Assembly (NCBI RefSeq): GCF_018446385.1
Contig: NC_056001.1
Location: 107,548,436-107,612,435 of the forward strand
DNA from: Zingiber officinale
Taxonomy: Eukaryota; Streptophyta; Magnoliopsida; Zingiberales; Zingiberaceae
Direction of reading: 5' to 3'
Length of the DNA: 64,000 nucleotides
Part shown: positions 1-64,000 of the stretch, piece after piece
Numbering within the stretch: position 1 is the stretch's first letter
How the letters are laid out: each line of letters begins with the position of its first letter
Program-made: the position numbers and the translations under genes
Notes under the pieces: model-generated
The model's database searches: none
Told to the model about the DNA's origin: nothing
What the model saw: the letters and a program-made list of their open reading frames with translations, nothing else

Positions 1-1560
1 ATTATTCTAATAAATTTTGTGGTCAATTTCTAATAAGTATAAAAATATCTCGTTAGATGTTTGATCTCTCCCATAAAAAAAATCATTGTACTAGGACAAA
101 TGTCCCAGATAATTTACTCCCTTTCAGAGAGTGTGAGTTAGAAGGACCACTAAGATAACAATTTCGTCCTTTGTTCCAAAAATATTTTTATTATTTAAGC
201 CCCCAAGGCAATGATAGAGTGAAAGGATACATTTTCAATTTTTTAGATATCTAATGATTGAGTCTCAGCCTTGACGAATTAACATATGAATTTCTCTTAA
301 TGGATGATTGACCTAAAAATATTGAGTGATGGACCGTCCACTATGAACACTCTTAATTTATCATGATGACTGATGAAAAATTTCTATGAGACCAGATTTA
401 TCATTCCAAGATTAATTAATTAAATTGGATATACGATTAACCAAAATAAATATCTTCACTCAAGATAGTTACCATATAGATTAACAGTCCATTCATTTGC
501 TACGTAATATGAAAATATTAGGAAATATGATTTTATATATAATGAACTCTTCCATGTAAATTGTCTATAGAATTTTTCATTCTCAAGTCATTTTGTCTAA
601 TGGCTTATATGAAAAATTTATAGAGGGTTATCTCAAATTTGATATTATCTGATTCAGTATTTTATATAATAGTATTTATATTTCCACATGAGTAGTATAG
701 TAGTAAAGTACTTAGAAGAATAAATAAGAAAATTAAAATTTGAATTTTAATAGGACAAATATTTTAGAAATCAGCTTCTAAGTATACATAAATTTCACTT
801 CAAAATTTATCTAGTAAACAAACCTCAGAGAAAGTCATTAACCTCCTAAATTCATTAGGCAAAATTTGAACACCTGAATTATAAAATAAAAAATTATATA
901 ATAGCATTGATGTCTAACTAAAATTTAAACTTCATTGAAAGATTAAGTATTTAAAAAATATATTAGCTCTTGTATTAGTGATGTTGTTGTCTTGTTATAT
1001 TTTTACTATTAGGAATATACAATAGTTAAGTTCTGGTTGTTTATTATTTACTATGTTAAATTGGTGTAGCCTACTAAGAATTAACTAGAGTTAAGTTCCC
1101 CAATCAATTCTAGCTTGGCGGCTCATTTAAGGACATGCTTTAACTTTTATAAAAAGTATACATAAACATTAATTCTAGTTTGGCATCCATAATAAATGTG
1201 TCATCTTGAGTAACATTAGTTTTAAAAAAAGTTATGCAAAATCTAATTCATCAAGATATGGATATCAAAAGAATAATAGGATTTTGTTCACTTGCAATGA
1301 TTTGAAAAGGCTTATCCTTAGCTTAAACAATCTTTCTATAACATTAATTTTAGAGGATTTGATTATTTATCCTTCTATTGTAGACACTTGAGATATATGA
1401 GTTCCATCTATGCTTTATGCCTGATTTTGAGTAGAAAATATGCAACCCATGTTTCATTTGGAACATCCTCCAAATGCTTCAGGAATAAACCTTATCTATC
1501 CACATTTTCTGGGGTAAGCAATTTATTAACCCCCAAACAACTTTCCAGTTCCATTAAGCA
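1..1560. other. AT-rich intergenic DNA with no gene recognised
   Basis: This stretch is AT-rich and carries only short open frames (61-83 codons) that resemble no family I know. The last few hundred bases may include the 3' untranslated end of the leftward gene that follows. No terminal repeats or target duplications were found. Confidence 0.5.
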
Positions 1561-1635
1561 TCTATATCATAATACCATCTACAAACATCGTTCGATTGCC
1601 GATCTCATGGATCCTCCTGTAAAGTCGGCTAGCTG

Positions 1636-4600
1636 TTAGTTTTCCTGGACATCGTCGTCGTCTTCTCCATTCTCTTCCTGAGAGAGTTCATTCATCACGA
1701 ACCGTAGACTGTCACCTTCTTCGAGCTTCCACTGCTGCCTCAGTTCATTAATAGCTTTGGAAGCAGCCGCAGCAACAGCAGGGTTGATGTCCTGTGCCAA
1801 TCTCTGCATGAAGAACCAAATAGTCATCCTGTTGCTTCTTCAGCAAAACACAATGAGTTTTCACATACTTGCAGTGCCCCCATGCCGGCATTACCCAGAA
1901 TCCACATGGATGGAGCAGTTGCCAACGCGTTCGCAAGAGCTTTCCTGTGGGAATAACCGAAAAGTGAATCCAAGGGCAAGGCAGTTCAGCATAGCATCAA
2001 GGGAAAACTGCATGGTTCCTTGGTTTAAACAAGTTCAAACGGAGCAGAAGTCTCGAATTGGATTAGTCATTTGAGTAGAAGTGTCTATACATCACTAAAA
2101 CTAGTAGTATGATATCACCAAGAACACTTATGAGAAACCGCAACGAATAGATAAGGATTTAGATATTTGGCTTTAGCATCACCAAATAGCTGCATTGAAA
2201 CTTCGAGATTCATCGTTGTAAGATGGTTACATCCTAGTGAAAATTGTTAGATGACAATTCTCATAGCCATAATACTTGTGCTAGAATCATTGACTAGTTT
2301 GATCGGTTCAGTTTAGGGATTGAAAAGAAAGATGTACCTTGTATTAACATCTGGGGAGCTAGAACACTCAGCCAACAGGGAGACACTACTTTTACCATCC
2401 ATTGCATCAAGATCGATAAGCGTTGCAACTAGTAGTTCAAGCTGCCGATGACATGCAATGCAGTGAAGATTAAGAAACCTAGTGCATAAAGTAACAAAAG
2501 ATCTCGTTGATTAAAAAAACGACTAAAGAACGCACCTCCTCAGGGTCGGTGTAATCAATACCATCAGCCTCAGATAAAGCAGATGCCATAGTCCAATAAG
2601 CTTCCTAAAACAAACAATAACATGTGAAATGAAGCATTCAGAAACAAAAATAGAACAAAAAAGTATGCACATTAAAGCACCTGAATGGCTTGCATACGGT
2701 CTGTTGTGACCTCATCTGCAAATAGATCAAGAGCTTTCCCATTCTTTTCGAGTGTAATGAATCCCATTCTATCTTTGAGAGAGAAAGACCTTTCATTTGA
2801 AGGACTACAAGGAATTGTTTCAACGAAATGAATGATTGATCATGAATGCCATATAAACGCAAAAGCGTGCAAGAAACAATTTTAACAGGAGCCACTACAT
2901 GTAAGAAAGTTTGATATTGAGGTGAATGACTTACAATTGGTACAATTTGTTTGCCATCATGTCATGAATGTTTCTTATAAACTGCACAAGAGAGACAGAT
3001 TATTCACATTGGTAGCAGCTTGAGTACTGAATTATAGTAAAACAACAAAACAATGAACAATGAACATTATAATCATTTCAAAAATTTTACGGGATATAAA
3101 CTTGACTCCCGTTTTTGAAACTAGTTAACCATATGACACTTATGCAAGTAATATACGTGATTAAACTTACACCACAACGATGTTGGAAAAAAAGCAGTAC
3201 ATCTTCTACCTTCAATGCCATGTATGCATCTTCCATAGCACGGCGTCTAAATATGAAGTCAGCTCGTCGTAAGTCGGCCTGCTCAAAATCAAAATGTTTT
3301 GAAGAAAATTATGCAGTTATAGATGTAAAATAATAAATCAAAAGAAGCTTTAACAGGATTGTTATGGTCATCAATAACAACTTCCACAAACTCCATAGTC
3401 ACACAGTCATGTGATTTCTTCCATTAACTCATAAAAGAAACTATAATCCACACTTGATATCCAATATACACATAATATTCTGGACAATAATTTAACTTGC
3501 ATTATTATGAGAAAACAAGCAGAATATTAGCTCAGCAACCATAGCTAAACTCTTTCATATATTCCTTGGATGCAATCTACTATGGAGTATGTGGCACATT
3601 TCAACAAACACTTTGGTAGCTTGTTAAAATTTTATTCAGTAATCATTCATCCAAAAGTTTTATAAAATTATAAAGGCTGGTCATCAGCTCTTTTTTTGCC
3701 TACATGTGGTGTTCTCCCTCCCTCCTCTTCCACTCTGATTCAATACCCTTCCATTCCTCACATTCAAAAAAGATCACAAATGGCTGTGAAATACATCTGA
3801 CTTATCTGGTTTGGTTCAAAACACTTGCCAAATGATTGTTTCATTCTTATGAAGCCATTGTAGTTGCATTCTGAATGGAATTTCCTTTTAGATTGAGAAA
3901 TAATACAATATTCTTCATTCCAGAATATTGAATATAGATGATCTTCTTTACTGCTCAAAATAAAATTTGATGATGGTTTTTACAATAAATAATGAAGGAA
4001 AAAGGTAGAAAATCATGACTAAAGAAACTGAATAATTGCTATTAAATACTACAGAAAAAGAGAAACCTCTAAGGCCCCATCACTCCAATGCTGATCTGCT
4101 GCTCTCTTCAGATCAGATTTAGCCCTGTCCTTCAAGATCTGCACGAATAAATCAAGCCATGCAGATTAAAAAAAAAATTGGCTGAAAATTGGAAAAGCTA
4201 AGCTAGAAAACATACAGTGGCTAAATGCTTCAACCGAGCAGCCTTTTCCTTGACACCAATGTCAATCTTCCCAGTGTCCTCCCTTGCACGAGCTTCCACA
4301 TTACATAAATGTTAGCACTCAAAAATATTGAAGGAACTCTAAAGAACAAGTGAAAACTCTGTTATATTCAGATAAAGTATAGACTAAAGAAGATGTTATA
4401 CCATCAAGCTTAAGAAATCCAAGTCCAAGAACAGCAGCATCTTGCCGTGCCCGATCATTTAGTCTTGTTATGCCACTAGTGCATAAAAATTCCATGGAAA
4501 AATATCACCAAAGCAAAACAATAATAAACAAGCGAAAAGATGATATCAAAACAAATGGCGACATAGTCAAAAGGTTGCACAGAAATGTAGTCTGACCATA

Positions 4601-5502
4601 CATCTATGACCATTTGAATTAGCAATTTAGTTATGAGCAAGCTAATTAATTAAACTGGAGACTGAAAAAGAAGTTTAATTGTAAAAAAACATGAAAGAAA
4701 AAAAAGAAGAGAATCTAGAGTATACCATACCGATCACATTTCACTCAGAATAACAACAATGAATATTTCGTTGCAGACAGTTAGATACCGTGAAAGTAAG
4801 ATAATGTCATTCCGCGCCCTTTCATTCACATATTTTGCATCATTGTAAACAAATCTGCAAGCTTCAGCTAGTCCTAAACCAGCATGGCAAGTGAATCCTT
4901 TATCTTGCCCACCTTCAAAGTGATCTCTGTGCCATTTTTTTTATAAAAAAAGGTAAAAGAAAAATTTAAACAAGTATAATAATAAAATGGAGAAAGAATT
5001 AGCATGAAGACTATGTACGACTCTTTAACTGCAAATTAAATCTGGGCCCATGGTTCCGAAGAAAATTTGTGCAATATGGGCAGTACTGAAATCTTTCAAT
5101 TAGAGTTTAAAGATGATTTGGATTCTTAATTACCATTTACAGTTGATTGAACTAATGCATGTAGCCAATGACATAACTACATTAAATGCTGAAAAAGGAG
5201 CATCCATACCTAGAAGGATCTTCAGAATTCCTTATGCATTTCTTGGCCTCACTACTACTAGTATTAGCGGAACAACGAATGACCATGTGGCCTCTGGGAT
5301 ATATATAAGCATATGGACTCATGCACCCAAAGTCTTCATAGGATGAACAGGACCTAGCACTCATAAATTCCCCATAACATAGTTTCTTAAAGCCAATGGT
5401 CTTTCTCAAAGGTGTTGATCCGGTATAATGTGATACGTCTGAGAATGAGATAAATCCACTTTGGTCAGTAACTGTCATTCTGCAAGAAATCTTGCCAGCC
5501 AT
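1636..5502 (-). CDS. 12-exon gene for a probable chloroplast protein, tentatively PAB-like
   Basis: Twelve coding exons with GT-AG introns chain without a stop: 5502-5210, 4926-4789, 4475-4402, 4292-4216, 4138-4067, 3278-3210, 2981-2935, 2804-2681, 2604-2536, 2441-2338, 1944-1869 and 1803-1636. They total 1311 nt and encode 436 residues. The first ~95 residues are rich in Ser, Arg and Lys and look like a plastid transit peptide. A charged, helical middle follows (DAKYVNERARND, DGALEADLRRADF, NIHDMM). The C-terminal third is Ala/Leu-rich and repeat-like (EADGIDYTDPEELELL, then GNAGMGALQRLAQD), and the tail is acidic. From memory this matches the plant family annotated 'cyclin delta-3' or PAB, described as helping assemble the chloroplast ATP synthase gamma subunit. 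The gene model is firm; the name is tentative. Introns are short. A non-coding leader exon lies near 6577. Confidence 0.85.
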
Positions 5503-6576
5503 ATTTGCAACTAGTCGATACAGCTATGCAACTTATTAAGAATTAATTAAACAGAGAGTCAAAATGTTTTCAATGTTCTGCAGCAAGCTTTCAGGCATAT
5601 GTTGCTGAACCTTCACACATGCTGTTGACCTGAAGAATGTTAAGTTCCATATGAGCATCTCTATCAGATTATATGGTATGAGTATAAAATCATGTTAATA
5701 TGTAAATTAGTACATGTAAGCACATACTACATTATCATAATCTGCTCATAGCACAAGCTTCTCCTTGAGGAAAAAGGAGCTGCTTGGCACAAGTTCCATG
5801 CCAACATGCTAACAATCATGAGTTGGAATTACATAAAACAAGTAAGCTCCCAAGGACGCTGTTGCAGTTTAGATGCTCCAGGACCATTAGTCTCGCGTAG
5901 ACAAGTTCAGTAGTCCATTATGTTAGAAACACATCCCCTTCCAAATGACTAATTATTTTGGAAAGGAATCAGCTCCACCTAACCCTAGTTTGTAGTTGTT
6001 TTCATCTGAAATGAAAACCCAAGCATATGATCAAACATCTTGAGTCTATTCTTACAATTCTAATTCAAATGTGCATCTAACCACAAAATATTAAAGAAGT
6101 TGCTCAAACTTTCATCTATCCAGCTCTTCACTGTTCACCATCATCCCCCCAAGATAAGTTACTGGATGAAATGTGTTCTACCATTCAATACCTAAACAGA
6201 TTGGCCCTGGTCTCAACCTTATTCTTCAAAATTTGTGTAAGTAAATTTCATCACTCCACCAAACAAAAAAAATTAGTAAAGAAGCAAAGAACTGATACGT
6301 TGCATTGTCTCCATAATGAACGCAGAATCACCAGAAAATTTTCTTCCTTTTTTTATAAACAAAATAAGCAACTGAAACATAAAAAACATCACAAGAGTAG
6401 CAAAGACGAAACCTTTCTGTAAAAGTTGACACAACTAACGATAAAGAAGCCTCAGAATTCTGCTAATGAAGCAAGTACGAAGGCAACCGGAGCACGAAAG
6501 GTTCAGTTATCTCCATCCAAGCAAATAGACCAAAATTGGTTAATGATAAACGAGCAATGGAAGGATCAGAACTCAC

Positions 6577-6690
6577 CAGAAGCGTAAACTGTCGAGAGAG
6601 GGGAGAGGGAGGAAGGAGGAGGGAGGAAGGATCAAGAACTAGAAGGCAGCAATAATGCGGGAGGAGAGCGAAGGGGGGAAGCTACTGCAG
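6577..6690 (-). other. Probable non-coding first exon of the leftward 12-exon gene
   Basis: Read on the minus strand this is a pyrimidine-rich leader of the kind common in plant 5' UTRs, ending in a good donor (gtgagt at 6576-6571). The next exon would end in the untranslated bases just before the ATG at 5502. Its acceptor could not be fixed; candidates lie between about 5520 and 5610. The upstream limit is approximate. Confidence 0.5.
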
Positions 6691-7496
6691 CCACAAATTA
6701 AGCATGCGGCACCTCTCGTGCCACCAAAATAATTGACACATCACCCTCCATACTAGAAAATATATCAGTCTCCCTCCTTAGAAGGTGTATGGATATCTTA
6801 AACAAAGTGAAAATTCAGGAAACATCGAGGTGGAAACTGAGAATTTTGAATATATTAACTAGGCCCAGATGGATTCTTACGTTATTCTCTCATCCATGAT
6901 GCTCTGATAGGGATTGTGATAAGAACCAGTCATGCCATAGCTTCTCTTCCCCGTCGACCTGTGTTTTTCATCCTCAAATAATCAAGAACGAACAGACAGA
7001 CAGACATTAAAAAACAATATTATAATTTCGATTCAGCATCACTTTCCTTACTGTTTCTTCACAAACATTTATCTTATTTAATTCCGAGCCCATACCTTGA
7101 CTGGACTTTCGAATTCTAATTCAATAGTCAACTCTTCTTACCTTCTTTTCCAATCTTTTCTCTTAAAATCTGAATAATAAGGGAGGCCCTCCACCTGTTT
7201 TGAAAAAGTAGACGGTTGTTCATCTCCTGCAAATTGAAGTGCGAAGTCAACCAAGTTTAACTGCTCCGGGGACAAGACAGAGACAGAATTTATGGTTGTT
7301 GCTGATAAGATTAACTCTTTAATCTTGAAGGATTCGTGTTGAAGGAAATGTCTTCCATTTCTGACAAAGTTTAACTTGAGGTCCAAATCATGAGGAAGAG
7401 GAACCCACGCAATTCAACTTGTCTTCTACACTAGATCTGTACAAGTTGAGCATCCCGAAATAAGAAATATAGTAAGGACTTCCTTTGAATAAAGTA
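6691..7496. promoter_or_regulatory. Intergenic region between two divergent genes
   Basis: About 0.8 kb separates the leader of the leftward gene from the RAV promoter, so it probably holds both promoters. An 82-codon frame on the minus strand (7138-7386) resembles nothing I know and lacks a clear leader, so I do not call it a gene. Confidence 0.5.
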
Positions 7497-7504
7497 TTAT
7501 ATAG
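7497..7504 (+). promoter_or_regulatory. TATA box of the RAV gene
   Basis: The TATA-like string attatata lies about 165 bp before the ATG at 7662. A CT-rich leader (7588-7611) follows, as in many plant 5' UTRs. An in-frame ATG at 7485 lies upstream of this box, which argues against it as the start. Confidence 0.55.
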
Positions 7505-7661
7505 ATCAAAGTCAAGTGGAGCTCCTCCTCTGAATCTACCCTACAAAATTGGAAACTCCACAGTTATAAGTTTCAACTGCCACAACTTCTCTCGCTCTCT
7601 CCCTCCTGCAGAATTCAATCCGACCTTTCTTTCTAGCTTCTTCGATTCTCAAACGCAAGCC

Positions 7662-8597
7662 ATGGATGGAAGCTGGGTCGAAGAGGCATCGATCGACTCT
7701 CTGCGATTTTGTATCGCCGGCGTCGACGCTCTGCACAGAATGGGCAGCGTGGTGCTCGACCTTGTTCCGAAAGAAGGGGGCGGTGGCGGAGGCGGAGGCA
7801 TGGAGGTGGAGTCGAGGAAGCTCCAGTCGTCCAAGTACAAAGGCGTGGTCCCGCAGCCCAACGGCCGGTGGGGCGCGCAGATCTACGAGAGGCACCAGCG
7901 CGTGTGGCTCGGCACGTTCGAGACAGAGGCCGAGGCGGCGCGGGCCTACGACGTGGCCGCGCAGCGCTTCCGCGGCCGAGAGGCGGCTACTAACTTCGGG
8001 ACGCTGGCGGAGACCGAGGAGGAGGAGGAGGAGGCGGCGCGGTCCTTCCTCGGCGCCCACTCGAAGGCCGAGATAGTGGACATGCTGCGCAAGCACACGT
8101 ATCTCGACGAGCTGGAACAGTGCAAGCGCGGGCGCGGGGCGGCGCTGCTCGGGAAGAGGAAGACCCCAGACGGCGGCTGCCGGCAGTCGTCGTCCCCCAG
8201 GGAGATGCTATTCGAGAAGATCGTGACGCCGAGCGACGTAGGGAAGCTGAACCGGCTGGTGATTCCCAAGCAGCACGCGGAGAAGCACTTCCCATTAAGA
8301 ATCGACGGCGGAAGCGGCGGCAAGGGGGTGCTGCTGCACTTAGAGGACGCCGACGGGAAGATGTGGCGGTTCAGGTACTCCTACTGGCACAGCAGCCAGA
8401 GCTACGTGCTGACGAAGGGCTGGAGCCGGTTCGTGAAGGAGAAGCAGCTCAGAGCAGGGGACGTCGTCAGCTTCTGGCGGTCCGGGCCGGAGAATCAGCT
8501 CTACGTCATGTGGCAGAGCGGCCGTCGAGCGGAGACTCCGGCGGTGAGGTTGTTTGGGGTCAACATATCTAAGAAGCAATTCATAGAGGTATTGTAG
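7662..8597 (+). CDS. RAV: RAV-family transcription factor (AP2 + B3 domains)
   Basis: An intronless gene of 311 codons. The AP2/ERF domain is at about residues 57-112 ([34 protein letters not shown]). A Glu run (~118-125) and a [15 protein letters not shown] linker follow. The B3 domain is at about 183-290 ([49 protein letters not shown]). The C terminus carries RLFGV (296-300), the B3 repression motif of RAV proteins. The family (RAV1, TEM1/2) binds bipartite CAACA/CACCTG sites and usually represses, for example FT and growth genes. I chose the ATG at 7662 because its sequence ([13 protein letters not shown]) parallels the RAV1 start, it sits in a good context, and the upstream ATG precedes the TATA box. 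The tail ends soon after RLFGV. The gene is markedly GC-rich compared with its surroundings. Confidence 0.95.
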
Positions 8598-8819
8598 TGT
8601 TTGCACGATTAATCCCTGGCCAAGCTGAGTTCAGTTTTACTATGTTTTTGATAAGATAATCGAATTAAATCAAGTCAATTTTAAAATAAAAGTCATCAAA
8701 ATGATTTATTTAAATGGTAACTGATTCTGCATGAAAATCATGAAGAACATTAGCTGAAAATATGATTTTTGGATTGATCATTTATAGATTTCATTCTACT
8801 CTATAATATAACAAATGTT
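8598..8819. other. 3' flank of the RAV gene
   Basis: AT-rich sequence, probably the 3' UTR and terminator region of the RAV gene. No other structure was seen. Confidence 0.4.
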
Positions 8820-9319
8820 AATACCGAGTTAGGGAAGAGGTCCTTGACGTTGGCCCTTCAATTCTTAAGTCATTTATCGGAAAAATAGAAGGAAGCAGAG
8901 CAACAGTAAACATAAGCGTGAATAGTGAATAATGCGTACTTTCACCGGTGCATAGATCCTCCTTTATATAGCGCCCTAGTGGACGACATGCGCGTGCCTC
9001 AAGGCGCAGGCACACTTCCCTAACTATCCTATGAAAGGGCCTGTTAAGAAAATATTTCTAATATTATACCTTAACAGGGCATGCAAATCCCTGATGCGAC
9101 AGTAGAAGTTTTCGTAGTACAATCCGCCTGTTGACCATGCCTCGTTATCAACGGCATTATCTCCCAAAGAGATATAAAAGGGATCCCACTATTTGGTCGA
9201 GCGGGGGAGGCGCTCAGCCGGGGATCCTCACCCAGTCGACCTTAGCCAATCTTCTCCATAATCCTTTAGCCCGGTTGATTGTTTCTGCCCCGACCGAACC
9301 AGCGCTCTGGTTGCCTTAG
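8820..9319 (-). mobile_element. LTR-like retroelement remnant
   Basis: Read on the minus strand the segment has a TATA string and GC-richer leader (around 8960-8975 in plus coordinates) and a second TATA-like string near 9170, as in plant LTRs. It directly abuts a complete-looking solo LTR, which seems to have landed in it. Ends are not defined and the family is uncertain, probably Ty3/gypsy. It looks old and broken. Confidence 0.4.
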
Positions 9320-12074
9320 TGTCACGCCTCGGGGGAGTTCCTGTCCGAAGAAATTTCGACAACATCTCCCTTGTACTGGTGACAATCTGAGACATATATA
9401 CAATGCCCTCAGGGCCACATATACCTTGGCCAACACGGCCGGAATAATAACGATAGAATAACTAAACAACCACGCAGTTATATATGTAGCAGCCCACTCG
9501 GCTGAACTAAAACCAAAACACAGCGAAAAATGATAGAAAACCAAATACAAATCAAAATACAAAATTGCTAGCCGGCTAGACTTACACAACCATCAAACAA
9601 CACAAAATACCACATAACAACTCTCCAACGCCAAAACCAGAACATACAATGCTAAGTACTCTTAATATAAAAAAAATAAAGCATAAATGAAACCGATAAG
9701 TCTTCTGATGTGATGTGGGAACCGGCAGACAGGATACTCTAAGCGACTCCGTAAACAACCTGGTACTTGAAAAAGATAGTGTCCACGGGGTGAGTTCAAC
9801 AACTTAGCAGATACCTAGTTGATATGAATAGTAAACTATAACAAATAGTAATAACTATGGAGTACAATCTCTTGGACAAAAGCTAGAAATGCACAACAAA
9901 AAAGGCTAAGAGAACTGTACTCACCAGGGCCTCCTATCAGAATAGTCAGGTCGTCAGACCGAGAGTATCATAAATCCTGTATGCATGTCAAACAAATGCA
10001 TCCATCCAAATGCAGCATATAAGTGCAGCAAACACAATCAGTAAATGCATAAATGCATATGATGCCAATGACATGGTCACCCCTGACGCCAGTCAGCCAT
10101 CTCACACACAATGGTGAGACCGAGTGGGTAGGGATGTGACAACTGTGCACTCTGCCATAACTGCTCCTGATGAGTGACCGAGTGGACGGGATGTTGTCGG
10201 AGTACACCTATCCAATGCTCTCATCTCCCGGTACACGATGACGGGGAGGAATCTCTGCCGGCTACCACGCTGCGTCGCACTACCCATGAGCGGACCAACG
10301 GAGCCTAACAAAGTCTAACCGTCTGTCGGCTACCACGCTGCTACACTAAACCAGCGGAGCCTAACAGAGCAGAATTGTCTGCCGGCTACCACGCTGACTC
10401 ACCGGACCAACGGAGCCTAACAGCAGAACTGCACACACTTGCCTGATATACCACTAACCCATGAGTGGTGGTGTGTGCAGATCCATGTAACTGACGATGT
10501 GCTCAACAATAATGGAGCTGACTATCGCACAACATATAATCATGCGAGATAATGCATGACACTAAGCATGGCAAAATCATGAACAGCATAACAATATCCA
10601 TATATATATATAATGTGTACCGTAGTATCGATGGTCAAATCTGAAGACCTAAGGTACATAGGTCAGGTAGGGTATAAAAACCTAGATCCTGAGCACAATA
10701 AAGCATGGTATGTCACTACTATATGAGCATAAATATAATCATGTGGGTACTAACATAAAATGCATAATAGGTGAGCAAACAAGCATGTAACATGTATCGG
10801 GTAGTGACCAACTGAAGCAAAGACGAACATAATCATTACTAAAGGCTATAACCTACTAAACATATCAACATGACATTATCAAATATAAGTCAAGGTATCC
10901 GCCTCCAATCGGAAGGATCGTATCCGAAATAGATCGCTCGTCGAGACACCGTCTCGAATCAAAGTCCTCAATCTCACAGCTGTGATCACTGATCCACTGC
11001 CAAGAGATGGTTGATGCCCGGATTCAGTGGTTGCAGCAAGGTGGGATTGTTCATCTACAACGAATCATAACCAGAATAACCTCATTCTGTCATTAAACTA
11101 ATTCATAAAAACTCACCCAAATTCAAGATGGTCACTAATGGCTCACGGTCAAAGGGGTTCCCTGCCCAAAACAGAATAACTGGCGCTGTAGATCGCCAAG
11201 TCAACAGTGCTGGCCAAGCTTCAAAGGCTGGTAAACAAACAATCACAAACCTCCAACTACAAATTAAACTCACGACACTACCAAATCAGATATCATACTT
11301 CTTACCTCAACACCAAACACCACTGTTAACAGAAATCCACCTGTGTACGCTTCAAACCTAGGCAGAGGGGATGAGGAAACCGAGAAAAAGAGATGAACCA
11401 AGGTAGCACTAGGGCATGGGATGGCAACGCACAGTGAAGTCGGCGTCGGCTGCGGTGGCCGGTGGCAACACAAAGGGAAGAAGGCTTGGTTGCCGACGCT
11501 AGGGCAGAGGGTGCTAGGGCACAGGCGACGGTTCGAATGCCGGCGAGGATAGGGAGTCGGCACTGGGGTTTCCTGTGGCCGAAGACTCGAAGGGCTTCCC
11601 TCCTCCACTCTCCAAGATCGACCCGTGTTGGCAACGCCGAGAAGATGAAGAGAGAATCGCGGGTCGCAAAGAGGGGAATCGCGAGGAAGGCGAGGATCGG
11701 GTGGAGAGGAGTCGGGAGGAAGGTGAGGAGGCTCGGGAAGAAGAATCGGGTTTGGCGTTTTGTACACTCGGGGAGAAGGAACCGTTGCTTGCGGTTAGGG
11801 CAGAGAGGAGAAGGCGCGAATGAGGGGAGACGACGTCGGGGAGGCGTCGGGTGAGGGCACGGGGAAAAGGGAGAAAAACAAAAGAGAATGAAAATAAAAT
11901 AAAAGAAAAAATACAACTTTTCCTCATTTTAATAGGATAACCTAAACAGGCTTTCTCGGACCCCGTTTTTATCCCCGTAACCTGAGTCATATGATCTCCA
12001 AAAAATTTCAGAAAAATTTCTAAAAATTTCGGAAAATTCCCTTATCATTATTCGTCATTTTTCGGTATTTTACA
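9320..12074 (-). mobile_element. Solo LTR, about 2.75 kb, Ty3/gypsy-like
   Basis: Read on the minus strand it begins TGTAAAATACCG at 12074 and ends GGCGTGACA at 9320, the TG...CA form of an LTR. The flanks are CTTAG (9315-9319) and CCTAG (12075-12079), a 5-bp target duplication with one mismatch. No internal retroviral-like genes adjoin it, so it is a solo LTR. A second family member in the other orientation lies at 15464-18590. Shared landmarks include the gtgcactctgcc segment and the end block. Long LTRs with a TGTAA start suggest a chromovirus-type (Tekay/Del-like) lineage, but that is inference. The open frames at 11270-11990 are not host genes. Confidence 0.8.
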
Positions 12075-12906
12075 CCTAGTGTTTCTCCACTTCGTGATAA
12101 ACATCTGATGTTCTGGCCGTAGTGTTCATGGCTATTCAGGCGTTTCGCTCGAACAAGTCATTTGCCAGATTGACAATTGCAATAGACCTCCATTCGGCCA
12201 TCTTTCGTGAGCTCGTTAGTTCTCTAGCGTTAACCGTCTTAATTTTGACCTCCACGTTGGTTGTTATCTGCACACTTGACCCGCACTCAATGAGTCTCAC
12301 TTTATCATCGCATAAAAAAACTCCGAATTCAAGATTATTTGATTATTTAAAATTTTTATATTTTTACTTATTTTTTAATTAATTAGTTATTAATAATATA
12401 AATTTATCTATTTATTTTAATTTTTTATTTATTTAACATGTAAATAAAAATTTTATTAATAAATGTGATTTACGTTATCCTTCATCATTGTTTGTGAACG
12501 TTAACAAATTCAACTATATATTTAAATTTATTTATTTAATTATTAAATTATTTAAATTTATTTATTTAATTAATTTATATATATTAAACTAATATACATA
12601 GATTTTTATTAAGTCGAATATCAATTTTATTAAGAACATTTGATTTATTTGATAGTCTATACCGATCCAAATTCTGAACTGGCTTCCCTTTCATTTTGTT
12701 TTCAGAAAGAATAAACATTAAATTTATGGCTTCTCGATGCACGATTACTTGTATTTGTGATTAATTAACATTGACCTGATTATGTCTTTGCACAAGTCAT
12801 TCAAATCCTAATTTAATAAAACAGACTAAGTGAGCATTGAATTCTGAAAGAAAATAATCAAATGATGTGATTAAGATATGGGAAAAATATGTTTAGATGT
12901 GCTAAG
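12075..12906. other. AT-rich intergenic DNA
   Basis: From about 12340 to 12640 the sequence is simple and very AT-rich. An 86-codon frame near 12122-12382 has no recognisable relatives. No gene is called. Confidence 0.5.
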
Positions 12907-13132
12907 TAGAGATAAATATTCGGTTAATTTGATATTAATTTGATATAAATTTTTTTATTATTTTTTAGACAAATTCGGTTATTTCTGTGTTAACCTATAT
13001 AATCTATTTTTAATTTAATTTGATTAATTCGATTTTAGTAAAACTTTGATTTGATTTGATTAATCAACATTAAATCAATTTTTGATTAATTCGGTTAATT
13101 TATATACCGAATTAACTAAATACTCATCTCTA
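12907..13132. mobile_element. hAT-type MITE, 226 bp
   Basis: It starts TAGAGATAAATATTCGG and ends TACTCATCTCTA, which form imperfect terminal inverted repeats. The flanks GTGCTAAG (12899-12906) and GTGCCAAG (13133-13140) are an 8-bp target duplication with one mismatch, the size hAT elements make. The inside repeats the string CGGTTAATT on both strands. A related, more decayed copy lies near 54205-54415. Confidence 0.75.
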
Positions 13133-14099
13133 GTGCCAAGTGCAACATCTTATATCTTAACCATCCCTACTCTGAGGGTACAATTTAATAATCAAATAAT
13201 GTTCTTAAATACAGATGCTAATTTAGATCATCGAATTTGAATCATGTTATAATTTTATTTTGAAAATCTCAATCCTAATCTGAATACAATTTAAATCTCC
13301 TAAATCTGAATCCGAACCCGACCCATTCAAATCCAATTTGAATAATCCGATTCAAAATGATATTTTTTTTTATTATTTTTATATAATTTTTTATTTTTAT
13401 CTCAATACTATATTATTATCGAATTAATATTGATATTAATATATATAAAAATAACTTAAATTTTAAAATAAATTTTTATACAATTTTAAAAAAATCTACC
13501 AAACCCTAAATTCAAACTGCATCAATCAAATTCGATCTAAAAACTTTTAATCCGAAAATTCTCTAACTCAAATCTCATCCAAATCTAAAAATTCTCAACC
13601 TGAGTATTATGTTTTTCAGATCAATTTGGATTAGATGGTCGGATGAGATTTATTTCAGACACCCTTATTTTTAAAGGTGTATTTGGATCGCCATACACAT
13701 TCGGCTATCTAACTAAGCATTTGCATGAGCCCGATTCTTAGTTGCTCACGGGACGACTAGGAAAACATCGATAAACACAGATTATACCAATAATATATCA
13801 GATTCATATTATACAACTAGAAGTTAAAAATTATATATATATATACTCATCGAGTTGATGGTTGACATTGCATGTGGAAAAAACATAGATGACTTAATGG
13901 AATTAAGACTAAAATATATTTATAAGCAACTAAGTTGTCTGGCAAAACAAGAGCGTAATTTTTCACAGATCTCGTGGGGAAATAAAGCAATTAGCACGTT
14001 AATTAATTTTAATTGCATATATGTTGACCTTGTCAGCATCTTTGACTATGGTACGCGTGCATCATAAGTTTCAATTAATGGCGTCATTAGAAATATAAG
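13133..14099. other. Intergenic DNA with a degenerate repeat
   Basis: About 13190-13650 is dominated by short variants of AATCTGAATCCGAA and its complement, probably a decayed MITE whose ends I could not fix. The rest is AT-rich with no gene recognised. Confidence 0.4.
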
Positions 14100-14141
14100 C
14101 ATTCTTAGTCATAATTAATCGTAGTATTATGACTAAGAATG
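14100..14141. repeat. Perfect 16-bp inverted repeat (hairpin)
   Basis: CATTCTTAGTCATAAT (14100-14115) is followed by a 10-base spacer and its exact complement (14126-14141). It could be a collapsed MITE or a strong hairpin. No protein or RNA gene was recognised around it. Confidence 0.85.
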
Positions 14142-14359
14142 TTTTTTGAAGAACAAATCCCATTTGGAAAGTTAGAGAACAAATAGGATCTTTTTGAAGA
14201 AAACAAATTCGATCGATCCTGATGGTGAATTCTGTAACTTCCACGTGTTTTATAGAGTTTAGAGTTATGCTAATCCGTCAGTCAAAGTCAATAAATAGAT
14301 TAACTATAACACAAAGGGAATTGGACTTTATTCGGATGAGACTTGGAATTAATTGAATC

Positions 14360-15337
14360 GACTATGCTCATCCTAGAGGTTCAAATTTGGTTAATTATGA
14401 CGGTACAAGTCAGCTACAATGACTCTTATTTCATATCCTGATCTTGATATATATTCGTCTCAGGCTCAATTGCTGACATTGTTCTAATATTTATCTTAGT
14501 CTTAGTTGTTATCATCGCTCTTGTCTCAGCCTCCGATTTAGACATCCTCCGATTCTCAATTCTCAGTTCTCAGTTCTCAACCTTGATATATCCAGTCCCG
14601 ACTTCAGATCTAGACATTTTTCATGTCTTAGCTCCCGACCTTGACACTGCTTCCGCCTCAGTCATAGATTATGACACTACTTGCCTGGCTCGATCTCAAT
14701 CGGTGACATCATCTATGTCTCGAGCCCATTTGCCGATATCGCTTCCGGCTCAGTTTCAGATCCTAGCATCACTTGTCTTGCTTTGCCTTAGTCATCAACA
14801 TTATCTATATCTTGGCCCTAGTCGCCGACACCTCTTCCGTCTCTGTCCCATATCCTGGTACCATTAACGTTTCGACCCTAGTCGGCGACACCACTTCTAG
14901 TTTACTCTCAAATCCGGGTGTCTCATCTCGGCCTTAGTCGCCAACTTCGTTTACTCGGCTACTCAACACCAACTTCAAATTTTCATTCCCTCATTCTCAA
15001 ATCAGGCCCACACTCTACATGGCCTATCATTGAAAATTATTTCTTTGCAAATACTCGAGAACATATGTCGCTGGATGAGCGGAGAGGTAGTTATAGGATT
15101 ATTAAATCTGGTCTCCTAGATATCTCAGTCCAAACACGTGGTGCTTAGTGAATGGCAAGACAACTAACGACTGTCAAATTTGGTCCCCTTGGCTGACTTA
15201 TATGAGAAAGATGGAGGAGCATGCAATAGGTCATCTTCTCTTTCTCCATCTTCATCTTCTTCTTCCTACATACCACCTCAAGTAAATCTTAATTTGAATG
15301 TTGGAGTGACCTGTCGAAATCTTCCCAACACCAATCA
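14360..15337 (+). mobile_element. Degenerate retroelement-like repeat with short CT-rich units
   Basis: From about 14420 to 14960 loosely repeated pieces such as CTCAGTC, GACAC and CTTCCG recur every few tens of bases, as in decayed LTR minisatellites. After it come possible promoter/leader sequences with CT-rich runs (15230-15270). No ends were found. The 94- and 76-codon frames here follow the repeats and are not called genes. Confidence 0.35.
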
Positions 15338-15463
15338 AATCCTTTATTGAAATATGTGGCAAAAGGCAATTCACTCACCCTCAACGTCCTCGCTAACCCG
15401 TCTCTATGCCAACATGGAGGAGGTAAATCATACGTGACTACTAGCCATTAGTGCAAGTGACCA
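15338..15463 (+). repeat. Dispersed repeat, copy 1
   Basis: This segment (from atcaaatcc to agtgacca) is repeated at 18651-18776 and, more weakly, at 22068-22225. Shared landmarks are tattgaaatat, ggaggtaaat and ccattagtgcaa-like blocks. It is probably part of an old retroelement family. Because copies lie on both sides of the LTR at 15464-18590, they are not halves of one interrupted copy. Confidence 0.6.
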
Positions 15464-18400
15464 TGTAAAATACCGTAACAAAATAATAATACTATAATAA
15501 GGTTAATAGACGAATAACCTTAACGGAATTTTTTAGAAATTTTTAGAAATTTTCTGGGGATTTTTCGGAGCCCATATGATGAGTTTAAGGGGATGTATTT
15601 ATAGGCTAAGTACAAGTCTGGTTATAATATCCAATTTAAGGAGTTGATTAAATTAATTGAACTAAGTTTATAAACCTAAACCTAAGTTTAATTTCCTATT
15701 TCTTTCTCCTCTTCTCCCGACTTCTCCTTGCTCCCGACATCTCCCTCTCCTCCTTGCGACACCGAGCCCTCTTCCCTTTCCTCTTTCTTATCTACTCCCA
15801 ATTTCTTCCTCCTCCCCCCCCTGCGATCTCTCTCACTCGCGCGAAGCCACCATCCCTTCTCTCATCGTCTGCGCTGATCCCCAGCTCATGAGTGCCATCT
15901 TCTTCCCTGACGTGTCGCGGACGTCAATCGACGAATGGCCTCGTGCCCTAGCTGTTCCTCTTAACCATTGGCTGTTGTGGGCCGACGCTACAACATAGGC
16001 GTCGCCATTTACCCCTCCGAGTCGTGCCTTAGATTCCATCACGACGCCGACTCCCGATCCGCCGATTTCCCCCTTTCTTCCTCAGCCATCTCTGCACGGA
16101 CGCACCCCGATGCCACCGCCGGCCAAGCTTCTTCTTTCCTTTCTCTAAGTCACCTCTTTCTTGCGGGGTGCAGCAACCCTCACCGCTGAAGCCGCCGATT
16201 GTTTGACACCATCTGAGGTGTAGCCGTCGATCTCCACTCTCTCGGCCACAAGAAGATCCGTACACGCGGTGACCCCATCCCATACCTGATCGCCGACCAC
16301 AGTGTTCATTCGAGCAGCTCACTAATTGTAGGTTCAAGGCTGCAGAATCTTGGCGATCACTGTTTTTCCTCCCTTCCTGATCACCAGAAACTGTCTCCCT
16401 ATCAATATCCTGGCCTCCGATGATCCCTGGGGCATAGTGGCAGCTGGGGGACAGATCTGTAACTGTCGGAGAGGGTTGAGGTAACAAATTAACCCTAGTA
16501 GCAGGTTCAGGTGTTTGAGATGTTAGATATCTGATTTGGGGTATCTGTTTGGGTGGTTAGCAGCATCATCCAGCTCTGACCACCAATTTCCAACATCAAA
16601 CTTCTCCAATCGTGGGTTAGCAATAGCACGATCGAATTTGGGTGACTTGTTGGATTGGTTTGATTCATTATGTAGTAGTTTGATAATTAAACGATGGATT
16701 GGTTATTGGAGTAGAGAAAAAAAGATTAGTGGATGAGTAGATATTGATAAATAAGGAGTTAAACTAATATAAGGAAGATGATGAATTTAATTAGGTGAAA
16801 CTAGTTTAACTCTAGTTGAGGTGGTTAATCAGTAATCGTATTCGATTAAGGTTATCGTAAATAGGTTAGGGGATTTGATTTAGTTATTTAACTTATAAGT
16901 AATTATCTAAATCTGTATGTTATGATTTACAGGACTTTGATTCGAGACAAACGTCTCGATGTGGGATCTATCTGATACAACCTTCTTTTTGAGGCGGGTA
17001 CCTTTGACTTATCTCTTTTGATATTGTCATTTTGATATACGTAGTAGGTTATATCTAGTAGTAATAATTATGTTTATATATGCCTTGGTATGTGACTACT
17101 TGATATCCGTAGTATGCCCTTATTGCTGTCTGTTTTGCATTATTGCTTATGTCCTCTTGATTCTTGCATTGTGTACTTACATAGTAACATACAATGCATT
17201 ACCGGATACAGGTCTAATTACTAGATATACTTGACATATGTACCTAGTGTTATTACTTGACATGTGTACCTAGGTTTATTACTTGGCATGTGTACCTAGG
17301 TTTACTATCTGGCATGTGTACCTAGATCATTGTTATGGACTCGATTTTCCTTTTGGTACACATTATGAGGAGGTTGATATTTTCAGGAGTTACATGCTTT
17401 AGCGTCATGCACCATTTTGCATGATTGCATGCTGAGAGATTGTCGACTCCATTGTTGTTGATCACATCGCCAGTTACATGATCTGCACATACAACCACTC
17501 ATAGGTTAGTGGTATATCAAGTAGGGTGTGTGCAGTTTGCTCTGTCAAGGCTCCGCTGGTCCGCTCATGGGTAGTGTGACTACAGCATGGTAGCGGGCAG
17601 AGATCCCTCCTCTTGACTATGATACAGGGAGATGAGAGCTTTGGCTCCCCCACTATGTTTGGGGTAGGAGGATAGGTGTACCCCGACAGCATCCTGTCCA
17701 TTTGGTCACTCAAGAGTAGTGATGGCAGAGTGCACAGTTGTCATAGCCATATCCACTCAGTCTCACCATCGCGTATGAGATGGCTGACTAGCGTCAGGGG
17801 TAACCATGCCATTTGCATCATATGCATGAATTGCATTTATTGCTTGTGATTGTTGCATTTTTAAATGTTACATTTTGGTGGTTGCATATGATTGACATGC
17901 ATACAAGAGACATTATATATTGGTCTGATGACCCTGCTACTGTTGGTGAGGTTCACACCCTTATGTCAGGATAAGAGGCCCTGGTGAGTACAGTTCTTCT
18001 TCGGTTGTTCAGTTTTGCATTGCCTGTTATTATTCAGGAGACTGTACTACATGATTATTACTAGTAGTTATATTTTACTATGCATGTCTGTCAATATTCG
18101 CTGAGTATGTTATACTCACTACCCCTTATTTTTCTTGTTGTTTTCAGGTTAGCACATAGATTGTCGTGTCGCTTGGAGTATCTTATCTGCCAGTCCCACT
18201 TCACATCCGAGGACTGTTTCCGGTTTTACTTTTACTTTACTTGTCTTATATTTTTGGTGGACTTGATGTTGTATAAATTTGACTTTGTTTTTGGTTTTGC
18301 TATGTGGAGTTGTAATTATTTTTTTGTAGTTGTGTAAGCCTAGCCGGTTAGTAGTCTTTATTGTTTTCGTTTGTATGGGTTTTCTTTCGTTTTGTTTTTC

Positions 18401-18590
18401 CACTGTGATTGTTTTTAGTACAGCCGTGTGAGCTGTTTATTGTATATAACTGCGTGGTTCTATATATATATTCCAGCTGTGTGGGCTGATGTATAGTTTG
18501 TGGATGTATATATATCATTCAGATTGTCACCGGTACAGAGAAGATTTTGCCAGATTTTTTCTCTGGCAGGAACTCCTCTAGGGCGTGATA
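15464..18590 (+). mobile_element. Long LTR, about 3.1 kb, same family as 9320-12074
   Basis: It starts TGTAAAATACCG and its right end is recognisable from the block aggaactcctctagggcg, which the minus-oriented copy at 9320-12074 also has. Shared internal landmarks include the gcagagtgcacagttgtcat segment and the repeated TGTACCTAG strings (17235-17330). No coding region adjoins it, so it appears to be a solo LTR. The flanks gacca and ggcaa match only 3 of 5, so no target duplication is claimed. It looks old. Confidence 0.7.
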
Positions 18591-18650
18591 GGCAAGACAT
18601 GGAAGAAGACATGTTTGAACATGCCGAGTTTCGACGTCAATACCTTATAT

Positions 18651-18800
18651 TTCAAATCCTCTATTGAAATATATGACAAAAGATGATTCGTTTACCCCAA
18701 CACCTCTACTAATCTATTTCTAAATTAATACGGAAGAAGTAAATTACATACGACTATCCCAACTATTAGTACAAATGATCAAATTATAAAGAAAGATATA
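18651..18800 (+). repeat. Dispersed repeat, copy 2
   Basis: Parallel to 15338-15463 in the same order and orientation, by eye around three quarters identical. The sequence just after it (18797-18850) also resembles the tail of the third copy near 22150-22210. Confidence 0.55.
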
Positions 18801-19141
18801 CTCATAAGTATGAGTTTTAATTCCAAAACTTTATATAACAATACTTTAATCTACAGTTTCATCCCTAAGAGACAAACCTTTTATTCAAATATGTTTCAAG
18901 ACTTCTTTTTCATCGACACTAGTAATCTCCGGGAAGCACGTGAGTTGGATTTAATTGGTGATTTGACCATTTGGCCGGAACAGATGCGTTATGAACCAAT
19001 CTAGAGATCTTTCACCTTTTTGTAAATGACTGAATGAAACACCTGGAGACAAAGCAAAGGAACCTTTTATTTAATCTGATTTCATGTTAGCTACTTTGAA
19101 ATTTTAGCATTACAGACGAAATGGAAAGATGCAGCCTAATC

Positions 19142-19642
19142 TAGGGGTGTCAAAAATGAACCCGACCCGACGACCCAACCCGAATCGACCCGAAAAAAAT
19201 CAGGTTCGGGTTGGACATTTTCGGGTTCGGGTCGGGTTCGGGTTGGAGGGTATTCGGGTTGAAGATTTTCGGGTTGGGTCGGGTCGGGTTCGGGTTGACC
19301 CGGGTTGACCCAAATATAGGGTTTAGTGGGGTTTTTTTAGGGTTAAATCAAATTTTATTTTGAAAATTAAGATGTTTTATGTATATTAATATCAAGTTAG
19401 TATGATAATGATGAAATATTGAGATAAAAGTGAAGAATTATAGGGAAAATAACTCCAAAAAGTCATTTTGAATCGAATTTTCGGGTTACACGGGTTGGGT
19501 TCGGGTTGGGCGGGTTCGGGTTCGGGTTTAGGAGTTTCGGGTTGAATTCGGGTTCGGGTCGGGTTCGGGTTGGGTTATAAAAAAAAAAAAAAAAATTTAA
19601 CCCGACCCAACCCGACCCGACCCACCCGAATTGACACCCTTA
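19142..19642. mobile_element. hAT-type MITE, 501 bp, rich in AACCCG/CGGGTT
   Basis: The ends TAGGGGTGTCAA and TTGACACCCTTA are inverted repeats of hAT form. The flanking 8-bp target duplication is exact: GCCTAATC at 19134-19141 and 19643-19650. Both subterminal arms consist of many AACCCGA or CGGGTT units, so the arms can pair. It ends 87 bp beyond the stop codon of the PB1-domain gene and may lie in its 3' UTR. Confidence 0.92.
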
Positions 19643-19729
19643 GCCTAATCCATGAGAACAACAGTTTTCGGAAAGATATGAAACATTTTACAACAACGAG
19701 TTTCTTTCAACTAGGCTACTGACTAGTGA

Positions 19730-19758
19730 TCACAATGCCATTGATATCTTCAAATCTT

Positions 19759-19791
<33 letters not shown>

Positions 19792-21448
19792 CAGCAGCTT
19801 CAGGTGCTGTGACTGCCAAGTTCACTGTCTGAAACTGAGAGGCTAAAGGTGGTTGTGAAAATGCCTGAGAATAGTACATCTGAGGTCGACGTCCAGAATC
19901 AGCGGAAATTTCATAAACATAATTAGCCATTGCTGCATGGTTTGGATGCTGCATCCAATGATACTTCGGTCCAGCATAAGGATGAACTTGATTGGGGAGT
20001 AACTGGATCAACTGAGGAGGGCATGCAGAAGGAATGGGAGGAAGGGCAACCGATTCAGGGTTCTCTGGAGCACATGAAATAGGAAGAGATGGCTTTCCAG
20101 ATGATGTCATTAAGCCAGGATCAATCAAATTGGGCTGATATGAGAATAAAGGGTATGGCATATGCTGGGGAACGGGCAAGTAGTATACTGGAATCTGGGA
20201 GGCTTGTGGTGGTTGCTGCATTGCAATAGGGTGGTAGGGATGCACAGGGAAGACTGTACTGGCTGTTGGGTGGTGGATGTAATGTGCATTTGCCTCAATA
20301 AACTGGGACGGATGTTGATGAACAAGGGGAGATTCTGCTACTGAAAATGGGATAATAGATTCAGAAGAGACCTTTGCATCGGAGTTCTGAATAACATTCG
20401 TAGGACTGGATGGAGCAATCAATATCAATTTTACGTCAAGGCAGAGTAAATATTTAGAACCAAAACAAATTTTAAGAAAAATTTGTAAAGAAAGATCTCA
20501 CCTTGATTCTGAACTGGAGACGATGGCTGCCACAACGTCGGCGAGCTCTGGAGGTTGTAGAATGCCACCGTGTTCAGATTTCTCATCGAAATCTTCGTCT
20601 TCAATCTGCGTCGCGGAATTGCTGGATGAGAGGGGGATCAGAAGGGCGATGCACTGATCGGAACAGCGTTCATCGGAAGGAACAGGAATAGGTGGGAGAT
20701 TGGAGAGAGACAGAGCAGATGATGTAGATGCGGAGGAGGAATCGCTACCAAGCTTCGCCATGGAGTCGGGCCGAGTGAGGACGAGCTGTTCAGGCTCGGG
20801 CTGGGTGCCGCCGCCATGGGAGTGGATAGACAAGTCGTCTTCGAGGCCGAGGAGGCAGTTGATTGAGGCGGTGTCGGAGGAGGATCCGCGCGGGAGTTCG
20901 TCGGTCCCCGTGCCCATGCCCATGCCATTGATTGCATTATTGAGGGCGTCGACGAACCAAGTTTCCGATTTTGACTCCTCCAATATCGACCGAACGCGGG
21001 AAGAATGTTCCGACAGGAACAAGAACAGGCGGAGGCGCGGTAAGCGAATCCCGTCTCCTCCTGCGGTCGAGATGCGATCGATCTCTTCGATCATGATCTC
21101 CAGGTCCTCTTCGGTGGAGACGGAGATGAGAGAATCGAGATCCTCGTCTGGCAGTTTGTACTTGAGGGAAAAAGATCGCCCGTCGAGAAGATCGCGGGAG
21201 AGCCTGGCGGATACTTCAGCCAGCGGTGAACGCCGATCGACGGCGACCATGCGGGTCTCGCCTCCAAGGTAACAGAGAGCCTTGTCGGTCGGTCGGAAAA
21301 CGATGCGGCCGCCATAGCTGCACATCAGGCGGAGCTTGCAACCGACGGACGATGCCGTGGAGGAAGGAGTGATCGTTTCGTCTAAGGAATCGCAGCCAAG
21401 GGACAGAGGGGAGGAGTAACCGGAGGCAAAGGCGGCGGCGGGTTCCAT
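19730..21448 (-). CDS. PB1-domain (octicosapeptide/Phox/Bem1p) protein
   Basis: Two exons, 21448-20502 and 20405-19730, join across a 96-bp GT-AG intron to give 540 residues. The PB1 domain spans about 38-146: KLRLMCSYGGRIVFRP, YLGGETRMVAVDR, LKYKLPDEDLDSLISVSTEE, then RLRLFLF. The DEDLDSLISV segment is the acidic OPCA-type patch that binds a basic partner domain. After it come Ser-rich acidic stretches, then a long Pro/Gln/Tyr-rich tail (YYLPVP, QVHPYAGPKYHWMQHP) and a run of ten Ala near the end, coded by a GCT/GCA repeat (19757-19790). Plant proteins of this layout are a large family of unknown or scaffold function; some resemble kinase-free relatives of PB1-Raf kinases. The coding exon is GC-rich. 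Length fits the family. Confidence 0.93.
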
Positions 21449-21513
21449 GAACGGACACCCGCATCAATTCGGGTATTTATTTATTATTTTAGAAAAGGAA
21501 GGATGACGACGAG

Positions 21514-21525
21514 ATGACGCGTCAT
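21514..21525. promoter_or_regulatory. 12-bp palindrome with TGACG and CGCG cores
   Basis: ATGACGCGTCAT is a perfect palindrome 66 bp before the PB1-gene ATG. It holds TGACG (TGA-type bZIP core) on both strands and ACGCGT, a known CAMTA-like core. Function here is inferred only from the motif and position. Confidence 0.4.
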
Positions 21526-22067
21526 GCTTAATCGCTAATCAAGTCAAACTCGTCACGACTCTGACTGAAGTAGGAATAATAATAATAATATTAATAATAT
21601 CAAATAATAAATAGTTAATAAAAAAAATATGATGATAGTAAAGGTTGATTATACTGTGTCCCATAAGATAAATTATAGAATCATATTATAATGCGAGAAT
21701 TTTTTTTATTACTACTAGAAGATCTTGTCTGTTGGTTTTAGACAAATTAAGGGGCGCAACAGTTGTCTACGACAAGGGCGACAGTGCTCCTCTTCTCATG
21801 GCAACGACACAGGATGTCGAAGGGACGCAGCAAGGCTAGGGATGTCAGGGAGGGGCCAACGTAAAGGTGGAGGGAGTTTCCACTGCTTTACGTCTTTGTC
21901 AATGGGCAAGGTCACATGGTCTGCGAGTATGCGGATGCATGCTTGAAATTACGGACCACAGCACGCTACCCCAAAACGCAAAGATAAAACTATATATAAA
22001 AAAAAAAGGTCTAGGTTTACAATTAGAATTTTAAAAAAAAATATAAATTTTAAAAATTAATGTGCGG
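21526..22067. other. Upstream flank of the PB1 gene
   Basis: It holds a short (ata)n tract near 21575 and AT-rich DNA, then a GC-richer segment (21750-21960) with a 73-codon frame of no known family. No gene is called. Confidence 0.45.
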
Positions 22068-22225
22068 CCGTCTATCCCTCCTTATTCTACGTCAATACAG
22101 AAAAGATAAATTATAAATTATTACTAATATTAATATAGATGGTTAAAGAGAAGATATGTTCAGACGTATTAAATTTTAATTCTAAAATTTCATGTGTCAA
22201 TATCTTATTTGTCAAGGATTAATTA
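22068..22225 (+). repeat. Dispersed repeat, copy 3
   Basis: A weaker relative of 18690-18850, sharing ccgtctatccc, aagataaatta, agatatgttca and tttaattctaaaa-like blocks in the same order. Confidence 0.45.
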
Positions 22226-22279
22226 GTGTAAAAATATTTTATTATATTATATGCTTAATTTTTCCTTATACGTACTAAG

Positions 22280-22960
22280 ATAAATGATCTCGGATGCTAT
22301 ATGAAATCGATGGAGAGGACACTCTAGATAGGTGGCCCTATGTTGACTGTACGAAGACTCCAAACTAAAAAAAATGACTCTGAACGATCCTGGGTGTTTA
22401 AAGGAGTGTTAGTAATCAAACCACACATAGACCCTCTGATTCCTAAGTCAGTGATCCGATTGAAAGCGATAAACAATAAATGAACAGTGACTATGCGTAT
22501 TAAATAGTTGTGTAGCATCGTTGCATACTTCTGTCTGTAGATGGAAACCCTCTTTTATAATGTTAATGTTTGTCTATGAACGAATCTCAAAGCGTTTTCA
22601 AAAAAGGGCAGGCCATAAATATGCTCTGATACCTTTCTCAAAATGGATATGCAACCTCTCTGTATTTGACAGGGTGGAAGCTTCTAATGCACAACTTATA
22701 TATAGAATACTCTCTTTCATACGTAGCACAAAATGTCAAAAAGGAATGTAAGATCGTTGGGTTGAGGAATCCTCAATATGCATAATTGGCCAATTGACTG
22801 AGCATCTCTTGTAGTCTGATTGGCTGTTACTTACAAGAGTGACCCGTTCAAATTTGAGGAATGTTACCACAGACTCGTCCTTTGCTCAACCTCTCCGTTT
22901 GGCATTAGAGTTTGGTGAGGTCAAGTGTCTAGTTTGTCCAATCAGATCGTAAGTTCGATC
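22280..22960 (-). mobile_element. Probable LTR remnant
   Basis: Read on the minus strand it has a TATATA string (plus coordinates about 22698-22706) followed by a leader, like the segment at 8820-9319. Ends are unclear. Family unknown, broken. Confidence 0.3.
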
Positions 22961-22978
22961 GGCTAGATCACTCGGCCA

Positions 22979-24120
22979 AAATAGTTAACTGTGCTAGTCT
23001 CGAGTGATGAAGTGGACTTTGTTCGGGATGATACTGATTCGGCTTAGAGTTCTTTTTTATCAATATGTAGGGGCTTGTCATTCGATCAGTTCAAGGGTTC
23101 GATCGGATGAAGAGCTCGGCTTCCAGCCGACCCCAAGATCCAATCGAATAATCTCTCAGTCAAGACGATCTTCTTAGCTAACCCCAAGTATTGATCTTTC
23201 CTTAACTTTGACCGCCATATCATCTGACCTCCTAGACTTTGACCTGACCTAAGAGCCCCATCTTATTCACCGCATCAATCCCCATAATTTATTCTTTTTT
23301 AAAATCAATTTGGAAGAGCTATTAAAGGTAGATTCGCCATCTCAGCTTCCCATGGATATAGGAGTTAAATTCAAATATAAAGCCGGAAGATACATGGTCG
23401 GATGAATTTCAATTCATGAATTCCGATAAAATTTAACCTTTAACTATTATACTAAAAATATTATACGTCTGTCAGCCACACTACGTTTATTATGGTCAGT
23501 TTACTTGGGAGAGCGGAAACAAACCTAAGGAAAAGTTTCCGCAGTGGAAAATAGTTAACTGTGCTAGTCTCAAGTGATGAAGTGGACTTTGCTCGGGATG
23601 ATACTGATTCGGCTTAGAGTTTTATTTTATCAATATGTAGGGGCTTGGCATTCGATCAGTTCAAGGGTCCGATCGGATGAAGAGCTCGGCTTCCAGCCGA
23701 CCCCAAGATCCAATCGAATAATCTCTCGACTAGGACGATCTTCTTAGCTACCCCCAAGTATTGATCTTTCCTTAACTTTGACCGTCATATCATCTGACCT
23801 CCTAGACTTTGACCCGACCTGAGAGCCCCATCTTATTCACCGCATCAATCCCCATAATTTATTCTTTTTTTAAAATCAATTTGGAAGAGCTATTAAAGGT
23901 AGATTCGCCATCTCAGCTTCCCATGGATATAGGAGTTAAATTCAAATATAAAGCCGGAAGATACATGTTAGGATGAATTTCAATTCATGAATTCTGATAA
24001 AATTTAACCTTTAACTATTATACTAAAAATATTATACGGTTGTCAGTCACACTATGTTTATTATGGTCAATTTACTTGGGAGAGCGGAAACAAAAACTAA
24101 GGAAAAGTTTCCGCAGTAGA
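22979..24120 (+). repeat. Tandem duplication of a ~570-bp unit
   Basis: The unit starting aatagttaactgtgctagtc at 22979 recurs at 23549 with only scattered changes, roughly 95% alike by eye. The spacing is 570 bp and both copies end in gtttccgcagt. The sequence looks retroelement-derived. It also holds ggtagattcgccatctcagc, related to the short insert at 28123-28204. The high identity suggests a recent duplication. Confidence 0.9.
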
Positions 24121-24239
24121 AAAGTTTCCGTCATTTATTTCATTAAAATTTTCAGATGGAAAAGAAACACAATCTATCAACGGATTATTTTGGAGTCAAA
24201 ATCGATCACCTCAAAATCGGATGGAAAACAGTGAATGTG

Positions 24240-24545
24240 AAAAAAATGACGTATGTACCCCTTTTTATTTATAAAATTACACCATATATCAAAAAATGAC
24301 GCATGTTCATTTTTTAACTCACAAAATTACACCATGTACTTAAAAAAATAACGTATTTTTACTTTTTAATTCACAAAAATACACCATGTATCTAAAAAAT
24401 GACGCATGTATCATTTTAATTTATAAAATTACACTATGTACTTAAAAAAAATGATGGATGTACTCTTTTTTATTTATAAAATTACACTATGTACTTAAAA
24501 AAAATGATGGATGTACTCTTTTTTATTTATAAAATTACATTACAT
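24240..24545 (+). repeat. Tandem repeat with ~58-60-bp units
   Basis: About five units of the form AAAATGACGCATGTA...TTTATAAAATTACACTATGTACTT lie head to tail. The last two are almost identical. Confidence 0.85.
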
Positions 24546-24672
24546 GTATCCACTTTCATCTATCAAAATAAATAAACATACAAAAGAAAAAATTTCTTCA
24601 CTCTTTCTCTTCCATCTTTATCTATCAAGATAAATAAACATTAAAAAAAAAAAAATCCTTCTCTTCTCTTCG

Positions 24673-24927
24673 TCAGGATAACTTTTTATTATAATTTTCA
24701 GAGCAGTTAAATTGATTAGTGATGACTTCACATGCATGCCACTTATCAACACATACCCAGCGCTCGCACTCGACGGCACTGATTGATCCCCTCTCGTCGC
24801 GCGCGACCTCACCGCCCGCGCTGCACCTTCTGCGTTGCCGCTGCTCTTGAGCTACGTACGCACTTGGCACTTCTACGAGCCATCGCTCCCCCGTTAAACT
24901 CGCTCCGCCACGAGCAGACGATGTCAT
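24673..24927 (-). CDS. Uncertain GC-rich open frame, possibly a captured gene fragment
   Basis: An 84-codon frame in a GC-rich patch (24750-24970) within AT-rich repeats. It begins MTSSARGGASLTGERWLVEV and has a Trp/Cys-rich stretch (CERWVCVDKWHACE). I do not recognise it. The sharp rise in GC with repeats on both sides would fit a gene piece carried by a transposon, or the first exon of an unrecognised gene. No leader, splice chain or terminal repeats were found. Confidence 0.2.
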   Translation of the reverse strand: MTSSARGGASLTGERWLVEVPSAYVAQEQRQRRRCSAGGEVARDERGSISAVECERWVCVDKWHACEVITNQFNCSENYNKKLS

Positions 24928-25283
24928 AGAGCGCGTACCGGTGCATGCTGCCGTAGCTAGCGTGGGAAGAGGTCGCTGTTGGAGCAGCCAGTCACGTAAT
25001 TGTCCTTCATTGGACGATCGACAAAAATAGAAGCAGATGTGGACATAGGTGTAGTAGGTTGCTGTCTTTTTTTTTTTTTTTTTTTTAATGAGAATATTCC
25101 TTTTAGGTATACTGGGTGTGTATAGTATTTTCTATTATATTATCTAAGCTAAATATAGACAGTATTAGTTAGTGATTTGCTTTTACTTTTTATCTTATAA
25201 AATTATTTATATAGAGAGTTTTGATTAGGAGTGTAAATTTTTACTTTTTATCTTATAAAATTAGTTTTATATAGAGGTTTGAT

Positions 25284-25642
25284 TAGGGGTGTAAATAAAT
25301 GAGAAATTAAAGAGACTCTATTTAATGATGGGCTCAGCTCAAAACAGTGAATTTACATGGAAAAACCCTTGCAATTTCTGGCAAAACAAAGAAAACGCTC
25401 TAGCTATAAACACCTCCTCAATTTATTATTTAATTTAAGTACTAATTATTTTAAATATTAGAATATTGAATTAACTTGGTCAGAATAAGCTTGACAGTCA
25501 TCGAGCAAGTATTAAATGGGCTCGAGATAATCTCGAATATTAAATGAGCTGGCTTAAGCTCAGCTCGAGCTCGATCAACTTCAAGCTCGAGTTGAGCTTT
25601 AACTGAGTTGCTCATGAGCAGCTTGACTTATTTACATCCCTA
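25284..25642. mobile_element. hAT-type MITE, 359 bp
   Basis: Ends TAGGGGTGTAAATAA and TTATTTACATCCCTA are inverted repeats. Flanks GGTTTGAT and ATTTTGAT agree at six of eight bases. A ~75-bp local duplication just upstream (25190-25283) copied the flank with the first bases of the element, and the other copy, GTTTTGAT, agrees at seven of eight. The inside repeats GAGCTCGAGC-like strings. Confidence 0.75.
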
Positions 25643-25748
25643 ATTTTGATATGCCATACTCTTATGTTGCAGAATTCGTGAGCACCTAAAATTTATATTC
25701 GGTTTGAATTTTTTTATATTTAATACTCTCTCTCTATATATATATTTA

Positions 25749-26202
25749 TACCTTGCGCACCCTTATATGGGCGATGGTGGGCGACAGTCAACATGACAAG
25801 TTGACGCCTGGACAAAATTCAACATTTTCTCCTTCTCTTCAAAATGTGTGGACATATTTTGTCTCTCTCTCTCTCCCCTTCCCTTCGTTCACATCGTTGG
25901 TTTTCAAAACCAAAGCCCTAAACTCTCTTCCCCTCTGATCTCGCTCCTCTCTTCCCCCACGTCAGACCCTAGACCCAGATCATCTTCTTCAGTGATTAGC
26001 TCGCGTGGAGTGAGTTAGGGTTTTAGTCCAACTTGTACTACTCATCTCCCTTTTCTACTCATGTTTCGTAATGGCGCATTCCATGGGAGTTACAAAACTA
26101 TCTTGAGTATTTTTCTTTTAACCATCGTTGTTTCTAAGAATCAATTGTTTAAAAACCACTACGAGATACAGTTTATTGGTTAATTTCGAAGGAACATGAT
26201 GG
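25749..26202 (+). repeat. Left terminal inverted repeat of the MULE
   Basis: Aligns with the reverse complement of 47709-48167 from the outer TACCTTGCGCACCC to the inner GAAGGAACATGATG, with substitutions and one short indel, about 85% identity by eye. It contains a CT-rich leader-like stretch and GAGTGAGTTAGGGTTTT, as if it carried a promoter and 5' leader. The 61-codon frame at 25753-25938 lies in the repeat and is not called a gene. Confidence 0.9.
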
Positions 26203-26359
26203 TGCACCAACGTTGCAGTTTATTTTTCACTATGATTAATATTGTAGTTGATTGATAGCAGCGTATAGAAGCTAAAATTTTAAATGATACTTCGACGTTT
26301 CATATGTAATGGTCTTTTCGCTTTGAATGTATTGATTTTTTTTTATAATTCACCACCAC

Positions 26360-26715
26360 GTTGGTACTAGTGTTTTTAAGACCAGCACCAACTTGGTGCT
26401 GGTTTTGAAATACTAGCACCACATCGGTGCTGGTATCATTGGTGCTAGTTTTGAAAGACCAGTACTAATGTGATGCTGATTTTGAAAGACCAGCATTAAT
26501 GTGGTGCTGGTCGGTGATGGTAGAGTTTTGAAAGACCAGTACTAATGTGATGCTAGTTTTGAAAGACCAACATTAATGTGGTGTTGGTCAGTGATGGTAG
26601 TTAGTGCTGATTTTGAAAGACTAACATCAATGTGATGTTGGTCGTTACTGGTAATTGGTGTTGGTTTTGAAAGATCAGAACCAATGTTATATTGGTCGAT
26701 GCTAATTTGGAAAGA
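26360..26715 (+). repeat. Minisatellite of ~32-bp units with a palindromic core
   Basis: About nine degenerate units of the form TTTTGAAAGACCAGCACCAATGTGGTGCTGG follow each other in variants. The best core, CCAGCACCAACTTGGTGCTGG (26391-26411), is a near-perfect 21-bp palindrome. A matching array lies just inside the right terminal repeat. Confidence 0.85.
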
Positions 26716-28122
26716 ATTGAAAGGGTGTGTAGTATTTTTCTAGATTTTGAATCGTTAATATTATTATAATAATTATTTTGTAATTCACATTAACTTGTGT
26801 AGAATTCTTCCCTTTCTTGCCTGAACAAAGAAATTTATAGGTATACTATATTTTGGATGAGATTCTAATTGTAGTGAGCTTCAAGAATTAAAGAAGAAAA
26901 TAGATGCTCAACTTATAACTATCTAGTCACTGATATACTGGTTGTGCTCCCACCTGTATTGTTGCTCAATTTTCTGAATCAAACATTCTACATTAATGGA
27001 AGAAAATATTTGTGATGATCAGCTAGACATTTCCTAAGTCGATGATGATCGAAAGTCAAAAATTGGGATGAAATTTACATCACTGGAGAATGCATTTTCG
27101 TTCTATAATCAATATGCACGAGAAGAAAGATTTAGCGCAAGAATAAGCAATAGTCGAAAAAAATAAGAAAACTAATAAAGTAGCCTGGAAAAATTTTGTA
27201 TGCTTTAAAGAAGGGCATATATATGTTCAACGGAATTTGCAAATACAAGGTGATAAAATCAAAAAGACAAGAGCACGTGGCAAAATTATAATTGGATGTA
27301 AGTGAAAGATTTCATTAGTGAAGGAAATAACTGGACCTAATTGGGTTATCACTAACTTAATTGAAAGTCATAATCATCCACTCTCGTCTCCTACAAAGGT
27401 GCATTTGTTATGCTCACATCGGAGTATTTCAGCAACAAAGGAAGCATGGACTCAATAGTTTTCAGAAGTTAATGTGTCAACCTGTCAACAAGTAAGATTA
27501 TTGAATATAGAGCATGGAGAGTTTGAGCATGTAGGTTGCACAGAAAGAGATATTAGAAACTTCGAGAAAAGTTAAGGGATGAACAAAAGGGTATCGATGC
27601 TGAAACACTGATTGAGTTATTTTCCTATGCGAAAGAGAAGAATTTAGGTTTTTTATTTGATTATGATACTGATTCAGATAACAAATTTTGTAGGTATTTT
27701 TGGGTGGATCATGTATCAAGGAGGGCATATAATGTATTTGGTGATGTAGTTACATTTGATATCACATATAACACCAATAAATATGGGTTAATTTTTGCAT
27801 CATTTATAGGAGTTAATCATCATCATCAGATAATTATTTTTAGTTGCGGATTTCTAAGTGATAAGAAAACTGAGTCATTTGTTTGGTTGCTTAAGAAGTC
27901 CACATAAGTCATGCCTAAAGGTACACCAAACCTGATCATCATTGATTAGGATCCTACGATTGCGAAAGCCATTAGCCAAGTTTTTCCTCAAACAATGCAT
28001 CGATATTGTTTATGTCTTATACTGAACAAATTTATAGATAAATTACACTCTTTGACTTTTTGAAACCATTATCAAAGCATAAAGAATGTCATTGCAAATT
28101 CTACAACACCTAATGAATTTAA

Positions 28123-28204
28123 AGGTAGATCCGCTACCTTAGCGGCCCCCCTAGTGCCGGCCCCACGGATATGGAGGGAGGTTCATGCAGGTACACAGGC
28201 CATA
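28123..28204 (+). mobile_element. 82-bp SINE-like insert with an exact 18-bp target duplication
   Basis: Inserted in the transposase pseudogene: aacacctaatgaatttaa occurs at 28105-28122 and again at 28205-28222. The insert starts AGGTAGATCCGCTACC and holds CCCCACGGATATGGAGGGAGG. Related sequence lies in both units of the tandem duplication near 23325 and 23895. The long duplication suggests LINE-type retroposition, but there is no clear A-tail. Confidence 0.75.
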
Positions 28205-28696
28205 AACACCTAATGAATTTAAGAAGTCATGGAAAGAGGTTATCAAGTGTGCTAACATGGAGAAAAATAATTGATTGTCTTTGATATATGATTTGCAACA
28301 CAAGTAGGTGCCAGTTTATTTTAGGCATATATTTTCTACTGGAATGTTAAGTAGTTAGAGATCTGAGAGCTCACATTCATTTTTCAAGAGTTATGTTTCA
28401 AATAAGAACTCATTGATGGATTTTATCACTCATTTCAATAGGACACTAAGACACCAAAGATACAATGAGTTAGTTGCGAACCATATTAATATGAATGAAC
28501 ATCCCAAGAATGAGACAAACTGGCCAATGAAAATTTAAATTGTTAAGCTATACACAAAAAAATAAGGCTAGAGTAGTGAAATGAGTGATAGTCATGGTTA
28601 TTTTATGCAACGAGCATCTACATTAGTTAACTCAGTGATTTACCATGTGCTGAATTTTCAAAATTATTCTTCCTTCAAACCAAGGGTGCTCACACT

Positions 28697-31583
28697 ATTA
28701 GAGTGTATACTAAAAGCCTAGCTTTTGTAAACATTTATTTGTTGAAATAAAAGAATCACATTGGTCAATATTTGCATTTATTTGTTAAATGTATTTGTTC
28801 AATTAATTTATATAGTAGATAACATGGAGTGTGGTGTCACACTCAGAAGATCATGTTGTCAGTTCTCTATAAATTATAAACAGTTGCTCGCGACTAAGAT
28901 GGAAAGGAACAAACCATCAAAATAGTCGTAGTGTAATTAAGTATTAGTTTATCTTGACTAATAAATTACACTGATACACTTTAAGTGTATTGAGTAGGAT
29001 CATTTAGGTATGTTCTTTTTGTACTGACTTAGTAAAAGAACTAGACCTTAGTTATTATGGAAGTGTGTGCTCTTAATCCTAATATAATAATAAGCACATA
29101 TATTTAATATTTATTTCTTTGACTTATCAAAGGGTGAGGTTTAGCTTGATAAATCAATATGCCCGATAAGTTGGGAAATGATATTACTTATAGTGTGTAT
29201 TGTTGATTATAGAAGGAATCTGTGTCCTGGCTATCTAGGTTGAGAATGTCCCAAGAGGTGCTCATAAGGATTGTCATGTTAAACCCTGCAGGTGGACCTA
29301 GTCCGACATGACAATAAAGTTGAGTGGTACTACTCTTGGAGCTAGATATTAATTAAGTGAGTTGTCAGTAACTTACTTAATTAGTGGACATTCGTAATCT
29401 TAAACACAGGGAGACTAACACACTCATGATAAGAAGGAGCCCATAATGTAATTTGGGATTGGTACGGTAGTGCGGTAATAACTCTCTAGTGGAATGAGTT
29501 ATTATCGATGAACTTGAGTTGTGTGTTCAGGGCAAGCATGGGATACTCAAGCTCATCGGAAAGCCAAAACCAATTTCTCCTCTAGGTCCCTGTCGTATAG
29601 GGGTGTAAACGAATCGAATCGAGCCGAATATGTTGAAAAATTTAAGGCTCGAATTCGGCTCGAATTCGGTATATTCGAGTTCGAGCTCGATTCGAAGCTC
29701 GAAAAATTTAAAATGTTTGGTTCGAGTTCGGTTCGAATTAGGGTTCGGGTTCGAATTCGGCTCGAAATATTCGAACATGTTCGCGAACTATTCGAATTAT
29801 TACCCGAAAATAGGTTCGAAAGGCTCGAAATTTATTTATTTAATATATATTTAACTTATATTAATAAATATTAAGGCTCGTGAGCGGCTCGCGAGCAGCT
29901 CGAACAATATAATTTGGGCTCGAGTTCGGCTCGAAAAAAAGTTCGAACATGTTCGAGTTCGGCTCGAATTCGATAAATTCGAATACGAATCGAATATTTT
30001 TCGAGCCGGCTCGAAAAGCTCGCGAGCCGGCTCGATTCGTTTGCAGCCCTACTGTCGTAGCCTCATTATAGCCTTAAGTCCATCCAAATGTAAGGCTCTT
30101 CTTGGAGTCCAAGAAGGGGGCCGGACCATTGCTTGGTGACCAAGAAATGGCCGGCCACATCCTCTTATAGGGGCCGGCCCTATAGCTTGGTGACCAAGCT
30201 TGTAGGGTCGGCCAAGATTAATTCAAATAGGAGGGGTGTTTTGAATTTTTAAAATCTTCTCTTTGTAGAAAACTATAAGTTTTAAAAGAGAGATTTTAAT
30301 TTTTTAAAACTTTCTTTATTTTGAATTAGGCCACATGTTTTAATAGAGTTTTAAAACTTTCATTTTTTAACCATCCTCATAGTTTAAGAAAAAAAAGGGA
30401 GATAAGTTTTAAAATTAAAATTTTCTATCATCATGTTAAAAAAGGAAATTTTATAAGAGAGTTTTTAAATTTTAAAACATGGTTTTAATTTTTAGAAACT
30501 TTCCTTTTTTAACTCTAGGAAAGAGAGCTTGTAAAATTTTGTAAGAGTTTTTTCTCTTGTAAAATTTTATAAAAAATTATTATTCCTTTCCTAAAACATG
30601 GTGGCTGGCCACCTTGCTTGGTGCCCAAGCAAGGGGCCGGCCAAGCTCAATCCTAAACCAAATAGGATTGATCTCAACCATTGATTGATGATTGATTCAA
30701 TCAAGAGGAAAGAAAAGGAAAAATAAAAAGGAAAAAGGAAAAACTCTTGGATGATTTTATTTTTGTAAAAGGTTTTTCCTTATTTGCCTTGGGCAAGTAA
30801 TATAAAGGAAGGGGTGAGGGGGCTTCATGAGACACAACTCTTATTCTTTTGCTTGGATCTCTTGGTGGCCGACCCTCTCCTTTCTCCCTTTCCCTTTGCT
30901 CTCTTCTCCTTGGTGGTGGTGGTGGCCGAATTCTAGAGGAAGAGGAAGGACTCTTTTGGGTGGTGTTCATCTTGGAGGATCGTCGCCCACACGACGTCCA
31001 AGGCGAGGCGAGGAATACGGCAGAAGATCTTGAGGTCATTAGCTTACAAAGAGAAGGTATAACTAGTATTTTTCTTCCGCATCATACTAGTTGTTTTTCT
31101 TTGTATGAATTCTAAATACAAGAGGCAATTAGATCTAGTTTAATCGAATTTATTTTTCGATTTTGTGTTTACTTCTTTTTTGAATTTGTGATTCGATTGT
31201 TCTTTTTGGTTAACCTAGAGTTATTTAAGGAAATAAATATTAGTTTTCCTTAAAAGGCTTTGCCTAGGCGGTGGTGGTTGCTCTCATGTCCAAGAAGGCC
31301 ATGTGCCTCGCCATGCAGTCCTGGAAGCCAATTTTAGAAATTAATATTTATGGAATTAATAACTTAGGTAGACTTGAATCAATAGTGTTAAGTTCCGCTT
31401 GCGATTCAAATCTAAACTATTAAGAACAGATAAGTTAAATTTGGAATTAATGATGTTAAGTTCCGTCTGCGATTCCTTATTTAACTTCTAAAGAACACAA
31501 TAGGTTATTTAAGGAAAGGTTCGACACTTGTACAAAATTTTTTGCACAGTCGAACCGGTACGTTTTCCTAGGATTAACCAACA
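28697..31583 (+). mobile_element. Solo LTR (probable Ty1/copia, long-LTR type) inside the transposase pseudogene
   Basis: Bounded by an exact 5-bp target duplication, CACAC, at 28692-28696 and 31584-31588. It starts near TATTAGAGTGTATACT and ends GGATTAACCAACA. It contains a TATA-like string and leader (30795-30830) and no retroviral-like genes, so it appears to be a solo LTR. It carries a 454-bp hAT MITE. A SIRE/Maximus-like lineage is a guess from LTR length. The surrounding transposase sequence reads on across the target site. The 112- and 88-codon frames at 30701-31115 are LTR sequence, not genes. Confidence 0.85.
29598..30051. mobile_element. hAT-type MITE, 454 bp, rich in GGCTCGA/TTCGAGC
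   Basis: Ends TAGGGGTGTAAACGAATCG and CGATTCGTTTGCAGCCCTA are inverted repeats. The 8-bp target duplication is exact: CTGTCGTA at 29590-29597 and 30052-30059. It landed in the solo LTR at 28697-31583, so it is the youngest of three nested layers. The frames of 117 and 83 codons over it are repeats. Confidence 0.93.
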
Positions 31584-32140
31584 CACACATCACCATCAGA
31601 GGGACTACATTTCCTGTAGTTGTATGAAATTAAGTTTGAGGGCATTTCATGCAGATATATGTTAGCTTATTTTTGTATCAACCAAGTGTTTCATTTACCT
31701 GATAAGTATATACTCAAAAGATGGACACGAGATGCAAAGGTTGGTGCTGGTTTTTCTTTGGGGAAGGAAGATATAACCGATGATCTAGAAAGGTTATTGA
31801 TGACAAGACACTCAAGGTTATCCTTTAAAGATTTAGTAATAATTAATGATGCATCTTTGATGGATGAGGGGACAAATTTCTTGGATCAACAATTAGATTG
31901 TATTTATAGCAAAATTCAAGAGATGAATATTAGTAGAACATGCGACAATGAAAGTTAAAGAAAGAAATCCATAGATGGGACCCTTAGTATTGTTGATCCA
32001 TCTTTAGTAAGAACAAAGGGATGTGAGAAGAGATTGAAATCATCAATAGAGAAATCAACCTCAAAATCTAGGCTATGTCATGGGTACGAGCTTCGAGGTG
32101 TGCTACATGACAAGCGTAATTGTCCTATTTTGTAGCAAGG

Positions 32141-33179
32141 GTATGCGCCGATTAATTCTACATTTGTATTATAATTTTAATTCTCAATCAAATAGTTTAA
32201 ATAAATTTTGTAAATATAAGGATGTGTTAATTTTCAGATCAATTATTGATAATGAAATGTGACAAGCGATGATAACACATATGAAGCAGATTTACCATCT
32301 ATAGCCGGTACTAACAAAGTTTGTTTTAATTAAATTTTAATGGTTGATTAAGAAATTTAAGTTTGTAATTGTCATTATTGTTGTAGGTTCAAATAACATG
32401 CCTTAGGATAAATAAAGGTTTAGCATCTTTCTTGTATCTATATTCTTGATTTTGATATCTTGTCTGTGAATCACAGTGTAGATTTTAACCCTGTACTAAA
32501 ACTAGTTTACATTCTATTTAATAGTTAAAAGTTATTAGTAGTTATAATTCACAAATTGAAATATATTATGATTTTTCTATATGCTATCTATCCTTAATCT
32601 GGGTTTGTTTTAGTTAGATAGGATTGCTAACTTATTTTGTTCATGTAAAAATAGAACTTTCTCATGTTTTATGATTACATATAGAAAACTAAGTCTTTTA
32701 CTGGTTTAGAAGTTGAAGATTAGTTTAAGGCTTTTATGAATCTGGTTTAGTATATCTCAATGCAAAAATTTGCAAGCTCACAAATGATATAGACTTTGGA
32801 AATAAATTCTGTAAAAACCAACGTGGTTATTGCAATTTGCGTATATTTATTTGCATCATACACATGTTTATATACGATGACTAGATATGCCCCATACCCC
32901 AGCTAAGTTAAAGTTCCCTTAGTATTGGGATTATGAGTGCTTCCTTAGTATGTAACAGTGTGAGACATCGCATTTGCCTTGTTTGGCCAACGTGCAAACA
33001 ATTTTCTGAATATGAACTGGAATTTATAAATATGAAATTTGTAATTCTTGGATGATATTATATAATTATCATATTTTTAGCAAAAGTTTATATTTATTTA
33101 TGAAATTTAGTGTTGCATGTGAATTCCACCAATATTGCTAGTGAAATGATTCTATTGGATATAATCCATTAATGTTGTT
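32141..33179. other. Downstream flank of the transposase pseudogene
   Basis: AT-rich DNA with no recognisable gene. It probably belongs to the inner space of the MULE. Short frames here match nothing I know. Confidence 0.4.
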
Positions 33180-33889
33180 TGATCCTGTTTGAAGGCTGAG
33201 AAGATAACACGCTGGCTCAGGTGGATGACTTGTTGACGAATAGTTAACTCTCCGATCTATGATGAAGCTCCTCAATGATCCTGTGCACAACCAGATAATC
33301 CCACGAAGCATTAGTGACCAAAGACCAGGGAAGGAGTCCCTGGCAAGGCCCTCTAATGCTCAAGTTAGTATTGAGGAAGAACAGTAGTGGATCTACAAAT
33401 GAATGTCTCAAATGCAAAAATTGCATACCTTGTCAACGGAGAGGACTCCCCTTTTTATACCACCTCTTATAATCTCCGTGACCATGAAGTGGCTTCATGT
33501 GCCAAAGTTTATTAGGTTGTTCCTTAAAGAGTTTTCGAGGAATCTTTTTTCTACCCACAGATGTATCTCTTTTGTTGTTTATAACTTAAACCTTCTCTGA
33601 AGTCGTTGGAGGAGGATGTCGTTATGGATGAGTCACCCATGGGAAACAGGATAGCCTTCGAAGGAGGTTCTGAATAATATTCCCCGATAATTATGACAAG
33701 CTATTAAAATATTGTCTGTTACTTGTCTACTGAATGTATCTTGGCTGGGCCACAAGGCCGGTCGTATTACTTGCCATTGTATCAAGTTGCTCTGTCATAT
33801 ATTCAATATTGTAGAGATATGTTAAAAGACTAATATAGTGCCCATAATATGCCAAAGCTTCACTTAAGAAGTCACATGATAGATTATGT
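33180..33889 (-). mobile_element. LTR-like remnant, minus orientation
   Basis: Read on the minus strand it has a TATA-like string with GC-richer leader (plus coordinates about 33447-33470). Ends and family are unclear. Probably broken Ty3/gypsy debris. Confidence 0.3.
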
Positions 33890-36493
33890 ATGTTGGGGCT
33901 TTATTTTAGGGACAATGTAACATTATGTAACTTGAACTCAATCGACCTATGCCTGACCGAGCGGATATGTAGAGTTTTCTAAGGATAAGTGTCTTTAAGT
34001 TCATCCAGTCTTTACCCAATCGGGCATACACAGAGAGCATGATATTCAACCGGCCTTTGCCCGGTCAGTCTTATACTAAGAGTTTTATAAGGCCAAATGT
34101 CCTTAAGACCGCACGATCTTTACACGGCCGAGCGTAAATGGAGAGCCTTACGTTCGACCGGCCAGTCTTATACTAAGAGTTTTATACGACCAAGTGTCTT
34201 CAAGCTCACCTAGTCTCTACTCGGCTGGCGTACATGAAGAGCGCCTTATGTTCAACTGACCTTTGTCTGACCAGTCTTATACTAAGAGTGCTATAAGGCC
34301 AAGTGTTCTGAAGCCCTCCCGGTCTTTACCCGGCCAGGCGTACATGGAGAGTCTTATGTTCGACCAGCCTTTGTTCAGCCAATCTTATACTAAGCCTGCT
34401 CAGTCTCTATCTAGCTGGGCATACACGAAGAGCCTTATGTTTGACCGACCTTTGTATAGCCAGTCTTATACTAAGAGTTTTATAAGGCCAAGTGTCTTCA
34501 AGCATGCTCGGTCTCTACCTGGTCGGGCATATATGGAGAGCCTTATGTTCGACCGGCTTTTGTCCGGCCAGTCTTATACTAAGAATTTTATAAGGCCTAA
34601 ATGCTTAGAGCTCGGTCAGTGTTTACCCGACCGAGCTCCCTTGCACTCGGTCGGCTACTTGACTAATCGGATATACTATTTCTTGACTTCCAGAGTAGAA
34701 CACTAGAGTCCTTATATCCGACTGGTTTCCAAGCTGATCGGCTTTATTCGAATGTCCTACCTTGTAACCACTCGGGCAGGACCCTAGAGTCTTAACGCGG
34801 AGCAATCAACAGAATCATATGGGAAGTGCCCTCCCATTTTGACTTTGACGACCACGTCATCTTCGAGATCCGCTTATTATAACCCATATCACTAGCCTCC
34901 CCTTCAAGTCTAGTCAAAAGAGATGTAAACGACTGACTAGACTCAAGTTCTATTTTTCATACATTTGCCTTCTCACTAGGGTCGTTCGACAATTCGTACT
35001 TTCACCCATAACAGAAACACTTGGTGATTTTTTCAAGAATTGCTCGCTGATAACTTACTATTTAGAAAAGAGGCAGAACCAAGGACCTATGCAGAGACAT
35101 TTGGTTTTCAAAAAATATGTCGCTTGTCATACCCATCATAAATGTCGATTTATATGTGAGTGTCATGTGACACTACTACTTATTTTCTGCAACATCTTCT
35201 GACATTCCCTACTTCGTATGATGCAACCGAACGCCCCCTTTGCAAATCAATGACCCTCCTCGTTCAGGTTGTTCCAATCTAACGGTCACAATTAAACTCC
35301 CCTTTTTATAAAACCCTAGGCGCTGTAAGTTCTTCGCCCTTCATCCTTCCTCCTTTTGAGTTCGTTTTCTTTGACAACCTACCTTTTTCTGTCTATTTTC
35401 TCCGACGATCTTCCTTGCTCTGCATGCCTTCATGCTCGAATCTCAGACAACCCAATAAGTTGTTCACTTTCCGTTTAAGATTTGTTCTACCATGGCCCAG
35501 GAGTCTTTCACTCCGTGGTATACTTTTACTTTTTCAAGCTTTGATGCCTCTGATCGAGCCTATCTCTATTCCAGATATGAAATCCCTCGTAATTATCGCA
35601 TTCGTCTTCCTTCCCCAACCGATCACCCTCATCTTCCTCCTGATAACTATATTACTTTGTGTTCTAACCAATTAGTGGTCGGTTTATGTTTCCCTGTACT
35701 CCCATTTCTATCAGAAGTAAGTCACTATTTCCATATCCCACTGTAACAATTTGTGTCAAATACATTCCGTTATATATGTGGGATGCTCATGTTATTCCAC
35801 CTGTTCGACATCCCTCCTACTCTCTGCAATCTTTATCTGTTCGCTTATCCTAAAAAATCATAATTTGGGTTTTTTCTCTTCCAGTCTAGATTGAAAGCAG
35901 TCTTCTTCGAGGATTTGTCCTCCTCGAACAAGGGCTAGAAGTCACACTTCTTCTTCCTAGAGATGCCAACTCCTGCTACTTGGTCTGTTAATTGGAAATC
36001 TTCCTTTCCTCCTCTTCTTGACCCTACAAAACTAAAAAAGGATCTCATCTACCTTTCATATCTTCCCAAGCTAAGCTATCAACGTTTTAGCATTCACAAG
36101 TGGCTACAAGAGGGCCTTTTGTATCTTTTTAGTTTGAGCCCCGTTCAAAAGATATTACCTTGCCCCTTTGGTAAGTTTTGGTAATTTTGATACTTACACT
36201 ATCTCTAACTAAGGTATTTTTTTTGTTTTGTGCAGTGGATGCTATTCTTTTATCCCTGATCGATGAGTCAATTGATCTGAAAAAGGTGGATCTTTGTATC
36301 ATGGAATAAGAATTATTGGTCGAGCGGGGTTTACCAGTACCCCCTCCTTCTGATGAGGCCTCTACAGATCCCATAGATGAGACGAATACAACTAAAGTAT
36401 CTGGGAAGTTACCTTCGAAACCTTCTCCAACCCCTGTAAGCTCTTCTCCAGAGAAGACAGCTTCTCCCAAGAGACAACGCAAGAAGTGCAAGT
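33890..36493 (+). mobile_element. Ty3/gypsy-type remnant with gag-like region and LTR minisatellite
   Basis: The left part (33930-34700) holds a ~109-bp tandem repeat. A promoter-like string (tttttataaaaccctag, 35302-35318) follows. Then comes a region starting near 35492 whose translation (MAQESFTPWYTFTFSSFD) resembles the plant 'putative gypsy type transposon' domain (Pfam Transposase_28), common in Tat/Ogre-like elements. The element is broken and its right part is missing where the 393-bp array begins. It looks old. Confidence 0.6.
33960..34640 (+). repeat. Tandem repeat of ~109-bp units
   Basis: The string AGTCTTATACTAAG, or a one-base variant, starts at about 34067, 34164, 34273, 34382, 34462 and 34570. 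The full unit is about 109 bp; two are shorter. The 147-codon frame at 34263-34706 is a product of the repeat. Confidence 0.85.
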
Positions 36494-39400
36494 TAACCCA
36501 TAGAACTTGGAATGAGTTCGATCAGACTCCTCTAGGTCCATTAATAGGTTTTGACCTAAACCCATTGATTGACCTAGAGACATTGGATTTATGAAATTCT
36601 TGTATTGGATGGAAGGGGTGTGTAACGACCCACCTTTTGGGTACTGGCTGTAAGGCCGGTCGCTACAATTATGCTGTGCTAACTACTCCCTGACCATCAT
36701 AAAATCTAGGTGCGGAAGCTGTACTAATTTAAAATTTTCTAAGCTGCTAACATTTCTTGATTCTATACATGCTAAAGGGTGTAATCTAAAGTATACCTAG
36801 CATATACTACATCCCTTATGGTCAAGGAGCTGAGATAAACCCTTCCCCGCCGTTTTCAGACCTCCCAATCGATCCATTGATCGATTGAAATGGTCGGATC
36901 GATCCAGTGATCGATCCAGCCGGCTACTGTGCTCGGACGATAATTTGGATCAATCGGCTGATCAATCCAGGCTGGCCAATCGATCCAGTGATCGATCCCG
37001 AAACCTTCTGTTCGCGACAGAATTGACTCGATCGATCGGCTGATTGATCCAGACGCCTTCTGTTCACGACACGAGTTGCCCAATCGATCTATCGATCGAT
37101 TGGAAACCCTCGAATCGATCAGCTAATCGATTCGAGTTACTGATTTCGTGCCAATTGTCTGATTTCAGCACTTATTCGTGCCAAAACTACTTGTAACATT
37201 TCTACATTAAATGCCAAACATTCTATCATCACAAAGATAGTATTCTAAGCATGATAGGGTGCATGATTAACTAGTTCATAACATTTAACATACTAGAATG
37301 CATGTTCACTAATTCATACCATTAACCATACTAGAATGCGAAGCATAAGGGAAAAGAGGACAAGACTTTAATAACTAGGCTTGCTACAAGTTCTAATGCG
37401 TAGTAAAATAAAACTAGATCCCTAGGATCTTTATTCCAGTTCCTGCCACACACATCCTCATCTGCACTGACCTCCAGCCTCCACTGCTAGTCCATTTTCC
37501 TTTTACCTGTATCTGCAGTATAAAGAAAATAGTATCTGTAAGCTAAAAAGCTTAGTAAGAAACCATCTACCTCACTAAATCATGCATACGATGCAAATAT
37601 GCTTTTAAATCATGCTGTTTGAAAAACATACTGAATATGCAAGCATGGCATGACATGGTATCATACAAAGCATGGCATGACATAAGCTGAGCATGAAATA
37701 AAACTGAACATAACATGTCTATAACTGTATATGAAGCTATCATATTTAACAACAGAAATAAGCTGAGTTGACACAAAAGTGAGCTAAGCTGAAGCTGAAC
37801 TAATACTGAATTCCATTATGTTTTAAAACTGATTTGGAAAACTATTATAAATAATAGATGAAAATACTAAACATGCTGCTGTAGGGCCCTAGCAACTGTA
37901 CTTGTTGTGCGCGCATCCCTATCTAAACCCGGGATTGCAAGTTCCGAATCTAGTAGGGTTTACTAGGTTAGCTAAACCTAGGGACGACTATGGGAGTCCA
38001 GCCCAGTGGATATCTAATCCAGTACAGTGCCACTGCTGAAAGTAAAATACTGAATGCTATGTACTTATTTTGCTGAATCTAGGTTATCTGAACCTAGAAC
38101 TAGGTTGTCTGAACCTAGAGGTGACTGTGGGAGCCAACCCATTGGACTGTAGTCCTACATAAGTGGAAATACAACTAATTTGCTGTTTTAAATGCTCCTA
38201 GTGCATTTAATAAGTTAATTAAACTGTCTATTACTGAGCTAGACCTTTAATCGAACACCTAGGATACTCTAACTCTTCTCCCTATTAGGGAGACCACCTC
38301 TAGGCACCCGACAACGTCTAACCTCCTATCTGAAGAGGGAAAACGTGCCCGGCCCATCTAGAGGTGCTCAACTAAATCCCTAATCTGCGAAGAGAGTTAA
38401 ACACACCCTAGATATCAATAAAAATCTGCATACCTCCTAACTAAAGCATAAAAACTCAAACGGAAGCTATTATACTGCAGGTGAGGGGTTTCTTACCTTG
38501 TGTGCTAGATTTCTTACAAATCTAATCGCTAGAACTTCCGGTGGAGATGACTTCTCGACGATTCGCTTGCGTCCACGCGTTCTTCTTGCGGAGGGGAACG
38601 TCCTCGTATCGAAGATCTCGCCGGAAAGTGCTCCTAGAGCCCTTGGGGCTTGGTGTGCCGAGAGAGGAAGAAGAGGGAAGAGGCGACGGTGAGGTTTCGG
38701 TGGTGAGGGTTGAGAAGTTGCCGAACCCAAAATAAACCCAAAACCTACTTATGTTTTCCTATTTATATTAAGCGGATAACTATGCCCAACTTAAATATAA
38801 ATATATTTGATTCTCCTTTCTTTTCAGCACGGCCCTGCTGGGTTCACCGGTTACTAAGGCTAACTAAAGGTTTAGCGGACCCGAGAGGTCCCGGGTTCGA
38901 TTCTCGCTTAAGCCTTTTTATTCTTCTAATTATTTTTGCTACTTCCGCTACTCGGAAAATTTCCGGAAAAATATCTAAAAATTCCAGAAAAATCATAGAA
39001 TAATTCTAATGCAAGTTTGAGAATTTTCGGGCATTACAGGGTGAGTGTAGAATTTATTTATGCTCTCCAAACTTGATTCTAAGACTCTAACTTGAATTTA
39101 TGGTCGCGTGCCAAGTAGCATGGATCATGACGCTATTTTTCTAAAACCAGCAATAGCGTGGTGCTGGTCTTGGAAAAACAACTCCCATGTGACGTTGTTC
39201 TTGGAAAATCAACACCACGATTTTTACAAATCTTCAAATTGTTTGGACCGGCATTGGGAAGATAGTCAAACAATAATTGAGACCATATTCAAACTTTTAT
39301 GAGTCATATAAACCCATAGAACTTGGAATGCGTTCGATCTGACCCCTCTAGGTCCATCAATGGATTATGACCGAAACCCATTGATTAACCTAGAGGCATT

Positions 39401-41100
39401 AGATTTTTAAAATTCTTGTATTGGATAGAAGGGGTGAGTGTGTAGAATCTATTTAGACTCTCCAAATCTGGTTTTGAGACTTCAACCTTAGTTTATAGTC
39501 ATGTACTAAGTGTCATGGACCTTGGCGCTGTTTTTCCAAAATCAGTACAGCGTGGCGTTGGTCTTGAAAAACAACTCCGACATGGCATTGTTCTTGGACA
39601 ACCAGCACCACTATCTTTACAAATCTTTAAACCATGTGGACTAATGTTGGGAGATAGTTAAATAGTAATTGAAGCCATATTCGGACTTGTGTGAGCCGTA
39701 TAAACCCATAGAACTTGAAATGGGTCTGATCCGATCCCTCTAGGTCCATTAATGAGTTTTTACCAAAACCCATTAATTAACCTAGAGGCCTTGGATTTAT
39801 GAAATCTTGGTATTGATAGGAAGTGCCGGATGAGTGTGTAAAATCTATTTATGCCCTCTAAACCTAGTTCTGAGACTCCAACCTAAATTTATGATCGCCT
39901 ACCAAGTGGCACGGACCTGGCGTTGTTTTTCTAAAACTAGCTACAACGTGGCGCTGCACTTGGAAAACCAACATCGCTATGTTAACAAAGCTTCAACCAA
40001 TTTAGACCATTATTGGGATGATATCTAAATAGTAATTGAGTGCATATTCAGACTTGTGTGAGCTGTATGAATCTAAAGAACTTGGAATGGGTACGATCTG
40101 ATCTCTCTATTGATGCCCTCCAAATCTGGTTCTAGACTTGTGTGTAGAATCTATTTATGCCCTCCAAATCTGGTTCTGAGATTCCAACCTGAATTTATGG
40201 GCATGTGCCAAGTGTCACAGATCTTGGCGCTATTTTTCCAAAACCAGCTACAACGTGACACTGGTATTGGAAAAACAACTCCCATGTGGCACTGTTCTTG
40301 TAAAACCAGCACCACTATCTTTATAAATATTTAAACCATTTAGACTAGCATTGGGAATATAGTTAAACAGTAATTGAGACAATATTCAGACTTATGTGAG
40401 TCGTATGAACCCATAGAACTTGGAATGAATTCGATCTGACCCCTCTAGTTCCATCAATGGGTTTCGATCGAAACCAATTGATTTACCTAAGACCTTGGAT
40501 TTTTGAAATTCTGGTATTGATAGGAAGTAGTGAGTGTGTAGAATCTATTTATGCCTTCCAAATATGGTTCTGAGCCTCCAACTTGAATTTATGGTTGTGT
40601 GCTAAGTGGCATGGACCTTGGCACTATTTTTCCAAAACCTGCTACAACGTGGCGCTAGTCTTGGAAGAATAGCTCTCACGTGGCGCTGTATTTGGAAAAC
40701 CAACACTACTATGTTAACAAAGATTCAACCCGTTTAGACCATCGTTGGGAAGATATCTAAATAGTAATTGAGGGCATATTCGGACTTGTGTGAGCTGTAT
40801 GATCCATAAAACTTGGAATGAATCTGATCCAACCCTTCTAGGTCCATCAATAGATTTTAACGCAAACCCATTAATTGATTTAGAGGCATTAGATTTCTGA
40901 AATTCTTGTACTAGATAGAAGGGGTGAGTATGTAGAATTTATTTATGCTCTCCAAACTTAGTTTTGAGACTCTAACCTGAATTTTTGGTCGCATACCAAG
41001 TGGCACGGACTTTGGTGGTGTTTTACCAAAACCAGCTACAACGTGCCACTAGTCTTGGAAAAACAGCTCTCACGTGGGCCTGGTTTTGGAAAAGCAACAC
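36494..41100 (+). repeat. Tandem array of ~393-bp units (interrupted by a solo LTR)
   Basis: Units are marked by GAACTTGGAATG near 36506, 39320, 39713, 40080, 40418 and 40810. The full period is about 393 bp; two steps are shorter (367 and 338). Each unit carries CCAAAACCAGCTACAACGTG and CCAGCACCAC-type strings, related to the minisatellites inside both MULE terminal repeats. The solo LTR at 36621-39038 splits the first unit. No coding potential was found. Confidence 0.85.
36621..39038 (-). mobile_element. Solo LTR, about 2.4 kb, Ty3/gypsy-like
   Basis: It lies between exact 5-bp target duplications, GGGTG (36616-36620 and 39039-39043). On the minus strand it starts TGTAATGCCCGAAAATTCTC and ends GGGTCGTTACA. 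The start resembles the LTR family at 9320-12074 in form (repeats of TTTTCGGAAATTTT kind), so the minus orientation is preferred. Near 36860-37130 it repeats CGATCGAT-type strings. It also holds a tRNA-like B-box segment near 38893-38903. No retroviral-like genes remain, and it looks whole as a solo LTR. Confidence 0.88.
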
Positions 41101-41946
41101 CACTATATTAAAAAAATTAATTATATAATAACTATTTCATTACAAATTGGAATGAGATTTCCTTTACTAATATTATTAAAAATACAATATAAAAATAACA
41201 CAATACTGATGAAACCATATACTTCTATATTTTACAAAAATAGATATACAAGTAATAAAAGTACACAATATTAGCTTTACAATCTCTACCCAAGTAGTCA
41301 AGTTGCAACACAATATATAAATATACTGAAAATAATGAGAACTTGTATCTCATAATTGATACTGATACATCTATTCTAAATCTTTTTATGTCTGCTTGTT
41401 TGAATTCCATCTTCAGATCATATAATAGACATCTAATGTATTGCTTCACAAAGAAGCCATAATCATTAATATAAATAACATGAACAATTTAGTATTTCAA
41501 ATTTAAGATAAATTTACATATTCACACTGACTCTTATACTGTCTTGGCTTTTTGTTATAGACAATCAAATATGACATTGACCATTTGGCAAAGGGATGAT
41601 GACATTCTAAACCAAAATGAATAGAAACAAGTTACTCATGAGAAAAGTAATTTATTTGGGGTACCTATAAGAATAAAAAGTAAAAAACTAATATCAACTG
41701 TAATTTATACTACAATAGTATCGTAAGTAGAGTTATTGTTTTCACACCAATGCTTCAAAATTTGATGATGATTTATGAATATGTGCAAGAGAGTTATAAT
41801 GATTGAAAGTCATAGCTTTTGTGTCCATAGACAACAAGTGAAAATGTACATCACCTGTGGGAATATGTATAAAAAGATACTTAGTCTCTTCCTTTACCAT
41901 ATCAATTTTTTTTTTTTGTGTCGTGGTAGTCTTTTATAGATATTTT

Positions 41947-44900
41947 TGTTGGTGTGGTTAGCACTAACGGTCTAACTCAAGTTTTGACGAATGACAAAAT
42001 AGATTAAGTTAGTTTCGTTGTTATCTAATACTCTGATCGAGTGTGCGGGCGAAGCCCAGACAGGTCGACGGGCTGACTAGATGTTTGGCACGAAGCCCAG
42101 CTATGTCGACGGGCCGATCGGATAGCTGACACGAAGTCCAAACGGATCGACGGGCTGACCGGACGTTTGGCACGAAGACCAGTTAGGTCGACAGACTGAC
42201 CGGATAGTTGGCACGAAGTCCAGACGGGTCGAAGGGCTGATCGGACGTTTGACAAGTAAGTTAAGGTAAGTCACTGGAGGGGAGTGACTGTGAGGACGTG
42301 TTACTGGGAAGGGAACATTAGGCATCGATCCGACTTAGATCCATTTCGGATATTTAAGTGAGATCGAGACTAGATTCCGGTCCCAAGAAGACAGAATCTA
42401 ATTACTATTCTGCTTATCTATAAATTATGCTAACATTCTATTTTAAAAAACTTTAAAAAATACTTTTAAAAATTCTTTTAAAAACTTTAAAAAATGATTT
42501 TAAAAATGATTTTTAAAATTCTTTTAAAAAATTATTTTAATTTTTTTAAAAAAACTTTAAAAATTCTTTTAAAAACTTAAAAAAATTCTTTTAAAAACTC
42601 TTTTAAAAATTTAAAAATTTATTTTAAAATTCTTTTAAGGACTTTTAAAAAAAATTATTTTAAAAACTTTAAAAAATTATTTTAAAAATTCTTTTTAAAA
42701 CTTTAAAAATTATTTTAAAAACTTTAAAAATTATTTTAAAAACTCTTTTAAATTTTAAAAATTATTTTAAAAATCCTTTTATAAACTCTTTTAAAAATAA
42801 AAAAAATATTTTAAAAATCCTTTTATAAACTCTTTTAAAAATAAAAAAAATATTTTAAAAATTCTTTTAAAAAATATTAATTTTTTTTTTAAAACTTTAA
42901 AAAATTATTTTAAAAATTCTTTTAAAAACTTTTAAAAAAATAATTAAAAAAATTCTTTTAAAAACATAAAAAAAAATATTTTAAAAATTATTTTAAAACC
43001 TCTTTTTTAAAACTAAAAAAAATATTTAAAAATTCTTTTAATAACCGTAAAAAATTATTTTAAAAACTTAAAAAAAATTATCTTAAAAATTCTTTTAAAA
43101 AATTTAATAAATTATTTTAAAAACTAAAAAAAAAATATTTTAAAAATTCTTTTAAAAACTTAAAAAAAATCATTTTAAACTTAGGTTAACCTGACTAACC
43201 TAAATTTATTACAATTAAACTTAAACTGACTAACCAAGTAAAAGCTGCTATCCTTTAATAGTAAGTAAGTAGCTAATTGATTAGATAGTTTTTGTAATGT
43301 CAAGTTCAGGGGGAGGATTAATGATTTTCATACTTATTTTGAAATTAAGTTTTGAAAAATATTTCTTTAATAACATTTTAAACCTTTTTAACACTAACAA
43401 AAATTTTGGATTTTCCAAACTTAAGTTTAAATGTAGGTTTGAAAAGTGGTTTTATTTAGTTTCGAACTTTAAAACATTTTAAACTTAAGTTTGAAAATCG
43501 TATTTATCTAAGATTTTTCACACTGAGCTTTGAAAATTAAATCTTACTTAGTTTTGAAAATTAGATTTATCTGCTTGGTTTTTCTTATGTTTGAAAAGTG
43601 TTCAAACTTAGTTTGAAAAGTGTTCAAACTTAGTTTGAAAATTAAATAAAATTAGTATTTGATTTGAAAATTTTACTTTTGCAAAACTGTCTTTATAAAA
43701 TTTATGTTTAAAAAGTTGTTTTAAAAACTTACTTCTGAAAATTTGATTAATTTTACAAAATTTATCATAAAAAAAAAATTCAAACTTAGCTATTTTTGAA
43801 AAAGATAAAAAAATAAAGCTTAAAACAAAATTTTCAAGAGTTGTCTATATTATACTCCCCCAAGTCAATCTTACTCGAGTTTAGTTTCTCTCTTGCTTCT
43901 TTTACTTAGTCATTTACAATCATCATTTCTACTATGTTTATTTTTGAATGCCAAAGGGGGAGAGTTAGGTGGTTTAAGTTAGTTAAACAACAAAATTTAA
44001 AACAAAGCTAACTTAACAATCTTATAAATGCTTGTTTTTACTTGCATATTTATTTCACTAACTTAACCAGATTGTCATTGCATCAAAAAGGAGGAAATTG
44101 TTGGTGTGGTTAGCACTAACGGTCTAACTCAAGTTTTGATGAATGAAAAAATAGGTTAAGTTAGTTTCGTTGTTATCTAACACTCTGATCGAGTGTGCAG
44201 GCGAAGCCCAGACAGGTCGACGAGCTGACCAAATGTCTGGCACGAAGCCCAGCTAGGTCGACGGGCCGACCGGATAGCTGGCACGAAGTCCAAATGGGTT
44301 GACGGGCTGACCGGACGTTTGACACGAAGACCAGCTAGGTCGACGGGCTAACCGGATAGTTGGCACGAAGTCTAGACGGGTCGAAGAGCTGATCGGACGT
44401 CCGACAAGTAAGTTAAGGTAAGTCACTGGAGGGGAGTAACTGTGAGGGCATGTTCCTGGGAAGGGAACATTAGGCGTCGATCCAACCTAGATCCATTTCG
44501 GATATTTAAGTCGAGATCGTGACTAGATTCTGGTCTCGAGGAGATGAAATCTAATTACTATTCTGCTTATCTATAAATTGTGCTAACATTATATTTTGCA
44601 GGATATAAATTATACTTGCCTCGGACTAACATTTTCTTGCAGGAAGGAGATTGCCGGAAAACATAGGTTCGGGCGCCCGGAGGCAAATTTTATCTCTATC
44701 ATCGCCTCGCCACGTGGAGCTTGCTAACTGGCTCGGCTACGTCACATTCAGGGCGCCCTGAAGGGATCCGGACGCCCCGAATCTCCTATATAAGGAGGGT
44801 GAAGGCTGAAGCAAAGACACAACTCACGATCTACGCTTCTGTGCTCCTATGACGTTGCAGAGGCTCTCCAACAAGTTTTGTTTGTGTCTTATTCTCTTAT

Positions 44901-45148
44901 TGTCGGTTTCTTTTCTTTTACTAAATAATTCCTGTACTATATTTGTAAAAAACTTTCGAATTATTAGTGATTACCCAACGAAAGCGCTCAACGAGTGCGG
45001 ACCTTGGAGTAGAAGTCGACAAAGGCTCCGAACCAAGTAAAACGACCTTGTTAGCATTGTGTTTTCATTTTTCCGCTGCCTACTCTATACGCCGATATTT
45101 TTAAATCGCTATTCACCTCCCTCCCTCTAGCGAAACTCATCGATCCAA
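41947..45148 (+). mobile_element. LTR retrotransposon with both ends, probable Ty1/copia, broken
   Basis: Bounded by an exact 5-bp target duplication, ATTTT (41942-41946 and 45149-45153). The 3' LTR is 44099-45148 (1050 bp, TGTTGG...CCAACA). The 5' LTR starts at 41947 and matches it for about 480 bp, over 90% by eye. A PPT-like purine run and a ccaaagggggagag string precede the 3' LTR. Internal coding sequence is largely absent, so it is broken and non-autonomous. Each LTR holds short repeats of the gtcgacgggctgaccgga kind. A TATA box (tatataagg, 44788-44796) lies in the 3' LTR. It landed in the Ulp1-like pseudogene, and LTR similarity suggests a moderate age. Confidence 0.85.
42440..43180. 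repeat. Low-complexity (TTTTAAAAA)n tract
   Basis: About 740 bp of units like ATTCTTTTAAAAACTTT in irregular phase inside the LTR retrotransposon. TTTTAAAA is self-complementary, so the tract can fold many ways. Confidence 0.95.
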
Positions 45149-47439
45149 CAATTTTGATGTTGACTACAATTGTGCAAAGAGACATATTTAAGCAACCAAT
45201 TAATATAACATATTCAAACATTATATATTACCCAATAAATTAAATTCCTTATAGTGAAAATGGTTGAAAAATATATAGAGTTGTTGTATGACGTACTTGA
45301 TGAGGAGGCCCCCCTAAATAGAATTGAACAATATATATCAATTAACTCTCCTCTTGTAAACACATTATCATTTACACCAATGAATAAGGAAGCCATAGTT
45401 AAAAAAAGGCGCTTCATCCCAAACATGTTCTCTAGTAGGCTTGAAAAGAAAATCATTTACTTTTAATTATGTCAACAAATATTATAACCTGTGAATTTTT
45501 ATACTTGTCAAAGAATTAAAATAATTGTATAATGAGGGGTTAAAACTAATATACTTTAGTTTTTCCAATGCATTTAACAAGTAGGCCACATCTTCATTTT
45601 GTTTTTTCTTCTTAGGAGTTTTAAATTGTTTCTTCAAATACTACCACAAACAAAAAATTGTAATTAGTGATTGAAATCAAAGAACTAAAATTAATTGATG
45701 TGTACCTATAGACTTATTGTAATGACTTGCATTCTCATTTTATTAAATATGCTAATTTTTTCAGCCTTCTTGGCATCTTCTTCAAAATTTACTTCTAGAA
45801 TTGATATAAACTCTCCCTCTTATTCTCTATCATCCAAATCAATTTTTTATTTTCTCCGGTTAAGACCAACCGTAGATATTGTAATGTTCTCCAAAGGCTT
45901 GCTGATTTCTATCTTGCTTCTCTTCTTTAGAGGTAATAGCTTTAACCACATATGACTATCAATAGGAGTATCCCTGTAATCATAGCAACTTCAATTACGA
46001 CCTCTCCTAGTCCTTGTTCTAGAAGCAATGGGTTCAGGATGAGGATCCAATATAGGGTCGCTTGATTCAACCAAGATGCCCTAATTTTCTATTATTCTAA
46101 GTAATTCTTGCACCCTTTCATTTAGCTAATTGTTCTCCATTGCTAGCTCCTTGATTCAGTTATGATGAATAATACATTTAGGGCATTCACTATTAGTTGG
46201 GCAACTACCTTCTATATCATATATCGGAGATGCCTCTAATGGATGTGGAGTAACATCGAGCTAAGGGAGATTCCCTACCAATGTTTTTTTATAAGGGATA
46301 GAGACTAGTTCACTAATAACCTATCAAACTAGAAATAATTATTTAATAATTGCAATATGAATTAGGTGATAGTGTTAGATATTTACCTGTTCAGGTGATA
46401 CTTGCTCCAACAAAGCTCTTACCTTACTAATATGGGAAGAAGTAGATCTCCACTGTGTTTATTCGTGCGCCTTCAGTATTATATGATTTTTAGATTGGGA
46501 CATGCTCCAAAAATCATGCCTATAACATTAGACACAATCTTACATACATAATAATGTCCATATAAAAAACTACATTTACCATTAAAAAAAACTTACAGTT
46601 AAAAGACCAGCAAATGTCTTGAGGTATGGAACTAAAGTAGTTGTATGAGATGTAAGACTTGATGCAAAAGATCCCTAATGGTAAGTAATTGGGAAGCAAT
46701 ACATTGATGAATCGCTTCAACCCAATTGAATTTACTTAAATTTTCAAAATCATCTACAATATCTATAAGACCTAATGGAACCTTATATGTATTAGACAAA
46801 AATAAAATACAAACAAATATATACAAAATACTAAAATATCAGCATCTACTTCAATTCTATGAAAATAGAGTTTAAGCAATTCTTCAATTCTTGATCTAGT
46901 ATGTTCTTTCTTATGGTAAAAGTGAGCAAGGAAGAGGGCATTCGATGCCTTAATTGAGTTCATAGGAACAGAAGCATCTCTATCTGAAATATCAAGTAAT
47001 AAAGATACATCTCTTCTAGTGAAAACTACTGGGACACCTGAAAATTTAAATTGATTAGTTTTGTATTATGTACTTTTAACTTTCAAAACTAGAAAATGTA
47101 CTCGAAAATATAAATGTTTGAGATGCTGAATCCCAACTTTGAAATATATTCATGAGTAGACCATGAATTTGTTGAATATCTTGTATATCCAAAAAATAGC
47201 AAAAGGGGACTATTTAATAATCGTTTTATGTCGATCATGTAAACGAACAGAACCATGATCTTGTTCTTTCATTGTTGGCTGGCAAAAAAACCATTAAAGT
47301 GACCTAAAACACTAGTCCATTGGAATTTATGACCCACACCAACTGATGACCGAAATCCCATGGCAAAATATCAATTATTTACATAAATAAATAAATGCAT
47401 ATATGCAAAAATAATGTTTCTATGATTAAGGAAAGTCAT

Positions 47440-47700
47440 CACATGTTGTGCTAGTTTTTACAAACAAGCACAACGTTGTTGGTTTTTACAAACTAGCATA
47501 ATGTTGTAGCTGGTATTGAAAAATAACACAACGTTGTAGCTAATTTGCAAAAACCAGCACCAAGGTTGGTGCTGGTTTGCAAAAACCAGCTACAATGTGA
47601 CCATTTGAATAAAACAACATATAGAAACTCGATTTTTTGCAAAACAATAGTACGCTGGTACTACTTTTTGAAAAACACCACCTATGTGCCCATTTTTTAA
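47440..47700 (-). repeat. Minisatellite inside the right MULE repeat
   Basis: Degenerate units like those at 26360-26715, read on the minus strand. The core ACCAGCACCAAGGTTGGTGCTGGT (47556-47579 region) is again a near-perfect palindrome. Confidence 0.75.
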
Positions 47701-47708
47701 AACCAAAA

Positions 47709-48167
47709 TCATCATGTTCCTTCAAAATCAACCACTAAACTATACCTCGTAGTGATTTTTAAACAACTGATTCTTAGAAACAATGATGGTTTAAAGAAAA
47801 ACACTCAAGATACCTTTGTAACTCCTGTGGAATGCATCATTAAGAAATACAAGTAGAAAAAGGAGAAGAGGGAGATGAGCAGTATAGGTTAGACAAAAAC
47901 CCTAACTCACTCCATGCGAGCTGATCGCTGAAGAAGATGATCTGAGTCTAGGGTCTGATGCGGAAGAAGAGAGGAGCGGAATGAGAGGGGAAGAGGGTTT
48001 AAGGATTTGGTTTTGAAAACCAGCGACGTGAACGAAGGGAAGGAAAGAGAGAGAGCCAAAATATGGCTACACGTTTTGAAGAGAAGGAGAAAATGCTGGA
48101 TTTTGTCCCCGTCAGCTGACCATGTTAGTTGTCTCCTACTATCGGTCATATAAGAGTGTGCAGGGTA
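47709..48167 (-). repeat. Right terminal inverted repeat of the MULE
   Basis: Counterpart of 25749-26202 in inverted orientation. A (TA)n microsatellite (48166-48190) sits directly outside it. The 80-codon frame at 47907-48149 belongs to the repeat. Confidence 0.9.
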
Positions 48168-48190
48168 TATATATATATATATATATATAT

Positions 48191-49019
48191 AACTTATGCT
48201 GTGTATGGAGCAAACTTGTCTGCGCCATAATGAATCAAGGCACCTCAGTTCAATTTTTTCTTCATTTTTGAAAAATCAACCTTTCCTTACATTTTAAATC
48301 TTAAATATATATTATATCTCGTGAGCACTTAAACTTTTATTTTATTTTATTTTTTAACTTAAACACTATAATCCAACCCCTAAACCCTAAAGATAAAATC
48401 TAATTGGCTTAACCCCAGATCTAAAAAAAATTTAAAAAAAAAGACTATCATACACCCTAAATATATACCCCATGAGCACTTAATTTTTTTTAGCTTGAAC
48501 ACTATAACTCAATCGTTAAACCATAAAAGTAAAATTTAATTGGTTTAACCTCAGAACTAAATAAAAATAAAATTTTTAAAAAGCTACTGAATTGGTCCAA
48601 GCGCCTCGACCATTGTCATGGACAAAGTCTGCAACATATATATACGCGATGCTTCCTACATGATCGTGAGCAATGTGCTTACATGGCATTACCAGTTTGA
48701 TTTCTTTATATTATTAAATTCCTTTTATTCTCTCTCCTCTTCCGCCCTCTATTCAAAACCTTGCCCTCGACTTTTAATCTCACAAATTTCCAAAATCTAA
48801 ATTTCCCTCTCTCTCGCTCCTTCCTTTGTCGTTGTCTTCCATCGATCTCGCTCATGTTAGCAAGCAAAGCAAAGGTGTTGCAAGCTAAACAGCCACGTGC
48901 GTGTTCTCGAGTTGGCTGGAAGCTCCCCAAATTACTACCTCAAACATAGCCGATGTTGCTTTACTTAGAACACCTCTCCATTCTCGATCATAAGCTTTTC
49001 CACTCCACTCTTTGTTTTT
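48191..49019. other. Intergenic DNA with a short tandem duplication
   Basis: Segments starting near 48320 and 48470 share GAGCACTTAA, AACACTATAA and TAAACC-type blocks about 150 bp apart. A CT-rich stretch (48730-48850) precedes a small frame at 48855 (MLASKAKVLQAKQPRACSRV) that I do not recognise and do not call a gene. Confidence 0.4.
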
Positions 49020-49767
49020 CAGCTATGTACAATATTTTTATTAAGATTTATTCTACAACATATAAGTCCTAGCTGTTACAACGTGCAACAGTTACTTGAA
49101 CAATTCAAACAACCTTTTCTTATTAATTTTTGGTTATACAATTTGTAAGAAACTACCAAACATCATTTCTCACATTTCATAACCAATGGTTGTTTGTCCG
49201 TGTTAGGCCGGTTAGAGGAGGGGAGGGGGGCGTGGTGAATAGCCCTAAAATAAAAGTTAAAAAAAAATCTCTTACTTTTGAACTAGTAAGGATAGATAAT
49301 TAATTAAACAATTAAAATAAACATAAAAGGGTAAGCGACATAAGAGTTTACTTGGTTACAATCTACGTGGTTGTTAATCTAAGATAAGTGAAAGCTCAAT
49401 AAGAATCTCCTTCATTGAAGGTAGAAAAGTTTCTTACAATCGTTGATAGCTCAGTAAGGAGTATAGAAATTGATTACTAGTTATTGTATTTAACTTCTAG
49501 CTCCAGGATGCTATTTATAGCATTTTGGATAGATGTTACCATTGGTTTCCATGGGTTGGAGGCGCCTCCAGTGGATAAAGCTTTATTCACCCTCGCAACG
49601 ATAAGTTAACAGTAATCGACAACTCAAGACACCTCCATTAGAGACGCGGGGGCGCCCTCCATGGAGGCGTGGGGGCAACCACCATGGAGGCGCGGGGGCA
49701 CCCACCATGGAGGCGCGGGGGCACCCTCTATGGAGGCAGCAAGCTTCCAGCTTGCTTGGATGATCTC

Positions 49768-50940
49768 TGTTGGGATTGCAACGTTGCAAATATAGTCCTA
49801 CATTGAAAATACATGGGAAATATCATGGATTTATAAGAGAAAGATATCTTTATTGGTATGAGGCCTTTCGGGTAGAGCTCTAAAATAAAATCATGAGTGT
49901 TTAGGTCCAAAGTGGACAATATCATACAATTGTGGAGATATCTAAATTCTTTTGGTCCTAACAATTGGAATCAAAGCCCGGATTTCCAGAAGGTCTAACC
50001 GCTGACTGTGCATAAGAGCTATAATCTAATCGAGTTATGTGAGTAGAATATTAACCTTGAATAAAGGAAGTGGGGGCTCCCATGTTTGGATCAAGAGGAT
50101 TAGATACCAGGCAGAAAATCCCAATTGCGGCTAGGTAATGAAGTCCTAGTAGGTTGGTTGGACAGAGGGACGGGAAGTCTTAGTTGTGGCTATCCAAGAA
50201 AGTCCTAATAGGTTGATTGGATTGAGGGGTACGAAGACCTGGTGGGTCAAGAATCAGACGTTAAACGGATAGACTTTCCGCTTGAGGGGTGATCTTATGG
50301 TCCTTTGTTTGAGGGGGGATTGTTGGGGTTGTAAGATTGCAAATATAGTCCCACATTGAATGCACATAGGATCATGGATTTATAGGAGAAAAATATCTCT
50401 ATTGGTACGAGTGCAGGGATCTTATGTATAAAATAATACATAACGCAATGAAAAAAGATCCTTCTAGAGATCCTTACAAATACGATATACACGTTCTTGC
50501 TACTCTATCAAATAGAATAGTTACCTTTATTGTGTAATCGGTACTCCAGACAACAACTTTAATTCGAATGCAAATTTCAATGCAATTAGAATGCCCACAC
50601 CCTCTACGGAATCCACACAAACACGTTTCCCATTCGTCGCACGAATTCAGATTCAGAGAAGAACTACCTTCGTGGTGCTAGCCACTTTAGGAGGTTCGAC
50701 CAAGAAGAAGAGGAAGAAGATGAATCTCTTACAAAATGCAATGGGTTTAACTATTAACCCAATAAACCAATCCATATCCATTAACTCAATTAGTCTAATC
50801 ATCTTATAATTGACTATTGGGGCTAATACTAACAATGAGACCCTTTGGGTAGAGCCTAAAAATAAAACCATGAGGACTTTGGCCCAAAGTGGACAATATC
50901 ATAGTGTTGTTGAGATATCTAAATTTTTTTAGTCCTAACA
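49768..50940 (+). mobile_element. TRIM retrotransposon (small LTR element)
   Basis: 5' LTR 49768-49963 (196 bp, TGTTGG...CTAACA). A primer-site-like ATTGGAATCAAAGCC follows at once, close to the tRNA-Met type. A purine run TTTGAGGGGGGAT (50308-50320) precedes the 3' LTR, which starts at 50321 and resumes after a nested insert to end at 50940. The internal part is about 360 bp and non-coding, as in TRIMs. The LTRs look roughly 80% alike, so it is old. Flanks atctc and atttt do not form a clear target duplication. Confidence 0.85.
50412..50834 (+). mobile_element. Small solo LTR nested in the TRIM 3' LTR
   Basis: It starts TGCAGGGATC and ends ATACTAACA. Flanks ACGAG (50407-50411) and ATGAG (50835-50839) are a 5-bp target duplication with one mismatch. 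The TRIM's other LTR shows the uninterrupted site (GGTATGAGGCC). Family not identified. Confidence 0.75.
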
Positions 50941-52540
50941 ATTTTCTTTCGGAGTTGAACTCACCTAAATCCAACTCCAACCTTCTCCTCAAGTAGACTT
51001 CCTCCCTGTTTCTCGTCCCTCAAACGCTCCGCGTGCATGCTTCTCGTCCACCTGTGTATTCTTCCATAACTTCTCGTCCCTCGGATGTAGTGTACCCGTT
51101 GACTCGCTTCTCGTGCCATCCTTCTCGTCTACTACATCTTCTACTCGACTTCTTGTGCTCCTAAGCTCCTGCACACTTAGACACAATGCATCAAAACTAT
51201 ATAAGACCTAACTTAACTCGGTTGATAACATCAAAACTAATTTGGATACTTACAATGATAAGTTATTTATTTTAAGTTGTAATTTCCTCTAATCCTAATA
51301 TATTATTAGGAGTTATGCTATAACGTGTAGTAGCTATTTGGACATTTAGCTACTATAATGTATAGCAACTACTTGGACAATTAGCTACTACACGTTATAG
51401 TAGCTACTTATATATTTAGCTGCTACAACGTGTAGCAACTACTTGGACATTTAGCTACTATAATGTATAATAACTACTTAGACTGTTAGCTGGTATATGT
51501 TGTAGCAGTTACTTGGATATTTAACTGCTATAACATGTAGCAACTACTTGGACAGTTAGCTGTTACAATGTGTAGCAGTTGCTTGATAAGTCGCTTCATT
51601 TTAAGTTGTAATTACCTCTAATCCTAATATATTATTTATACGTGATTCTTAATGATCTATTTAATTAATATAGAGAAAAATATATGTTAACTTTATTGGA
51701 TGTCAGTCGATTTACACAAGTTAATCATTTTAAGGATGTTATACACTAGTCCTTTGAGAGTAAAGATGATGCAATAAGCTCTTTTAAAGTCTACAACATA
51801 CAATCTTACAATGTTAATATTTTTTTTTTGATAAAATTTAATTTTTTTGGTTATATAATTTATAGAAAACTTACCAATTTACGTTGCTTTAATTTCCCAC
51901 AATTGATTCAATGGTAAGTCATTTCAATTTAAATTGTAATTTCCTCTAATCATAATATATTATTAGGATTTATGCTACAACGTAAAATCCCTAGTTGTTA
52001 CAATGTGTAGCAGCTACTTTGACAGCTGCTACACGTTATAGTAGTTACTTCGACAGCTAACTGCTACATGTTATAATAGCTACTTGGATAGTTCAAACAA
52101 TATTTTCTTAATATTTTTTATTATATAATTTGTAAGAAATTTGTCAAACATCATTTCCCATAATTCATTTGATTGTAAGTCATTTTAATTTAAATTATAA
52201 TTCTCTCTAATCCTAATATATATTATTAGGATTTATGCTACAACGTACCAACTCTAGCTACCATAACGTGTAGCAGCTACTTGAATAATTAGCTACTACA
52301 AATAAGTTAATAGACATTTATATTTGTCTTGTCATTTTTTATATCCATTATTATAGTTTGCATGTTTGATATATTTTAATGTATTATGATTCAAATTGTA
52401 ACTGTTTCATGTAGTAGCTATCAATCAGATAGCTACTACAACTTATATATAGCAGCTACCCGACAGTAGTTACTACATATTATAACAGCTACCCTATATT
52501 AACTGTTACATATTGTAATAACTACCTAACACCAGCTCGA

Positions 52541-54204
52541 GAACAAGCATGCAGATGGAACATGCCTGTCATGTTAACAAATGAGGATATAGATTAGAAT
52601 ATGATTACTTTGAAAGTGTAATGTTTTACTTAATTCCGGAGTTATAACAAAAAGAAATTTCTTAAAAAAATTTCTTCCAAGATGAGTATTTCAAAAATTG
52701 AACCAAACGTATATTTTATTCCTTGTAATTTTATTTATGTGATTAGCTAGTAATCACATAATTAAAATTATATATTATAACTTGAACCAAACACACCCTA
52801 TCAAAGATTATATTCACTACATGATCAAAATTGATTAGTAAAATGCAATTAATTGTATTATATAAAATTAGCACACTTTGTCTTTTATATATAGTGTATT
52901 ATTGATCTTATATTTGTAATAAATTATAACTAATCAAAATTGAATTTGATCACATCATATTATGAATATATTTATCCAGTATCATTATCAATAAAAATTT
53001 GGATAGTGATTACATAATTTGTAACTAATATTTCAATTATTATAAGACTATATTTCTTCCTTGTTGATAAATTAATAACGTGGAAGATTTAAAGTCTATC
53101 ATATCAATAGCTAAACCTAACTTATGCTATCTATCTTATATCTGAATCACTTAAACAATAGACAAATATAATTAAATACAGTGCAACTATGATATGAATA
53201 ATAATAATATCCCTAGTTTCGTTAAATATGATGAAGCTAGCTAGAGAGTAGAGACCAACTGAGTAAACACCAAGACTTAAAGAAAAGAAATGGAAGAGTA
53301 ATCAAAGAGCATGCTTCTTTTTCCTTGAGAATATTTTATACTTGTTGATGGATGAACCCTAGGGAATATGCCCTACACGTTCTCTTCTCAATCATCTCAT
53401 CAGCAGTGTCTGAGTTGGGAGGGCTATGGTTTGAGACTTAGTGTGGGATCAGGATGACAAGGTGAGTTGAAGAAGAGCCTGAGGCATGTATAAATGGAAA
53501 GGGATAGGGAGCACTAAGCCAGAGTGTGCATCTGTGCTGTCTATCTGTGTGTGGGCGATAGAGGCGAATGGGGTGTGTATGTGAGAGAGATGAATGGTCA
53601 AAGTTAGGGTTGAGGGTGGCAGGCTAAGGCAGCATACGGTCAAATCAGTGAAATTATTGTCCTTGTTGTTTGCAGGGGAGAGGACGTGGGTAGCATGAAA
53701 GAAGGGGAGGGTGGTAGTACGTTATCTGAGCAATTCCCTGTTCACTTTTTGAGGCAAGATCTGCTTGCTGTTCTTAATTAATACGTTTGTGTCACACTAA
53801 ACCCTAACTAAAACCTCAACTGAACTCTCCTTTTTTGCGTATAATATTTTAACTGCTATATGCATATAATTGTTAAATATTATTAGGAATTGAGGCTTTA
53901 GATAGGGTTTACTGCAATATTTTATATCCAAACTGAAGACACTCTTTATATATATAAAAATATTTAAAATTGATATTGTTAAAATGTATGTAGCATAGAT
54001 TATATTCAAAGAACGTTGAGTTTTTAACATTTAGATGGATCCCGCGCACTTGTAACAGCTTGATGTAGATGAATTATAATTTTTTTTCCGGTTATATCAT
54101 ATTAAGATCAAAATTTGACATGTTTGAATATACTTTTCCACATGTCTTGACCTGTATTGATAATTAATAGTCATCTATGATTTAACTTCTCCATATTGAT
54201 CTAT
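52541..54204. other. Long upstream flank of the TCP gene
   Basis: AT-rich DNA with one G-rich purine stretch (53350-53720). I compared the latter with common plant microRNAs from memory and saw no match. No gene is called. Confidence 0.45.
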
Positions 54205-54415
54205 GGACGAATTGACAAGAACATTTGATATTAATTTTGTATAAATTTTTTTTATTGTTATTTTAAATAAATTAAGTTAATTTGGTGTTAACTGAAATAA
54301 CTAATTCGGTTAATTCAGTTTTAGTAAAATTTTGATTTGATTCGATTAACCAACATTAAATCGATTTTTGATTAATTCGGTTAATTTATGGATCAAATTA
54401 ACCGAATGCTCACCC
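54205..54415. mobile_element. Decayed relative of the hAT MITE at 12907-13132
   Basis: Shares attcggttaatt, ttttagtaaaa, ttgatttgatt and caacattaaatc blocks in the same order with 12907-13132. Ends are not clear. Confidence 0.55.
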
Positions 54416-54742
54416 TTGTCGGAATGAATAAATCATCTTTTTTACCATATTGATATAGTTGAATTGGTATCGAAATGGTGAACTTGTAAATAACACTCTC
54501 ATTTAGAAGATTGTTCGATAAGAAGACTTGCGTGAGTGAGCGTAATCATATTTTACATAATTGATGGGTAAAGATGGACAGGATCACCTTTCAACTTAGC
54601 TCATTTTATCCAATCGGTGAAGAGAATGTAGCTTTTTTAATTTGATGATAAAAAGCACACTTTTAAATGCTCCTATCTCCAAGCTAGCTAGCTCCTCTTC
54701 TTCACTCTCGATCTCTCCCGAGCAAAGATTTGGCTAAGAAAA

Positions 54743-55678
54743 ATGCAACCTTTTGATGACCAATCCATAAACGAGGAGGAGCTGCCACTGGAGCTAAACC
54801 CTAATCTCGTTCCAAACTTGTCCTACTTCCCCAACCCTACCCCTCCTACCTTTTACGCTTCTTCTAGCTTCGACAATCATGCCCTCTTCGGTTCGATCGC
54901 CGTCGAGAATGCAAGTGTTCCTAGTACTGCCGTTGCTACTGCTGCCGCTGTTGCTGCTGCTTCTTCCGGAGACACGAGAAAAGGAACGAGAAAGGGGAGG
55001 CATAGCAAGATATGCACGGCGAAGGGGCCGAGGGACCGGAGGATGAGACTGTCCATCGACGTGGCGCGGAACTTCTTCCGGCTCCAGGACATGCTCGGGT
55101 TCGACAAGGCCAGCAACACGGTGCAGTGGCTGCTCACCATGTCCAAGGCCGCCATTAAAGAACTCGCTTCCGTTTCCTCCTCCAAGATTTGTACTTTTTT
55201 AGGGAACCCGAGCTTCGAGAGCACCGAATCCTCGACCTTGCGTGGTGACGAAGCCGCCTCAGGATCTAAGAAGGCAGCATCGAAGACGAAGGCAAAGAAA
55301 GAAGCCGCCAAACCTTCCAAGAAGATCACGGAACTCCACTCGGCGCAGGCGAAGGAACTCCGGGCCAAGGCAAGGGAGAGAGCGAGGGAGAGGACCAGGG
55401 AGAAGCAAAGGATGCTGTCTAATTCTTCCTTCCCGATCACCTTGGATCCCATGAGCCACCACGACAGCTCGTTCCACTTGAAGACTCTACTTGAATTTGC
55501 TAATAGGCAAGTCGAAGGGGGGGACGACATTTGCGCCCTACCGAGCGAGGGAAACATGCCGGCCGATACAATTCCGGTCATGAGCAATAGTCAGGCGGCC
55601 ATGGCAGAAATGAACATGGCGAGCTACATGTTTGAAGAACAGTGGGAGATGGAAGCCCTTTCCATGTACTCAAGATGA
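54743..55678 (+). CDS. TB1-like: TCP transcription factor, class II CYC/TB1 type
   Basis: An intronless 311-codon gene. The TCP domain is at about residues 83-141: [20 protein letters not shown] (basic region), then [20 protein letters not shown] and [16 protein letters not shown] (helix-loop-helix). The R domain is at about 201-220 ([20 protein letters not shown]), which marks the CYC/TB1 clade of class II. An Ala run (63-73) and a Lys-rich stretch (175-194) lie outside. In grasses TB1 represses axillary bud growth, and CYC genes shape floral symmetry; Zingiberales have several TB1-like copies used in flowers. The role here is inferred. The leader is CT-rich, the ATG context is good, and a CCAAT string lies near 54610. 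No long introns are expected in this family. Confidence 0.95.
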
Positions 55679-57349
55679 TGATACAAGACAATTCCAGTAA
55701 CTACCTCATTATTCTGGTTTCCTCATCATCTACTTTGCTAGTTAGTTAGTTAATATCAGTTGTGGGCTATCTGAACTTATGACCAGATTTCTATGTGTCT
55801 GTGATCAAGAACAAATTGTTTCTAGTTTAAGTACTCCTTTTTTCAGCATGAATTCTGAATTGAGTTTATTATTTACTCAGATATCTAGCATGATATCCTA
55901 ATTTGAGTGAGCTTCTAAAGGAATTGCAAGAAAACTTATGTTACATAGCAGTACTTGATTGCTTCTCAGCACTGAGGACATAAAATATCGATCCAGCGTG
56001 CTCTCTGTCATTTACTATGACCCATATGTTCTACAGAGTATCCATCCAGAGATTTTGCATTGTCCATCTACAAATTTGAATTGGCCACGAGGTTTAGGGT
56101 TTCTAGTTCAATTTACAATTTGCATACACCATTTTTATAAGAAAAAGAAAAACTTAGGTTATCATGCTTAGCATAAACCAATACTTGCATAGTCAATGAG
56201 TGATGAACTAGTGTTGTAGGTTTGCGATTTCAAGTACTGGACATATGATTTGAGAAATTAATCAGAGAAGAATTGCATTAGAGAATCATAATTTACTTAA
56301 CTATAGACACAAACTACATTATATAATTGAAGATGTTCATTTTATGCAGGAACTAGTATATAATATAGATCATTTGCAGATAGAGCTCCATTTTTCTTCT
56401 GATAAATCCTATTGAGAGGGAAATTATAGACTCAAAAGAGTTGAGTCTGTAATTTGTTGTCAGGTAATGTCTTCTTTATGGAAGATAAGGGAGGAAATCA
56501 TTATAAAAGGTTTACTTTCAAGAGACAATGATGCATGAATAATTCATCATCATTCAAAGTGTTAATTATCATGGTTAGTTGTGCATGAGACTCTTTGTCA
56601 AGCTTTATTTCCAGAATGGAAGAGGAACAAAGCATTGAATTTCTCAGTGATGCCAGAAACTGAGTTCCAGACTTGTCATGAAGATTTGGCATCACATCTT
56701 GAATGCTGAAAGTGGGTTACACAATCTCAAGGAATTCAATCATTTGTGGAGATTAATGTATGGTTTTCTTCATATTAATGGCACCAATTTGATCAATCTT
56801 CCAAACTCTGGCTACATAAAACAAAGTGAAATCATCTTACAAGTTTGATCATTCTTCTGTCGACAAGGAAGCTTAGCTTAGGTTAACAAAATGCTAGTAT
56901 TTGCCTAGAGACTGATATACCGAAAAAATATAGACATGATCCTCTACTTACAGATAATAATTAGTAGAAATGTTCTACTTGAACAACATGTTCTTATGTT
57001 TACAGAATGAGAATTTTTGTGAGAATTAGACTATTTTTTTTTCTAAAGAAGTAATATAAATCAGACCATTGCATCACAAGAAACATGTAACACTTTCTCT
57101 GCGATTAAACGGCTTAATCTAGAGACGCGAGTTATATGCAGAATAATCATCTGCTGAAAAATAAAAGGCTTTAGAGCCACCCCTTCACCTAAAAGGAAAG
57201 CATCACAAAAATAGGATGTTAAAGTCTCATAGAGAAAGAATAGGAAGTTATGGCAGTGTTCATCCTGATGAAATCAAAACTCAATTTAAGTTCCTCGACT
57301 GTTTCGAGGACCCTTCATTTAAGAACCTGATAGTATATATGAGAAATAA
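55679..57349. other. 3' flank of the TCP gene
   Basis: AT-rich DNA, the first part likely the 3' UTR. A 64-codon minus frame (56501-56695) resembles no family with certainty. No gene is called. Confidence 0.4.
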
Positions 57350-58900
57350 TGGATCTAAATTCTTGATGTAACAATGAAAAGGTGAGATAGAGGTGGAAGA
57401 GATGGTAGATGATGAGGTAGTAATCAGAGCTATACAAGAAAGTCTAACCACATCAAGAAGAAGCCTAATTTCTTCTTATAAGGAATTTATCAAAAATAGA
57501 TAGATGGAAGAATTCATCCAAGACAGACAAAAAATTCACCTTGCAGAAAGAACATCAACAAAACTTTCAAAATAAAATATAAGATACTTCATTCATTTAT
57601 TAATACTATCATCAATCAAAAGATCTAGAATGAGAACAATCTTAAATAAACTTGGAGAACAAGGAAAAATAATATATTATCTAATAAAAATTATATGTCT
57701 TGGAACTCAAGTACTCATGTCTTTTGATCAAACATTATATTAGATGATCAAAAACTTGTGAATATGCATTAGACTTAGGTAGGGCCAACAATACAAGACA
57801 CAACTTGATAGTAAGTCATAATCCAACTCAACCAAAAATACAATTAATAAACACAAAGATTGAATCATACGCCTCTAAAGGTGAACTTTGACCCGTTTGA
57901 CTTGAAAATCTATCGTAAATATACTTAGCATAAAGTGAAGGCAAATCTTATTAGCAAAGATTTTTGACAACCAAATTCCTTGATAGATTTTTCAAACTTC
58001 AAATGATAATTTTTGCTTGTCCATCAATTTGAGGATGATATTTAAAAAAAAAACTAATTACGAAGTGAGCTAGTTTTCTCTATATAATGTGCACCAAAGA
58101 TGCACAACAAACTTGAATTTTGGTTGGATGTAGTAATCACTAAAATTTCATGGATTTTGAGTATCTCTTTCAAATAAGGATTGGAACCATTTATAGTTTT
58201 GGCGCAAGGAGCGAAATAAGCCATCTCATAAAATTAATCAACAAGCATTGTAATAGTCATGAATGAGAAGTATGCCCAAGACAATATCAATGCCAATATT
58301 GATATAACAATATTTTTGGAAATTGCTATAACAATACGAAAAGCACAACATTCTTGATATAAAGTTTTACATCTTAGACAAAAAAAAAAAAAAAGAAGGC
58401 CAACAATGCCAAGGTTTTATCTTAACCAAAATTTTCACTAAATTCAATTGATAAAATAAACAATTCAAAATGCACAAGAGATTACCGTTACGAGAACATC
58501 TTAGTTGACAAACTTTGGAGAATGATCATCTTAGCATACTTTCAAAATCTCACTAGATAATTAGCATGGTCATCTTCATAAAGTTCTTTAATCACTTAAA
58601 ATGCACCATGCTTACTTGCATATTGATAAGCAAAGTATATATTAATCACTTCAAATCTCACCATCTTCCTGATGGAAAAAAAAATACATTCAGAAAATTC
58701 CACCAATTCAGCAGCATGTCTAGAATTAATATATTTTAAAGTCTCATGCATTTTGGAAATAAGAAAATGTCTCCTATGTAATTAAGCACAAGTGATAGCA
58801 TGCAAGTCCTTATCATAAGTAAAATAATTTTTATAAGAAGTAGATGTTTTCCACTAGACAATATCTTCTCAGCTATATGAACAACTTTGGTGCCAACATT
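57350..58900 (-). mobile_element. Ty3/gypsy pol remnant
   Basis: On the minus strand 58017-58040 encodes YHPQIDGQ, the conserved integrase motif of Ty3/gypsy elements (usual form YHPQTDGQ). Surrounding sequence looks like decayed pol on the same strand. The element is old and heavily broken, with no LTRs found. Confidence 0.65.
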
Positions 58901-60555
58901 TTAGAAATTGCATTCGAGTTCAAATACTTCCTTGATGTCGAAAATGAATGAATATGAGTCTCATCCCTCCAATGAGCATTTAAAAGATCCTTTTCAAGTA
59001 TTTCACGATTGGAGAAATAATATATACAGAGAGAGAAGGCTGCCACAGTAAGAGTTTGACTGTCGTCAAAAGAGAAGATTATTAACCTAAACCTTTTACT
59101 TTTTCAAGACTAAAGAGAAAAATGTCCTCCCTTCCCTGATTTTTTTTTCCCAAAAAAAAAAAAAAATTGGTATGATTCACGGATTAAATTGTCTTTATAA
59201 TTATGTTTTCTTACCGGTTCTAATATCTCCTGTTTTATTTTTTTTTTTCATAATTTGTTTGCACAAGAGAACCAATCACTTCTCCTCCTCCATGGAGAAG
59301 AACCTACTTTCATCTGTATATTTTACAGGTTCTGAAGCCTCAAATACTCATCTTTAGTTTGTCAGTAAACCTTAAGACACAAGCTACGTAGTATCTCACT
59401 TTGCATATGAAATCTGAGCCAAATATCCATGGAGAAGAACAAGCTAATTGAATTTCATAAAAAGCTAAACATTGAAGAACTACTTCTAGACGAACACACA
59501 CGTACTTAGGTACATACCATCAACAAGAGGATGAAGTACGACTCAGGAGGATCACCACAAGTACCCTGCCAGAGAAGAATCACGGTGGGTGAGTCCGAGA
59601 ACGAAGAGCTTTAGAAGAACCAAAAACAAGGAAAAGCAGTACAGCGACGAAAAAGTCCAGGTGAGAGGCAGTAAGATAATTCCTATAGTGTAGTTATAAT
59701 TGTAAGATCGTAAAATTTTTATAATTATTTAATAAATTGAGGTAGAGTGAAGTATTATTTCTCGCTGGCCAGAGCACTAAAACCTCAGATTAAGTGGATG
59801 ATGGTATGATATTATTAGGGTTAGCTGATGTGAAAGAATCCAGTACTGAGAATAGAAGATGTACTAGTACAAAGAGACAGTAGATTGACTAGCCTTGACC
59901 TTCTACAGATGATTTATTAAAGTCTCATCAAATCATCTTCAGTGGCTCACAGTCCCTTACCATAATTGGCTGCCCATGTCGAAGAATTGGTATAATATTC
60001 GTAGAACAATGAATGGGATATTCATCATTACTCTACTGTTTTAATTTATAAATGTTTTATTTTTATTTAATAATAATATTATTATTATTATTAATATTAG
60101 TATGATTGGGATTACTCATCGTACTGGGAAGGGCAACATGTCGTTTAAGGGATGCACCAATTCCGCCGATGTTTTAGGCCAAAACGAGGCCCCATGCCCT
60201 GCCAACCCAACCACCTACAGCTGTAGCTCTAACGCTGCTTTCCGGTAAGGTTCGTACAGGAGGCAAATAGCGCCTCTCCTTGCGCGTGTCGTATCAACAG
60301 CGGAATGGAGGCGTCGTACATAAAAAAGGCCTGCACGCTAATCCTTCATTCAATTCGCAGCCTTCATTTTATATGTTTTTTTTTTTTTTCATTTTCTTTT
60401 CAAAATACCCACAATCGACCGAATGCCTTCGCAGCTATTGAATTTTTATATACAATACAAGGAGGTTACAATGACAATAAGTTTGAAAGGATAGTCTGCC
60501 AGTGAGTTTCTTGTGGGAGAAATACTGGAAAGCTTTTCGACATTAAAGTGGAACT
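58901..60555. other. Intergenic DNA before the last gene
   Basis: AT-rich with a poly-T run near 59240 and an (att)n tract near 60070. A GC-richer stretch (60150-60320) has no recognisable gene. The bases just below 60556 are probably the 3' UTR of the next gene. Confidence 0.4.
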
Positions 60556-63467
60556 CTATATGACCGGTCGACCATCTTCAATATGAATAAGTTCCCCTTG
60601 TAACCTCTGGAAATCCTGCAAAGAAAGCATGAACGTGAAGTGCAGGCTGTTAATTAATATATCAAACCATTCATCACAAAGAACCCTGTCATTCTAATGA
60701 TCTAGACATTCTAATGATCTGACATAAATTTATTTAGATGATAGATGCTAACATATAACGAATAGTGAAGCACAGTTTATCTTTTATGTTTATTGTTCAT
60801 ATTGCTGCAGTCTTTTTTGAAACTGCGGAGGTTGTAAAGATTCACTATGCAAGATTACCTGATCTCCTCGTCCAAGTAAGTAATGTCCAATTCACCACGG
60901 TTTGTTCCGGGGGCTTTTATTGGAATCTGTGCACAAATGAAGAGAGAAGAATTATGGAACTCATTATCTCACAGAACCAAAGCCAGTCAATTTCAACTAG
61001 CTTCTATGTGGTTCGAAGTATTGGAAATGATAGCATGATAGAATTTGATGTGAATTTCAAAAAAGTACTTTTAATATGCCTATCAGTTGGTAAAAGACGA
61101 TTTCGCACGTCCTAGTACTCCCGTCAATCCATTTCAGGGTCAATATAGAAAAACCTTTGGAATAGTGACTGACGGATGAGGGAGACATTTAGCTGAAATT
61201 TGAATCCTAGACTTCGAATTGGTAACACCTCATGTGCTAGTCATTAGACCGTCCCGAGAGGACATCAAGTAAAATATGCCTACCAGTGCAATATATATAT
61301 ATCAGCTATTCGTTAGAACACTTAACAATCAAAATTTAGCTGCTTGTCTAACACAGAAAAATAGGTAAACGGTATTACACAAAACAAACCTAAATGACTC
61401 AATTATTGTGAATTAAGTTTGGCCGCATGAGAAAATGAAATAAGAAAAATATGAAAAAACAAATAAAAGTATAAAACTATAAATATACAAAGTAATGTAC
61501 ATAAGTCAAGAAAACATATGAGTTGGTAATCTCTAAAGAAATCCCTGTCAATTTCAGTGTACAAATATAAGTCCATTCAATCAAACTAACCCACTGCGCC
61601 AATTGGTCTGACCAGATTTGTGGACAGTTTAGATGCAACCTCAACAAATTTGAATTTGAGCCAGGCAAATTAATCAAATTGGGGTTACAGAAATTGTTGA
61701 CTATGATAACATTCCTAAACCTGGCAAAGGCATAATACAAGAATTTTACTCACCAATCCTAGTATTTTGAAAGTATCCCATTGAGCTTTCACCCTTCTAG
61801 CATTTAAAGGAATCAAATTAGCTGTTACCTGAAAATGTAAAGTTCTATTATAGATTGAGTTCCATAAAATATATACATAAATACCAAGCCAACAAATGTA
61901 AGAAAGTAAAGCATCTGTTAAAGTTTCCTACTTATCCTACTGGAGAAGTCAGATCACGATATAAAATCTTAATTCCCTCTGAACAGTTCAGTTGACTTTG
62001 CTAATAATGTACCAAGAAAACTAGTTTTTTCAATATTTATTTAATTTAACAGAACAAAAAGTCCATTCAAGATAGAAAAGTCAGAAAAGCAGTGTCTTAA
62101 AAGGATTTTATACCCATAAGTCTTCGTGCTTTGTTTACAACTTATCAAGTTTGTATCGGATGAATATGTAAAGATGCCACAAATCATACTTTTGCAATAG
62201 AAAAAAAGAAAGAGCCTTGAGAAACTATCCTGAATGATACGAGAGGTAATCATAGGGTGCCACTAAATATACGGACAACGTAGCCGTTTTGCCTGAAGAA
62301 CATGGGAAACATAGCCGTTTAGCCCGGAAGAGGTTGGCAACGTAGCCATTTATTTCAGAAAACATGGGTAACGTAAACATGGATCTCGAAACATGTAGAG
62401 AGCGTGAAAGCACAACTACAACTCTATAAAAGGTCGCTTGCTTTTGCAGGCACAAGAGGAGGTACCCATCTTAACTTGGAGGGGCATCTACTACTCTTCT
62501 TTTCCATTCTCGATTGTCATAGACTTACTTGAGCGTCGGAGTGACCGAGCCGGGACATCCCGATCATCATTCTAACCCTCTCCTTCCTTGTTGCGGATCT
62601 CTCCATAAGTCCCAACTATCCTTGGGAGATTGATGACTTGGTCAACCTCAATGCCAACTTACTGGTGGTTCATTCATCAGCGATCTTAGGTCGGATCACT
62701 GATCTTGAGAAAGTAACAACAATGGATCAATTCCTTTAGGTAGCTAAGTCAAAGGGACCACATTAAGATTAAAAGATTATATTTATGAGGCCAATTCTAA
62801 TGCAGATGAATTGCTATGAGCCAGTATAGGTGCAAATCATCAAGGTTTTTCTTTTATGTATAGAGAGACTATTAAAATTCAAATTTTCAATTATATACTC
62901 TTTTAACTTTGGCATCACGGTAAAATTGTTGTCGTGTGACTCGATGGTCACGAGTTCAAATCACATAAACAATCTCTTGCAATGCAGGATAAGGTTGCAT
63001 ACGACAAATCCTTTCTAAGACGGGAATTTCGTGCACCGGGCTGCACTTTTATACTCTTTAGCCCATCAAACTCCAAATTACAAATATACAAAATTAAACC
63101 AAATTTCTCAAAATGATTGTACCCATTACCAATTGCAGTCAGAAATGAAACTTCATAACGCAATTTCTTTGAAAAATAAGATTCATACACACTAAATCCT
63201 GATGCCTGTGTTAAGCTAGTAGTCCATGCATTAACTATATGAATATGATATAAGCACATTAAGCACATTTGAGAAATAGACTAGTGCTATTGACATGGTG
63301 TTTTTCTTTCACATAATTTAAACATCATTTTGCTGGTGCAAATAATACTAATTTGAACTAAGAATCACCTGGTTAAAATAGGGCCAGGTCTCCATATTCT
63401 GGGCTCGTAAAGTGTCGACATTTATTGCTTGATAGATCTTTCCATTGGGTCGTAGAAACTTTGGTCT
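60556..63467 (-). CDS. Last three exons of an unrecognised gene, incomplete at its N terminus
   Basis: Three exons, all in phase 0 with GT-AG junctions: 63467-63369 ([20 protein letters not shown]..., 33 codons), 61828-61754 ([20 protein letters not shown]..., 25 codons) and 60615-60556 ([19 protein letters not shown], stop). Together they give a 77-residue C terminus with an even amino-acid mix and no stops. I do not recognise the family. Earlier exons would lie above 63468; none was found before the window edge. An Au-type SINE sits in the intron 61829-63368 and another dispersed repeat in the intron 60616-61753. The consistent phase and clean splice sites are the main evidence that this is real. 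Confidence 0.7.
61114..61264. repeat. Dispersed repeat in an intron
   Basis: A segment (gtactcccgtcaatcc to gaccgtcccgaga) that reads like a familiar monocot dispersed repeat, perhaps SINE-related. Family and ends are not certain. Confidence 0.35.
62905..63050 (+). mobile_element. Au-type SINE
   Basis: It contains GTCACGAGTTCAAATC (tRNA-like B box), CTCTTGCAATGCAGGATAAG and GTGCACCGGGCTGC, the order seen in Au SINEs. ATACTCTTT occurs at both ends (62895-62903 and 63051-63059), consistent with a target duplication. It lies in an intron of the leftward gene, in the opposite orientation. Confidence 0.85.
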
Positions 63468-64000
63468 CTGAGAGAATTCATTGTTAGTGTTTACATAACT
63501 TTTTAAAGTAGCATGACAAACTTTCAGATAAACAGAGGAAAAAACAACACAGAACATCTACTATAACAAATTCTTAATTATCAGGGAAATGTGTGAGACT
63601 TGATGCTTTTAGAAAAAGAAACTAAAGAAGTATGAGGGAAGAAGTTGATATTCATTATTCCATATCAGGATACATGCTTATATATTTTTACAGATTGTGT
63701 GAAAGCATTGTTATGGTGTTAAAGCATTAACTAAAGTGCTGCTATAGGTTAGCATTAGCGTGGCTACTGGCAGGGGTGGCTAATTACAATGGATTGGCAA
63801 ATGGCAGTATGGTGACTACTACTCTATTAGGGGGGCTAACAAAATATTTACTAAGTGCAAAAGTGCATACAAGACCCATAAGCATATATTAGCATTAAGG
63901 GAAAATTACTGAAATGTGACAAATGCGATATAAATGTCAAAGAACAGAGGAGTCCTAACAGATTAAAGAACTGAGAGTAACTAGGGGCAACCTTACGAGA

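Follow-up and report, generated by a model that had tools for sequence, protein, structure and literature searches.

The window, a 64,000-nt stretch of the Zingiber officinale genome, most probably contains a decayed two-gene Mutator-like DNA transposon bounded by long terminal inverted repeats (TIRs), with a transposase of the FAR1 type (Jittery-like) and from a family that usually has its ends embedded in TA repeats. The left TIR (25735-26201, + strand), whose outer edge merges with a TA tract, matches the right TIR (47710-48181, - strand), which is adjoined by (TA)13 at 48166-48191, with 83.6% identity over 476 columns (25735-26201 versus 48181-47710; E = 6e-144). Ungapped comparison of the arms gave three blocks (86-90%) and an inner-arm spacing of 21508 nt, in agreement with the first-pass annotation of this DNA, which had described inverted repeats of ~455 bp 21.5 kb apart. 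The similar minisatellites that it had placed inward of each TIR were also recovered by TRF, at 26361-26698 on the left, with palindrome-like units, and at 47445-47595 on the right, with units that by eye resemble those of the left array (neither array has a strand).

Between these ends a transposase gene on the left (+) and a protease-like gene on the right (-) converge, as had been proposed; tblastn confirmed this arrangement and revealed that both genes are broken. The first part of the FAR1-type MULE transposase gene (26984-28694, + strand), which has in-frame stops, and the second, SWIM-side part (31581-32144, + strand) were delimited by tblastn of an intact relative, L044, with which the window gene aligns piecewise over nearly its entire length (five tblastn pieces). 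Neither the C15 haplotype (L040) nor L069 has the 2.9-kb insertion inside the gene (28695-31583, no strand). In Pfam searches the window exon at 27557-27904 scored 49.2 bits for the MULE domain (cut-off 27.6), and L044 scored 76.4 bits for FAR1, 110.5 for MULE and 33.1 for SWIM. The element thus has the transposase domain (in the window exon and in L044) and the terminal inverted repeats of MULEs, and L044 has the N-terminal FAR1 domain together with the MULE and SWIM domains of the Jittery/FAR1 group.

For the right gene, tblastn located PMD/DUF1985-like exons (46591-47065, - strand, of which 47029-46591 in the alignment with relatives), a C48 histidine/aspartate block (41745-41909, - strand) and, with an exon of the relative L084 as query, a C48 cysteine block in which the catalytic cysteine is replaced (41348-41485, - strand). 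The likeness to PMD/DUF1985 is drawn from relatives of the gene, whose scores stay below the Pfam cut-offs (15.0-15.8 bits for DUF1985, cut-off 35.1), and the window's own PMD-like exon had no Pfam match to PMD or DUF1985. L084 reached 43.8 bits for Peptidase_C48 (cut-off 20.7); the Ulp1 (C48) domain expected of the Kaonashi/KIU group is therefore present in this relative, and the window blocks align with it, the cysteine being lost. The expectation that profile searches would return the FAR1/MULE and C48 families held for MULE in the window, for FAR1 in L044 and for C48 in L084, and failed for the C48 exon of a second copy, C12, which had no Pfam match.

The window copy is dead: its transposase gene contains stops and the 2.9-kb insertion, and its protease is without the catalytic cysteine. 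The element spans 22.4 kb because of nested insertions. Another of these (41952-45146, no strand) is missing from the C12, C11 and C1 copies and contains two LTR-like direct repeats of 500 bp that are 92% alike (41946-42444 and 44098-44597). A mid-element array of ~394-bp units (39045-41115, TRF, no strand) is shared with the C12 copy.

That copy is central to whether the two genes belong to one element. At 10.9 kb it is collinear with the window from TIR to TIR, including both genes and the 394-bp array, with one TIR per end; its FAR1 gene is truncated. A copy of 10-11 kb is what the first-pass annotation had predicted from its reading of a single Mutator-like element with convergent FAR1-type transposase and PMD/Ulp1-like genes, and C12, together with gene pairs that recur elsewhere, supports that reading. 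Convergent pairs of FAR1 and right-gene matches within 70 kb numbered seven rows (two each on C16 and C15, one each on C14, C2 and C1; terminal repeats were read at some of these loci, C2 and C14 being left out), against a mean of 0.045 and a maximum of 2 in 200 shifted controls. Among the best 150 FAR1 and PMD matches, no pairs were seen beyond those of the window and its allele; further pairs emerged with a C48-exon query and with DNA queries closer to the element. Two outcomes that had been named in advance as contrary, that the TIRs belong to separate elements and that no copy carries both genes, were not found where loci were examined, because C12 and other loci carry both genes facing each other.

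It is very unlikely that the window instead holds a FAR1-MULE next to a PMD/Ulp1 element, two separate members of one TIR family that ended up as neighbours with opposite orientations. Most TIR loci do have just one gene near an end: a genome search with the left TIR gave 43 matching rows, and among the 30 loci fetched the inward sequence held a FAR1 exon at 4, a PMD exon at 21 and neither at 5, the counts of 4 and 21 including the window and its allele. A single gene per end is seen because each gene begins beside its own TIR. The partners at C14 and C3 lie ~60 kb apart, and many FAR1-MULEs in the genome, such as the family of L046, are without a second gene, as two independent elements would lead one to expect. 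Among the loci read, only C12, with its truncated FAR1 gene, has the two genes together with two whole TIRs, and at the C1 locus (L082) no FAR1-side TIR was found within the 2.5 kb fetched. A side-by-side origin nevertheless fits poorly with the collinearity of C12 and with the excess of convergent pairs over the control. The deletion copies L073 and L074 retain the ends. One further candidate, C4:109590400 as left partner of the end at C4:109627816, was rejected, as no FAR1 was present within its 4.5 kb.

TA runs were observed beside 20 of 30 ends, compared with 147 of 6000 control windows. Family ends read by eye like CAAA(C/G)TTGTTACCCTGC. MULEs make target duplications of 8-11 bp; since both flanks of the window element are TA-rich, no 9-bp duplication was demonstrated there, and a search for an empty site found the right flank adjoining the element in both haplotypes; the 0.6-kb copy L073 is flanked by a 10-bp near-duplication with one difference (by eye). 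The TA repeats could be a by-product, grown from a TATA inside the TIR or from decay of the ends, rather than a sign of target choice. We consider this improbable. By eye, the TIR at L029, L032, L035 and the right-hand end of C12 does pass into the TA run at its internal TATA, its outer bases gone, but the termini of the relative L046 are clean and have long TA runs on both sides, and empty sites of the Medicago element MuTAnT are reported to contain TA repeats (PMC4486113). We infer that in working copies the FAR1-MULE-SWIM transposase would bind the TIRs and mobilize the element by a cut-and-paste mechanism, mainly into TA microsatellites. Such a family is a candidate source for the TA-flanked MITEs of monocots.

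In grapevine and melon, Jittery-like MULEs with ULP sequences have been reported (PMC2528002, citing van Leeuwen 2007). These elements, like ours, combine a Jittery-like transposase with a downstream ULP sequence; their description in the available portions of the source is without TA targeting or subterminal palindromic minisatellites, and their hosts are eudicots (PMC2528002). MuTAnT/AutoMuTAnT of Medicago, a Jittery-like MULE residing in TA microsatellites, shares the long TIRs, insertion in (TA)n and rare 9-nt duplications, but in the sections available has a single ORF and, compared by eye with the published search mask, a different terminal sequence (PMC4486113). Similarly, the Jittery/FAR1 group is tabulated with one ORF (PMC6446971), whereas the window element has two genes. 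Kaonashi/KIU and VANDAL elements with VANC, whose second gene has DUF1985 (plus Ulp1 in KIU), resemble it in this gene, DUF1985-like here, and in non-coding tandem repeats; KI-MULEs are described as non-TIR, in contrast to the long TIRs and FAR1-type transposase seen here (PMC13317346, PMC5735166). MuDR and type II Abermu likewise have two convergent genes within one TIR-MULE, a likeness of gene layout, Abermu being placed near MuDR and away from Jittery (PMC9168764). The Ac-mMITEs of pineapple, also a monocot, have Mutator-like ends in (TA)n and some 9/10-bp duplications; as presented in the portions available they are non-autonomous only, their autonomous partner not having been found (PMC8449440). 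The proposal of an undescribed MULE lineage is only partly right: what was not found in print is the joint occurrence of a FAR1-type transposase, an Ulp1-type second gene and TA-repeat ends, which would be united in one monocot family.

VANC is reported to contain DUF1985 and to target tandem repeats (PMC5735166), and KIU is described as VANC with Ulp1 (PMC13317346). By analogy, the likeliest role of the right gene, with its DUF1985/PMD-like part and C-terminal Ulp1 (C48) domain, would be anti-silencing, shielding the element as VANC/KIU do in VANDAL. That this gene is a passenger, host DNA captured by transduplication with no part in transposition or silencing, is a possibility to which we give limited weight. 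ULP sequences in MULEs have been treated as repeated transduplication (PMC2528002), the family of L046 has captured a piece of an H+-pyrophosphatase, and the window's second gene has decayed. Yet the DUF1985-like and C48 exons recur jointly, ~2 kb apart, at many genome places (by coordinates of the exon searches, with >1000 first-look candidates, 150 scored per exon search), and open exons survive in some relatives, e.g. L084. With these candidates the family would offer a way to test whether DUF1985-Ulp1 anti-silencing operates beyond the VANDAL elements of Arabidopsis.

More tentatively, the DUF1985-Ulp1 gene may counter silencing by reading the palindromic subterminal minisatellites of the element that carries it, here a monocot TIR-MULE of FAR1 type that inserts into TA; if so, distant MULE lineages would share the VANC/KIU strategy as a module, each with a repeat code of its own. 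The exact 22-base palindrome occurs at 5 genome places only. A looser palindrome core was found 51 times inward of the ends, compared with 7.6 in shuffled sequence and 26 on the outward side. Because this core likewise exceeds chance in the element of L046, which is without a second gene (4 versus 0.9), we make no claim that it is a binding site. Separately, the kin of L084 represent a second-gene family that has spread recently.

The element at 25735-48181 is bounded by terminal inverted repeats (TIRs; 25735-26201 and 48181-47710) that align at 83.6% identity over 476 columns (E = 6e-144) and also in ungapped blocks, confirming the ~455-bp inverted repeats claimed in the first-pass annotation. 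The minisatellite claimed inside each TIR was likewise detected, with units that are alike between the sides as judged by eye. Given that the left gene is on the + strand and the right gene on the - strand, the transposase and protease-like genes face each other, as had been proposed. A search of the 3.09-Gb assembly (211 contigs), in which the window occupies C16:107548436-107612435, revealed a matching copy on C15, the other haplotype of the locus, with 96% identity at the left repeat and outer ends 44 kb apart.

In the left gene, exon 27557-27904 encodes a MULE domain (49.2 bits, cut-off 27.6), and the same domain search gave no match for exon 31620-31955. An intact relative of 723 aa (L044) has FAR1 (76.4 bits), MULE (110.5 bits) and SWIM (33.1 bits) domains; aligned to it, the window gene falls into five pieces at 26984-28694 and 31581-32144, with several in-frame stops. 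The insertion between 28694 and 31581 is missing in the C15 haplotype and in the locus L069. The right gene is split by an insertion bearing LTR-like direct repeats; its histidine/aspartate block can be aligned and its cysteine block lacks the cysteine. The 5´ exons of its relatives resemble PMD and DUF1985, with best scores far under the cut-offs (16.2 against 34.9 bits and 15.8 against 35.1 bits, respectively), and two C48-like exons lie further inward. For the relative L084, the three exon peptides joined score 43.8 bits for Peptidase_C48 (cut-off 20.7), and two of them exceed the cut-off singly (24.1 and 24.3 bits); among solved structures, SENP5 matches best (E = 0.00033, spanning 34 residues). 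The profile matches predicted for the two gene regions were obtained in the window exon for MULE and through this relative for C48. L084 and its kin are a recently spread second-gene family, with one score common to dozens of places.

We examined whether the two genes belong to one element. Inward of the TIR at the 30 loci fetched (of 43 genome matches), a FAR1 exon was found at 4, a PMD exon at 21, neither at 5 and both at 0, with the window and its allele counted in the FAR1 and PMD tallies. A two-gene copy of the predicted 10-11 kb was found on C12 (~76532518-76543445, TIR to TIR), although its FAR1 gene is truncated. Collinear with the window element, it consists of TIR, minisatellite, FAR1 (+), a 394-bp array, C48 exons, PMD exons (-) and TIR; L081 on C11, 91-93% identical, looks like its allele. 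On C1, FAR1 and the right gene are convergent with 11.7 kb between them; the right end, from TIR through C48 exon, lacks the window's insertion, and 2.5 kb of sequence retrieved next to FAR1 showed no TIR. When 40 FAR1 places were compared with 190 right-gene places (the best 40 of 59 matches plus 150), seven convergent pairs within 70 kb were obtained (two each on C16 and C15, one each on C14, C2 and C1), whereas 200 shifted controls averaged 0.045 and never exceeded 2. The C1 and C2 pairs are probably alleles of a single locus. Other orientations within 70 kb gave one tandem pair (C9) and no divergent pair. Counting against a single element, the best-150 FAR1 and PMD lists yield no pair other than those of the window and its allele, and gene spacing is wide at C14 and at C3, where 59 kb separates a FAR1 end from the PMD end facing it.

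A 0.6-kb copy (L073) keeps both ends and has a 10-bp near-duplication with one difference (by eye), and a 2.4-kb copy (L074) retains TIR and minisatellite together with a portion of FAR1. With as many as 3 mismatches allowed, a scan for the 24-base terminal pattern gave 82 occurrences, and the pattern read backwards gave none. In a related FAR1 family (L044-L048 and L053), copies are >99.7% identical across 3.3 kb, indicating that FAR1-MULEs of this genome were recently mobile. The copy around L046 spans 6.85 kb, with TIRs 88% identical, clean termini bordered by long TA runs and a fragment of an H+-pyrophosphatase (88.7 bits); nothing in it matched the right gene. The H+-pyrophosphatase gene fragment at L078:4673-5047 (C11), within a recently active FAR1-MULE, is a captured gene.

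A TA run (at least 5 TA units, from 70 bp outside to 20 bp inside the end) was present at 20 of the 30 loci, 4 of them supplied by the window and its allele, compared to 147 of 6000 control windows taken from outer flanks. A position within TA repeats is shared with MuTAnT, a Jittery-like MULE of Medicago (PMC4486113, in the part available). At L029, L032, L035 and the C12 right end, the TA run meets the TIR at an internal TATA, with loss of the outermost bases; such joining is a possible route by which ends and target duplications vanish. On C10 (84187400-84188100), two family ends lie with outer sides facing and a short TA-rich stretch alone between them.

In the 1.5 kb lying inward at the 30 loci, the minisatellite core CCAACGTTGG was counted 51 times at up to 2 mismatches, compared to 7.6 in shuffled sequence. 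Outward there were 26 occurrences, 18 of them from L034 and L036; by locus, inward counts were higher in 21, lower in 3 and equal in 6. At the corresponding position L084 has a different array of 33-bp units with a similar core, and the L046 element, which lacks the second gene, has 4 cores against 0.9. That the core is tied to the second gene is offered as a suggestion only.

The transposase would move the element by cut and paste, and the second gene may counter its silencing, by analogy with VANC, which carries DUF1985, binds short tandem-repeat motifs and removes methylation (PMC5735166), and KIU, a VANC form bearing Ulp1 (PMC13317346), as described in the available parts of these reports. 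As in the family here, ULP sequences occur in some Jittery-like grapevine families, with melon cited for the same (PMC2528002, in part); in contrast to the two genes here, a table in PMC6446971, also available in part, gives the Jittery group one ORF and assigns PMD to other plant groups. We found no joint description of a FAR1-type transposase, a Ulp1 gene and TA targeting in a search of largely open-access literature. The kind of element is therefore known and the combination apparently new, which narrows the proposed undescribed MULE lineage to this three-part combination.

Elsewhere in the window, open frames encode a TCP transcription factor domain (54692-55678, +, 147.9 bits) and a PB1 domain (20498-21463, -, 48.4 bits), and a tandem array at 19205-19629 consists of CGGGTT-like hexamers together with 15-bp units. 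An open frame at 7476-8597 (+) with AP2 and B3 domain matches is presumably a RAV-type transcription factor.
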